Assembly (NCBI GenBank): GCA_029204225.1 | Contig: CM055092.1 | Span: forward strand, 25,501,941-25,565,940 | Direction: 5' to 3' | DNA: 64,000 bases | Origin: Diphasiastrum complanatum | Taxonomy: Eukaryota; Streptophyta; Lycopodiopsida; Lycopodiales; Lycopodiaceae | Shown here: positions 1-64,000 of the stretch, piece after piece | Layout of the letters: each line of letters starts with the position of its first letter | Numbering within the stretch: the first letter of the stretch is position 1 | Notes under the pieces: model-generated | What the model was told of the DNA's origin: nothing | The model's database searches: none | The model's input: only the letters and a program-made list of their open reading frames with translations | Made by a program: the position numbers and the translations under genes

Positions 1-41
1 ATAAAAAATTTGGAATTCTATAATTGCTCTATTCAAGCTCA

Positions 42-668
42 AACTCGAGAATTTCTCAAGTTAATATAATGTCACACTTATTTATTAATATTTAAGTATT
101 TTGTTTTATATTAGAGTTTTTAGACCCTGCAACGGGATCATGAAACCTAAAAAGATTTGGACTTCAGATCGGCATACTTCTTGGTTACTATTAAAAAATG
201 TTGTTTTGTTTCTTCTGCTCAAAAAAAAAAAAAAAATCCAAAAGCAAAATCCAACTAGGACACTAACTCGAGAAATTCTCGAGTTGAAATGAGTGAACTT
301 TTTGAATTTTACTCCCAAAATTTTGATAAATAGTTACAAAGCTTGCCTTCAACGCGGAAAGTTCTCGAGTTGATGTCATGTTTTGGATTTTCCTTTCAAA
401 CTTTTTGTTGGCAAAGACATGACTTCAACTCGAGAAGCTCTCGAGTTGAAGTCATGTCTTTTATGTCTTGGAAACATGGTGTACTTCTAATGTTTTGGTT
501 GACTTGAGATTGAGAAAAAAAAGATAATTTGTAACTAATTCATATAGCATCTGGTCTACACATCAAAACTTCTAAATTGTTTTTGCTTTGTCATTCTTTT
601 AGTAATGCAACTTTATGATTCTTGACTTTTCTATGATCCATGCCTTCAACTTGAGAAATTTTGAGTTA
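42..668. repeat. Cluster of CTCGAG-centred imperfect palindromes (copy 1)
   Basis: At least five short inverted repeats share the pattern AACTCGAGAA-n-TTCTCGAGTT, near 42-62, 265-285, 347-373, 413-461 and 643-668. The one at 265-285 is perfect (10-bp arms, one central base). Others have C-to-T or gap changes that weaken the stem. Spacing is irregular (about 60-220 bp). The cluster is duplicated and continues further upstream at 39997-41175. No ORF explains it. I infer a dispersed repeat family or an ancient hairpin-forming element; function unknown. Confidence 0.7.
413..461. repeat. Perfect 23-bp inverted repeat with 3-nt loop
   Basis: The left arm at 413-435 (begins AAAGACATGACTTC) is exactly complementary to the right arm at 439-461; the spacer AGC is at 436-438. 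The duplicate at 40918-40965 has mismatches in the right arm (CTCGAG became CTTGAG). If transcribed it would form a long hairpin. Confidence 0.9.
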
Positions 669-1078
669 GTGGATAAATATGAGAAGTAGTCCTTGTTTGA
701 ATAATTTTTGTCTTAAAAAATCAACTCTTTGAAAATGCTATTTAAATTAACACTTTTGACTCCAGTTTGTTTTTTACTTGAAACTTTAGTGATGGACATT
801 GATAGTCAAAATCGTTTTCTTTGACCTTGTTATTCCTATTGCTTTTCATGCAGCTTCAAAAGGGAGACAAATTAGTTATAAGCTTGGAAGGATGTGATGT
901 CGCTACTAGAACAATTTTTTCCCTTGATCCAAATAATATGTGTCAGGAATGATTTGGCAAAGGTCGTGCTTTAATTCACGTTGAAAAGGTGGTTACACCA
1001 GGAAAAGAACTTCATTTTCCATCAATTGGATAGAAACAATAGACGAGGCCTTGGGAAGTTTCACAATATGGAGGCTAT

Positions 1079-1290
1079 GTGACATCACAAATGGACAACT
1101 CAAGAAAGGACAATAAAAATCGATTGTCGTTTTCCTATTTCTCACTACTTGTTGCTAAGGACATATTTGAAGAAATCATAATAAACTTTTTAATGGTTGG
1201 ACATACTCATGAAGATATTGGTTCGGAAAGCTTTCAGATGATCTACGAAGATCAAATGTCTACACAGTACCACAATTCTAGCACTGGGAT
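1079..1290 (+). pseudogene. DUF7869-like transposon gene, short relic (copy 1)
   Basis: The frame carries the diagnostic blocks QMDNSRKDNKNR and VGHTHEDIG, matching the better preserved copy at 42740-42935. The 5' part of the gene is missing by a deletion at about 1085 relative to copy 2. The frame then runs into an antisense copia relic from about 1278. Upstream, 865-1078 matches the exon-like piece at 41365-41600. The family is known mainly as transposon-associated proteins; this relic cannot be functional. Confidence 0.6.
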
Positions 1291-1415
1291 GCAAAGTGCC
1301 TCTTCTTTCCACTTTTGTTTGGCTTTGTCTTTCTTCTTTCCTTTAGAGCTTGATTCTTGATCATCATCACTTTTTCCATGCTTTGGATCTTCTTCTTGGA
1401 CTTCCACAATGTAGT
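1278..1415 (-). pseudogene. Copia gag zinc-knuckle relic, uninterrupted insertion site
   Basis: Read on the minus strand, a Lys/Ser-rich stretch (SSKGKKKDKAK) leads into the knuckle end HFASQC. This is the same relic that copia A interrupts at 43498-43502 and 49364-49368, so it preserves the empty target site GGATG. An 11-bp piece present in copy 2 is deleted here between two CAC triplets, removing the first knuckle cysteines. The protease half seen in copy 2 has also been lost. Confidence 0.7.
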
Positions 1416-1439
1416 ACATTTAGATTGATTAATTTTTAT

Positions 1440-2250
1440 CGCTTAACAATGGATTTGACCCCTATCATGAGATATAGCTCAAAATTATTGTCTATCACTT
1501 GAGATAAGGCATTGATTGATCAAGTTAAAGTAATTTGGAGTTTATGACATTCATGTAACTTTGAATGCAGTACTTACATGTGAGACAACTCAATTTTGGT
1601 CCTAATTACTCATTATTGTTCTTTAGTGATCATAATTGCCAACATCACATCAGAGAGGTGAATCTTGGTGTCTATCAATGTAAATAGCCCCATTTTGGTG
1701 TCTCTATCACTCGAGAAAATCAAAATTTGCTACCTAATATATGATTTTGTTGCTTATTACTTGACATGGCTATATCAAGTGACTAGACTCAACAAGTAAT
1801 ATATTAAGACAACTCAAGTTCAACCCCTTGTCAAACCCCTATTACACGTGATAACTTAAATTTTATGTCTATGTGTGGTTTTGTTGCTTATCACCCGACA
1901 TGGCTCATCAAGTGATCAGACTCAACCAATCCCAAGTCTAGTATACTAAGATAGCTCAAGCTTCGCCCATTGTCAACAAAATTGACTCATATCACATGAG
2001 ATAACTAAAATTTGATGTGTATAATTTGGAATAGCTCACTTTTGGTGAATATCACTAAAGGTTTCTCATAAAGTAACCAAATTCGTGAAATTGTGTGCTC
2101 ATGAAATAGATCAAAGTCGATTCCCATCACTTGAGATAATTCAAATCTAATGTCCAATACAAGATCTTGGTCCTTATCAATTGACATAGAAGATTGAGTG
2201 ACTGAAGTTGGTCAATCTATGATTTGGAACAATCAATTTTCGCCCCTGAT
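1440..2250. repeat. Degenerate short-motif repeat block (copy 1)
   Basis: Variants of a phrase such as CACTTGAGATA-AGCTCAA-TTTTGGTGTCTATCA recur roughly every 40-80 bp with heavy divergence, mixed with CATGGCTCATCAAGTGA. No frame is open for long. It looks like an old minisatellite or a decayed element; the same block is at 49560-50340. Confidence 0.6.
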
Positions 2251-2589
2251 AGATTGAATCTAGTCCCTGGGCAGGATGATTAGCCTGTTGTTTGGAAGGA
2301 GAACAAAGCAATAGTTTTATTTTAAGAAGAGATTATGGTAGCAGAGATGTAATATAGGAGCATGAGCACTTCAACAGATGGACATTGGAAATTGTCAATT
2401 TTTTCTTTTACGCTCTCAATGATCCTCTAAAATTAAATCTGACTATGATACAATCAATTAGTCCTGGCGATCCTCTTAGCATTGCCGGTAGCACCTCTAC
2501 ACAAGACCACAACCAAGGATTTCACAAACAAAGATGTTGATCCATTCCTCAATGCTAGCAATACATCTAACAACATCCGCCGAGCTGTG

Positions 2590-3120
2590 GCTAGGAACGA
2601 GTTTCTAAGGGACACATATATAGCAAATTAATTAATACTTTAGAAACTAAATAATGTCCACAACTTATATGCGACATCAAACACATATTTACATTTGTCA
2701 TTTTTTATAAACCACAAAATTCTCTTAAACACATGGTCATTTTTTACCAACCATATCAAATCATCTACTTGTCTTATATCAAATCAAAATATAATTAGTA
2801 CTCATTTGTCCTTTTTAAAATATCATCAAAATCTTCAATGAAAACATGGTCCTCTTGTACCCAAAATATGTCATACCAATCACATGCCTTTGTCCTTATA
2901 ATTCATGCTTACAAATATGTCATATCACTCACATGCTTTTGTCCTCAAAAAAAATTATAAAATAAGAGTCAAATCACTTTTTTAGTTCCATAATTTGTCT
3001 TCTTGACAAACCACTTGCTACATGACACCTTCCAAGCCATGGTCACATATTTCTAGGCAAAAAAAAAATGGTGTGGCAATGCCACGCGTGCCAAAAATAT
3101 GCATGGCAGAGCCACGTGAC
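2590..3120. other. AT-rich spacer, start shared with 36935-37105
   Basis: From about 2596 to 2770 the sequence matches 36935-37105 (GTTTCTAAGGGACACATATA and following), in both cases after a GAACG-type motif. The remainder is AT-rich, with GTCATTTTTTA-like phrases repeating. No gene is seen. It may be the terminal part of a transposon carrying the gene at 3742-4790. Confidence 0.5.
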
Positions 3121-3233
3121 ACTTGAAATCTGAAAAGTGTATAAAAATGCCCTCATTTAGTATTATTCCACGCTTTCTTGTGGATTTCTTGAGGCTCACT
3201 ATCACACTCTCACGCCCAAGCTTTCAATCTCTC

Positions 3234-3297
3234 ATTTCTCTCTCTCTATCAATCTCTCACACTCTCAATCTTTCATTTCTTTTCACTCTTCTCCACT

Positions 3298-3365
<68 letters not shown>

Positions 3366-3580
3366 ACATGCACACACACACACACACATCTTTCACTCTC
3401 CAATCTCTCTTTCTCTCTCTCTCTCACACACATATATCTTTCACTATCCAATTTCCAATATCTCTTTCTCTCTCACACACTCTTTCATATCTCCTTTTCA
3501 TTTTTCACACATTTAACAGTTTGCTTCTATTTCTCACTCTTCACACATCTCACACACACACACACATTTTCATTTTTCAC
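3234..3580. repeat. CT and CA microsatellite tract
   Basis: A pure CT run spans about 3301-3340, followed by a CA run at 3341-3390, flanked on both sides by shorter CTCTCT and CACACA runs. Apparent long frames here are low-complexity artefacts (SLSLSL, THTHTH). The tract lies just upstream of the gene at 3742-4790, where it could be 5' UTR, as in the gene at 54325. Confidence 0.9.
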
Positions 3581-3741
3581 ATTTGATAGCTTTCCAATTT
3601 TTTTCACAACTTCATATCTTTCTCTCAATAGTCATGTCTACGAGCGGCAGTTGAGCATCAAGGGGGAGGCCAAGATCCTCTTTTGGTGGAAGAGGACAAG
3701 CCTCAGGATCAGATTTCGATTGACTGCGAGATCTTTATACT

Positions 3742-4790
3742 ATGCTATCTCTCAAGGAAAGGCAAAGGATGAAAGCCCTTTTTCTTTCCGAAGGAGAATC
3801 CGATCAACAAGATCGTGACTTCGTTTTGATGGAGATGTCGTCGGAAGAATCCACAAATATTTTCTATGACCTTGATGAGGACGGTTCCAACATCATGGAC
3901 ATTGGGGGTAAGGTCATCATAAATAGATTGCACGACCTTACTCTTAAATACTTTGATCACGATTTGTTTAACCCTTGGGAGAAACAAGAACAAGGGGACA
4001 AAGGTAGGATACTTGATATATTGTACCATGAGTTTCTACAACCAAATCGATTTAAAGACAAATGGGCGAAGACGATTATGTGTATGCATATTTGTCATAA
4101 ACGCCAATCATTAAGACGACTATGTAGTAAAGGCGAGAAGAGGCCAGGATGGGCATTTGAAAAAGATTGGAGAAAAGTTGTTAATGAATCCAAGCATCCT
4201 AATCCCGAGCGCTTTAAGCAACAAAGAGAGGCAACAAAATCAAGGCTTAATCTTTTAGGCCAATCTCACCTTGGATCGGGAGGCAAGGCTAATATGCATG
4301 CCCAATTTGTAAGCAATTCTCTTTTAGCTTATTGGATTTCATATGTTTATTGTTTACCAATATTTTTTTGTGTTTTTTCTAATCATCGATCCGTTTTGAT
4401 GTGGTTGAAGATTATGGGCATAAGTATACAAATGCCGAGTACAATATTGGATATCGCCAAGGCTATAGTGCCTTGGTTGATCATCTTGCGGCACAAGGCG
4501 TACATCCAAGGGTAAATTTTTATCACATAATTTGTATTTCTCATATTTTTTATACACGATTTATATTTCATTTCGTTTTTATGACATGTGTTTGGCTAAT
4601 AATCACTAATTTGTTTTGTGAATGTGTATGTAGAGGGCATCCACTTCCTTTCTGGAAGACAATATGGGAGAAAACCAAGGAAAAGAAGAGAATGAAGATG
4701 AAGGGGACGAAGGCGAAGACAAAGGAAAAAATTAGGCTTCGGACAACAATGAGGGAGAAGATAGCGAAGATTAAGAAGCCTAATATTACT
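3742..4790 (+). pseudogene. CACTA-type second gene (Transposase_24-like), intron-containing, probably decayed
   Basis: The frame 3742-4515 encodes a basic, tryptophan-spaced protein (blocks WEKQEQGDKGRILDILYHEF, FEKDWRKVV) ending in a segment like the Ptta/En/Spm family signature, here SHLGSGGKANMHAQF. After about 4312 (possible GT donor) the frame becomes intron-like. Coding resembling DYGHKYTNAEYNIGYRQGY resumes in another frame near 4410-4511. A further GTAAAT donor near 4512 and a TAG acceptor near 4633 precede a last, charged exon. This protein class accompanies TNP2 transposase in CACTA elements. A gene of similar type, with a related 3' flank, lies inverted at 12758-13312. I have not verified the splice pattern, and the start codon is a guess. 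Confidence 0.5.
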
Positions 4791-4914
4791 TCTTAGATTT
4801 GTTGTATTTTTAGTATTTGAAAAAGTAGAAAAATAGGTATTAATATCAAAGCTCTTTTCATGAATTAGATGTGAATATGTACACTTTTTGAATTATGAAT
4901 ATAAATTTTTGTAT

Positions 4915-5205
4915 TTGATCATCTCTATGTTGACTCATCCTCAATTGTCTCTTTTATTTGCACACCATCAAAAATTCTATTCAGAGGATGTGCGACCGGA
5001 GGAATTGATGGTATCCTCCATTTGGACCGTGCCCAACAAATTTGAGTCAAGTTGTTTTTAGAGGAAAAACACTATGAACATTAAAAGAAAAAAGGGGAGG
5101 GGAGGGATGAGGCTAGCACTCTCTTGTGGAAGCCAACTGTCTCTAGGGGCATGCCATCCCCTACCATGATGCTCGGTTTCAATATGTGAAAGATTCTGGA
5201 GTAAT
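4915..5205. repeat. Transposon 3' flank, one of three copies
   Basis: The segment TCCTCAATTGTCTCTTTT onward also occurs at 51730-51990 (same orientation) and, more diverged, inverted at 12290-12570. Near 4.9 and 12.5 kb it lies 3' of a CACTA-type second gene, so I infer it is the non-coding 3' part of that element. It stops abruptly at about 5205, where copia C sequence begins. Confidence 0.6.
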
Positions 5206-7411
5206 GGGAATAGTTGACTTAGGAACTAGTAACTTTGATAATTTGGGAGAGTTCAATAGTTTGGCTATATGAGCTTTGCCCTTACCTTTGAGGATGATAA
5301 ACTAATCTTTGATAAAGACGACATTCCGGCTAGTGAATATATTCAAGTCGACAAGACCATGCAACTTATAAGCTTTATCTGAAGTAGTGTAGTTGATGAA
5401 AATAGACTCTGGAAGTCGAGCTTCTTCCTGAGATCATGCAGAATTTCGACATAAGAGAGACATCCAAAAACTCATAGAACATCTAAGAGACCTTTGGTAG
5501 AACATCTAAGAGACCTTTTGTAGAACATCTATTTTGAATATAAGCTGCAGTGGAAATAGCTTCAACCCATAAGGACTTTGGAAGTGTCGCATGTGCTAGC
5601 ATGCACTTTGCCAATTCGACTAAGGTTCTATTCTTTCTCTCAGCAATACCATTCGACTGAGGCGAATAGGAAGGTAATGTATTGTTGCTCAATGTCATTG
5701 TTAAGGCAATACTCGTTGTTGAAATATTTTGAAAGCCTCTGATTTTTGCTTAATGAAATAAGCAGTTCTTCTTCTCAAATTTGTAAATGAAGGTCATAAA
5801 ATACTTTGCATCAAGCAATTGCATTGAACCACATATATCTGAGTGAACAACATCTAACAATCTTTTGTTGCATATGACTCGATCTGAAGGGAACCCTAGT
5901 CTGCTTTCTAATGATGCAGCTATGACAAACAGGGAGGTCGACTTTGTCGTATGGATAGTCGAGATCAAGTGCCAGGGATTGTTTAGACATGTATGAAACA
6001 AATGTATGATTCAAGTGTCCTAATCGATGATGCCATAGTAATGCTTTATTGACAATAACAGAGGTTTTCAAGGCTTGACTATTATCAGAATAACAACATG
6101 CCAATCTATATAAGTATCCATGTCTCTTACCGAGCGCAAGGACTTTACTTGTCCTATCGATAATTCGGCATTGATCAGACTTGAACTCTATCTCATGACC
6201 TAAATCAATGATTCTACTTATTGATAACATATTCGTACAGAGCCTAGGTACATACAAGCCTCACTTTTGTACCATAACAACATCCCACAACTCTTTCGCG
6301 ATTAGCAAGATCTTCATCTTAAATTTCCACAAGTAGTAATTGGATCCATTAAGCTTGTCTACGATAAGACCGGCTTTACTTTGAGTGACTGCATTTTCCT
6401 ATTGATCAGCTTGCTTGCTGGTATTCTTTGCTTTTAGTACCCTACAATCTTGGATCTCAGGATTAGTGGACTTGAAATACTTACAAAACTTCTTCTTCTT
6501 TGACTATGGATTTGAGAATCGTTCTTGACTTTGCGTTGGTTTCTGATTTGATGTGGACTGCTTAGAGCTTTTTTGCTCCTGTCATTTTGAGCCTTTCACA
6601 TGATGATGAAGTCGATGAAGCATCTTGACATTTTCGATTGTCTTCTTGTAACAACATAGTGATAACTCTAGTAAGAGTTAATCTAAGTGTGTCGATATGA
6701 TCATCACGTATTTCTCATATGTACAGGGCAAGCTTGAAAGCAATGTCATAATTGCATCTTGATCGTCAATGACTGATCTGAGAATGACCATCTGTTGCAA
6801 GAGATTCTTAAACTGGTTAACGTGATTCTGAAGTGAACCACCATTTAACATCTTGAGAGTGAACAGTTTTTTTTGTAGATGTAACTTAGAAGCTACGTCT
6901 CTCACACCATATAGTGATCTCAGGATGTCCTGTACTTCTTGCGAAGTTTGAGCTTCAGATATGTGGCTAATTTGAGTGTCTAATATATTGAGAATAATAA
7001 GTGCGAAAGATTTACCATCCTTCGACTTCCATTTGAGTCAGTTGTGTAGTTTCCAAGCCTCACTTTTGTACCCGTGACAACATCCCACAACTCTTTGGCG
7101 ATTAGCAAGGTCTTCATCTTAAATTTCCACAAGTAGTAATTGGATACATTAAGCTTGTCTACGATAAGACTAGCTTTACTTTGAGAATCCATCTGGACCT
7201 TTAGTTTGTCGATAAATTGATGACGTTAAGAATGATGCCATGCTCTCTGCTACAATTGGAAATCAATTATCTGATATTGCAATTTGATACCACAACATGA
7301 AGGATATGATGTGATTTGATATCGCGAAAAATAAAAGCATTAGAGATTTTGGTTATAACAACATACATTCTGGTATCATGAAGGTATGCTTGTATTAGAG
7401 CTCTAATACCA
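5206..7411 (-). pseudogene. Copia C internal region: decayed gag, integrase, start of RT linker
   Basis: On the minus strand, gag starts at 7192 (MDSQSKASLIVDKLNVSNYY) and continues at 6905-6678. A broken zinc knuckle lies near 6460-6500: the second cysteine and the histidine are replaced (FCKYFKSTNPEIQDC). A pre-integrase segment is at 6257-5811 (MLSISRIIDLGHEIEF) and an integrase C-terminal core at 5698-5483 (SPQSNGIAERKNRTL, glutamate kept). The post-integrase strand (KAYKL-like) is degraded at about 5230-5400. Several stops and frameshifts separate these pieces. Reverse transcriptase, RNase H and the 3' LTR are missing: the element ends at about 5205 against unrelated transposon DNA. The protease region is displaced by a second copy of the gag N-terminus. 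The primer site TGGTATTAGAGC (minus strand, 7400-7411) adjoins the LTR. Confidence 0.8.
6255..6395 (-). repeat. Misplaced duplicate of the copia C gag 5' end
   Basis: This segment repeats 7052-7192 in direct orientation with only scattered differences. At 7052-7192 it encodes the first ~45 gag residues. Here it sits where the aspartic protease should be, just upstream of the pre-integrase domain. It therefore looks like template switching during reverse transcription, or later recombination. Confidence 0.75.
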
Positions 7412-8312
7412 TGTTAGAAAGAGGCAATGCAATAACGACAAGTCAAAGACTGTGATGGCTTATTGAGCGTAGCGGAATGGAGCCTTCTTTCCTAATGCAT
7501 ATCTATGCCTGTCAATATTGAAAAAGACATAATAACAGAAGTCACATTCAACCTTATGGTGACCAGCTTTGAAATCGTTAGCACTACAATGATTTGATAG
7601 CTAAACAATGAAGTATTGTATTATCAGACACAACAATAAGAGATTATTAGTTACAAAACAATGACAGAGATGCATACATTCTAATGTAATACTGAACGCA
7701 ATAAAGGGAGTAGATTGATTCATCATGTAACATGTACAAAATCAGATGATGATGGGCACAAGATAATTGCGGATAGAAACCGCATACTCTAAGCTATCTT
7801 TGAGTAACTGAAAAACTTTGTCTGATTGTGCTTCTGCAGATAAGCAGTAAGCGTGAGTAACGAAGCTAGAACAAAAGCATAATAGAGAACTTATGAAAAT
7901 GTTTGATGATCAACTTTTATACTAACGAATTGATGCACATGTAATAGGACAGTTGTTAGGTCGCAAATCGTAATAGCCAGTTGGCCATAATGAGCTACAA
8001 TCCATCCATTTAGGACTTCTCGAAATTACTTGCAAATCAGTTAGGGCAAGTATGTAGCTTCAATTCAAGTGAAACAATAATTGTCTTTCATTCGACATGG
8101 CCGAAGTGGCCGAAGTCTTTGACTTTCGTCGGGGACATCGATATGTCGGATGATGTCCGATAAAGATTGTCGAAGCCAACTGTGAGCGATTTCTGTGAAT
8201 TTATGCAGACTGTGTAGAAACATGCATGAAACTGTAGAACTGGATAATAGAATGGATGAAGATTAAAGATCGATTATTCGGTCAGTGGGAGAATTAGGAG
8301 AATAATCTAACA
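7412..8312 (-). mobile_element. Copia C 5' LTR (901 bp)
   Basis: On the plus strand the LTR runs from TGTTAGAAAG at 7412 to TAATCTAACA ending at 8312, giving inverted TGTTAG/CTAACA ends. The primer-binding site TGGTATTAGAGC abuts it on the minus strand. The flank beyond 8312 (TACAATGTTG) is identical to the inverted flank before 56156. Therefore the copia C insertion predates the large inverted duplication. Confidence 0.85.
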
Positions 8313-9290
8313 TACAATGTTGTTTTTCAAAAGAAATTTATTTTTATATTAAGTGACTATGTAACTAAACATCTATAAGGTTTCTCATATGAAAAAGCAT
8401 CCATGCAAATTACATAGCACTATACACATTCTCAATATGATGAAAATGGCAACCAAATGAGATAAATGAAGTGTATGGAGCATATTTGACCTCCATCAAT
8501 GTGTCATATCAAGAAGAAAAAAAAACAAATTATTAGCTTAATAAAAAAGAAGACAATAAAATTTTTACTCGAAGCCTACTACTTGACGTAAGTCATTAGC
8601 AAGAATAGTGTCACTAATAGGTAATGTAGAAAGTTTTAAAGCAGTTGCTCCTGCAAATTGTGCTTGTCATAGATTTAAAAGTGTTTGAAAATGTTGCAAT
8701 GCAATATAAATACATCTATGCTAGAAAGATACAATGGTGGATGTGATGTAACATTTTGTCCCTACCATTTTACAAGAAGCTCTACAGATAAGGACAAAGA
8801 GTCATTACATTATTTATGAAACATCCATATGTTTTTAAAGCAAAGGGGATTACTTCTTAACCAAACACATTGTCATTGTAATCTTGCTCCTTCTCTTGAG
8901 ATGCAATAGCCCGTTGTGTGATGGAAGAACAACGAAGGAGGTATTGTCGAGAGGGATCACCAATAGGAACATAAGCCAGAGTGCCAATCCCCTCACGTGG
9001 AGGTCGACACATCGACGAGATGACTACAAAGATGGCCTTGAAAATGTGTGTTTGCTCTCAAACAATTTGAAAATCACTATCCTATGACAATAGATGATCT
9101 CAACCTTAGGGGCACCACATAAGAAGATCAATAGCTAGGAAAAATCCAGCACATGACTAGATGAACACTTAGAGAGACCATTTAACATTTGATGTGGTAG
9201 TCTCAATCTGGTACAAAGGGTAATGACAAACAAGTCTGAGGAGAGTTGCAAGAGTGGAAGAATTGGACATGCAACCAACACTTATCCCTC
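8313..9290 (-). pseudogene. Degenerate coding remnant, unrecognised (left arm)
   Basis: The inverted counterpart at 55160-56155 has short open pieces (for example FALKTYGCLHKFNNF) that look like an eroded protein C-terminus. Phrases of that type occur at the ends of some plant retroelement-derived proteins, from memory and not verified. In this left copy the frames are broken repeatedly and the 5' side is deleted at about 9280. I assign no function. Confidence 0.35.
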
Positions 9291-9329
9291 AAATATCCAG
9301 GAAATATAAAAATCCACGCCTGCTAAGGG

Positions 9330-9775
9330 TGATGGATCATGCCAGAACAAGTGCCCAATTTAGATGATGATGAAATCGATTCAATTTTGCGCTCTTTAGG
9401 ATGGATGCCCTAGGATCCATACCAGAGTTATAGGGAATATGTAATGTTTCCCTCGTCTGGAAATACGAGCAATTTAAATATTGTAAAGGTCAAGTATCCC
9501 ATAAGATTTGAAAATCCAGAAAAGATGAAAAACTTTTTGCCTAAGATTCAACAATTAACTTTGATGGTGAGAAACATCAAAGCTAATTCAGGCATAAAGT
9601 TCTTCTTTCGCTTTTAATGTTTCTAGTGCTATTTTTGAGCTTTATAATTATAAAACACAGGTTGTATGGAGCACTATTTCTTAAAAATATAATCGTGTGC
9701 AGGTGTCAATGGAATACGTGTTTGGCAGCTAAACAAAGATGCAAAATAACTCTGGAGCTCCGATAGATAATAGAT
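9330..9775 (+). pseudogene. Dead copy of the two-exon gene at 53807-54325
   Basis: The sequence matches the right-arm gene through exon 1, intron and exon 2, but it is disabled in several ways. A TAG interrupts the WMPWDPY block at about 9410. The 5' end including the ATG and promoter is missing (junction near 9285). A further piece is deleted near 9340. The splice donor GT has become GC at about 9594. Exon 2 ends early (DAK then TAA). The substitution pattern is scattered, consistent with neutral decay after duplication. Confidence 0.8.
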
Positions 9776-9995
9776 CTACAATGTTATGTAGAACTAGTTA
9801 AAAATTTCATTTCCCTTCAAAAATATAGAATTGTTTTGTCCTCCAATATCTTAGTCTGTGTTATTCCACTTTTTATTTCATTCGTTCGTGTGGAAGCTTG
9901 TAAATGTTTCATTCTGAAACAATAATGGTTTAACTTCTAGAATTTATCACTCAATTATGGAATTGATATGCATATTTATTCCCTCTCTAGTGAGC

Positions 9996-10123
<128 letters not shown>

Positions 10124-10165
10124 TTCTTCGTCTTCAGCAACTGCGCTATAATGATGCTTAATCAT

Positions 10166-10753
10166 TGTTGTGGAATGTTTGTTGCAACCCACGCACAAGA
10201 AAGTGCCATGGGCTTGAGCGGCTAGTGCAGGCCTTGAGAATTCTTAATGTCCCATGAGTAGCTGCTTGCCTTGAACTCTCCCATATATAAGTTGGGGCTT
10301 CTCTATATCCTGTATCCCCTAGTACCAGCCCTTTTGGGGGTTAGACGGATGGCGGGTAGCTAGGCAACTGGGGTTGGAATCCCAATACGCAGCTTGCGTG
10401 GGTACGTGTGTGTCCATGGCCCTGAGGCCCGAATTCTTTACATGGTATCAGAGCCACGTGGGGGATTCTTTGCCTGTGCTTGCTTGAGCGGGGTGTTGCA
10501 GAATGTTTGTTGCAAGCCACGCACAGGAAAGTGATGTGGTCTTGAGCGCCTAGTGAAGGCCTTGAGAATTCTCAATGTCCCATAAGTAGCTGCTTGTCTT
10601 GAATTCTCCCATTTATAATTTGGAGCTTCTCTATATCCTCTATCCCCTGGTACCAGCCCTTTTCGGGGGTTAAACGGATGGCGGTTGGGATCCCAGTACG
10701 CGGCTCGTGTGGGTACGTGTGTGTACGTGGCCCTGAGGCCAAAATTCTTTACA
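10166..10753 (+). mobile_element. TRIM (terminal-repeat retrotransposon in miniature), complete
   Basis: Two direct repeats, 10166-10442 (277 bp) and 10494-10753 (260 bp), both begin TGTTG and end TTCTTTACA. The 51-bp interior opens with a perfect initiator-Met primer site TGGTATCAGAGC at 10443-10454 and ends in the purine-rich GAGCGGGG before the second repeat. Flanks are ATCAT (10161-10165) and GTCAT (10754-10758), a 5-bp target duplication with one change. The right arm of the inverted duplication has the uninterrupted site near 53557-53565. There is no coding capacity; a CATATATAAG motif near 10282 could be the LTR promoter. The repeats differ by several substitutions and small gaps, so it is not brand new. 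Mobilisation would need proteins from another LTR element. Confidence 0.93.
10443..10454 (+). other. TRIM primer-binding site
   Basis: TGGTATCAGAGC directly follows the first LTR and matches the complement of the 3' end of initiator tRNA-Met, as in many plant copia and TRIM elements. Confidence 0.9.
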
Positions 10754-10758
10754 GTCAT

Positions 10759-12740
10759 GTTTCAGAGTTTTGTCTTATTGGTTAAAAGCGGAATTGGGTA
10801 TTACCGAAAATATGGTGATGCATCAGACTTCAATATGTTAGTAATCAAAAGGTAGTTTCTTTACTTCTCTTTTGCTAACGCACATTCAATTTTCACATAC
10901 AAACATTCAAAGAGGGACAACTTGGTTGATGTTGTCTCATGTAGCAAAATGCTAGAAGCATAGCCATCTAGGGCAGATTACGCTCATGTGATGGAGAATC
11001 TGGCCGCTTCATCATATATTGTCTACTTCTTCAAAATCATTTCAAATATTGGCATGCTATTGATCATATTAACGTTTTTAAAGCATTAGCTATGATATTT
11101 CAAGTGTTCTTAGAAAATATCATTCCATCAAAACTTTGAAATTAAAGGGAGAATTAGTATTAGATTGAACTCTAAGTTGCATCAAAGTTGTTGGTTGACT
11201 GTAAGTTGACTCTCGGCTGCTGTAGAGTATGGAATATTAAAACCTGGTGTCCCAAACTTGATTTGGTCACCCATAATTGTCCCCACGTAGCCTCTAAATC
11301 AACTCTAGAGTCAGTGTTCCAGTCTCATTTTGACACTAGGGTAAAGAGCAAATATGAGTTACATGCGATATCACCTGAACATAGCGCTCGATATTGATAA
11401 AGGCACATTGACGGAGAGCGAGGCCCGAGAAACTCGCTAGGAGGAAGAATTCAGCTTAGAGGTGTTTTGGGTTGGGAGAAGAGAGGCTACTTAGAGCTTT
11501 AGCAGCCATGTATAATAAGTGATGGGAGTACATGGTTCGGTTTGCTTGCTTTTAAGAAGAATTATCCATCTTTGGCTTATAATGGATGTACAATGTATAA
11601 AAAGCAATGCTTGTATATAGTAGCAACTAATGAAACAATACAAAAGGTGATCAAATAGGATCACAAGAGGCCTGCACCAGACTGCAAAACAAAAATAAGA
11701 AAGCCAATAAAAGAAGATCACAAGAGTCTCTACATTAGACAAGATTTTAGTGGCATGTTGTGCTGAAGCAACAAATCAGATGATATAAAACTTTGAAAAA
11801 CAATATAGTATCTGTAAGAATTCATTTATAGTTAATGGTTTTGTGCATGTTATTTTTAAATTATAAGAAACTAGAACACGTTGTAGGGTTTGTAAGCCTA
11901 CGAAAAAGTCTTCATGAATGTGCTTAGTGGTGTATATAGTGACTACATAGTTGGAACAATTATTTGAGGATGATATATTAGTGTATTAGTAGCATGACCT
12001 TTGTGCTTGTTGTTTTGTAATAAGGGTTGCTAAAGCATTGGCAATGTTTGGTATGGTTGTTTTTGTGAAATTTAAGATTCAAAAAATAGTTGCATCAGAA
12101 ATCACTTCCTTTTATTAGGCAATTTCTACACTTTTTCAAAATGAAATAGAATCAAAACCTAATCAACACCTACTTGAGTCTCCCAACAATGAACACATGT
12201 TTAGATTTGATCCCAAACAACATGTCATACTATAGTGAAAAGCATTTAATGCATCATCAATATAGACATCTACTAAAGATATTAAAAAACATGAAGATAG
12301 TATCACTCCAAAATCTTTCACAAATTGAACCTATGATCATCGTAGGGGATAACGTGCCCCTAGAGACAGTTGGCTTCTGGAAGAGATTGCTAGCCCCATC
12401 CCTCCCCTCCTCTTTTTTTCTTACAATGTTCATAGTGTTTTTCTGTTTTTATCTTCCTCATTTTCCAATGTTGCTTTAAAAACAACTTGACTCAAATTCT
12501 AGTTGTGACATCCTCTAAACATGGTTTTTGATGGTGTGCAAATACAAGACACAATTGGGGATGAGTCAACTATCCCTAATGTATAGAAAATAATAGATAG
12601 ACACATAGCATACATATTAAAAATAGACACTTTTACAAATTTGTTGATGCCCAATGTGGGCTCTCCTTTATTGGGATAAATAGTTATACATGTTTTTCCA
12701 AGAAGCTGCCTCACATTCTCAAATGAATTAAACATGGTAG
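10759..12740. other. Non-coding block of the inverted duplication
   Basis: This stretch matches 51683-53555 inverted, with moderate divergence. Frames are short and differ between the two copies, so I see no gene. The distal part (12290-12570) is the transposon 3' flank also seen at 4915-5205. The rest is AT-rich spacer. Confidence 0.6.
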
Positions 12741-12757
12741 GAAATCTACAATTATAT

Positions 12758-13220
12758 TTATAGCCCGTCCCTAGAAGCTCGTTGTGCCATATCACGAAGA
12801 TGCCTAATCCATAAGCTCATATGCTTATGAATTTCCTTCTCCTCAAATTTCTCTTCTTGTTGGATTTTGTCACGAAGGCTACCAATAACATGTTGTTTAT
12901 CGGCGGCAGGTTGTTTGGACCATTTACAAAATAATCTATCGCCAAAATGACATTGGAATAAAGAATGGTGTCGGTCCAAAACCACCCTTCCTTTTCTATT
13001 GGCAATTATATTGCCTTGAGGATCCACGTCATAATAAGGATTTGTGGATGACTCTTCGGTGGGGGCGGGAGCCGCGGCCTCTTGTGAGGGACCACCCTCA
13101 TTTTGGCTAAGCATATTTTGCAGTTGTGTTCTTGGCTCGGGAGTTAATGATTCATATAAATTTTTTACAAAGTATGTCGAGCTTTCACCACTACCTGACC
13201 CCGACGTGATTACTACATTC
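12758..13220 (-). pseudogene. CACTA-type second gene fragment
   Basis: The minus-strand frame encodes an Ala/Pro/Glu/Gln-rich linker (QEAAAPAPTEESS) followed by a conserved-looking block (YYDVDPQGNIIANRKGRVV). It ends with a basic segment and stop at 12758 (RASRDGL). The coding exon probably begins near 13216, after a TAG acceptor, because the residues before it look like intron. It is similar in type to the gene at 3742-4790 and is followed on its 3' side by the same flank family. It lies head-to-head with the TNP2 relic starting at about 13340, compatible with a rearranged CACTA element. Confidence 0.45.
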
Positions 13221-13339
13221 ATAAACATACATACATTACAATAAACCCTAATATATTGAAATGAAGTAGAAAAGAAATCACCGTGCTTGGAATGGTTCAC
13301 GACACAATACATGCATGTCCAGAAGTCTGTGTTCTATAT

Positions 13340-14830
13340 AGAGGTGAGCATTCAGAAAAGCTTCAATGTCCAATGTGTAACGCTTCACGTTTTCGAGATG
13401 ACATACAAGCGGATAAAGTGCCATGAAAAGTGTCACGAAATTTTCCAATTATCCCATGATTGCAACGTTTATTTCGATGTAAAAAAAATCTTTGGCACAA
13501 CTAATGGATTGGCATGTCAAAAATTGGCCTACGGATGATGTGATGCAAGTACCATTCGATTCACCTGCATGGAAACATATTGAAGACCAATGGCCCGAGT
13601 TTAAAAACAAACCTCGTAATTTGAGATTTGGCCTTGCAACGGATGGCGTAAATCCTTTTAGCATTCAAGCGTCAACTTGGTCCACATGGCCAGTTGTGCT
13701 CATTAATTATAACATACCTCCATGGTTGACTATTAAATGAGACACTTGTTATTGGCTTTATTGATTCCAAGAAAGTACAAGGCAAGAACATGGATGTGTA
13801 TCTTGCACCTTTGGTCAATGAACTGTGCATTCTTTGGAATGGTATTCACGCTTACGACATCTCGAGACCTTTACAACAACGGAACTTTGTTGTTCGTGGA
13901 ATTCTCATGTGGACGATGCATGACTACCCCGGTTTAAGCGAATATTCAGGTATCTATATAATGAATCTAATCCGTTTCAGGGTTTAATGTTTGAGTATAT
14001 TTAACTAAGCTTGTGTTTAATTTGGTTTATGAACTATGCAGGTCTAACCACATTGGGTTACAACGCATGTTATATTTGTGGACCACTTTTGGAGGGTCGA
14101 CATAGCACAAATATGTTAAAAAAAGTGGTGTACGAAAATCATCACAAATACTTGCCGCCTGGTCATCCTTCTCAAAGGTCGAATAGGCAATTTTTTGGAG
14201 GGCAAGGAGATAATCCTCTAACTACACCACCACCCCCACGCATGGGAGTAGCGGAATGGCATGGTGAATGTGAAACAATTGTCTATTTTTCATAAATTAT
14301 CCTATTGGAGGAATTTATTGATAAACCATCTATTGGATCCTATGCACATATTAAAAAACATCGGTGGATCCTTATGGAACCTCATCATTGGCATAAAAGA
14401 CAACCGGTAAATTAAGTGGATTGAAATCACATGATTGGCATAAGATGTTGCAATTCATACTTCCACTTTCTATTCGAGGTCTCTTCAATGATGACGTACA
14501 AAATACGCTTTACAATTTGTCATCAATGATTAGGCTTGTCTATTTTTTTAAGCACTTTTATAAATATGTGTTATTTCAATTTTTTTATGTGTTAAACAAT
14601 CTAATGTACTATCAATCTTTCAGGTGGATTGCCTCACAAGAAATTAAAAATAGTGAATTGGATTCATGAAAATCCAAATGATCGAAATGGTACGTTTGTT
14701 GGAAAGAGATTTTCCAGCTTCCTTTTTGGATATACAAGTTCATCTTCTAGTGCATTTCGTCGAAGAAGTATCAACTGCAGCTTCAAAGGACGTCGAATAC
14801 ATTTTACTCACTGGTTTTGACTTCATGCGT
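13340..14830 (+). pseudogene. CACTA TNP2 transposase, 5' part, broken
   Basis: Pieces in order: a cysteine motif block (CPMCNASRFR, about 13365); the block ending LQRLF; then 13492-13738 with WKHIEDQWPEF and FGLATDGVNPFS, and PVVLINYNIPPW; a frameshift near 13770; MDVYLAPLVNELCILWNGIHAYD; and ILMWTMHDYPGLSEYS at 13900-13950. After an apparent intron, GLTTLGYNACYICG follows at 14038. Farther on, GLKSHDWHKMLQFILP begins the DUF4218-type region at about 14417-14540. These are the hallmark segments of TNP2 (Transposase_21). In-frame stops and at least two frameshifts make it non-functional. It is distinct from the 18.1-20.0 kb relic, since both contain the start of the DUF4218 region. Confidence 0.85.
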
Positions 14831-15870
14831 GAAGTGTACTAAGCCCAGCATATCAGAAGTTCAATATGATTTTCATTTGATAAATTGGCTAGAATTTTCT
14901 TTATAGCAATTACACCGTGAGGACTTTCACCTTGTACATGATAGTCATGGAGGAGTTGGATGTGTAGATCAAAGTAAAAACTTAGGGACAAAGAGTTGAG
15001 AGTCATGTATGAGCAATCCTTTAGCCATGTCACCTTCAAGCCTCACTTGTTGGCATACAAAAAATTTCAATAGTTTCATGTCTTTTCAAAAAGATAATCC
15101 TATTCAGACAATCCAAGATAAGTAAAACATTAGAGTTTTTTCTAGTCAGTAATATGCTATAAAAAAAATGATTTTGTATATTATTGATGGTCAATATTAT
15201 ACTTTGTAGCAAGGCACTTGTGATGTCTCACAATATTTTTATATAAAATGTGTTAGTTCTTATATATTTGACTCCACGTAACTATATAATAATATCATAT
15301 AGAGAAAACACATATTATTCATGTTGAATACTATCACTTGTATGCAAAGGACCAACTTTTGCAATATGTTCAATTAAGTGCACTTGTGTGTCTGGGATTG
15401 AGGTTGCAAAATCTCTGTTCAACTATATACATGACATTGCAATCATGTGAATTTGTCTCAATTTCATATTTAATTTACAAATGTTTTTAAAAGGCATCCA
15501 TTGGCAAAATCAATTCAAGGTCTAACCTATCTACGTTTTTTTTGTAAAGCTAGTATAAATTTCCAAAATGTTACAATTAGACCCAGGGATTTGCTGTGAT
15601 GTACCACAAAGTCCTTTTTCATAGTGAGTTTATTCATATATTGTTAGCCGATTTTTTGACGTGATAAATCGGGCTCTAGGGAGAAAATGAGATATTGTTT
15701 TATCGGTTGTGTGTAAATTTGGTACTTACTTAGTGTGACCGGCAAACATTTTGGCTATATAGCCAAAGGGGTCCCAGTCCGCCCGAAATGGACTACCAAG
15801 AGATTGGATAAATAAATGAGCCTTAGAAATGGCTGTGTAAATTTTTGTTTCCATGATTTTATCGAACTTT
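14831..15870. other. No recognisable gene
   Basis: AT-rich sequence with only short, unconvincing frames. A minus-strand frame at 14839-15039 has no family signature I recognise. I see no terminal repeats. Confidence 0.4.
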
Positions 15871-17200
15871 CAATGGAATGCCACCCAAAATTTATATTGA
15901 TATAATATGATGTTTGAGACTTTTTTAGGTTCTCTTTTCACCCAACCCATATGGGAATCAGAGACCGGCCAATATTCGTGAGCACCTGGACATTTGAAAA
16001 ATATCAAGAATTTTCGACAAAGACCGGCATTCTTCTCCAACAGGCCTTTTTGGGCCAAAAACATCAATCAAAAGCCGAATGAGAAATACCATCACTAGAA
16101 AATTGGGCACCACAGTATCAAATACCACATTAGGACAATGGGCCATGGGACAAAAATGGGCAAAACCTTCATACTTAAAGAAGTACCTAATGCATAAGGG
16201 CCACCCAAAGATCAATGATCATGAAATGCTGACAAAATGTCAAATACTGGGCATAAGACCTTGACTCATGTTAACGAATGGGACATTTCTATTGGATGAG
16301 AACATTGACCAACATGGGCCATGTACCTTGGTCATGGGTGCCATGTGGCCCTATCCACACTCTTCAATGCCATTTAAACGTCCACATGGCACAAAGCTAA
16401 AAAGTCTAAATCAACTCTTGGAAATGAAGTATTGAATGGTCAAAGGGCAAAAGGGAATGAAGAGTTGAAGGGGTGGGCCTTCAACCATTGGAGGATAAGT
16501 ATACTTGACCAATCATTATCATCATCATTCCCTGACTTTCACGACTTGATATTGGACGTTTTGGTAATAGAAAGTTTGAGTGTCTACATTGCATGGATAC
16601 GTGAGATAGAGAATCTCAATTTTTTGCTTTGGTCAAAGGGCCATGTACCTTGGTCATGGGTGCCATGTGGCCCTATCCACACTCTTCAATGCCATTTAAG
16701 AGTCCACATGGCACAAAGCTAAAAAGTCTAAATCAACTCTTGGAAATGAAGTATCGAATGGTCAAAGGGCAAAAGGAAATGAAGAGTTGAAGGGGTGGGC
16801 CTTCAACCATTGGAGGATAAGTATACTTGACCAATCATTACTCATCATCATTCCATGACTTTCACGACTTGATATTGGACATTTTGGTAATAGAAAGTTT
16901 GAGTGTCTACATTGCATGGATACATGAGATAGAGAATCTCGGTTTTTTGCTTTCACTGCATGAGAGAAGAAAGTTGAGATCCTCCTTTATGTGCGTTGAT
17001 CAGAGAAATCGCTTTGTATGGGGAGCGTAGGTTTATTTTCATACCTCTGAGATTACATAACTTTTCATGCCTACAATGGAGCTATGCAGGTCTCCAATTG
17101 AGAATCCAGTTGTTAGGAGCTTGACCTGAGTGCTACCTATATGAGTTATCAATAAAATGTTGTGTGAGTCTTTGCCACTGAGTGAGCATCTCTTCCTAAA
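15871..17200. repeat. Non-coding segment with a 322-bp tandem duplication
   Basis: Unit 1 (16316-16637) and unit 2 (16638-16955) begin GGGCCATGTACCTTGGTCAT and are nearly identical, differing by scattered substitutions. Downstream are AATAAAATG (about 17150) and other features that could belong to the end of an LTR. I cannot find a second LTR, a primer site or coding sequence, so identity as an LTR is only a possibility. Confidence 0.6.
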
Positions 17201-18000
17201 TATCGTTTGAACTTGAGCAATTGGGTCTAAGTGTCCTTCAAAGTTCCTAAATAGTGATCCACACTGAATTGCTTACGCCTGAAGTATGATCCTCTATGAT
17301 GACCTCTTTGAAGAGTCTTCTTCTACATCTATATTTGTTGTAGGCACAACTTGAGAAGCATAGTTCAAAGGAGTCTGGCCTAGCCATTGCCCCCATCAAC
17401 CAACACTATTGATTCCCATCTACTGAGTGAGCCACCTGCATCATCTTCTCTATGAGTCTTCTACAACCTAAGACTGACCGAGTCACATGAACATAGATTT
17501 ATCATCATTCTGAGTGCGATGCACATGCGCGCTGCACATAGAGAGCCATGTTGAAGTGAGCACTAACAGCTGATTGAATGAGCAACGATTTGGAAGAAAA
17601 AAGATTACTTGTCTGGAAAGAGGTCAGCCTTGAGCATTGCTACAAAGTCTAGAGCTATCAAAAATTATCACTCTAACTCGCGTCTAGTAGCCATCATCTA
17701 TCTAATCCGTGGTAAAGGATCAGTGAGCAACCTATCTGATTAGCAACTGAAGATGCTTTAGACAAATGAAAGTAGCTTTTGATGGTTCTTATGAAGATCG
17801 AGCACCTCCTTGTCATCCATCAATAGATGAGATCGAACAATATTGCATAGAAAATGAGTCTAGGTCTACAAGATTCAAGGATAATACTACAAGAAATGTG
17901 AAAGAGTGGAAATGATTATCTATATTTTTCAAGTTGCCTTATTAGAAGGTAAGTAAAGCTCAAAGAGCTTAATTAATATACTTCAATTGTGCAGCTCTCT
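17201..18000. other. No recognisable gene
   Basis: Short frames only. An ACTACAAGAAAT motif near 17886 resembles a CACTA terminal repeat and lies just upstream of the CACTA relic. With no matching inverted end found I treat it as unproven. Confidence 0.35.
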
Positions 18001-18129
18001 TATTGCTTCTTATTGTAATACAATCAAAATTGTTTTTTCTATGTTTGTTTTGTGTAGAAATGATGTCTTCTATTCTCATTTCTTTTTTAATTCTTTCACA
18101 ATTGTCATTGATTATTTCTTATTTAACTC

Positions 18130-20048
18130 ATGAGCTATTGATTCGACACACATTTGATGTCATGCATGTGGAAAAGGAGATTATTGTTAAGACTATTTTA
18201 AAAATGGCAGATAAAGACTCTTTCAAAGTGCGAGAAGATATGAAGGCACTACGAATTCGTCCAGATCTATGGCCAAAACATTGTGGTGAAAAAAGTATTT
18301 CTACCTTCCTCACCTTATACTTTGAATAAACATGAAAAAACTTAGTTTTTTGAGTTTGTCAAAAATGTGAAAGTACCAATTGCATATTGTGCACCATTAA
18401 AGAGGCATGTAGAGAGTGACAAATTTTATGCAATGAAATCACATGACTACCATGTATTTTTACAACAGTTGTTGCCAATAGCACTAAGGCACTCTATTTC
18501 TCACAACGTTTGTTCTACCATAGTTCGCCTCAATTTGATATTTCGAAAGATATGTGCCAAGTTTATCAATCCTGAAGACTTTGACGCTTTGTATTGTGAT
18601 ACTATTCTCGTCTTATGCCAACTAGAAACGTGCTTTCCACCATCATTTTTTGACCTTACCACACATGTATTGATACATGTAGTTGAGGAAATTAACATAT
18701 GTGGACCAGTGAGACTAAGATGGATGTATCCTTTTGAAAGGTATATGAAAAAACTAAAAAAATATGTGAAAAATTTGTCCAGAAGGAAGTATAGCAAATG
18801 CCTATGTTATGGAAGAGGCAATTGGATATGTGACTGAATATATGAATGAGTTAGAAGGAAATTCCACAAGAGTGTGGGATGAAAAAGAAGATCCTCAAAA
18901 TATTGCAGAAGAATTATGTGGATATGGATCAAGCATCAAATTAGGAGATGTCATGCTACGACAAGCACACATCCGTTTGCTAGACAACTCAGAAATTGTC
19001 AATGATTATCGAAGGTATATATATAATAATTTGTTTGTCTCATTTTTTCAACAGATATATACTATAATGTTATATTATTATTCTCAAGTTATTCAACTAT
19101 TTTACATTATTGAAACGTCAATAATTTTGTTGATGTAAAAGTATATGATGTCTTATATGTTGATTGTGACGTTTTGGTAATCATATGCAGGATGTTTATG
19201 GATAGCTTGAGGCAAACAAATGTGAGATAGCTAAGTGCCCAAGGGATAGCCTCGAATTATATTCATCATTTTCTGACATGGTTAAAGAGAAAGGTAATGG
19301 TACAGTATATTTTTGAATTAACATTGGTCTTAAAAAATGATCCTTATATTGATGTCCCTAAATCATCCTAAATTTTTTTATAACGATTTGACAATGTATT
19401 ATTATGTTGGCAGGCTATTGACCTTCATGAGATAGAAAGTGATGAAGATTCCATGACACTATTATAATTGTCTCAAAGTCCACTCCCCATTGCTCGTTCA
19501 TATGAAAGCATGTATGTAAATGGATGTCTTTACAAATGTGAATCATCGGAACATGGAAAAACAACACAAAATTATGGCGTTGCTGCTTATTTTGATTCAT
19601 TGAGTTGTAGTAGCTCAAAGGACAAGAATCCAAAAGAAGCAAGGCTAGGATACTTTGTTGTTTTCAAAAATATATTTCGTTTTGATTTTGCTTCATTTTC
19701 AATAGTTTTATTCTATTGCAAGTGGTTCAAATCAATTCTAGTTGAAAGCATGCAACCATGAAGATAGACAAATATGGTTTTCAAATGGTGGACACAACGA
19801 AACTATTGAGGTCGAGAAATTTTATTGACCAACCATTTGTCTTGCCTTCACATATACATCAAGTCTTCTATGTGCCTGATCTTATAGAGCCCAATTGGAT
19901 TGTAGTGGTTAAGCATATGCCAAGACAAAGGCGAATTGTTGGCACATATGTTGTTGATGTCATCGATTTCTCCTTAGTGCGTGACTTTTCATGCCCGTTC
20001 TCATTTCCACAGGAGATCAATGTTGATAAATCGGATGCTGCATGTTAG
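18130..20048 (+). pseudogene. CACTA TNP2 3' part with DUF4218 and DUF4216 modules, broken
   Basis: The TNP2 tail is at 18130-18328 (LIRHTFDVMHVEKEI, the conserved RH-DxMH-EK block). After a stop, the DUF4218-type module covers about 18360-18800 (MKSHDYHVFLQQLLPIALR, CFPPSFFDLTTHV, GPVRLRWMYPFERYM). A frameshift near 18790 leads to the continuation at 18809-19020 (YVMEEAIGYVTEYM). An intron-like gap follows, and a DUF4216-type module covers about 19470-20048 (NYGVAAYFDS, FVLPSHIHQVFYVPDL, WIVVVKHMPR). The module order is that of plant CACTA elements. Two frameshifts and a stop show it is inactive. The 5' half is absent here. Confidence 0.88.
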
Positions 20049-21017
20049 GGTGGGGACATAATTGACTTAGATCTTGATGCTCATCATGTTCCTAAAGAGA
20101 CAAGTGATGTTTTTTATGATTAATATAAAGTTAGTGGTTGAAATCTATTAAAGCACAAGTGTATTTATGACATTATTTGTCAATCATTTTTGGATTTTTA
20201 CATTTAGATTTATAATATTCTTCAAGTTTCTAAATGAATCAAATCAGTTATCATGAATCTAATCTATCTTCATCATCTTTATTGACACGGGCCTTAGAAC
20301 TGCTACATGATCCATCGTATGAATGAAAGAAATGAAATAATTCACATATAGTGTCGATGAAAAAACAATGATTGGTGTAAATTAATAATAAGATCAAATT
20401 TCAGTTTAATTAATGTCATCAGTCATATATTATGTTGGTAATGTAAATACATTCTAGCCCAAGCTAGTTTTTTTTTCAATTGGATAAATGCCTTTAGTTA
20501 AATAGTCAAATCACATTGTATGGGCAAGATGTATAATATGAGGGGGTCAATGTGCTTGTATACAAATACAATCTAGCCCAAGCTAGTTTTCAACCCATTG
20601 GATAAATGCTGATTAAAAAAGTGCATTGTGGATTGGAAATAATTCTCATCAAAATGGACAAATCTATTGTTATAAACTTATTTATGTATCACATATATTG
20701 TATGCTATCATAAAATGCACATGCATTGTACTATTAGCAAATTACGCACACACATGCTTACAAATCAGCGAACAAATTATCTATTAATGGATCCATCAAT
20801 CAAAACATTTATCGATCTTTCCTTAACTTGTACATAGACAAAGGCTTGTCTAATCAATGGATAAACATAACACACATAAGTAGAATATAGATAGATCGAT
20901 TGGCAAATCAATAATATTAATAGATCGATAGGCATATACTTACGTGGGTATTACTTAGATTCACATGGATCCATCCATAGATCAATAGATTGATGTGTTG
21001 AACGGATTCATAGAAAG
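20049..21017. other. AT-rich spacer with a repeated 30-bp phrase
   Basis: The phrase TCTAGCCCAAGCTAGTTTT and its continuation TTGGATAAATGC occur at about 20454 and 20573, some 119 bp apart. Near 20780-20990 there are many ATCGAT/ATCAATAG variants. There is no coding sequence. The LTR array is inserted at the right end of this spacer. Confidence 0.45.
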
Positions 21018-21022
21018 GTAGG

Positions 21023-21677
21023 TGTGAGAGATTTCAACTAGTTTAGTCTAGTTTAGTCACATTTTGGTAAATTGTCAATAAGAGGCCAAAACTCATTTTA
21101 GACTTAGAGATAAACTTTTTGAAGTTATGTTAGTTTAAAATAAATTCAATAAACACTTTTTGAAAGTGTGGGAAAGTTGGTAGTCGAGTTTGAGAGAGAT
21201 TCAAATTTGAACTTTGGGTACATTGAATCTAGACCCAAAAATAGTAGGGTTTACATTTTGGAGGGAAAGCCAAGTGGCCAAATAGGGTTTGGAAACTCTA
21301 TAAAAGGATGTAACTCGCGGAGAGACACATCTTCTCTCTTCTTTCTCTCATTTCGTCATTATACATGGTTCTCTTTGGGTTCTACTACTCATTGGTGCAC
21401 TATCTTGGTGTTATCTTAAAATTCTATGTGTAGAATGATCATTTATTGCTATTTTCGGTTCCACACGTGTGAAATACAGTAGGGTACTGTAATTGTAAGG
21501 ACAGCAAACATATTTTATGTTTTTGGTTCATGTTTGATCAATATCTCTTAGAGTTTGCATCTCAATTTGTATGTAGATGCTGATTTTTCTACATTGGCAG
21601 GATTGTTGGTTTGCTCCTTATTGTAACCAAAGATTAGGGACATGGATTGGATCTTGAATGATCTGAAATCCTTCACA
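21023..21677 (+). repeat. Array LTR 1
   Basis: The outer 5' LTR. TATAAAAGG at 21299-21307 is a good TATA box, 276 bp into the LTR. The palindrome CACACGTGTG at 21472-21481, about 449 bp in, is shared with the copia A LTR at nearly the same offset. The LTR ends CTTCACA and is followed directly by the primer site. Confidence 0.95.
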
Positions 21678-21689
21678 TGGTATTAGAGC
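21678..21689 (+). other. Array primer-binding site (unit 1)
   Basis: TGGTATTAGAGC follows LTR 1; it differs from the canonical initiator-Met site at one base. Identical sites are at 24767, 27856 and 30945. None follows LTR 5, where the target duplication begins. Confidence 0.85.
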
Positions 21690-22279
21690 TCTTGTGTTTC
21701 AGGTTATGAAAGGATCAGCCATCTTTAGCAAGGATTTGGAGGAGTTACCAATGCTAGAGCATGCTAGATTGATCTCTACTAAAAAATCAGCATTTTTGCA
21801 TGTGTAGAATTGATCTTTTGTAGGTCAAAACTCAATATAGGATTAGATACTTGATCAATTCCGATTTCACACTTGGCTTACTGGAATTAGATGATTTTTG
21901 GTGCATTAGGAAGGTCTCATTGGAGTCTACAAGAAGATATACCAAGTTTCTAGAAATTGCATGTAGAATTTGAGATATTCAATTTTTTGTGATTTTGTCA
22001 AAACCCTAATTTTGATTGGATCTCTAGTTTGTGAGGTTATTGAACTTCATTTGAGTGTGTTTAAATCTTAGAAAGTGACATGAATCATTAGATTGAGGAT
22101 AGATCATAGGTTGAACAAGATTTCACTATTCTATGTGTTGAGTTTCTAGTTAGAAGTGCTAGAAGAGATTTGAGAGGTTCCATATCTTTGTGATTTCTTC
22201 TTGAGTTCATTTGTTGACATTCAAGAGAGTGCTTTGTGCATTGGAACAGGTTAAAAGAAGAAGATCAGGTCACTTCAAC

Positions 22280-23437
22280 ATGGCTACAAGTGGAGGCTTT
22301 ATGTTGGAGAGCAATGATAGGCTTACCTCAATCAACTATTCTACTTGGAAGGTGAGGATGGAGTCCTCATTGGATATGAATGAGTTGATGGAGATTGCTG
22401 CAGGTGTGGAGGAGAGACCTCAAGAACCTCAAAATCAAGTGAGGTATGACAAGAGAGCAAAGAAAGCTCTACACATGATTAAGATGAATGTTACCAATGA
22501 ACTTCTCATGGAAGTTAGTAAGTGCACATCATCTTTGGAGGCTTGGGAAGCTTTGAAGAAGCTTTATGAATCCAAGTCTACATCAAGAGTGCTTACTCTT
22601 AGGAGGCAAACCTTTCAAAGTTTGCAAAAGAAGGAAGAGAGTACTCATGCTTTTGTTTTGAGGGTTAAGGCATTCAATGATGAGTTAGCATGTATTGATA
22701 AAAGCATTAAGGAGGTAGAGCTTATTCAAGTTATACTTAATGGCTTGTTGGATGATAATGATAATCTTGTTCAAAGTTTTGCTATTCAAAATACTTGGCC
22801 AAGTATTGTGGATTTTCAAGAGATCTTGGTGAATGAGGAGTATAGGCTTCAATCAAGTGGAGGTGGATCTACATCGACATCTCATTATGAAGAGGATGCT
22901 ATGTTCATCAAAGGCAAGTTCAAGGGCAAAGACAAAGGCAAGTGGTCTAAAGGGCAAGATCAAGGTGAGACTTCTTCTTATGGAAAAAAGAAAGATAAGT
23001 CTAAGCTGAAATGCTTTTATTGTGGAATCAAAGGGCATTTTGCAAATGAATGTTTGAAGAAGCAAAGAGATGAAGGTAGCAAGCAAATCAACTTTACTAC
23101 TAATGATGAGGATCTAGGTGGTGGTGATTCTCTTTTTATGTGTTCTTCAAGTCCAATATCAAGTGAAGGTGACAAAGATTCGTGGTGGATTGATAGTGGA
23201 GCTAGCTCACACATGACTAGTCACAAGGAGTTCTTTACTTCTTTGGTCACTTATGATGGAGCCAAGAAAGCAATTCACATGGCCAATGGTGGTGAGTGTG
23301 TGATTGAAGGTATTAATTCAATTCCTATTTGTCTCTATACTAATAGGAAAGCAATACTTTATGGTGTTCTTTACATTCCTTCACTTTCAAAGAATTTGCT
23401 AAGTGTTGGTCAAATGATAGAAAAGGATACATGGTAA
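22280..23437 (+). CDS. Gag-protease polyprotein of array unit 1 (385 aa)
   Basis: I start at the ATG of MATSGGFMLESNDR because the intact copia A polyprotein starts at the equivalent MATNGGYMLESNDR; an upstream in-frame ATG at 22211 lacks this support. Domains: UBN2-type gag at about residues 10-195; a Lys/Gly-rich linker; a CCHC zinc knuckle (C245, C248, H253, C258) for RNA packaging; and an aspartic protease start with the active site WWIDSGASS (D305). The frame ends prematurely at EKDTW, where a one-base loss relative to the family shifts the downstream protease and pre-integrase sequence into another frame. Residue 40 is Ala here (GCT). The zinc knuckle and protease aspartate are intact, so a capsid-type protein could still be made. 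Integrase, RT and RNase H would have to come from elsewhere. Confidence 0.85.
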   Translation: MATSGGFMLESNDRLTSINYSTWKVRMESSLDMNELMEIAAGVEERPQEPQNQVRYDKRAKKALHMIKMNVTNELLMEVSKCTSSLEAWEALKKLYESKSTSRVLTLRRQTFQSLQKKEESTHAFVLRVKAFNDELACIDKSIKEVELIQVILNGLLDDNDNLVQSFAIQNTWPSIVDFQEILVNEEYRLQSSGGGSTSTSHYEEDAMFIKGKFKGKDKGKWSKGQDQGETSSYGKKKDKSKLKCFYCGIKGHFANECLKKQRDEGSKQINFTTNDEDLGGGDSLFMCSSSPISSEGDKDSWWIDSGASSHMTSHKEFFTSLVTYDGAKKAIHMANGGECVIEGINSIPICLYTNRKAILYGVLYIPSLSKNLLSVGQMIEKDTW

Positions 23438-24116
23438 AGTTTGGTGGTGATGCTTGGTTCATTACAAAGGAAGAAATCTTGGTTGCTAGGGGCAATAAAC
23501 AAGGTAGACTTTTCAAGCTTGATGCTTTTGTTATGGCTAACAAAAAGGATGGAATGGAAAAGGAGATTGGTCTCAACTTTCCAAAGTTACCTTTTAGCAT
23601 CAATAAGATTGGTGGATCTTATGCAAAGTCTAACAAGCTTCCTTATGTTAGATCTGGGTCAAGATCTAATATGCTTCTTGGAGATGTTCATCTTTGTGCT
23701 AACTTAGCTAGTCTTGAGGATAATGATGGTGTTTCAATGGTTCTTCATGGCAAGTGCAAGCATGCAAAAGGTAAGGAAAGATCTAACTTCATCAATGGAG
23801 GTGAAGGTTGGAGGAGACAAGCAAGCAAATGGTCATCACTCGCTGTAATTTTTTAGAGAGTTCAAAGTTTGAAACATGGAAGAATCATTTCATTCACATT
23901 CTATTTAGTTCTTTATGTTCTAGTTATATCTTGATGTGTAAAATTGATGTAAGAAATAGTGAAGCATCCAATTTGGACACTATTATCTATATCAATTATG
24001 AAAGATACTTCATAACCTTAGAAAGGAGATCTATACTTAGGATGGAGATCGTTCTAAAGTTGGATCAAAGTTCTATTGTCAAAACTATGCCAAAACTAGT
24101 TGAAGAGGGAGTGTGA
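23429..24116 (+). pseudogene. Pol remnant and 3' frame of unit 1
   Basis: The frame 23431-23856 continues the protease and pre-integrase region (MVKFGGDAWFITKEE, RGNKQGRLFKLD). It lacks the H-H half of the zinc-binding domain and keeps only the strand around LPYVRSGSRS and GDVH before diverging. A second frame, 23808-24116, ends KLVEEGV with its stop codon formed inside the first bases of the next LTR, exactly as in copia A. The integrase core, RT and RNase H, roughly 2 kb relative to copia A, are deleted. Whether 23808-24116 is translated is unknown. Confidence 0.75.
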
Positions 24117-24766
24117 GAGATTTCAACTAGTTTAGTCTAGTTTAGTCACATTTTGGTAAATTGTCAATAAGAGGCCAAAACTCATTTTAGACTTAGAGAT
24201 AAACTTTTTGAAGTTATGTTAGTTTAAAATAAATTCAATAAACACTTTTTGAAAGTGTGGGAAAGTTGGTAGTCGAGTTTGAGAGAGATTCAAATTTGAA
24301 CTTTGGGTACATTGAATCTAGACCCAAAAATAGTAGGGTTTACATTTTGGAGGGAAAGCCAAGTGGCCAAATAGGGTTTGGAAACTCTATAAAAGGATGT
24401 AACTCGCGGAGAGACACATCTTCTCTCTTCTTTCTCTCATTTCGTCATTATACATGGTTCTCTTTGGGTTCTACTACTCATTGGTGCACTATCTTGGTGT
24501 TATCTTAAAATTCTATGTGTAGAATGATCATTTATTGCTATTTTCGGTTCCACACGTGTGAAATACAGTAGGGTACTGTAATTGTAAGGACAGCAAACAT
24601 ATTTTATGTTTTTGGTTCATGTTTGATCAATATCTCTTAGAGTTTGCATCTCAATTTGTATGTAGATGCTGATTTTTCTACATTGGCAGGATTGTTGGTT
24701 TGCTCCTTATTGTAACCAAAGATTAGGGACATGGATTGGATCTTGAATGATCTGAAATCCTTCACA
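24112..24766 (+). repeat. Array LTR 2
   Basis: Internal LTR shared by units 1 and 2; no target-site duplication on either side. It is preceded by the polypurine tract of unit 1 and followed by the primer site of unit 2. TATA box at 24388. Confidence 0.95.
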
Positions 24767-25368
24767 TGGTATTAGAGCTCTTGTGTTTCAGGTTATGAAA
24801 GGATCAGCCATCTTTAGCAAGGATTTGGAGGAGTTACCAATGCTAGAGCATGCTAGATTGATCTCTACTAAAAAATCAGCATTTTTGCATGTGTAGAATT
24901 GATCTTTTGTAGGTCAAAACTCAATATAGGATTAGATACTTGATCAATTCCGATTTCACACTTGGCTTACTGGAATTAGATGATTTTTGGTGCATTAGGA
25001 AGGTCTCATTGGAGTCTACAAGAAGATATACCAAGTTTCTAGAAATTGCATGTAGAATTTGAGATATTCAATTTTTTGTGATTTTGTCAAAACCCTAATT
25101 TTGATTGGATCTCTAGTTTGTGAGGTTATTGAACTTCATTTGAGTGTGTTTAAATCTTAGAAAGTGACATGAATCATTAGATTGAGGATAGATCATAGGT
25201 TGAACAAGATTTCACTATTCTATGTGTTGAGTTTCTAGTTAGAAGTGCTAGAAGAGATTTGAGAGGTTCCATATCTTTGTGATTTCTTCTTGAGTTCATT
25301 TGTTGACATTCAAGAGAGTGCTTTGTGCATTGGAACAGGTTAAAAGAAGAAGATCAGGTCACTTCAAC

Positions 25369-26526
25369 ATGGCTACAAGTGGAGGCTTTATGTTGGAGAG
25401 CAATGATAGGCTTACCTCAATCAACTATTCTACTTGGAAGGTGAGGATGGAGTCCTCATTGGATATGAATGAGTTGATGGAGATTGTTGCAGGTGTGGAG
25501 GAGAGACCTCAAGAACCTCAAAATCAAGTGAGGTATGACAAGAGAGCAAAGAAAGCTCTACACATGATTAAGATGAATGTTACCAATGAACTTCTCATGG
25601 AAGTTAGTAAGTGCACATCATCTTTGGAGGCTTGGGAAGCTTTGAAGAAGCTTTATGAATCCAAGTCTACATCAAGAGTGCTTACTCTTAGGAGGCAAAC
25701 CTTTCAAAGTTTGCAAAAGAAGGAAGAGAGTACTCATGCTTTTGTTTTGAGGGTTAAGGCATTCAATGATGAGTTAGCATGTATTGATAAAAGCATTAAG
25801 GAGGTAGAGCTTATTCAAGTTATACTTAATGGCTTGTTGGATGATAATGATAATCTTGTTCAAAGTTTTGCTATTCAAAATACTTGGCCAAGTATTGTGG
25901 ATTTTCAAGAGATCTTGGTGAATGAGGAGTATAGGCTTCAATCAAGTGGAGGTGGATCTACATCGACATCTCATTATGAAGAGGATGCTATGTTCATCAA
26001 AGGCAAGTTCAAGGGCAAAGACAAAGGCAAGTGGTCTAAAGGGCAAGATCAAGGTGAGACTTCTTCTTATGGAAAAAAGAAAGATAAGTCTAAGCTGAAA
26101 TGCTTTTATTGTGGAATCAAAGGGCATTTTGCAAATGAATGTTTGAAGAAGCAAAGAGATGAAGGTAGCAAGCAAATCAACTTTACTACTAATGATGAGG
26201 ATCTAGGTGGTGGTGATTCTCTTTTTATGTGTTCTTCAAGTCCAATATCAAGTGAAGGTGACAAAGATTCGTGGTGGATTGATAGTGGAGCTAGCTCACA
26301 CATGACTAGTCACAAGGAGTTCTTTACTTCTTTGGTCACTTATGATGGAGCCAAGAAAGCAATTCACATGGCCAATGGTGGTGAGTGTGTGATTGAAGGT
26401 ATTAATTCAATTCCTATTTGTCTCTATACTAATAGGAAAGCAATACTTTATGGTGTTCTTTACATTCCTTCACTTTCAAAGAATTTGCTAAGTGTTGGTC
26501 AAATGATAGAAAAGGATACATGGTAA
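25369..26526 (+). CDS. Gag-protease polyprotein of array unit 2 (385 aa)
   Basis: Identical to the unit 1 protein except residue 40, which is Val (GTT; T at 25487). It has the same premature end at EKDTW. Confidence 0.85.
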   Translation: MATSGGFMLESNDRLTSINYSTWKVRMESSLDMNELMEIVAGVEERPQEPQNQVRYDKRAKKALHMIKMNVTNELLMEVSKCTSSLEAWEALKKLYESKSTSRVLTLRRQTFQSLQKKEESTHAFVLRVKAFNDELACIDKSIKEVELIQVILNGLLDDNDNLVQSFAIQNTWPSIVDFQEILVNEEYRLQSSGGGSTSTSHYEEDAMFIKGKFKGKDKGKWSKGQDQGETSSYGKKKDKSKLKCFYCGIKGHFANECLKKQRDEGSKQINFTTNDEDLGGGDSLFMCSSSPISSEGDKDSWWIDSGASSHMTSHKEFFTSLVTYDGAKKAIHMANGGECVIEGINSIPICLYTNRKAILYGVLYIPSLSKNLLSVGQMIEKDTW

Positions 26527-27205
26527 AGTTTGGTGGTGATGCTTGGTTCATTACAAAGGAAGAAATCTTGGTTGCTAGGGGCAATAAACAAGGTAGACTT
26601 TTCAAGCTTGATGCTTTTGTTATGGCTAACAAAAAGGATGGAATGGAAAAGGAGATTGGTCTCAACTTTCCAAAGTTACCTTTTAGCATCAATAAGATTG
26701 GTGGATCTTATGCAAAGTCTAACAAGCTTCCTTATGTTAGATCTGGGTCAAGATCTAATATGCTTCTTGGAGATGTTCATCTTTGTGCTAACTTAGCTAG
26801 TCTTGAGGATAATGATGGTGTTTCAATGGTTCTTCATGGCAAGTGCAAGCATGCAAAAGGTAAGGAAAGATCTAACTTCATCAATGGAGGTGAAGGTTGG
26901 AGGAGACAAGCAAGCAAATGGTCATCACTCGCTGTAATTTTTTAGAGAGTTCAAAGTTTGAAACATGGAAGAATCATTTCATTCACATTCTATTTAGTTC
27001 TTTATGTTCTAGTTATATCTTGATGTGTAAAATTGATGTAAGAAATAGTGAAGCATCCAATTTGGACACTATTATCTATATCAATTATGAAAGATACTTC
27101 ATAACCTTAGAAAGGAGATCTATACTTAGGATGGAGATCGTTCTAAAGTTGGATCAAAGTTCTATTGTCAAAACTATGCCAAAACTAGTTGAAGAGGGAG
27201 TGTGA
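26518..27205 (+). pseudogene. Pol remnant and 3' frame of unit 2
   Basis: Same frameshifted protease/pre-integrase piece (26520-26945) and terminal frame (26897-27205) as unit 1, with the same deletion. Confidence 0.75.
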
Positions 27206-27855
27206 GAGATTTCAACTAGTTTAGTCTAGTTTAGTCACATTTTGGTAAATTGTCAATAAGAGGCCAAAACTCATTTTAGACTTAGAGATAAACTTTTTGA
27301 AGTTATGTTAGTTTAAAATAAATTCAATAAACACTTTTTGAAAGTGTGGGAAAGTTGGTAGTCGAGTTTGAGAGAGATTCAAATTTGAACTTTGGGTACA
27401 TTGAATCTAGACCCAAAAATAGTAGGGTTTACATTTTGGAGGGAAAGCCAAGTGGCCAAATAGGGTTTGGAAACTCTATAAAAGGATGTAACTCGCGGAG
27501 AGACACATCTTCTCTCTTCTTTCTCTCATTTCGTCATTATACATGGTTCTCTTTGGGTTCTACTACTCATTGGTGCACTATCTTGGTGTTATCTTAAAAT
27601 TCTATGTGTAGAATGATCATTTATTGCTATTTTCGGTTCCACACGTGTGAAATACAGTAGGGTACTGTAATTGTAAGGACAGCAAACATATTTTATGTTT
27701 TTGGTTCATGTTTGATCAATATCTCTTAGAGTTTGCATCTCAATTTGTATGTAGATGCTGATTTTTCTACATTGGCAGGATTGTTGGTTTGCTCCTTATT
27801 GTAACCAAAGATTAGGGACATGGATTGGATCTTGAATGATCTGAAATCCTTCACA
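27201..27855 (+). repeat. Array LTR 3
   Basis: Internal LTR shared by units 2 and 3, identical to the others by eye. It is the boundary between the two repeated C-T blocks of the array. Confidence 0.95.
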
Positions 27856-28457
27856 TGGTATTAGAGCTCTTGTGTTTCAGGTTATGAAAGGATCAGCCAT
27901 CTTTAGCAAGGATTTGGAGGAGTTACCAATGCTAGAGCATGCTAGATTGATCTCTACTAAAAAATCAGCATTTTTGCATGTGTAGAATTGATCTTTTGTA
28001 GGTCAAAACTCAATATAGGATTAGATACTTGATCAATTCCGATTTCACACTTGGCTTACTGGAATTAGATGATTTTTGGTGCATTAGGAAGGTCTCATTG
28101 GAGTCTACAAGAAGATATACCAAGTTTCTAGAAATTGCATGTAGAATTTGAGATATTCAATTTTTTGTGATTTTGTCAAAACCCTAATTTTGATTGGATC
28201 TCTAGTTTGTGAGGTTATTGAACTTCATTTGAGTGTGTTTAAATCTTAGAAAGTGACATGAATCATTAGATTGAGGATAGATCATAGGTTGAACAAGATT
28301 TCACTATTCTATGTGTTGAGTTTCTAGTTAGAAGTGCTAGAAGAGATTTGAGAGGTTCCATATCTTTGTGATTTCTTCTTGAGTTCATTTGTTGACATTC
28401 AAGAGAGTGCTTTGTGCATTGGAACAGGTTAAAAGAAGAAGATCAGGTCACTTCAAC

Positions 28458-29615
28458 ATGGCTACAAGTGGAGGCTTTATGTTGGAGAGCAATGATAGGC
28501 TTACCTCAATCAACTATTCTACTTGGAAGGTGAGGATGGAGTCCTCATTGGATATGAATGAGTTGATGGAGATTGCTGCAGGTGTGGAGGAGAGACCTCA
28601 AGAACCTCAAAATCAAGTGAGGTATGACAAGAGAGCAAAGAAAGCTCTACACATGATTAAGATGAATGTTACCAATGAACTTCTCATGGAAGTTAGTAAG
28701 TGCACATCATCTTTGGAGGCTTGGGAAGCTTTGAAGAAGCTTTATGAATCCAAGTCTACATCAAGAGTGCTTACTCTTAGGAGGCAAACCTTTCAAAGTT
28801 TGCAAAAGAAGGAAGAGAGTACTCATGCTTTTGTTTTGAGGGTTAAGGCATTCAATGATGAGTTAGCATGTATTGATAAAAGCATTAAGGAGGTAGAGCT
28901 TATTCAAGTTATACTTAATGGCTTGTTGGATGATAATGATAATCTTGTTCAAAGTTTTGCTATTCAAAATACTTGGCCAAGTATTGTGGATTTTCAAGAG
29001 ATCTTGGTGAATGAGGAGTATAGGCTTCAATCAAGTGGAGGTGGATCTACATCGACATCTCATTATGAAGAGGATGCTATGTTCATCAAAGGCAAGTTCA
29101 AGGGCAAAGACAAAGGCAAGTGGTCTAAAGGGCAAGATCAAGGTGAGACTTCTTCTTATGGAAAAAAGAAAGATAAGTCTAAGCTGAAATGCTTTTATTG
29201 TGGAATCAAAGGGCATTTTGCAAATGAATGTTTGAAGAAGCAAAGAGATGAAGGTAGCAAGCAAATCAACTTTACTACTAATGATGAGGATCTAGGTGGT
29301 GGTGATTCTCTTTTTATGTGTTCTTCAAGTCCAATATCAAGTGAAGGTGACAAAGATTCGTGGTGGATTGATAGTGGAGCTAGCTCACACATGACTAGTC
29401 ACAAGGAGTTCTTTACTTCTTTGGTCACTTATGATGGAGCCAAGAAAGCAATTCACATGGCCAATGGTGGTGAGTGTGTGATTGAAGGTATTAATTCAAT
29501 TCCTATTTGTCTCTATACTAATAGGAAAGCAATACTTTATGGTGTTCTTTACATTCCTTCACTTTCAAAGAATTTGCTAAGTGTTGGTCAAATGATAGAA
29601 AAGGATACATGGTAA
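28458..29615 (+). CDS. Gag-protease polyprotein of array unit 3 (385 aa)
   Basis: Carries Ala at residue 40 (C at 28576), so it matches unit 1 rather than its neighbours. It has the same knuckle, protease motif and frameshift. Confidence 0.85.
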   Translation: MATSGGFMLESNDRLTSINYSTWKVRMESSLDMNELMEIAAGVEERPQEPQNQVRYDKRAKKALHMIKMNVTNELLMEVSKCTSSLEAWEALKKLYESKSTSRVLTLRRQTFQSLQKKEESTHAFVLRVKAFNDELACIDKSIKEVELIQVILNGLLDDNDNLVQSFAIQNTWPSIVDFQEILVNEEYRLQSSGGGSTSTSHYEEDAMFIKGKFKGKDKGKWSKGQDQGETSSYGKKKDKSKLKCFYCGIKGHFANECLKKQRDEGSKQINFTTNDEDLGGGDSLFMCSSSPISSEGDKDSWWIDSGASSHMTSHKEFFTSLVTYDGAKKAIHMANGGECVIEGINSIPICLYTNRKAILYGVLYIPSLSKNLLSVGQMIEKDTW

Positions 29616-30294
29616 AGTTTGGTGGTGATGCTTGGTTCATTACAAAGGAAGAAATCTTGGTTGCTAGGGGCAATAAACAAGGTAGACTTTTCAAGCTTGA
29701 TGCTTTTGTTATGGCTAACAAAAAGGATGGAATGGAAAAGGAGATTGGTCTCAACTTTCCAAAGTTACCTTTTAGCATCAATAAGATTGGTGGATCTTAT
29801 GCAAAGTCTAACAAGCTTCCTTATGTTAGATCTGGGTCAAGATCTAATATGCTTCTTGGAGATGTTCATCTTTGTGCTAACTTAGCTAGTCTTGAGGATA
29901 ATGATGGTGTTTCAATGGTTCTTCATGGCAAGTGCAAGCATGCAAAAGGTAAGGAAAGATCTAACTTCATCAATGGAGGTGAAGGTTGGAGGAGACAAGC
30001 AAGCAAATGGTCATCACTCGCTGTAATTTTTTAGAGAGTTCAAAGTTTGAAACATGGAAGAATCATTTCATTCACATTCTATTTAGTTCTTTATGTTCTA
30101 GTTATATCTTGATGTGTAAAATTGATGTAAGAAATAGTGAAGCATCCAATTTGGACACTATTATCTATATCAATTATGAAAGATACTTCATAACCTTAGA
30201 AAGGAGATCTATACTTAGGATGGAGATCGTTCTAAAGTTGGATCAAAGTTCTATTGTCAAAACTATGCCAAAACTAGTTGAAGAGGGAGTGTGA
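29607..30294 (+). pseudogene. Pol remnant and 3' frame of unit 3
   Basis: Pieces at 29609-30034 and 29986-30294, as in unit 1. Confidence 0.75.
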
Positions 30295-30944
30295 GAGATT
30301 TCAACTAGTTTAGTCTAGTTTAGTCACATTTTGGTAAATTGTCAATAAGAGGCCAAAACTCATTTTAGACTTAGAGATAAACTTTTTGAAGTTATGTTAG
30401 TTTAAAATAAATTCAATAAACACTTTTTGAAAGTGTGGGAAAGTTGGTAGTCGAGTTTGAGAGAGATTCAAATTTGAACTTTGGGTACATTGAATCTAGA
30501 CCCAAAAATAGTAGGGTTTACATTTTGGAGGGAAAGCCAAGTGGCCAAATAGGGTTTGGAAACTCTATAAAAGGATGTAACTCGCGGAGAGACACATCTT
30601 CTCTCTTCTTTCTCTCATTTCGTCATTATACATGGTTCTCTTTGGGTTCTACTACTCATTGGTGCACTATCTTGGTGTTATCTTAAAATTCTATGTGTAG
30701 AATGATCATTTATTGCTATTTTCGGTTCCACACGTGTGAAATACAGTAGGGTACTGTAATTGTAAGGACAGCAAACATATTTTATGTTTTTGGTTCATGT
30801 TTGATCAATATCTCTTAGAGTTTGCATCTCAATTTGTATGTAGATGCTGATTTTTCTACATTGGCAGGATTGTTGGTTTGCTCCTTATTGTAACCAAAGA
30901 TTAGGGACATGGATTGGATCTTGAATGATCTGAAATCCTTCACA
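30290..30944 (+). repeat. Array LTR 4
   Basis: Internal LTR shared by units 3 and 4, again without target duplication. Confidence 0.95.
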
Positions 30945-31546
30945 TGGTATTAGAGCTCTTGTGTTTCAGGTTATGAAAGGATCAGCCATCTTTAGCAAGG
31001 ATTTGGAGGAGTTACCAATGCTAGAGCATGCTAGATTGATCTCTACTAAAAAATCAGCATTTTTGCATGTGTAGAATTGATCTTTTGTAGGTCAAAACTC
31101 AATATAGGATTAGATACTTGATCAATTCCGATTTCACACTTGGCTTACTGGAATTAGATGATTTTTGGTGCATTAGGAAGGTCTCATTGGAGTCTACAAG
31201 AAGATATACCAAGTTTCTAGAAATTGCATGTAGAATTTGAGATATTCAATTTTTTGTGATTTTGTCAAAACCCTAATTTTGATTGGATCTCTAGTTTGTG
31301 AGGTTATTGAACTTCATTTGAGTGTGTTTAAATCTTAGAAAGTGACATGAATCATTAGATTGAGGATAGATCATAGGTTGAACAAGATTTCACTATTCTA
31401 TGTGTTGAGTTTCTAGTTAGAAGTGCTAGAAGAGATTTGAGAGGTTCCATATCTTTGTGATTTCTTCTTGAGTTCATTTGTTGACATTCAAGAGAGTGCT
31501 TTGTGCATTGGAACAGGTTAAAAGAAGAAGATCAGGTCACTTCAAC

Positions 31547-32704
31547 ATGGCTACAAGTGGAGGCTTTATGTTGGAGAGCAATGATAGGCTTACCTCAATC
31601 AACTATTCTACTTGGAAGGTGAGGATGGAGTCCTCATTGGATATGAATGAGTTGATGGAGATTGTTGCAGGTGTGGAGGAGAGACCTCAAGAACCTCAAA
31701 ATCAAGTGAGGTATGACAAGAGAGCAAAGAAAGCTCTACACATGATTAAGATGAATGTTACCAATGAACTTCTCATGGAAGTTAGTAAGTGCACATCATC
31801 TTTGGAGGCTTGGGAAGCTTTGAAGAAGCTTTATGAATCCAAGTCTACATCAAGAGTGCTTACTCTTAGGAGGCAAACCTTTCAAAGTTTGCAAAAGAAG
31901 GAAGAGAGTACTCATGCTTTTGTTTTGAGGGTTAAGGCATTCAATGATGAGTTAGCATGTATTGATAAAAGCATTAAGGAGGTAGAGCTTATTCAAGTTA
32001 TACTTAATGGCTTGTTGGATGATAATGATAATCTTGTTCAAAGTTTTGCTATTCAAAATACTTGGCCAAGTATTGTGGATTTTCAAGAGATCTTGGTGAA
32101 TGAGGAGTATAGGCTTCAATCAAGTGGAGGTGGATCTACATCGACATCTCATTATGAAGAGGATGCTATGTTCATCAAAGGCAAGTTCAAGGGCAAAGAC
32201 AAAGGCAAGTGGTCTAAAGGGCAAGATCAAGGTGAGACTTCTTCTTATGGAAAAAAGAAAGATAAGTCTAAGCTGAAATGCTTTTATTGTGGAATCAAAG
32301 GGCATTTTGCAAATGAATGTTTGAAGAAGCAAAGAGATGAAGGTAGCAAGCAAATCAACTTTACTACTAATGATGAGGATCTAGGTGGTGGTGATTCTCT
32401 TTTTATGTGTTCTTCAAGTCCAATATCAAGTGAAGGTGACAAAGATTCGTGGTGGATTGATAGTGGAGCTAGCTCACACATGACTAGTCACAAGGAGTTC
32501 TTTACTTCTTTGGTCACTTATGATGGAGCCAAGAAAGCAATTCACATGGCCAATGGTGGTGAGTGTGTGATTGAAGGTATTAATTCAATTCCTATTTGTC
32601 TCTATACTAATAGGAAAGCAATACTTTATGGTGTTCTTTACATTCCTTCACTTTCAAAGAATTTGCTAAGTGTTGGTCAAATGATAGAAAAGGATACATG
32701 GTAA
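31547..32704 (+). CDS. Gag-protease polyprotein of array unit 4 (385 aa)
   Basis: Carries Val at residue 40 (T at 31665), matching unit 2. Otherwise identical to the other units. Confidence 0.85.
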   Translation: MATSGGFMLESNDRLTSINYSTWKVRMESSLDMNELMEIVAGVEERPQEPQNQVRYDKRAKKALHMIKMNVTNELLMEVSKCTSSLEAWEALKKLYESKSTSRVLTLRRQTFQSLQKKEESTHAFVLRVKAFNDELACIDKSIKEVELIQVILNGLLDDNDNLVQSFAIQNTWPSIVDFQEILVNEEYRLQSSGGGSTSTSHYEEDAMFIKGKFKGKDKGKWSKGQDQGETSSYGKKKDKSKLKCFYCGIKGHFANECLKKQRDEGSKQINFTTNDEDLGGGDSLFMCSSSPISSEGDKDSWWIDSGASSHMTSHKEFFTSLVTYDGAKKAIHMANGGECVIEGINSIPICLYTNRKAILYGVLYIPSLSKNLLSVGQMIEKDTW

Positions 32705-33383
32705 AGTTTGGTGGTGATGCTTGGTTCATTACAAAGGAAGAAATCTTGGTTGCTAGGGGCAATAAACAAGGTAGACTTTTCAAGCTTGATGCTTTTGTTA
32801 TGGCTAACAAAAAGGATGGAATGGAAAAGGAGATTGGTCTCAACTTTCCAAAGTTACCTTTTAGCATCAATAAGATTGGTGGATCTTATGCAAAGTCTAA
32901 CAAGCTTCCTTATGTTAGATCTGGGTCAAGATCTAATATGCTTCTTGGAGATGTTCATCTTTGTGCTAACTTAGCTAGTCTTGAGGATAATGATGGTGTT
33001 TCAATGGTTCTTCATGGCAAGTGCAAGCATGCAAAAGGTAAGGAAAGATCTAACTTCATCAATGGAGGTGAAGGTTGGAGGAGACAAGCAAGCAAATGGT
33101 CATCACTCGCTGTAATTTTTTAGAGAGTTCAAAGTTTGAAACATGGAAGAATCATTTCATTCACATTCTATTTAGTTCTTTATGTTCTAGTTATATCTTG
33201 ATGTGTAAAATTGATGTAAGAAATAGTGAAGCATCCAATTTGGACACTATTATCTATATCAATTATGAAAGATACTTCATAACCTTAGAAAGGAGATCTA
33301 TACTTAGGATGGAGATCGTTCTAAAGTTGGATCAAAGTTCTATTGTCAAAACTATGCCAAAACTAGTTGAAGAGGGAGTGTGA
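32696..33383 (+). pseudogene. Pol remnant and 3' frame of unit 4
   Basis: Pieces at 32698-33123 and 33075-33383, as in unit 1; the final stop lies in LTR 5. Confidence 0.75.
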
Positions 33384-34033
33384 GAGATTTCAACTAGTTT
33401 AGTCTAGTTTAGTCACATTTTGGTAAATTGTCAATAAGAGGCCAAAACTCATTTTAGACTTAGAGATAAACTTTTTGAAGTTATGTTAGTTTAAAATAAA
33501 TTCAATAAACACTTTTTGAAAGTGTGGGAAAGTTGGTAGTCGAGTTTGAGAGAGATTCAAATTTGAACTTTGGGTACATTGAATCTAGACCCAAAAATAG
33601 TAGGGTTTACATTTTGGAGGGAAAGCCAAGTGGCCAAATAGGGTTTGGAAACTCTATAAAAGGATGTAACTCGCGGAGAGACACATCTTCTCTCTTCTTT
33701 CTCTCATTTCGTCATTATACATGGTTCTCTTTGGGTTCTACTACTCATTGGTGCACTATCTTGGTGTTATCTTAAAATTCTATGTGTAGAATGATCATTT
33801 ATTGCTATTTTCGGTTCCACACGTGTGAAATACAGTAGGGTACTGTAATTGTAAGGACAGCAAACATATTTTATGTTTTTGGTTCATGTTTGATCAATAT
33901 CTCTTAGAGTTTGCATCTCAATTTGTATGTAGATGCTGATTTTTCTACATTGGCAGGATTGTTGGTTTGCTCCTTATTGTAACCAAAGATTAGGGACATG
34001 GATTGGATCTTGAATGATCTGAAATCCTTCACA
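33379..34033 (+). repeat. Array LTR 5 (outer 3' LTR)
   Basis: Ends CTTCACA at 34033, followed by target duplication GTAGG instead of a primer site, which marks the true right border of the insertion. Confidence 0.95.
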
Positions 34034-34038
34034 GTAGG

Positions 34039-34384
34039 CATGTAGCTAGAAATGCAGAACAATGTATAAAATTAGATGATTGATGGATGGATTTGTATGA
34101 AGAGAGCCAACGGAGACAAATATGAGGGATGGATAGATGATTTCATGTTATAAAAGTATATGATATGTTAGATGATTTTGAATAGACGGTACTGTAGGTA
34201 GTTACAATTGTATGGTGGATGGATCAATCAATCAACATATAGGGTGATGGAATATAGATACATATTTGTTAGATAAATGTAAAACAAAGTTGATAGAAAG
34301 CTAACTCGTAGTTATAATAAAGATAATGTGGATAATTATTTAATCAATCATTCACCAACCTCCAAGTCTTGCTCTTCATCAAAG
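34039..34384. other. AT-rich spacer, no gene
   Basis: Continuation of the 20.1-21.0 kb spacer interrupted by the array; GATGGATGGAT-like phrases occur on both sides. Confidence 0.5.
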
Positions 34385-34685
34385 CTTGATACTCATGTGT
34401 GTCTATTTGTATGTATATGTGTATGTATATGTGTATGTGTAGGCATATACGTATGTGTATTTGTATGTGTATATGTATGTGTACGTGTACGTGTATGTGT
34501 ATGTTTATGTATATATGTGTGTATGTGTATGTGTGCGCATGTGTCTATATGTGTGCATGTGTCTGTGTATGTGTGTGTGTGTGTGTATGTTTATGTGTCT
34601 CTATGTGTGTATGTCTACGTGTATGTGTATGTGTGTGTATGTTTATGTGTGTGTGTATGTGTATGTGTGTATGTTTATGTGAAAT
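34385..34685. repeat. GTATGT/GTGTAT low-complexity tract
   Basis: About 300 bp of alternating TG and TA steps with GTATGTTTATGTGT sub-phrases. The strand has strong pyrimidine-purine alternation, so non-B DNA is possible. Frames here (CVCVCV, YVYVYV) are not genes. Confidence 0.9.
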
Positions 34686-34913
34686 AGGCCATAGATTGTT
34701 GTCCATGGATGTAATCTATATGCGATTTCAATCACTCGAGATTTTGGGGTAGATCATAATCAAATCTAATATTTTCATGTTCTATCAAAGCTAAGTGGAT
34801 GTCCGAGTTTGGGGAATCACTAATTTTATTGAGATTTTAGTGTGGATCTTCAAGCAAGTGCTAGATCTAGGAATATTGATGCATTTATCTTGATCTAACT
34901 CTTCCTTTCATAA

Positions 34914-35735
34914 ATCATGTATGTGAGCGTTGTGCTTTGGCAAAGCCACATAGATTACCTTATGTTAGATCTAGTGTGAGATCTAAAAGGCCTCTTCAAC
35001 TTTTATATTCGGATGTGCACTCAACTCATACCTTCAGTCTTGGTGGATCAAGGATGTATGTAACTTTCATTGACAATTTTAGTATATTTTGTTGGGTTTA
35101 TCTACTAAAGACCAAGGATGAGGTGTTTGTTGTTTTTGTCAAGTTCAAGAATGTGGTAGAAAATCAACTCAACACTAGGATCAAATGCTTAAGATCTAAT
35201 AATGGAGAAGAATTCAAATCAAAGAGGTTCAATGCATTTTGTGAGGCACATGGGATTAAGAGGGAGCTCTCATGTCCAAGGACACCACAACAAAATGGGA
35301 TCACCGAGAGGAAGAATAGATCTCTTTGTGAGATGGCAAAAGAAAGGAGGTTATATGCTAATCTTTCTAAGTTTTATTGAGGTGAGGCTTTAATGTGTGC
35401 TAACTATCTTGGAAAAAGAAGATCCAATGTTACTTTGGATGATAGATCTCCTTATGAGGCTCTTTATGGTAGGAGGCCGAATGTTAAGCATTATAGAATC
35501 TTTGTTAACCACCTAAGAAAATACAATAACAAAATTACACATCAAGACTATCTTATTCAAACCAGTCACTACAAATATCTAAATGTTATGTTATAACAAA
35601 GAATGCCACCCAACACTTCACCACATTTGATGAACTAGTATTGCGTGTTGAAGTAGATACAACCTAAAAATTGCCCCTCTTTGCCCTATATTGTGAGCCA
35701 CAAAGACTCGGTCTTGCGTCTTGAAGATCTCCACA
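34914..35735 (+). pseudogene. Copia integrase fragment E1
   Basis: The frame begins with the zinc-binding tail (CERCALAKPHRLPY). The integrase core follows with YSDVH (first Asp kept), WVYLLKTKDEVF, CLRSNNGEEF (second catalytic Asp replaced by Asn) and QQNGITERKNR (Glu kept). A TGA interrupts after ANLSKFY at about 35378; the frame resumes as GEALMCANYLGKR and ends at 35596. Gag, protease, RT and LTRs are absent. By its LPYVRS block it is related to the array element and copia A. The 3' portion (35189-35735) is duplicated at 37467-38011. Confidence 0.85.
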
Positions 35736-36165
35736 AAACCATGTGTTGAGAAGCCTCCTCCTCAAGCCTTGGCAAATCTCCATCATACACTTGGATGTTT
35801 GGTAGATTTGAGAATCCTACGATCATCCTCTTGATTGAGCTTAGATCCTCTTTATTCTTTACTTGCAAAGGAATTTTGACAAAGCATATGGATCTATTAA
35901 ACATCCCCAAAGTATCAACTATTGCAATCTTCATATCAAGCACCATTGATAAGAAATACCTCCAATTGAAGTCCTCACATATTCGCCTTCTGCATGATGA
36001 AAAGAGATCATCCAAATTAACAAGATAAGAAAATTGATGAGAAGTAGACCTTCTTGGCAATAACTCTCCATGTTCTTTTGCCAAAGTACCATCTTCATGA
36101 GCCTTACCATCTTGGAACATAGGTTGAGGTAGATCACTTGCCTTCTCCTCCTTGAGATGATCCAT
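35686..36165 (-). CDS. Hypothetical protein, 159 aa
   Basis: An open minus-strand frame with mixed composition and no motif I recognise. Its 3' end overlaps the tail of the duplicated integrase segment (35640-35735), which argues that at least the C-terminus is chance. A second frame (36212-35931) overlaps it. It may be a transposon remnant; no function is assigned. Confidence 0.25.
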   Translation of the reverse strand: MDHLKEEKASDLPQPMFQDGKAHEDGTLAKEHGELLPRRSTSHQFSYLVNLDDLFSSCRRRICEDFNWRYFLSMVLDMKIAIVDTLGMFNRSICFVKIPLQVKNKEDLSSIKRMIVGFSNLPNIQVYDGDLPRLEEEASQHMVLWRSSRRKTESLWLTI

Positions 36166-36233
36166 GCTCTTAGTCTATGGTGCAAACATCCACCTACAGA
36201 AAATTTCAACACATTAATGAGAGCATCCTGTTA

Positions 36234-36723
36234 TTAATTTAAAAGAATCACACTACATTTATTGAAACCACTAAAATCAAAATCATGTGTATTATACCTT
36301 GAGTGCACACGACCGGCAATGCCAACTTCTTGGACCGAATCTTCTCTCAATTTTTTTTCCTCGGCACTAATAAATAATTCACTATCATCCATGTTCAGTG
36401 TGTGCTTCCATGTCATCATGCTCATAGACGTTATTTATCAAGTTCATGATTTCAACTTCATCTTGAATGCAAAAATCATTTTCAGCACTTGATTTTGATT
36501 CTGAAGAAGAAGAAGAAGAAGATCGAGACTGATTTGTTTTGGCATGTTGTTGTTCATCTATTTTCATCATGGCTCTCAATCCCATATGCTCACGACATGA
36601 TAGTTGATCTATGTGTGGCCCATCGTATGCCAATCTTGTTTCGGATATGGAGTGACTATTGTCATCGACACTAGAGCTAGATGACGATTCATAGTCCTTC
36701 AAACATAGGAAACAAATTAACAT
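36234..36723 (-). CDS. Hypothetical serine/acidic-rich fragment
   Basis: The frame 36723-36385 has two serine runs and an acidic end (DDMEAHTEHG). A frame at 36425-36234 overlaps its 3' end and has an EEKKL stretch. The composition is like disordered N-termini of transposon proteins, but nothing identifies it. Confidence 0.25.
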
Positions 36724-36892
36724 ATAAGATTGTCATTCGTAAAAATCAAAACTAAAATTAAGACATGCAAATTAAACACCATATCTTAAATTATGACATG
36801 AAATATGAAATATATAAAAAACAATTAATTGACATTCACAATGAAGAAGAAGGAAGATCGTGGCTAGCTTAACACATGTTTTTTTATTTTTA

Positions 36893-36946
36893 AGAAACCG
36901 TTCCGACCCAGTACGTTGTGACCCAAAAGGGTCAGAACGGGTTTCT
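36893..36946. repeat. Hairpin of 17-18-bp imperfect arms
   Basis: The left arm 36893-36909 (AGAAACCGTTCCGACCC) pairs with the right arm 36929-36946 with one mismatch and one bulge. The 19-nt loop contains GTACGTTGTGACCC. The sequence after it (36935-37105) matches 2590-2770, so the hairpin may be a transposon end. Confidence 0.7.
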
Positions 36947-37105
36947 AAAAGACACATATATAACAAATTAATTAATACTTTATAAACTAAATAATGTCCA
37001 CACCTTATATGTGACATTAAACCACATATTTACATTTGTCATTTTTTACAAATCACAAAATTCTTTTAAACACATGGTCATTTTGTACCAACCATATAAA
37101 AAAGA
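36935..37105. repeat. Second copy of the 2596-2770 AT-rich segment
   Basis: Same order of phrases, from GTTTCTAAAAGACACATATA to ACCAACCATAT. The match stops at about 37098, where unrelated sequence begins. Confidence 0.75.
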
Positions 37106-37385
37106 TATTCTTAGCCAAGGAGGTAATATGGCTTGAATCTTTAGAACCAAATTTGTTAGAAATATTTTTGATAGGGGATGGTGTCGCCAAAAATGCCCTA
37201 TCAAGGAAAGGGCCCTCGCTGCCCCTACATGAGAACATGGATCACAATCCTGAGGTCCTCTCTATACTCCTAGATTTCTTAGAACTCCCAAAAGTATACC
37301 TACAAGAAGAATCATATCAATATCTAATGGTGTCAATCTCAAGGCTTTCTATGTTCATCAAACTTCACATAAATTGTTTATTCTT

Positions 37386-37428
37386 GGTACAAGCATATTG
37401 TATGAGTACGTAACAATATGCTTGTACC
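37386..37428. repeat. Perfect 16-bp inverted repeat, 11-nt loop
   Basis: GGTACAAGCATATTGT (37386-37401) is exactly complementary to 37413-37428. The right arm is repeated directly at about 37440-37453, and the left arm plus loop recurs at 38011-38038 with one change. Confidence 0.85.
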
Positions 37429-37466
37429 ATTAAGAGGGCAATATGCTTGTACCATTAAGCTCCCTC

Positions 37467-38011
37467 TTAAGATCTAATAATGGAGAAGAATTCACATCAA
37501 AGAGGTTCAATGCATTTTGTGAGGCACATGGGATTAAGAGGGAGCTCTCATGTCCAAGGACACCACAACAAAATGGGATGACCGAGAGGAAGAATAGATC
37601 TCTTTGTGAGATGGCAAAAGAAATGAGGTTATATGCTAATCTTTCTAAGTTTTATTGAGGTGAGGCTTTAATGTGTGCTAACTATCTTGGAAAAAGAAGA
37701 TCCAATGTTACTTTGGATGATAGATCTCCTTATGAGGCTCTTTATGGTAGGAGGCTGAATGTTAAGCATTATAGAATCTTTGTTAACCACCTAAGAAAAT
37801 ACAATAACAAAATTACACATCAAGACTATCTTATTCAAACCATTCACTACAAATATCTAAATGTTATGGTATAACAAAGAATGCCACCCAACACTTCACC
37901 ACATTTGATGAACTAGTATTGCGTGTTGAAGTAGATACAACCTGAAAATTGTGCCTCTTTGCCCTATATTGTGAGCCACAAAGACTCGGTCTTGCATCTT
38001 GAAGATCTCCA
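37467..38011 (+). pseudogene. Copia integrase fragment E2 (duplicate of part of E1)
   Basis: Matches 35189-35735 with a few substitutions, including the Asp-to-Asn change (LRSNNGEEF) and the internal TGA. It is bounded by two copies of a 28-base sequence (37389-37416 and 38011-38038), which suggests the segment was pasted in during DNA repair. Confidence 0.85.
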
Positions 38012-38036
38012 CAAGCATATTGTACGAGTACGTAAC

Positions 38037-38038
<2 letters not shown>

Positions 38039-38067
<29 letters not shown>
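38039..38067. repeat. Poly(C) tract, 29 bases
   Basis: Uninterrupted C run directly after the second 28-base repeat; the minus strand is 29 G. Long C/G homopolymers are rare in AT-rich plant DNA and are prone to sequencing error. Confidence 0.9.
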
Positions 38068-38070
<3 letters not shown>

Positions 38071-39960
38071 TGAAGGGGTTGTACATGAAGATATATTTTC
38101 TCTAACCCAATGTACTTCTCTAACTATCTCAAGGGCTAAATCTGATGTACGAATATTCTCATGTGTGGTGTTGAAGGTCATGAATGCAATGGATAGCCAT
38201 CTTTTAATCAATAGTACTTGGCAATAATAAAAGTCGCACGACATTCTTTGGACATATCTAGCTTAATTGTGGTTAAATTGATATGATCGATAAACAAATA
38301 AGGCGGTTTAGTTGGATGCAAACATGGTCACAATGTCAAATATTGTTATTTCATTTAGTATATTCTAATTTCACTACTTTCATTCATCCCATAAATCATT
38401 TTGTTTTTCACATACATGTTAATTAACACAATATAAGCCCCTAAATTTCATGCCCATCTCATTTAGAAGCTTATTCATTGAATGACATCACTCTCATGCT
38501 AGATTGGTTGGTGCCTTTGAATAGTTCCAATTCTTACTAGTTGCAATCTCTATCTATTCTCTTGATGATATCATGTGTACTTCTTCTCAAATAGTGGATT
38601 TGGTTTGCTAGACGACATTTTAGCATATCTAGTGGAGGTGGCATTAGTCAAATGCCATGACTCATCAATCATAAACTCATATACCTCAAGGAAGCCAATG
38701 TCATCATCATGTTACACTCTACACAATATATGATCACTTGGTAGATTCTGGTGAAACTCTAGGACATGGAAATGATAATGGGATATTCCCCTCTGGATCA
38801 ATTGGAAAATATCACTAGGGAGGGACAAGAATTTAAAGTCAAACTATGTCATATGAATATTAAGGTAGTTATATCATTAACAATGTTCTATCAATGGGGT
38901 AGATATAGAATCATTTTTTATTGATACAAGTGTTAGTTTAGATGATTGTACAGATTTTGATCATGCTTGAACTAGGGCTTTGTTTATAGGTCCTAGAACT
39001 ACCACTACCCTTTTTTCAACTAATAAATCCCTAATCATGTTGACTACTTACAATATAGATAATAATTCTTGTTTTGACATTATCGGACATATTGGATCTT
39101 TTTTTATTTCAAAGAGGCCGAGGCTCTTTGCATTTTGAGTAAGGAGCTTCATGAATTTTATGATTTAATTGATTATGGTGTTCATGATCTTCTCCCCGGT
39201 GTTGACGATATAAATAAGGATGAATTTTATGATTTGAAATTTAGTACTTACAAAGTGAAGCACAATACTACTTATTTCTAGTAATGTTTTGCTTCTCTTA
39301 TCCTTAGCAAATCTTGTGTATTTCTTTTTAGATTTTTAATTAGGTTCTTGTTCACAAATCCAAAATGATAGAAGTTTTTGGATACAATAGCTTTCATTCA
39401 CTAGAGAAAGAAATCAGTTTTGTGGTAAAGTTCTAATGATCTTTTGGAAACTTTTTCTTTGTCAATCAAAAGCATTTTTCGCACAGCGGCTTCATATGTG
39501 ATTGGATAAAAAAGTTTGCAGTGCACTCTTCACAAGAGAAGTGGTATTTAATAATTAATAAACATTCAAAAACTGATTTTCTACAAGAAGAAATCCAAAT
39601 GAACTTTGAAAAGGTGCCTTTCCAGCTTCAAGAAATCAGGTACGTACATGTCTTGCTTCAATTATCTGATTTGAATAATACCTATATCTTTCGAACTTTT
39701 GTATGGCTAGGATAATGTCGAATGACAACAAGGTCTTCATACCAAGATAGACTATATGTGAATACATCTATATATCTATACAAGGGCTAAACAACATGGT
39801 TAATTTTATTAAAACTCAAATGAAGTTTGAATAGCATGTATGCACTATGATGTCATTACTGCTCAAGAAAAGTTTCATGTTTTTTTCTTGTTATATGAAC
39901 ATTCTCTTCTTTAATATAATATCACATTTCCAATGTTTTAGACTATATTTGTTAAGAAAT
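38068..39960. other. No recognisable gene
   Basis: Short frames only. Around 38870-39280 there are weakly coding-looking phrases broken by stops. A small frame at 39521-39715 has no family signature. Confidence 0.4.
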
Positions 39961-39996
39961 CATTCTCTTAAATATAATATCACATTTCCAATGAAA

Positions 39997-41175
39997 CCTT
40001 TAACTTGAAAACTTCTCGAGTTGAGTGCATTTTATATTGCTTTACTAATCTGCCATGAAGACCTCATTTTCTATCAAAAAAAAATTATGTGCATATTGCA
40101 AGTTAATCTTTCTAACTCAAGAACTTCATTAAGGAAACTGCATGAAAAACATAAAGCTTTATAAGTATGACAGTCTAGAACCTTGAACTCGAGAACTTTT
40201 CGAGTTGAAAGTCATGTCAGTTCATGACACAAATTTACATGTTAGTTTCTATGAAAATTTCATACGTACACTACTCGAGGTAAAGTGCAACTTTAGAACT
40301 TTTCAATATTAAGCTATTGCATAGTCATTTGCCAATACTTTCATAATCTATTCTATATTAATTTCTTTGGAAATGCATGATGTCGTGTAATATCTAACTC
40401 CTCTTTCAATATATTATAATTTGACTTTTATGAGCTTTTGTTAAAGTGAATGATTGCATGTGAGGCGCCTAACTTCAAAACTTTGAGTTGAAGTACGGGC
40501 TCACTTCATTACCAATAATAAAAAATTTGGAATTCTATAATTGCTCTATTCAAGCTCAAACTCAATAATTTCTCGAGTTAATATAATGTCACACTTATTT
40601 ATTACTATTTAAGTATTTTGTTTTATATTAGAGTTTTTAGACCCTGCAACGGGAACATGAAACCTAAAAAGAGTTGGACTTCAGATTGGCATACTTCTTT
40701 GTTACTATTTAAAAATGTTGTTTTGTTTCTTCTGCTCAGAAAAAAAATTCAAAAGCAAAATCCAACTAGGACACCAACTCGAGAAATTCTCGAGTTGAAA
40801 TGAGTGAACTTTTTGAATTTTACTCTCAGCATTTTGATACATAGTTACAAAGCTTCCCTTCAACTTGGAAAGTTCTCGAGTTGATGTCATGTTTTGGATT
40901 TTCCTTTCAAACTTTTTTTGGCAAAGACATGACTTCAACTCGAGAAGTTCTTGAGTTGAAGTCATGTCTTTTATGTCTTGGAAACATGGTGTACGTCTAA
41001 TGTTTTGGTTGACTTGAGATTGAGAAAAAAAAGATAATTTGTAACTAATTCATATAGCATCTGCTCTACACATCAAAAATTCTAAATTGTTTTTGCTTTG
41101 TCATTCTTTTAGTAATGCGACTTTATGATTCTTGACTTTTCTATGATCCATGCCTTCAACTTGAGAAATTTTGGG
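39997..41175. repeat. Cluster of CTCGAG-centred palindromes (copy 2 and upstream extension)
   Basis: At least eight members, near 39999-40024, 40185-40208, 40474-40498, 40560-40582, 40776-40796 (perfect), 40857-40884, 40918-40965 and 41152-41175. Those after 40518 are the duplicate of 42-668. The ones before it show the cluster extends beyond the copy visible at the window start. Confidence 0.7.
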
Positions 41176-41360
41176 TTAGTGGATAAATATGAGAAGTAGT
41201 CCTGGTTTGAATAATTTTTTGTCTTAAAAAATCAACTCTTTGAAATTGCTATTTGAATTAACACTTTTGACTCCAGTTTGTTTTTTACTTGAAACTTTAG
41301 TGATGGACATTAATAGTCAAAAACATTTTCTTTGACCTTGTTATTCCTATTACTTTTCAT

Positions 41361-43320
41361 GCAGCTTCAAAAGGGAGACAAATTAGTTATAAGCTTGGAA
41401 GGATGTGATGTCGCTACTAGAACAATCTTTTCCCTTGATCCAAATAATATGTGTCAGGGTATTATGATTTGGCGAAGGTCGTGCTTTAATACACGTTGAA
41501 AAGGTAATTACGCCAGGAAAAGAACTTCCTTTTCCATCAATTGGATAGAAACAATAGACGAGGCATTGGTTAGTTTCGCAATATGGAGGCTATGTGACAT
41601 CAAAATATGTACATTGCAAGGTAAAAATCATTTGGTGGATATTAACCAATCATGATCTTCTAATGCTCCATCTTCAGCAATTCAATGGGAAAGTCCGACT
41701 TATAGACATCAACCAATGACTGTATTGACTTTGTGGAATTTCATATTTCTTTGGATACAACCAAACCACAAGACGACTTTCCACTATTGAAGAATTCAAA
41801 GAGACACCATCATGAAATATCAGACGAAATTATACAAAGCATTTGCTTGAAAGATACAAAAAGGAAAAGGATATGCGAAAAAACGGATGTAGCTTCACTA
41901 TCGATGATACATTGTTGTACACGTCGTTGCCGTCAAATGGCAAGACATGATGCTATAAAAATGGGTTTGTGAACAATATTGGTGACAAAATTTTTCAAGT
42001 CATCATACATATGTATTTGATGCAATGTCAATGGCCCCAAGAAGCTTGATGTAATGAAAAAGGACTATCACAATCCACATTTTCATGTATGTGGAATGCA
42101 GAGTTCAAGGAAGTCCAAACAGACAAAAATAATGGATTTTCGAAGTGTGACTTTTGCACATCTATCAAGATGAAGTTGATGTCAACTAAAGTTCAATCTG
42201 AGAAAGCAAAGTACATTCAAGAAAGAGATCACCATAATAGTCTTCAACAACATTGTTGAATGGAGTACCACACTTATCGAAATCTTTCTTGCACTAGACC
42301 TGACAAATATCTTTGTATTATACATGATAAAATGGACCAGAAAAAGACTAGTTCGCCAAGATTGTATCCAGAACCAAAAGCGACATCAAATGCTTTTTCA
42401 TTACCAATCTCACTGACTGGAATGTTAACTCATGGGCATGAGCCAAAGGCATTTGGACACTTTGGATTGGCCTTATGGAAGGGCGATTCTAATTTCACAG
42501 TTGGTTTAGTTGCTAGATGTTTGAGAAATTTGGAAACATTCGATTTAAGTGCCTATAATGAGCATGTCAGCTTTGTTGAAGATACAAGAGGTATCTTTGG
42601 GGCATTATTGAACAAAGAAGCAAGTGAAGGTGTTAAAAACCTTGTGCCTACTCATAAAATTATTGTTCGAGATCATGAAGCATCACATCGAACCATAATT
42701 CCAAATGCATCTACCTTGAAACGTCTTCCAAAAAGGTTGATTCTACAAATGGACAACTCAAGATAGGACAATAAAAATCGATTGATGTTTTCCTATTTAT
42801 CACTACTTGTTGCTAAGGACATATTTGAAGAGATCATATTAAAACTTTTAATGGTTGGACATACTCATGAAGATATTGGTTCGGAAAGCTTTCAGATGAT
42901 CTACGAAGATCAAGTGTCTACACACTACCACAATTGTTGGAAATATTTAAATATTGTGAGAAAAAGCAAATGCCGCCATCATTGTTGATACAAGAGGTTC
43001 CGGATTTTAAGGCTTTCGTGGAAGGATACATTCCAAATGGTGCCGAAGAATTAATTGGTCATAGTCGACCATTACAATTTCGGTTTTCTCTATCCGATTC
43101 TTTCCCAGCTATGCACTACAAAATGCATCCACAAGATTTGGAATGGCTACCTACCAATGGTATTGAAATGTGGAAAAGAAATGTTGATGGTACTCCCAAG
43201 CTTGCTGATGGTAATCCTCAACCTGTACCTAGCTCATTTGTAAAAGATGTGGAACTTGTGTTTGATGGAATCAAAAAACTCACAAACTACTGGAAAAAGT
43301 TCCAAAACGTCCAAGAGTTT
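41361..43320 (+). pseudogene. DUF7869-like transposon gene, mostly preserved but broken
   Basis: Exon-like coding starts after a GCAG acceptor at about 41363 (LQKGDKLVISLEGCDV, then TIDEAL..FAIWRLCDI in a shifted frame, reminiscent of DUF8039). The main part follows: basic segment and cysteine pair at 41733-41970; KCDFC-type motif and IHDKMDQKKT near 42150-42350; FGHFGLALWKGDSN; then QMDNSR-stop-DNKNR near 42750, where a TAG replaces a lysine codon. LLVAKDIFEEI and VGHTHEDIG follow at 42805-42885. The tail (EVPDFKAFVEGYIP, WKRNVDGTP) runs to about 43320, where an antisense copia relic begins. The spaced D...D...HTHED pattern looks like a transposase-type catalytic core; that is inference. Several stops and shifts mean it is dead. 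Confidence 0.65.
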
Positions 43321-43321
43321 G

Positions 43322-43502
43322 CATTTAGTATAAGCATAAGAACTAGCCCCACTCTCAATCCACCATGTGCCATTGGAGTAGCTCTTGCTTATTGGTGTAG
43401 ATGCCATCAAGGATGAATCAACTTCATTCTCATAATCCTCAATGGTAAGATTGTCTTGCTTGCTCTCATCTTGTGCATTCTTCTTTTTGTAGCACTGGGA
43501 TG
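43322..43502 (-). pseudogene. Copia gag-protease relic, protease half (split by copia A)
   Basis: On the minus strand this continues the relic at 49364-49510: knuckle end SQC, a Lys/Asp-rich linker, then TWWIESGASSY, a protease active site in which the usual Asp is Glu. It closely resembles the relic at 61495-61996. It is inserted antisense in the DUF7869-like gene. Confidence 0.7.
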
Positions 43503-44155
43503 TGTGAAAAACTCAGATCCAAAAGATGCTAAAGTTTCATAAAGATCTTGGCCATGGAAGTTATGCACATCTAGATTGAAAAAATGATAGAAATTGTGAT
43601 GTTAAGCATACTAAACATCAACTAAACATCAAAATCTGATCATAAGCTTCCACAAACAGAAACTTGCTGTCCCTGTCCGTACTTCAGAGCCTACAACCTG
43701 CATTTCACACGTGTGAAGCCATAGCAACAAAGAAATCACAATTCTAGTGGCTAGAATGCAAGATATGAACAAAAAAGTGAGAGAGAAGAAGATGGACCTT
43801 CAAAGAGCATAACATTCATTCAATAGAATGAAAATGAGATGTGTACATACTCGTGGAGATGGCTATTTATAGCAGCCATAGTGCCTCTTGGCCACTTGTC
43901 TTATGATAGGCTAAAATTGGGGTCCAATAGGATTCACCCATATACCTAGAAATTTGGTCAAATAGGAATGCACCAAATTATGAGCCAATAGAAGAGCTCC
44001 ACACTCGACCTCCTCTAATTAATGTGACCTCAAAAGTAGTGTACACATACTTTGGGCCTCTACATACATGTATGAACCTATCTCTAACTTTTATTTGGCC
44101 ATAGGCCTACAAAATCTCAAGTTAGGAAAATACTACTAGTTGACAATTTTTCACA
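43503..44155 (-). repeat. Copia A 3' LTR
   Basis: Element orientation is minus, so this is the downstream LTR. TATAAATA (complement 43864-43871) is the likely TATA box. The 14-bp palindrome TTCACACGTGTGAA at 43704-43717 is shared with the array LTRs. Confidence 0.95.
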
Positions 44156-47100
44156 CTCCCTCTTCAACTAGTTTTAGCATAGATTTAGAAAGTACACCAA
44201 GACTTGTTCTATGCTTGAAAAATAAGTCCTTTCCCAATGCTTTGGTAAAGATATCAGCCACACATTCCTTTGATGGGACATGTTCAAGCTTGATCTCTTT
44301 TGCCAACACTTGTTCTCTCACAAAATGGTAAGCCACCTCGATATGTTTGCTCCTTGCATGGAAAACCGGATTGCTTGCTAGACTTTGGGCTGAAAGGTTG
44401 TCACAAAAGATGATTGGACTCTCTGAAAAATCCAGCAAATGAAGCTCCATAATCATCCTCTTGATCCACACCATCTCCTTTGTGCATGATGTCAAAGCTT
44501 TGTACTCGGCCTCACTAGAAGAAAGTGATATAGTTGCTTGTTTCTTCGACATCCATGAGATAGCTCCATCACCTATGAAAATAGCATGTGCATTTATGGA
44601 TTTTCTATCCATAAGGTCTCCTGCAAAATCTGAATCTGAAAAACCAAATAAGTTAGGTGATGAGCCTCTATAAACAATGCCAAAATCTTTTGTTCCCGAG
44701 ATGTATCTCAAGATCCTCTTTCCTAGTTTCCAATGTTCTATGCTAGGATCTTGCATGAATTGGCTTAATCTACCAACACAATAAGATAAATCAGGTCTTG
44801 TGATGGTTAGATATATAAGAGAACCTATTAGCTTCCTATAGAGAGTAATGTCCTCGAAGGATCTTTCATTACCTCTTATAGTTAGCTTTACATGTGATTC
44901 CATAGGTGTATCAATAGGATTTGCATCTACCATATGAAATCTATTGAGAATAGAAATAGCATACTTCTCTTGTGAAATAAAAGTGATTTGAGAAGTTCTA
45001 ATTACTTCTATTCCTAAGATATAGCTCAAAAGACCAAGATCATGCACTTCAAATTCCTTTTTTAGTGCTTTCTTGATATCTTCTATATCTTCCTTGTTCC
45101 CTCCACTTAAAATAATGTCATCCACATAAATTAGAAGGATTGTAACATCATTAGCATTAATTCTAAAGTAAAGTGAATGATCATACTCACTCATAGTGAA
45201 GTTTTGAGAAAGTAGAAAAGAGTTAAGCCTAGCATACCAACTCCTTGGTGCTTGCTTAAGACCATACAAACTTTTTTGTAGAAAACACACATGATTAGGC
45301 TTGCTATGAGAAACATAGCTCTCGGGTTGCTCCATGTAGACTTCCTCTTCAAGATCACCATTCAAGAAAGCATTAGAAATGTCTAATTGCCAAAGATCCC
45401 ATCCATAAAGAGTTGCAAGGGAAATGATTACTCTTATGCTCACCATCTTTGCCACGGGTGCAAAGGTTTCCTCATAGTCAATGCCATGCTCTTGAGCATA
45501 ACCTTTAGCCACCAACCTTGCCTTCAACTTGTTGATAGATCCATCTTGATTTGTCTTTACCTTGAAGATCCATTTGCATCCAATTGCACTTTTGCCCTTT
45601 GGAAGCTCCACCAATCTCCATGTGTTGTTCTTCATAAGTGCTTCAAACTCAAGATCCATTGCTTGGATCCATTCCTCTTTTTGCCTTGCTTCATCTACAC
45701 ATGAAGGTACATCAAAAGAAGTTAGGAAAGCATAGTTGGATCCATCCACCACTTGCTTACCTTTGCCATCATAAGTGAGCCTTGAGGGTTTCACTTTATG
45801 CCTTGGAGTTCTCCTTGGAATTTGACTTGAAGAGGCTTCTTCAACATCCACATCCAATGTGTCATCAACTCCATTGTCATCAAGCACATTAGTTGCAACA
45901 ACACCATCATCACTTGAAACAACTTTTGGAATGTTACTTTCATCAAAAATGACATCCCTACTTGTGAACACTTTCTTGATTGAAGGAACATAAATCCTAT
46001 ATGCTTTGCTTACTTCACTATAACCAACAAAAATGCCCTTTCTTGAAGATGGATCCTCCTTAGTTCTATCATCAAGAGTAATGTTGAAGTAGCAAATGCA
46101 TCCAAAAGTTCTTAGAAACTTGACATTAGGCTTCGTACCAAACAAAGCTTCAAAAGGGGTTTTTCCTTCCAATACAACACTTGGCCATCTATTGCATAGG
46201 AAATTTGCACACAACAAAGCATCACTCCAAAAAGGTTTAGGAAGATTAGCATTCAATCTCATTGCCTTTGCACTCTCACACAAGGTTCTATTCTTCCTCT
46301 CGGCCACTCCATTTTGTTGTGGTGTTCTTGGACATGTGTACTCCCTCTTGATCCCATGCTCATCGCAAAAGGCTTTGAATTTGTTAGAAATGTATTCACC
46401 ACCATTGTCGCTCCTCAAGCATTTGATTTTGGTTGTAAATTGAGTCTCAATAGCAACTTTGAACTTGACAAACACATCAAACACCTCATCCTTGCTCTTT
46501 AGTAGATAAACCCAACAAAATCTACTAAAATCATCAATGAAAGTTACATACATCTTAGCACCTCCATTGCTAATTGTAGTAACACCATGAATATCCGAAT
46601 GCAAGAGAGAAAAAGGCATCTTAGATCTAGATATAGATCTAGTATATGGCAATCTATGTGATTTAGACAAAGCACATTCTTCACAAACATGATTCAAGCA
46701 AGTAAGAGACTTGGGAAGTCCCCTTACTACCTCCTTTTTGGCTATTACCTCCAAGGCCTTGTAGTTGAGATGTCCCATCCTTTTATGCCATACCTCTTGA
46801 ATTGACATTTGTTCATTTGCCATGCATCCAACTTGGTTAGCAACAACACATGCATCAAGCTTGAACAATTTCCCTTGCCTTTTCCCTTTTGCAATGATAC
46901 TACACCTCTTTTTGATCAAGCAAGCATCACCATCAAACTCAACTTTGAATCCTTTGTCAAGCATTTGGCTTACACTAAGTAAGTTCTTGGTAATGGATGG
47001 AATGAGCAAAACATCTTTCAATTCTATATTCCTATTTGTAGAAAGTGAAATAGGAATTGTGCCAATCCCCTTGATTGCACACTCACCATCATTTGCGGTA

Positions 47101-48101
47101 TAGATTACCTTCCTATCACCATCAAATGCCATTAAAGATGAAAAATACTCTTTATGATATGTCATATGAGAAGTGGCTCCACTATCAATCCACCAAGGAT
47201 CAATGTCTCCATGATTAGCCAACAAGCAAGATGACATAACAAAAGCATCATTTGAAAGAAGCTCATCCCCACTCTCATCAATAGTTAGATTGGTTTGCTT
47301 TTCCCCTTGATCCCTCTTTTTCTTAAAACAATCACTAGCAAAATGCCCTTTGACTCCACAATAGAAACATTTTAGCTTAGATCTATCCTTCTTTTTGCCA
47401 AAAGTAGAGTGCTCACCTTGGTCTTGCCCTTTAGACCAATTGCTTTTACCTTTGCCCTTGAACTTGCCTTTAGAGAACATTGCCTCCTCTTCTCCTCCTT
47501 GAGATGTAGAAGATGCTCCCACTCTTGCTTGCAACCTGAATTCTTCAGCCAACAAGACCTCTTGCAAGTCTCCAACACTTGGTAAACATTTTTGGATAGC
47601 ATAACTTTGAACAAGATTAGCATGATCATCCAACAAGCCATTGAGAATCACTTGAACAAGCTCCTCATTATTTATGCCATCATTAATGCATGCTAACTCA
47701 TCATTCAATGCTTTAACTCTCAAAACAAAAGCATGTCCATTCTCACTCTTCTTTTGCATACAAGAAAAGATTTGCCTTCTTAAAGTCAACACTCTAGAAG
47801 TAGACTTGGATTCATAAACCTTCTTCAAGGCTTCCCAAGCTTCACTAGATGATGTGCACTTACCAACCTCTTTGATAAGCTCATTTGTCACATTCATCTT
47901 GATCATGTGAAGGGCTTTCTTTGCCCTCTTGTCATACCTCAATTGTTCTTGAGGTGCCAAAGGTCTCTCCTCCACACCTACAACAATATCCATCAACTCA
48001 TTCATCTCAAGCAAAGACTCCATCCTTACTTTCCAAGTAGAATAGTTGAGGGAGGTAAGCCTATCATTGCTTTCCAACATGTAGCCTCCATTTGTAGCCA
48101 T
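44151..48101 (-). CDS. Copia A gag-pol polyprotein, 1316 aa, intact
   Basis: A single frame encodes every protein needed for copia transposition. Order: UBN2-type gag (about 10-195); zinc knuckle C245-C248-H253-C258; aspartic protease, WWIDSGAT with D306; integrase zinc domain H439, H444, C473, C476; integrase core D503 (HSDIHG), D565 (LRSDNGGEY), E601 (AERKNR); copia RT from about 824 (NNTWRLVELPKG) with D907 and the YVDD box at 992-995; and RNase H with D1156/D1158 (GFSDSD), E1197, D1234 (FCDN) and D1283 (VADIFTK). All catalytic residues I can check are present. The start codon is the first Met, about 600 nt inside the internal region. The stop codon uses the first bases of the 3' LTR (ending KLVEEGV), as in the array elements. 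The length is normal for plant copia. Gag and protease are closely similar to the array units. Confidence 0.96.
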   Translation of the reverse strand: MATNGGYMLESNDRLTSLNYSTWKVRMESLLEMNELMDIVVGVEERPLAPQEQLRYDKRAKKALHMIKMNVTNELIKEVGKCTSSSEAWEALKKVYESKSTSRVLTLRRQIFSCMQKKSENGHAFVLRVKALNDELACINDGINNEELVQVILNGLLDDHANLVQSYAIQKCLPSVGDLQEVLLAEEFRLQARVGASSTSQGGEEEAMFSKGKFKGKGKSNWSKGQDQGEHSTFGKKKDRSKLKCFYCGVKGHFASDCFKKKRDQGEKQTNLTIDESGDELLSNDAFVMSSCLLANHGDIDPWWIDSGATSHMTYHKEYFSSLMAFDGDRKVIYTANDGECAIKGIGTIPISLSTNRNIELKDVLLIPSITKNLLSVSQMLDKGFKVEFDGDACLIKKRCSIIAKGKRQGKLFKLDACVVANQVGCMANEQMSIQEVWHKRMGHLNYKALEVIAKKEVVRGLPKSLTCLNHVCEECALSKSHRLPYTRSISRSKMPFSLLHSDIHGVTTISNGGAKMYVTFIDDFSRFCWVYLLKSKDEVFDVFVKFKVAIETQFTTKIKCLRSDNGGEYISNKFKAFCDEHGIKREYTCPRTPQQNGVAERKNRTLCESAKAMRLNANLPKPFWSDALLCANFLCNRWPSVVLEGKTPFEALFGTKPNVKFLRTFGCICYFNITLDDRTKEDPSSRKGIFVGYSEVSKAYRIYVPSIKKVFTSRDVIFDESNIPKVVSSDDGVVATNVLDDNGVDDTLDVDVEEASSSQIPRRTPRHKVKPSRLTYDGKGKQVVDGSNYAFLTSFDVPSCVDEARQKEEWIQAMDLEFEALMKNNTWRLVELPKGKSAIGCKWIFKVKTNQDGSINKLKARLVAKGYAQEHGIDYEETFAPVAKMVSIRVIISLATLYGWDLWQLDISNAFLNGDLEEEVYMEQPESYVSHSKPNHVCFLQKSLYGLKQAPRSWYARLNSFLLSQNFTMSEYDHSLYFRINANDVTILLIYVDDIILSGGNKEDIEDIKKALKKEFEVHDLGLLSYILGIEVIRTSQITFISQEKYAISILNRFHMVDANPIDTPMESHVKLTIRGNERSFEDITLYRKLIGSLIYLTITRPDLSYCVGRLSQFMQDPSIEHWKLGKRILRYISGTKDFGIVYRGSSPNLFGFSDSDFAGDLMDRKSINAHAIFIGDGAISWMSKKQATISLSSSEAEYKALTSCTKEMVWIKRMIMELHLLDFSESPIIFCDNLSAQSLASNPVFHARSKHIEVAYHFVREQVLAKEIKLEHVPSKECVADIFTKALGKDLFFKHRTSLGVLSKSMLKLVEEGV

Positions 48102-48698
48102 GTTGCAATGATTGATCTCTGATCTTTGACCTGTTCCAATGCACTAAGCACTCTCTTGAATCAACAAATGAAACACAAGAAGAAATCACAAAGATTTGGA
48201 ACCTAAAACCTTACTTTTTCTCTCTTTTCCTCACTTTTTCCTTAATTTTAGCCACTAGTTTTATGATTTCTTGATCAAACCAAGACCAAACCTCAATATA
48301 CTTGCTTTTCCCTCACTCCTAAGATTGAAATACACTCTTGAATCATTCAGCAAACTGAAAATCAGAGGGTTACATCAATTTTGAAGTTTTTGACATGAAG
48401 AAGCAAGAAATTGAATCAAAAAACTATATGCTAGAATGGAAAACTAATAGGATCTTGTTGGATCTTGCATCTCCCTCTTTCCAAAACAATTTTTGTCTCC
48501 TTATTCTGATAAGTACAGAGGGAATTCGCCCTACTTCAATTGAAATGCATACAAATGATGTTTTGATCACAAAGATCCAATTTCTACACATAAATCAACA
48601 AGATTTTTAGCTAGAAACTTGATTGGAATGCTACAAAAGCAAACTCGCCCACAAATCTCTTCTAAATCTGGCAAAACCTGCACATTTGGCCGCCTAAT

Positions 48699-48710
48699 GC
48701 TCTGATACCA
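48699..48710 (-). other. Copia A primer-binding site
   Basis: The complement reads TGGTATCAGAGC, directly adjoining the 5' LTR; a perfect match to the usual initiator-Met primer site. Confidence 0.92.
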
Positions 48711-49363
48711 TGTGAAAAACTCAGATCCAAAAGATGCTAAAGTTTCATAAAGATCTTGGCCATGGAAGTTATGCACATCTAGATTGAAAAAATGATAGAA
48801 ATTGTGATGTTAAGCATACTAAACATCAACTAAACATCAAAATCTGATCATAAGCTTCCACAAACAGAAACTTGCTGTCCCTGTCCGTACTTCAGAGCCT
48901 ACAACCTGCATTTCACACGTGTGAAGCCATAGCAACAAAGAAATCACAATTCTAGTGGCTAGAATGCAAGATATGAACAAAAAAGTGAGAGAGAAGAAGA
49001 TGGACCTTCAAAGAGCATAACATTCATTCAATAGAATGAAAATGAGATGTGTACATACTCGTGGAGATGGCTATTTATAGCAGCCATAGTGCCTCTTGGC
49101 CACTTGTCTTATGATAGGCTAAAATTGGGGTCCAATAGGATTCACCCATATACCTAGAAATTTGGTCAAATAGGAATGCACCAAATTATGAGCCAATAGA
49201 AGAGCTCCACACTCGACCTCCTCTAATTAATGTGACCTCAAAAGTAGTGTACACATACTTTGGGCCTCTACATACATGTATGAACCTATCTCTAACTTTT
49301 ATTTGGCCATAGGCCTACAAAATCTCAAGTTAGGAAAATACTACTAGTTGACAATTTTTCACA
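48711..49363 (-). repeat. Copia A 5' LTR
   Basis: Identical by eye to 43503-44155, with its TATA box at complement 49072-49079. The 600-nt leader before the ORF (48102-48698) contains no other convincing gene. Confidence 0.95.
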
Positions 49364-49510
49364 GGATGCAAAGTGCCTCTTCTTTCCACAACAGAAGCAC
49401 TTTTGTTTGGCTTTGTCTTTCTTCTTTCCTTTAGAGCTTGATTCTTGATCATCATCACTTTTTCCATCCTTTGGATCTTCTTCTTGGACTTCCACGATGT
49501 AGTACATTTA
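49364..49510 (-). pseudogene. Copia gag relic, knuckle half (split by copia A)
   Basis: The minus-strand frame has an acidic/Ser segment then SSKGKKKDKAKQKCFCCGKK and RHFAS, interrupted by copia A within the last residues of the CCHC knuckle. With 43322-43502 it forms one relic. Confidence 0.75.
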
Positions 49511-49559
49511 GATTGATTGGTTTTTATCGCTTATCAATGGATTTGACCCCTACCATGCG

Positions 49560-50340
49560 ATATAGCTCAAAATTATTGTCTGTCACTTGAGATAAGGCAT
49601 TGAGTGACTAAGTTAGAGTAATTTGGAGTTTATGACATTCATGTAACCTTGAATGCAGTGCTTTCAAGTGAGACAACTCAATTTTGGTCCTAATTACTCA
49701 TTATTGTTCTTTGAGTGATCATAATTGCCAACATCACATCAGATAGCTCAATCTTGGTGTCTATCAATGTAAATAGCCCCATTTTGGCGTCTCTATCACT
49801 CGAGAAAATCAAAATTTGCTACCTCACATATGATTTTGCTGCTTATTACTTGACATGGCTCTATCAAGTGACTAGACTCAACATGTAATATATTACGACA
49901 ACTCAAGCTCAACCCCTCGTCAAACCCCTATTACACGTGATAACTGAAATTTTATGTCTATGCGTGGTTTTGTTGCTTATCACCCGACATGGCTCATCAA
50001 GTGATCAGACTCAACCAATCCCAAGTCTACTATACTAAGATAGCTCAAGCTTGGCCCATTGTCAATGAAATTGACTCATATCACATGAGATAACTAAAAT
50101 TTGATGTGTATATTTTGGAATAGCTCACTTTTGGTGAATATCACTGAAGGTTTCTCATAGAGTGACCAAATCCGAGAAATTGTGTGCTCATGAAATAGAT
50201 CAAAGTCGATTCCCATCACTTGAGACAGTTCAAATCTAATGTCCAATACAAGATCTTGGTCCTTATCAATTGACATAGAAGATTGAGTGACTAAAGTTGG
50301 TCAATCTATGATTTGGAACAATCAATTTTGGCCCCTGATA
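49560..50340. repeat. Degenerate short-motif repeat block (copy 2)
   Basis: Counterpart of 1440-2250 with the same order of degenerate phrases, so the internal repetition is older than the segmental duplication. Confidence 0.6.
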
Positions 50341-50699
50341 GATTGAATCTAATCCTTGGGTGGGATGATTAGTCTGTTTCTTGGAAGGAGAAGAGAGCAA
50401 TAGTTTTACTATAAGAAGAGATTATGGCAGCAGAGATGTAATATAGGAGCATGAGCACTTCAACAGATGGACATTGCAAATGCTCAATTTTTTCTTTTAT
50501 GCTCTCAATGATCCTCTAAAATCAAATCCAACTGTGATACAATCAATTAGTCCTAGCAATCCTCTTAGCATTGCCGGTAGCACCTCTACACAAGACCACA
50601 ACCAAGGATTTCACAAACAAACATGTTTGATCCATTCCTCAATGCTAGCAATACACCTAACAACATCCGCCGAGTTGCGGCTAGCTATTTCCTTTCCAT

Positions 50700-51682
50700 C
50701 CGCTCAACACAAAGTCCGAAAACACCCACCACATTCCCCTGCGCTCTTGTCAATTGCTCCCATCTCCATCCATCAACAATTCCTTCACAACAAAAACGAT
50801 TTAGTGATGCATTGCATATGCCAAAGATAGGTAACATGTGACAATTCAAGGCCTGGATGTTTTTAGCATTGATCAAAATGAGCTCGACTATTTTTCTCAT
50901 AGTGCTTGGGGGACAGAGGCACCTTGTTTGCTACGTGTCGTCTCCCAAGGTCCGTGTGTTTCAAGAGATGGCCTGGGCGGGGTGTTCTAGACAATGTTCT
51001 GACAAATTGATTCATTCCTAGCTCAAGAGGTATGTTTCACCCTCGTTGAGTATAAAGTCGCCTATGTGTTTCAAGAGGGTCAACGATAACTTATATCATA
51101 CAATAGTATCATGAACCATCCCCGATACCCAACAGTTTGTGTTGTTTCATTTTTTGGATTAGTTGAATATAGTTTAAATTCATGAAAATTTGTTTACCTA
51201 ACATAGTCAAATTAGTTGATGACTGTCATTTTATGCACAGTAATGTAGTATTTTTGTAATTTACTGTTTACTGGATAGATTAAATTTTAGTCAACATGAA
51301 ATAGTTTAATAGTAATTAAAATTCCCAATCCTAAAAGGGTGTGTAGCCCTTACTTTTATCCCATTGAAGACAAGCTTCTAATCTTTAGGGAGGGAAGATG
51401 AAGTGACATTATGAAATAAGACATAACCGCAAGGTTTAGGTAAATTAAGTAACGCATTTAACTGTAACGAGATTGAAATAGAATGATATTAGGTATGCTC
51501 TATGTTACATGGAAACAAATTTGACATGGATTCATTGTTAGGGTTGTGATTATGAAATATGACATTACCGCAAGGTTTGGGTATTTTAATTAACACATTT
51601 AACTCTAAATTGTTTGAATCTAGATCTAAATATGCGTCATCTCGACACTCATTTGAATCAAGATCTAAATATAATCATGGAT
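50700..51682. other. No recognisable gene
   Basis: Joins the end of the segmental duplication to the inverted arm. Between 51380 and 51620 two short phrases repeat (ATGAAATAAGACAT/ATGAAATATGACAT with CCGCAAGGTTT), about 130 bp apart. Confidence 0.45.
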
Positions 51683-53806
51683 TTCCTACCATGTTTAATT
51701 TCTTTGAGAATGTGAGGATAGTTGACTGATCCTCAATTGTCTCTTTTATTTGCACACCATCAAAAACTCTATTCAGAGGATGTGCGACCGGAGGAATTCA
51801 TGGTATCCTCCATTTGGACCGTGCCCAACAAATTTGAGTCAAGTTGTTTTTAAAGGAAAAACACTATGAACATTAAAAGAAAAAAAGGGGAGGGGAGGGA
51901 TGAGGCTAGCACTCTCTTGTGGAAGCCAATTGTCGGGGCATGCCATCCCCTACCATGATGCTCGGTTTCAATTTGTGAAAGATTCTGGAGTAATACTATC
52001 TTCGTGTTTTTGGTTATCTTTGGTAGATGTCTATATTGATGATGCATTAATGCTTTTCACTATAGTATGACCTTCATAGAGGTTGGGATCAAATCTAAAC
52101 ATGTGTTCATTATTGGGAGACTCAAGTAGGTGTTGATTAGGTTTTGGTTCTATTTCATTTTGAAAAAGTGTAGAAATTGCCTAACATAAAAGGAAGTGAT
52201 TTTTGATGCAACTATTATTTGAATCTTCAATTTTCACAAAAGCAACCATAACAAACATTGCTAATGCCCAATTTAACAACCCGTATTACAAAACAACAAG
52301 CACAAAGGTCGTGCTACTAATACACTAATATATCACATCCTCAAATAATAGTTCCAAACACAGTTGCTATGTAGTAGCTACACAGACCACTAAGCACATC
52401 CATGAAGACTTTCTCATAGGCTTACAAACCCTACAACATGTTCTAGGTTCTTATAATTTAAAAATAACATGCACAAAACCAACTATCAATGAATTCTTAC
52501 AAATACTATATTTTTTTTCAAAGTTTTATATCATCTGATTTGTAGCTTCAGCCCAACATGCCACTAAAATCTTGTCTAATGTGGTGATCTTCTTTGACTG
52601 CCTTTCTTATTTTTGTTTTGCAGTCTGGTGCAGGGCCACTTGTGATCTTATTTGATCACCTTTTGTATTGTTTCATTAGTTGCTACTATACAAGCATTAC
52701 TTTTTATACATTGTACATCCATTATAAGGCCAATGTTATAAAAGCCAAGGATGGATAATTCTTCTTAAAAGCAAGCAAACCGAACCATGAACTCCCATCA
52801 TTTATTATACATGGGCGCTAAAAAGTAGCCTCTCTTCTCCCAACCCAAAACATCTCTAAGCTGAATTCTTCCTCCTAGCGAGTTTCTCGTCCTCGCTCTC
52901 CGTCAATGTGCCTTTATCAATATCGAGCGCTACGTTCACAGGTGCTATCGCATGTAACTCATCTTTGTCCTTTGCCCTAGTGTCAAAATGAGAATGGAAG
53001 ACTGACTCTAGAGTTGATTCAGAGGCTATGTGGGGACAATTATGGGTGACACCAGATCAAGTTTGGTTCACCAGGTTTTAATATTCATACTGTACAGCAG
53101 CCGAGAGTCAACTTACCGTCAACCAGCAACTTTGATGCAACTTAGAGTTCAAACTAATACTAATTCTGCCTTTTATTTCAAAGTTCTGATAGGATGATAT
53201 TTTCTAAGAACGCTTGGAATATCATAGCTAATGCTTTAGAAACGTTAGTACGATCAATACCATGCCAATATTTGAAATAATTTTGAAGAAGTAGACAATA
53301 TATGATGAAGCGACCAGACTCTCCATCACATGAGCATAATCTGCCCTAGACGGCTATGCTTCTGGCATTTTGCTACATGAAAGAACATCAACCCAGTTAT
53401 CCCTCTTTGAATGTTTCTATGTGAAAATTGAACGCACGTTAGCAAAAGGGAATAAAGAAACTGTTCTTTGATGACTAACATAGTGAAGTCTGACGCATCA
53501 CCATTTTTTCGGTAATACCCAATTCCGCTTTTAACCAATAAGACAAAACTCTGCAACATGATTAAGCATCATTATAGCACAGTTGCTGAAGACGAAGAAA
53601 TAAAGAGAGAGAGAGAGAGGTGCTCACTAGAGAGGGAATAAACATGCATATTGATTCCAGATCCATGCATAATTGAGTGATAAACTCCAGAAGTTAAGCG
53701 GTTATTGTTCCAAAATGAAAAATTTACAAGCTTCAGCACGAATGAAGAAAATAAAACGTGGAACAACACAGACTAAGATATTGGAGGACAAAACATTGTA
53801 GATCTA

Positions 53807-54325
53807 TTATCTATCGGAGCTCTGGAGCCATTTTCCATCTTTGTTCAGCTGCCAAACACGTATTCCATTGACACCTGCACACGATTATAAATTCAAGAAA
53901 TAGTGGTCCATACAACCTGCGTTTTATAATTATAAGGCTCAAAAATAGCACTAGAAACATTAAAAGCGAAAGAAGAACTTTATACCTGAATCAGCTTTGA
54001 AGTTTCTCACCAGCAAAGTCAATTGTTGCATCTCAGGCAAAAAGGTTTTCATCTCTTCGGGATTTTCAAATCGCACGGGATACTTGACCTTTACAATATT
54101 TACATTGCTCATATTTCCAGAAGAGGGAAACATTACATATTCCCTATAGCCCTGGTATGGATCCCAGGGCATCCATCCTAAAGAGCGCATAATTGAATCA
54201 ACTTCATCGTCACCTAAATTGGGCGCTTGTCCTGGAAACTTTTCATGACTTATCTGGCGTGATCCATCACCCTTAGCAGGCGTGGAGTTTGATATTTCCT
54301 GGATATTCGAGGGATAATTTTCCAT
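53807..54325 (-). CDS. Two-exon gene for an unrecognised 135-aa protein
   Basis: Minus strand: exon 1 is 54325-53986 (ATG at 54325-54323), the intron 53985-53875 (111 bp, GT...AG), and exon 2 is 53874-53807 with TAA at 53809-53807. Splicing joins FKADS to GVNGIRVWQLNKDGKW in frame; without it the frame stops in the intron at FFFRF. The protein is soluble-looking. It starts polar and disordered (MENYPSNIQE), has an acidic turn (LGDDEVDSIMRSLGWMPWD), then a basic/hydrophobic block (IVKVKYPVRFENPEEMKTF) and leucine-rich segment. There is no signal peptide or membrane segment, and I do not recognise the family. Upstream is a CT/CA microsatellite (54443-54491), probably 5' UTR or promoter. Another intact-looking first exon lies in the adjacent tandem copy. 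The copy at 9330-9775 is dead. Intactness here may mean function or merely less decay. Confidence 0.6.
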
Positions 54326-54460
54326 TTCGTGGGGAAACAGATGAATTTTGCTGCGCAGAATTGCTACAGAATGCGTATCTTCTATCACGTGACAAAGAAC
54401 GCTCAGAAAAGTCTGCGTCAGTTGGACACTCTCACTCAGTCACTCTCTCTCTCTCTCTCT

Positions 54461-54493
<33 letters not shown>

Positions 54494-54983
54494 CTTATTT
54501 ATACTTGTGCGGGTGGTTGTTGAATTCAGTCCCCGCAACCCTAAAAGTAAAAGCAAAGAACCGCGAACTTTTGAATTTTAAAGATTTTGTCCATTCAAAA
54601 GGTTTGCCATGTGGATATTGCTTCGTGGGTTCAATATTTCCAGAAGAGGGAAACATTACATATTCCCTATAGCCCTGGTATGGATCCCAGGGCATCCATC
54701 CTAAAGAGCGCATAATTGAATCAACTTCATCGTCACCTAAATTGGGCGCTTGTCCTGGAAACTTTTCATGACTTATCTGGCGTGATCCATCACCCTTAGC
54801 AGGCGTGGAGTTTGATATTTCCTGGATATTCGAGGGATAATTTTCCATTTCGTGGGGAAACAGATGAATTTTGCTGCGCAGAATTGCTACAGAATGCGTA
54901 TCTTCTATCACGTGACAAAGAACGCTCAGAAAAGTCTGCGTCAGTTGGACACTCTCACTCACTCACTCTCTCTCTCTCTCTCT

Positions 54984-55020
<37 letters not shown>

Positions 55021-55160
55021 CTTATTTATACTTGTGCGGGTGGTTGTTGAATTCAGTCCCCGCAACCCTAAAAGTAAAAGCAAAGAACCGCGAACTTTTG
55101 AATTTTAAAGATTTTGTCCATTCAAAAGGTTTGCCATGTGGATATTGCTTCGTGGGTTCA
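54111..55160. repeat. 523-bp tandem duplication of the gene's 5' region
   Basis: Unit 1 is about 54111-54633 and unit 2 about 54634-55160. Each holds half of exon 1, the ATG, and the upstream CT/CA tract. The units differ almost only in microsatellite length (CA run 54462-54491 versus 54985-55018) and one base near it. The duplication is therefore recent. Confidence 0.9.
54495..54850 (-). pseudogene. Duplicated truncated first exon
   Basis: In tandem unit 2 the ATG is at 54848-54846 and the frame follows the gene up to MFPSSGN. It then crosses the duplication joint into what is upstream DNA of unit 1 (IEPTKQYPHGKPF...) and stops at 54495. No second half of exon 1 and no exon 2 are attached. 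A transcript from this promoter could in principle splice or read into the downstream intact gene. Confidence 0.7.
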
Positions 55161-56155
55161 ATGTGGTGGGAAATTGAGTTCAACAATAACAATTATATTA
55201 CCTTTTTGCAACAATTGAAGTGCATTGAAAAGCCACATATTAGAATCCTTTCTTCTTTATTATGTGGCTCATGTGGAAATCTACAATTTAGCTTTTCAAC
55301 ATGATCTTCCCACTCTTAGATGTCTACTTCCACTAGTGTAACCTTTTATGATTGCATTTGATTCTTTGGTGGAAAATCAACAATTACATTTTTCAAAATA
55401 CTCTCACATAGCAAACTTATTCCTTCACTCAGCTTATTGTTGGTTGCATGTCCAATTCTTCCACTCTTGCAACTCTCCTATGACTATTTGTACTCTATGG
55501 GTGATGTTGCTATTGGTGAGCCCTCTAGTCAATACCTCCTTCATTGTTCTTCCATCACACAAGGGGCTATTGCATCTCACAAAGCTCAAGAGAAGGAGCA
55601 AGATTACAATGACCATGCGTTTGGTAAAAAATTAATCCCCTTTGCTTTAAAAACATATGGATGTCTTCATAAATTTAATAATTTTTGTCCTTATCTGCAG
55701 AGCTTGTTGTAAAATGGAGGGACAAAATGTTACATCACATCCACCATTGTATCTTTCTAGCATCGATGTATTTATATTGCATTGCAACATTTCCAAACAC
55801 TTTCAAATCTTTGACAAGCTCAATTTGCAGGAGCGACTGCTTTACCTATTAGTGACATTATTCTTGTTAATGACTTGCGTCAAGTAGTAGGCTTCGAGTA
55901 AGAATTTTATTGTCTTCTTTTTTATTAAGCTAATAATTTTTTTTGCTTTTCTTCTTGATATGACACATTCATGGAGGTCAAATATGCTCCATACACTCCT
56001 TTAACTAACTTGGTTGCAATTTTGATCAAATTGAGAATGTGTATAGTGCTATATATTTTGCATGAATGCTTTTTGATATGAGCAACCTTATAGATATTTA
56101 GTTACATAGAGTCACTTTATATAAAAATGACTTTATTTTGAACAACAACATTGTA
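55161..56155 (+). pseudogene. Degenerate coding remnant, unrecognised (right arm)
   Basis: Better-preserved partner of 8313-9290. Open pieces include YDYLYSMGDVAIGEPSSQY and FGKKLIPFALKTYGCLHKF (frame 55437-55712). After stops, a phrase ending NDLRQVVGFE with a stop is seen near 55890. It resembles the C-terminal end of a long eroded protein, possibly retroelement-derived. Confidence 0.35.
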
Positions 56156-56640
56156 TGTTAGATTATTCTCCTAATTCTCCCACTGACCGAATAATCGATC
56201 TTTAATCTCCATCCATTCTATTATCCAGTTTTGTAGTTTTATGCATCTTTCTACACAGTCTGCATAAATACTCGGGAATCGCTCACGGTTGGCTCCGACA
56301 ATCTTTATTGAACATCATCCAACATATCGACGTCCCCTACGAAAGTCGAAGACTTCCGCCACTTCGGCCATGTCGAATGAAAGACAATTATTGTTTCACT
56401 TGAATTGAGGCTACATACTTGCCCTAACTGATTTGCAAGTAGATTTTAGGAAGTCCTAACTTGATGGATGCCAGCTCATTATGGCCAACTGGCTATTGTG
56501 ATCTGCGACCTAATAGTTGTCCTACTGGATGTGCGTCAATTGCTTAGTATAAATAGTTGATCATTAAACATTTTCATAAGTTCTCTATTATGCTTTTGTT
56601 CTAGCTTCGTTACTCATGCTTACTGCTTGTCAGTGGATAT
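56156..56640 (+). mobile_element. Copia C LTR, truncated (right arm)
   Basis: Begins TGTTAGATTATTCTCC and matches the complement of 7845-8312. The distal ~430 bp of the LTR, the primer site and the gag start are deleted; gag sequence resumes near 56690. Confidence 0.8.
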
Positions 56641-56689
56641 TTCCTAGAAATTCTAGCAAACATTTTCCATCTACTCAGCAACATATCAA

Positions 56690-57010
56690 ACATTCAGATT
56701 GGCAGCATATCTGAAGCTCAAACTTCGAAAGAAGTATGGGACATCCTAAGCTTAATATCTGGTGTGAGAGACATAACTTCTAAGTTACATCTAAAAAAAA
56801 ATGTTCACTCTCAAGATGTTAAATAATGATTCACTTCAGAATAACGTTAACCATTTAAGAATCCTTGCAACAGATGGCCGCTGTCAGATCAGTCATTGAC
56901 AATCAAGATGCAATTATGACATTGCTTTCAAGCTTGCCCTCTACATATGAGAACTGTGTGATGACCATATCGACACACTCAGATTCAACTCTTACTAAAT
57001 TAATCTATTA
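56690..57010 (+). pseudogene. Copia C gag remnant (right arm)
   Basis: Matches the complement of about 6670-6975, including MLNNDSLQNNVNHL-like and VIDNQDAIMTLLSS-like phrases broken by frameshifts (for example a long A run at 56793). It confirms that the inverted duplication included copia C internal DNA. Confidence 0.75.
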
Positions 57011-58790
57011 TCAAGTATTTCACCATGTTGTCTAGTTTTCCACAAACTTCTGCCTTGAGTAGCCAAGTAGAACCTCTCGCCTTTGAATATTGAGGTGCAG
57101 CTAGTATCTCTTTCCAAACCAAGTATTGAATCTTGGTTTCTTTTCCAGAATACGTCGTCACTTAGTCTTCATCAGAGGGCGATCCTATAAGGCCGCAATC
57201 TTATCAGATGTACATCCATTGTTGTTCGATTTTGGGAATGACATGGAATATTCTAAAATATGGCAAGATGCTTTTGCAATAAGCTTGACACTACATAACT
57301 AAAGTAGAGAGTCGTAAGTATTAGAAAGGCGACCACTTGAAATACTATGTGTGTGAGTCCAATATTTCGCCTTAGGCTAAATAGTGCCATGGAGCACAAT
57401 TATTAAATAAAGTATTTTAAACTTAGCTTTTGTAAATTTACAAAGTTGGAAAACACAACGTGTCCTCAAATAAAACAAAGTGATCTTGATGGTCAAGACT
57501 GTGATCTTGATGGAACTTCAGTAGCCAATCAGAGTGAAGGGAACTCACCTCTCAAATGTAGAAGAGGGAGCCATTTCCTTTGTATTTGAACAACATCTAC
57601 TCTTCCTAATAAAACTATGTCCATTTTATCTTGGAATCTTTCTCTCTCTATCATCCCTTTCATCAAATATCATGGAGTGATCATTAATATCCATCTGTAG
57701 GCTTTCTTTCATTGTTCACTTCCCTTGAGAAGATCAACCTCTTGAGGACAAGATCTAGAGCCAAGGACACCTAGATAAGAACAAATAAATGAAACCATCC
57801 ATCCATCTCTCTCATCATTCATTCTATTGTTGTCCACTAAAATCCTTTAGTTGTGCATGTTTCTCTCATCTCTTCATAGCATTGTTACCATCCATCCTCC
57901 ACATCAGTTACCATCCACGCCGTCGCAACGTTCACTTTTTTACCATCTCCATTCTGTATAACCGTTATCTTGTTTATATATTATATCAGTTTGTTAAATC
58001 CATCTGTTACTCCACTTTCTGTTTTTGTTGTTCGTAATTTTTTCATCCATACCGCTCAATTTTTTATTTACTTTTTTCTTTTCTCGTTTCAAAAAGAAAA
58101 GAGAAAAAAAGTGGGACACCACAGTTGTGCAACCCTTGAAGCAATATCTTAGACTACACTAAATTCCAGCCATGACTAGCGAATTTGTCAAATTAGCTTC
58201 ATTTTAGATGTTTCCTAATGAGACAGTTCAACATTACACCCTAGACAATTGTGCAAATTGGTGAAAGACAACGATCTACTGAGCCTAGAGACCACAATAA
58301 CCCAAATTCAAGTAATTTGAGACTATGGAATTTCAAGAGGTGTAGTATTTGATACTGGAATTCAATTTATTAGGTATGGTTAGAATAAAGATCATTTAGG
58401 TCAATGTATGGATAGTATATTGTATAAGAAAATATGTTCAAGCCAAATCTTTTACTTATGAGATATAGCATACACGTAATAGATTAGAATTTAATTGAAC
58501 ATTATAACAATAACATTATTTTCTTGTCATAAAATATAAGATCTCACTAACACTTGTTGAGATTTTTAGTGAATCAATATAATTGTAAAAACAAATAAAT
58601 TAATAAGTTTATTTCAATTGGTATGTCTTGGATTCATATGCCAAGAGTCACCGACCCATCAACCTCATTACATAAATTGCCTCTCCATCTATCTCTTGCA
58701 CAAGTCAAGGTCATGTCTTCTAAACATTGTCCCCAAGTTGTGGCCAGAACCATGACCCAATGATTACTTCATTATTTAAATAGCCTATCC
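57011..58790. other. No recognisable gene
   Basis: Mixed AT-rich sequence. Frames at 57789-58152 are pyrimidine-rich and not protein-like. No terminal repeats are seen. Confidence 0.4.
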
Positions 58791-58799
58791 ATAAAATAT

Positions 58800-59010
58800 G
58801 ATTCCATATCCCTATCTGAAATGCAACTTCCTGCCCCTGCCTAAAATGTATCTCCCTACCCCTGTCTACATTGTGGCTTCCTGACCCCGAGTAAAATGTG
58901 ACTACTGGCCTTAAGTGAAACTCTCTCTGCCCCTGCCTACATTGACTTCCTGACCTCAACTAAAATGTGACTCCATGTAGTTGCCAAAAATGTGACTCCC
59001 TAGATCACTA
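58800..59010. repeat. Degenerate minisatellite, unit about 30 bp
   Basis: Variants of TGCCCCTGCCTAAAATGT-GACTTCCTGACC recur about six to seven times with substitutions and small gaps. Confidence 0.65.
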
Positions 59011-59189
59011 TCTAAAATGCAACACTTTGCCTCGTTGCGACTTGAACCAGCTTCAAGTTGTTGATTTCCATAAACTCGAACTAAGTTCAAGTTATTCAGT
59101 TCCAGATTTTTTTTTACTGAATTATGCATTAGAATGATGTGCATATATTTCTTTTATTCTTCAAATACTGAACTAGTAAATAAGTGTTT

Positions 59190-60100
59190 GTCCTGACCCT
59201 ATTAATCATTGTATAAGGACCCAACCATTCAGGCCTAGAATTTCTTTGCTAATTTCATTTTCTTTGAAGGATAATAAACATAAACTTTCACACTTTTGGG
59301 TCTTTAAATATAATTTTTTTGGTTTTTGTTGTACTATCAATAAATTTAATAAAATTTCCAATCTCATAAAGAGGTTATTTTGTTGAAGAATGTGCACCAT
59401 TGTTGAACATCTGAAAACTTTAGAGAACATTGTTAATCTGGGACTAGGAGTAAATCAAGAATATCGACCATATAAAGTTTGAAATGGATTCTTGAACAAT
59501 CAATGTATGAGAAGCATGTAGAACATATAGAGAGTACATTGATATCATCTATTTAGCCTTGCAATCTCAACTCAAATCAAGTTCAAGTTGATGTTTTGAT
59601 TGAGATTTTAAAAGCATGAATTCAAGCCTATAAAAAGGGTAGGCACTTGGTTAGAGGCAATTTCTTATGCAACTCCTTCAGATTCCTTTTCTTATATGCA
59701 TAAAACTTTCTATTAATGTCATTTTCTTTGAAGGTTAATAAACATAAAGTTTCGGACTTTCTCTGCAGTTTATAAAAATACATCTTTATAATAATCTTTC
59801 CTATTTTTTGGCTGTGTAATCTATAAATTTCATAAAATTGCCATTACGTATTATTTTTGGTAAAGAATTTTATACCATTGTTGAGCATTTTTAAAAATTG
59901 CATATCGCTGTTGAGCAATTTTAAAGTTTAGAAGATTTTGTAAGAGTCTAAAACAGGTGGAAATAACATATGGTTTTCTGTTATTTCCAACTTGAACCAA
60001 GTTTGAAGATCATTTAACTGACTTTTTTAAAGGCTTAAGTTTAAACCTATATTAAAGGATAGGCACTTGGTTGAAAGTAATTGCTTATGCGACTCTCTGC
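59190..60100. repeat. Two diverged tandem copies, about 425 bp apart
   Basis: TTTCTTTGAAGGATAATAAA at about 59259 and TTTCTTTGAAGGTTAATAAA at about 59724 start parallel segments. Both contain GGCACTTGGTT followed by TTCTTATGC- or TGCTTATGC-type endings (59640 and 60062). The first has CTATAAAAAGGG at 59629, a possible TATA box. Divergence is high, so the duplication is old. Non-coding. Confidence 0.6.
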
Positions 60101-60811
60101 CCCTGCTTAAAATAATTTCTTGGGATTCTTTCATTTTTGAGAGCCCTAGAAGCCCTATGACATTTTCCTTCAGAATAACTAAAGTTAATCAAATGTTTAT
60201 ATTCACAAGAATCTTTCAATGGCTCTTGCCCCAATCGATTGTTTTCGATATAATACCGTATGCTTGGAGCATCTCTAACACAAAGCAAATATGGCCAAAG
60301 AATTGTATTCATAAAATCAACTTCAGAACAATTGTTAAAGGGATGAAGAAAAATCCCATTACCAAGTGGATTCATACAAGCTTTGTGTGGAGCATCATCA
60401 ATCAACAAAGTATTGATTGGAAGCATTTCGTAGCATATGTTCCAAAGGTAGCTCAATGGCTTGAAAAAAGCGCAAACTTGTCGGTTTCCGGGCATTCTAT
60501 ACTTTGTCTCACTAAAGCTATTTGTTTGCAAATAATATGAAAGTTATAACGTGGTTTTCCAATTACATTAAAAAATGTAACACATTCTTCAATGATTTGC
60601 ATTGTCATAGAGCCCCAAACTATGACTTCATAATGTTGGAACAGATTATCCAAAAACAATGTTGCTCCTCTACGCAATTGAATTGTGTAATCTCCAAGCA
60701 TGAAATATGCACATTCACTATTTGGTTTTCCTTGCCATTTCTTCACAAGAAATCCATTCAAGTTAAGTATTATATATTTCATAGGCCGATGACACATTGA
60801 TAGTCCCAATC
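60085..60811 (-). pseudogene. FCP1/NIF-type HAD phosphatase-like gene, broken
   Basis: After a TTGTATTGTAG acceptor the exon begins at about 60811. Blocks in order: YIILNLNGFLVKKW, where plant FCP1-like proteins usually have D-LNG, so the nucleophile Asp is Asn; a basic FLDNLFQHYEVIVWGSMT block (motif II); then, after a shift by one base in a T-run near 60465, FKPLSYLWNICYEMLP, TLLIDDAPHKACMNP (the DD-P-KA motif) and LGQEPLK near the end of the family domain. These proteins resemble phosphatases acting on RNA polymerase II tails, but this one lacks the nucleophile and is frameshifted. It is the only relic of an apparently non-transposon gene family that I can name here. The opposite-strand frame 60067-60540 is its shadow. 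Confidence 0.65.
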
Positions 60812-60833
60812 CTACAATACAATCACATTGCAA

Positions 60834-61490
60834 ATTAAGAAAACAAATGTGCCATTCATTGAACTTTTTTTGATTTTATAACTAGATACATTTACAATCA
60901 TCGTTTTGATAAGACTTGGCAACAAGATAAATTGTCATTCCAAAGATCTTCGTAATAGACTGAATACCAAAAATTTCATTCTATAAATGTTCCAAATTAA
61001 TTGATAGTTACAAAATCCATTCCATCCAAAATTTGTTGAAGCTCTACATTAGTTTTGGAGCATGCATATGGTCGATGCAATATGTTTCCATGAGCATGCA
61101 TATGGTCGATCCAATAGTTTTTTAATTGATTTTTGTGCTTTAGAATTACTAAATCTAAAAGGTGTTTAATCTAATGCTTGTATTTTTTGAATTTTGTAGA
61201 GAGGATCCACATCAAGTGCACCAACCAGAGTGGCCGATGATGAAAATGTTCCATTGGATCAAGGGGAGGAAGAGGAAGAGGAAGATAAAGATGCAAATTT
61301 CATTGATGATAGTTAAGTATCTATAAACGTTTTTTGTAATTTTGTACATGATTGTCTTTGTACCAATTTTGTATATGATTGTCTTTGATATCAAACCGCC
61401 AGGAGGGAACGCCGGTGCCGGATTTTGGACTTGCGAGGCTTAGCCACGCGTGGCTGTGCCATGTTTCCATTGCCACGCTTGTTGCCACTC
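60834..61490. other. Mostly non-coding; one exon-like acidic tail
   Basis: At about 61200-61316, after a TTTTGTAG acceptor, a short frame reads RGSTSSAPTRVADDENVP followed by an acidic run and a stop. It resembles the last exon of the gene at 3742-4790 (which also starts after TATGTAG with AGGG-ATCCAC). It may be a stray transposon exon. Confidence 0.35.
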
Positions 61491-61494
61491 ATAG

Positions 61495-61996
61495 CCAGAG
61501 TAGGATTCTACACCTCAAAACAAGAATGGGGTCCTTATCACTACATAATGGTGATGAGAAAGCAAACTTCACATCTAAAGGCAAAAAGAAGACTCATCCT
61601 TGCAAGAAGATCCAAGGCAAGGAGGCTGAGGTAAAGGATGGAGGATCTATCTCCAAAGGGAAGCAAAAGAACAAAGCAGAGTTAAAGTGTTTCTTTTGTG
61701 GGAAGAAAGGACACTTTGCTTCCGAATGCTATAAGAAGAAAAATGCACAAGGGAGTGAAGATCAAGGCAATCTTGCACAAGGGGAGGAGGAACACATCCT
61801 TGATGGTAGCATCTACACCAACATCAAGCCAAGAGACATGGTGGATTGAGAGTGGGGCTAGTTCTCACATGTCATTCAACAAGAAATATTTCTCTTATCT
61901 ACTTTCTTGTAATGATTCTAAGAAATCAATCTACACTATTAGTGATCAAGAATGCAAGATAGACTTAGAATTTGTTCTGAACAGGAACATAGATCA
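61495..61996 (+). pseudogene. Copia gag-protease relic
   Basis: Lys-rich linker, then an intact CCHC knuckle (KCFFCGKKGHFASEC, about 61687-61731). After a frameshift near 61800 comes TWWIESGASSHMSFNKKYF (protease start, Glu in place of the usual Asp). It ends at 61996, where the copia D LTR begins. Same family as the relic at 43322-43502 and 49364-49510, which shares the Glu change. Confidence 0.8.
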
Positions 61997-62235
61997 TGCT
62001 ACACAGTAACACAGACAAAAAACACTCTCCACAACAAGCTCACATAACAATTGTACTTCTCAAAATGAAATTACACTGTACATATAGTTATTCACTCAGG
62101 CAACACATGCATGACCCATGTTGTTGTTGGTGGGATGTGTGTCCCATCGACTTGTCTCGTGGCGAGGCCAACTAATCCTTATCAACTGATAGGACCCACA
62201 GTACAGTAACGCAGTGATTCTATTTTAATTCTAAC
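61997..62235 (-). mobile_element. Copia D 3' LTR (short, about 239 bp)
   Basis: On the plus strand it runs from TGCTACACAG to about TTCTAAC; the polypurine tract (complement CTTTAAGGGAGAGA, 62236-62249) adjoins the internal side. The other LTR lies outside the window, so the limits rest on the tract and the break from gag sequence. Confidence 0.55.
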
Positions 62236-62249
62236 TCTCTCCCTTAAAG

Positions 62250-64000
62250 TAGAGTCTACTTTTTTTTTTATGCAGTCATATACATAGCTTTAAAGTCAAC
62301 AAACTTTAAGTACAGAAAGCTTTGATCTAAACTTATCAAACTTTTCTCCAACAAGTGGCTTAGTGAAAATATCAGCTAGTTGTTCTTCCGTACTACGATG
62401 AACAACATGAATTTCATAGTGAAAATATCAGCTAGTTGTTCTTCCGTACTACAATGAACAACATGAATTTCATAGTGAAAATATCAGCTAGTTGTTCTTC
62501 CGTACTACAGTAAACAACATGAATTTCACGACTCAGAAGCCTCTCACGTATAAAGTGATACTGAATCTCAATGTGTTTGGTTCTCGCATGGAACGCTGGA
62601 CCCTTTGCTAGCTAAATGCCACTCTGACTATCGCTATGTAATGTCGTGGGATTTTTCTGCTTCATGCCAACTTCTTCCAAGATTTGTCTCAACCATATAG
62701 CTTCCTATGTTGCACTACACATTGCCTTATACTGTGTTTCTGTGGTGGATAGAGCAATTGTACTTTGCTTCTTACTAGACTAGGAAAAGCAACTACCACA
62801 AAACTGGAATACATACCCTATGGTGGATCTACGATCATCATAGTCACCTCCCCAATCTGCATCCACATAGCCACACAACTCAGGTAAACCATCATGCTTC
62901 CTGTAAATCAAGCCATAATCTGAAGTGCCTTTTACATAACGCAAAATGTGTTTAGATGCCTTCTAATGCATTTCCATAGGTGCTATCATAAACTGACTTA
63001 CAATGCCAACAACATAGCATATATCTGGTCTAGTCGTGGTGAGGTAAATCAAGCTCCGTACTAACTACCTATACATCATAGCATTAAATGATTGTGACTC
63101 ATCAAGCTTAGAAAGCTTTTTACTTGGTTCAATAGGAGTATTTACTGGTTTGCAATCCTGTAATCTAAACCTGTGCAACAATTCTTTGACTTCACCTGTG
63201 TTAAACCCACTTCGTGTCCTTTTTGCCACACCTCTACTCCAAGGCAATAATGCATCAGGGTCATGTCATCTCGAATTGTTCCATGAAGTCTTTCTTGATC
63301 ATGTCTATCATCTCTTGATTATTTCCTGTAATAATCAAGTCATGAACATAAAGAGCAATCAAAGCAACCATACCATCAAAGCATAAGACATATAGATTTG
63401 GATCAGAATGTGTTCTTACCATCCCCTTTGAACGAAAGTAGGAATCAATCCTGTTGTACCATGCACGTGGTGCCTGTTTAAGACCATAAAGTGCTTTCTT
63501 CAAGCGACATACTTTATTTTCATGTCCCTTTGCTACAAAGCCTTCAGGTTGATCCATGAACACCTCTTCTTCAAACTCACCATTTAGAAAAGCAGATTTC
63601 ACATCCATCTGATGCAAAGGCCAACCAAAATGTGAAGCTAAAGCAACAAGTAGAGTAGAGTATTCCACGCACCTACCGGTGCAAAGGTCTCTTCATAATC
63701 GATGTCTTTACTTTGTTCATACCCTTTGATCACCAATCTTACCTTGTGCTTTGCTATACTTCCATGTGCATGGTACTTAGTCCTAAATACCCATTTGCAA
63801 CCAATGGGTTTCTTGCCAACTGGTGGTTCTACTAAGTCCCATGTGCTATGCTTAGCAATTGACTCCATCTCCTCTCCCATGGCCTTGACCCAAATGTTAT
63901 CATCCTTCACTTCACCATAAGTCAAAGGTTCTTTGCTTTGAATAATACTAGATAAGAGAGCATAATTTTCTTCATAGCGTTTAGGTTGTGTCTTCTCTCT
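62250..64000 (-). pseudogene. Copia D RT-RNase H, truncated by window end
   Basis: Minus strand from the window edge: RT entry block (STWDLVEPPVGKKPIGCKW, 63925-63638). After a frameshift near 63665 come the RT core (HQMDVKSAFLNGEFEEEVFM, ALYGLKQAPRAWYNRI) and the catalytic box as YVHD rather than YVDD (ALYVHDLIITGNN, about 63340). The connection follows at 63247-63065, then RNase H pieces (DADWGGDYDDRRST, STTETQYKAM, ADIFTKPLVGEKF) with several stops and a 56-bp triplication. The first YVDD aspartate replaced by His would abolish RT activity. Confidence 0.85.
62361..62528. repeat. Three tandem copies of a 56-bp unit
   Basis: TAGTGAAAATATCAGCTAGT starts at 62361, 62417 and 62473. The units differ only around TACTACGAT/TACTACAAT/TACTACAGT. 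The unit lies in the RNase H C-terminal coding region, and 56 is not a multiple of three, so the frame is destroyed. Confidence 0.92.

Follow-up and report, generated by a model that had tools for sequence, protein, structure and literature searches.

Architecture and coding content of the array

We analyzed a 64-kb window (the whole stretch of Diphasiastrum complanatum DNA considered here, 64,000 bases), in which an LTR retrotransposon forms a tandem array on the plus strand. Its five LTRs of 655 bp and four interiors of 2434 bp alternate with an exact period of 3089 bp: LTR 1 (21023-21677), interior 1 (21678-24111), LTR 2 (24112-24766), interior 2 (24767-27200), LTR 3 (27201-27855), interior 3 (27856-30289), LTR 4 (30290-30944), interior 4 (30945-33378) and LTR 5 (33379-34033), all four LTR start-to-start distances being 3089. 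The inner LTRs 2, 3 and 4 are shared between units. There are no differences among the five LTRs across their 655 bp, and they carry TG...CA ends and a TATA-like string (21299-21306 in LTR 1). From this layout the initial annotation predicted five promoters, four potentially packaging-competent RNAs and longer read-through transcripts. Matching copies of GTAGG flank the array as a whole (21018-21022 and 34034-34038); further GTAGG strings occur within it, none of them at an LTR edge. The initial annotation had reported both the alternation at 3089 bp and a duplication confined to the outer ends, and coordinates and sequence identity bear out both. The locus thus shows the defining features of a tandem LTR retrotransposon array, with an LTR at both ends, alternating parts and one target-site duplication (TSD) round the whole. 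Identity over 13 kb at a 3089-bp period makes chance impossible. Nested insertion was ruled out, as the inner LTRs abut the interiors directly, without TSDs. The array is genuine in the assembly and very likely exists in the plant, where its unit number is probably as assembled.

Each of the four interiors keeps the primer site TGGTATTAGAGC (at 21678 in unit 1), which we take to be of the initiator-Met type, and the polypurine tract GAAGAGGGAG (24102-24111 in unit 1), as had been annotated. The interiors differ at a single site, which reads C at 22398, T at 25487, C at 28576 and T at 31665. All 14 rows from relatives carry T there, 10 of them within the same 13-base context, though some of these rows may duplicate one another; C is therefore the newer state.

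All four units carry a 408-aa open reading frame in the ORF list, the translations being those of units 1 and 2; in unit 1 it spans 22211-23437 (+) and begins at TTG, the first ATG of the gag-like reading lying at 22280. It matches Retrotran_gag_2 (E 5.4e-19), a gag of Copia type, together with a zf-CCHC zinc knuckle and Pol_BBD (6.3e-23). The second ORF of the unit (141 aa) has no Pfam match up to E 0.001, and Pfam finds neither reverse transcriptase (RT) nor integrase in the unit. Judged by these domains, the unit is a putative non-autonomous Copia element with gag. The gag-protease frame of the initial annotation thus stands as a gag-type frame in every unit, but the Pfam domains are those just named and the frame is shorter than that of a relative on contig C7.

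The unit carries an internal deletion, which we traced in the plant's own genome of 1,744,706,496 bases in 5176 contigs. The C7 copy has about 1560 bp that the unit lacks; the junction, which shows a 3-bp GTT overlap, lies at 23809/23810, 26898/26899, 29987/29988 and 33076/33077 in the four units. An interior query returned the four array units and 36 further matches at 95-98% (40 scored of 8827 candidates); these 36 all end between interior positions 2042 and 2132, and in 31 the end is at 2132. A query spanning the junction aligned end-to-end in the four array units only, the other 36 of its 40 scored matches (of 1184 candidates) stopping at query position 128-131, and no 3089-bp form at any other locus was among them. 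The form without the deletion is thus dispersed in the genome, whereas the 3089-bp form is single-locus among scored matches. The four units derive from one copy, since all four have the deletion and the other 36 of 40 matches lack it.

In the C7 relative, an 883-codon open frame (L046:5129-7780, minus strand) extends past the deletion point, whereas the frame of the array unit stops earlier. Up to E 1, Pfam finds in this frame only Pol_BBD, the zinc knuckle and a weak partial gag match, and neither RT nor integrase in the relative. About 500 residues past gag have no Pfam match and stay open where pol would be expected.

Without RT or integrase and with a shortened frame, the array unit would need a helper to move. 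A Copia relative lies nearby at 43503-49363 (minus strand); it looks young and autonomous, with LTRs alike at 653/653 positions, a GGATG TSD and a single frame of 1330 aa that holds gag, an integrase core and RVT_2. Its gag DNA is about 81% alike to that of the array, and in this neighbor integrase precedes RT (rve at 509-608, then RVT_2 at 839-1082). This element or its kind may act as the helper.

The surroundings hold other repeats. An old integrase fragment adjoins the array (34937-35377, +; rve E 7.3e-10). A local duplication pairs 1-2594 with 40518-50684 in direct orientation and 6669-12443 with 51856-56997 in inverted orientation, its larger pieces being 88-95% alike. Two 0.5-kb tandem copies, about 99% alike, occupy 54111-55162.

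The insertion site and its copy on C4

The flanks of the array belong to a dispersed host repeat, which offers paralogous views of the insertion site. Five of six such sites (two on C9, two on C17 and one on C8) run uninterrupted with a single GTAGG, and the sixth, on C24, lacks the stretch. Together with the outer-only TSD, these empty sites support one insertion event, as the initial annotation had proposed.

The right flank has a near-identical copy on C4, at 99.2% over 4.8 kb (19 mismatches) and, farther along, at 99.6% over 6 kb (21 mismatches), which gives a divergence between the array's contig, C1, and C4 of 40 in about 10,800 (0.37%). The C4 sequence starts at 10819506, within the LTR at LTR position 404, and keeps the junction of LTR 5, GTAGG and flank. 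Upstream of this LTR remnant lies a run of N from 10809506 to 10819505; all positions sampled (10809506-10814300, 10817000-10817300 and 10818000-10819505) are N, and the run, likely exactly 10,000 long, is taken as an assembly gap. The LTR part on C4 has the array-private state at all three such sites that it covers, as well as two substitutions and four net extra bases absent from the 17 other LTR rows compared. On this sequence evidence, the C4 copy would share the insertion of the array by descent. Since it carries the LTR-GTAGG junction, the insertion predates the C1/C4 split. The C4 stretch may be a duplicate of the locus or an allele put in the wrong place.

Over the interval that corresponds to 35600-57200, C4 falls 6390 bases short. 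Judged by spacing, the neighboring Copia element is probably missing from C4, and C4 may have one of the two 0.5-kb tandem copies; the shortfall would fit the absence of that element with its TSD (5866) and of one 0.5-kb duplicate.

We then compared the age of the units with that of the insertion. With half the divergence placed on the C1 branch, about 24 substitutions are expected in the 13,011-base array since the split, and one is seen (P 8.6e-10). Smaller shares for C1 weaken the contrast, with P 7.6e-5 for a quarter, 0.047 for a tenth and 0.31 for a twentieth. Taken by itself, the pair of outer LTRs is uninformative (2.4 substitutions expected, 0 seen, P 0.09). Substitution rates of 1.3e-8 and 7e-9 per site and year would put the last doubling at less than about 18,000 to 33,000 years ago and the C1/C4 split at about 142,000 to 265,000 years. 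The units therefore look far younger than the insertion, although gene conversion between units would mimic youth too, and errors close to the C4 contig end would inflate the age of the split. The very recent expansion that the initial annotation offered, beside ongoing homogenization, fits the units but not the insertion, which is older than the split.

Related arrays elsewhere in the genome

A query that ran from the end of an interior through the LTR into the start of an interior (40 matches scored out of 5553 candidates) matched in full, beyond the three inner LTRs here, at four places, one on C7, two on C8 and one on C15. It matched nearly in full at three more, on C1027, C21 (31904658) and C1950, and a second query added C2582. 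The places on C7, C8 and C15 were read and compared, and the junctions on C1027, C21 and C1950 against 1.5 kb of flank.

The C15 array has three LTRs and two interiors within a TAGAG TSD. Its LTRs differ at 6/653 (LTR1-LTR3), 6/653 (LTR1-LTR2) and 2/653 (LTR2-LTR3) positions, against 1/4178 for the interiors, and the contrast between outer LTRs and interiors is strong (Fisher P 3.7e-5). With polarity set by 14 other LTRs, the middle LTR has at sites 2 and 156 a derived state that LTR3 also carries, and at site 609 one that LTR1 carries; the derived state at 156 is present also in 1 of the 14. Such a mosaic order is expected if the 3' LTR on one chromatid crossed over with the 5' LTR on its partner; its 3' half depends on one site, where repeated mutation is possible.

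A two-LTR copy at C15:25537900-25543384 (+) is 99% alike to the C15 array, has an equal period and is possibly its unexpanded copy. A search with the joined flanks of the C15 array gave 46 rows, of which 40 cross the join and represent empty sites in a host repeat, and the other six cover 1-125 only; the array's own locus and that at 25.54 Mb are both absent from the 46. Similar two-LTR copies with equal spacing, perhaps mutual duplicates, lie at C8:4861827-4867282, C24:571127-576582 and C24:610329-615783.

The C8 array has three full LTRs and a partial fourth within an ATCAT TSD. The full LTRs differ at 11/643 (LTR1-LTR2), 10/643 (LTR1-LTR3) and 1/643 (LTR2-LTR3) positions. Interiors 1 and 2 differ at 35/4093, with an 80-base gap between the C8 units, and interiors 2 and 3 at 33/2981, while 1 and 3 differ at only 2/3141, an A-B-A order. 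LTR1-LTR3 against interiors 1-3 gives Fisher P 9e-7, and LTR1-LTR2 against interiors 1-2 is marginal (P 0.05). The partial last LTR differs from each of the others by six substitutions and an 11-base gap over about 156 aligned bases, in an alignment that is uncertain in part, beside a T-run. The C7 place holds two LTRs plus 228 bp of another interior. Here late duplication is without support, because LTRs (13/653) and interior (6/228) show no contrast.

Origin of the array and comparison with known tandem elements

We consider it likely that the array arose by unequal exchange between LTRs after one insertion, growing from one to two to four units by end-to-end doubling. One non-autonomous Copia element with two LTRs would have inserted at GTAGG, and misaligned LTRs of sister chromatids or homologues would then have exchanged to give two units with three LTRs. 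Unit 1 would then have changed from T to C, and a second exchange, in which the last LTR on one chromatid paired with the first on its partner, would have produced four units with five LTRs. A pair doubled after the change would therefore show the order C-T-C-T. We enumerated gain-only histories in which a single mutation precedes the last gain: reaching four units in two gains yields only C-T-C-T and T-C-T-C, and three gains yield nine other patterns, never these two. The doubling argument is carried by one SNP. We infer that the exchange was a crossover at the array locus; it cannot be mapped within the array, because the five LTRs are identical. The A-B-A order on C8 is compatible with doubling followed by deletion, though it is no proof.

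The initial annotation had offered unequal exchange and integration of a multimer as equal options. The C4 copy and the sister arrays support exchange and make the multimer the weaker option. A multimer formed beforehand, as tandem RNA, cDNA or concatenated circles, and integrated in one event would account for the single TSD and for LTR divergence resembling interior divergence on C7, and this route has been proposed for tandem LTR retrotransposons (PMC11899658; PMC7215508). Units of a multimer should nevertheless match the insertion in age, against the 1 substitution seen where 24 were expected, and the interiors on C15 and C8 are much younger than the outer LTRs. The mosaic middle LTR on C15 argues against it as well, and we regard multimer integration as very unlikely. 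An extrachromosomal circle of one or two units, excised and recombined back into the locus, would by reasoning yield the same products, C-T-C-T included; it takes one more step, no sign of circles was found here, and we give it hardly any credence.

The unit number could also be an assembly error, a loop having been repeated by the assembler, perhaps over a heterozygous C/T pair. The unit order has no anchors, as the units are identical except at one site, and a pair read twice would also give C-T-C-T; on C4 the sequence begins in the same LTR after the N run, where the assembly broke once at the repeat. Yet both sides show flank and TSD properly arranged, the 40 scored matches included no leftover contig with identical units, and loop repetition cannot make sister arrays whose units differ, as on C8 (35/4093 and the 80-base gap). 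We therefore think such an error improbable. Altogether, the C4 copy, the age contrast on C15 and C8 and the mosaic LTR on C15 point to recombination after insertion.

It is possible, and we suggest it only tentatively, that tandems in the Copia family of the array generally enlarge by successive doublings of the entire array (1, 2, 4), each through end-to-end LTR exchange. If so, the signature would be young interiors inside old outer LTRs, mosaic inner LTRs and a period-2 order of variants. It would be readable from one genome and would decide, locus by locus, whether a tandem formed at insertion or later. Such arrays are a plausible first step from transposon to satellite repeat, and they are places where assemblies break.

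TR-GAG elements have LTRs, a primer site and gag but neither RT nor integrase, and the array unit shares these traits. Unlike TR-GAG elements, which are dispersed, its 3089-bp form occurs at one locus among the 40 scored matches (the four that cross the junction are all array units), and its frame ends early.

The five-LTR/four-interior kind is already known, and the value of the present array is as evidence on mechanism. Its layout is that of the maize TRIM L5I4 (PMC4717578), a PCR-checked set of five LTRs and four interiors enclosed by one TSD. L5I4 is under 1 kb and TRIMs are tiny and without gag, in contrast to the gag-bearing unit of 3089 bp here. Cassandra likewise forms long arrays of near-identical alternating LTRs and interiors, which reach 12 repeats according to PMC7215508, where BARE1 three-LTR structures are cited as well. 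Cassandra LTRs contain 5S RNA sequence in that account, whereas the array LTR has none by Rfam, which gave no match at gathering score in the 64-kb window; a tRNA scan of the window found nothing. By unit size, gag and the absence of a 5S RNA match, the array is neither a TRIM nor a Cassandra element.

Also close are the tandem LTR retrotransposons inside one TSD that Morales-Diaz et al. (2025, PMC11899658) describe from rice, Arabidopsis, almond and cotton. They share with the array alternating LTRs and interiors, shared inner LTRs, one 5-nt TSD and high identity, and they include copia elements. Both of the loci detailed there have two units, while ours has four, built from a Copia unit with an internal deletion. 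Neither outer-versus-interior dating nor a mosaic-LTR test was found in the available portions of the open-access papers (PMC11899658, PMC4717578 and PMC7215508); the combined test of age contrast and mosaic requires an assembly only. PMC11899658 leaves the origin of its tandems open, whereas here the dating favors recombination after insertion.
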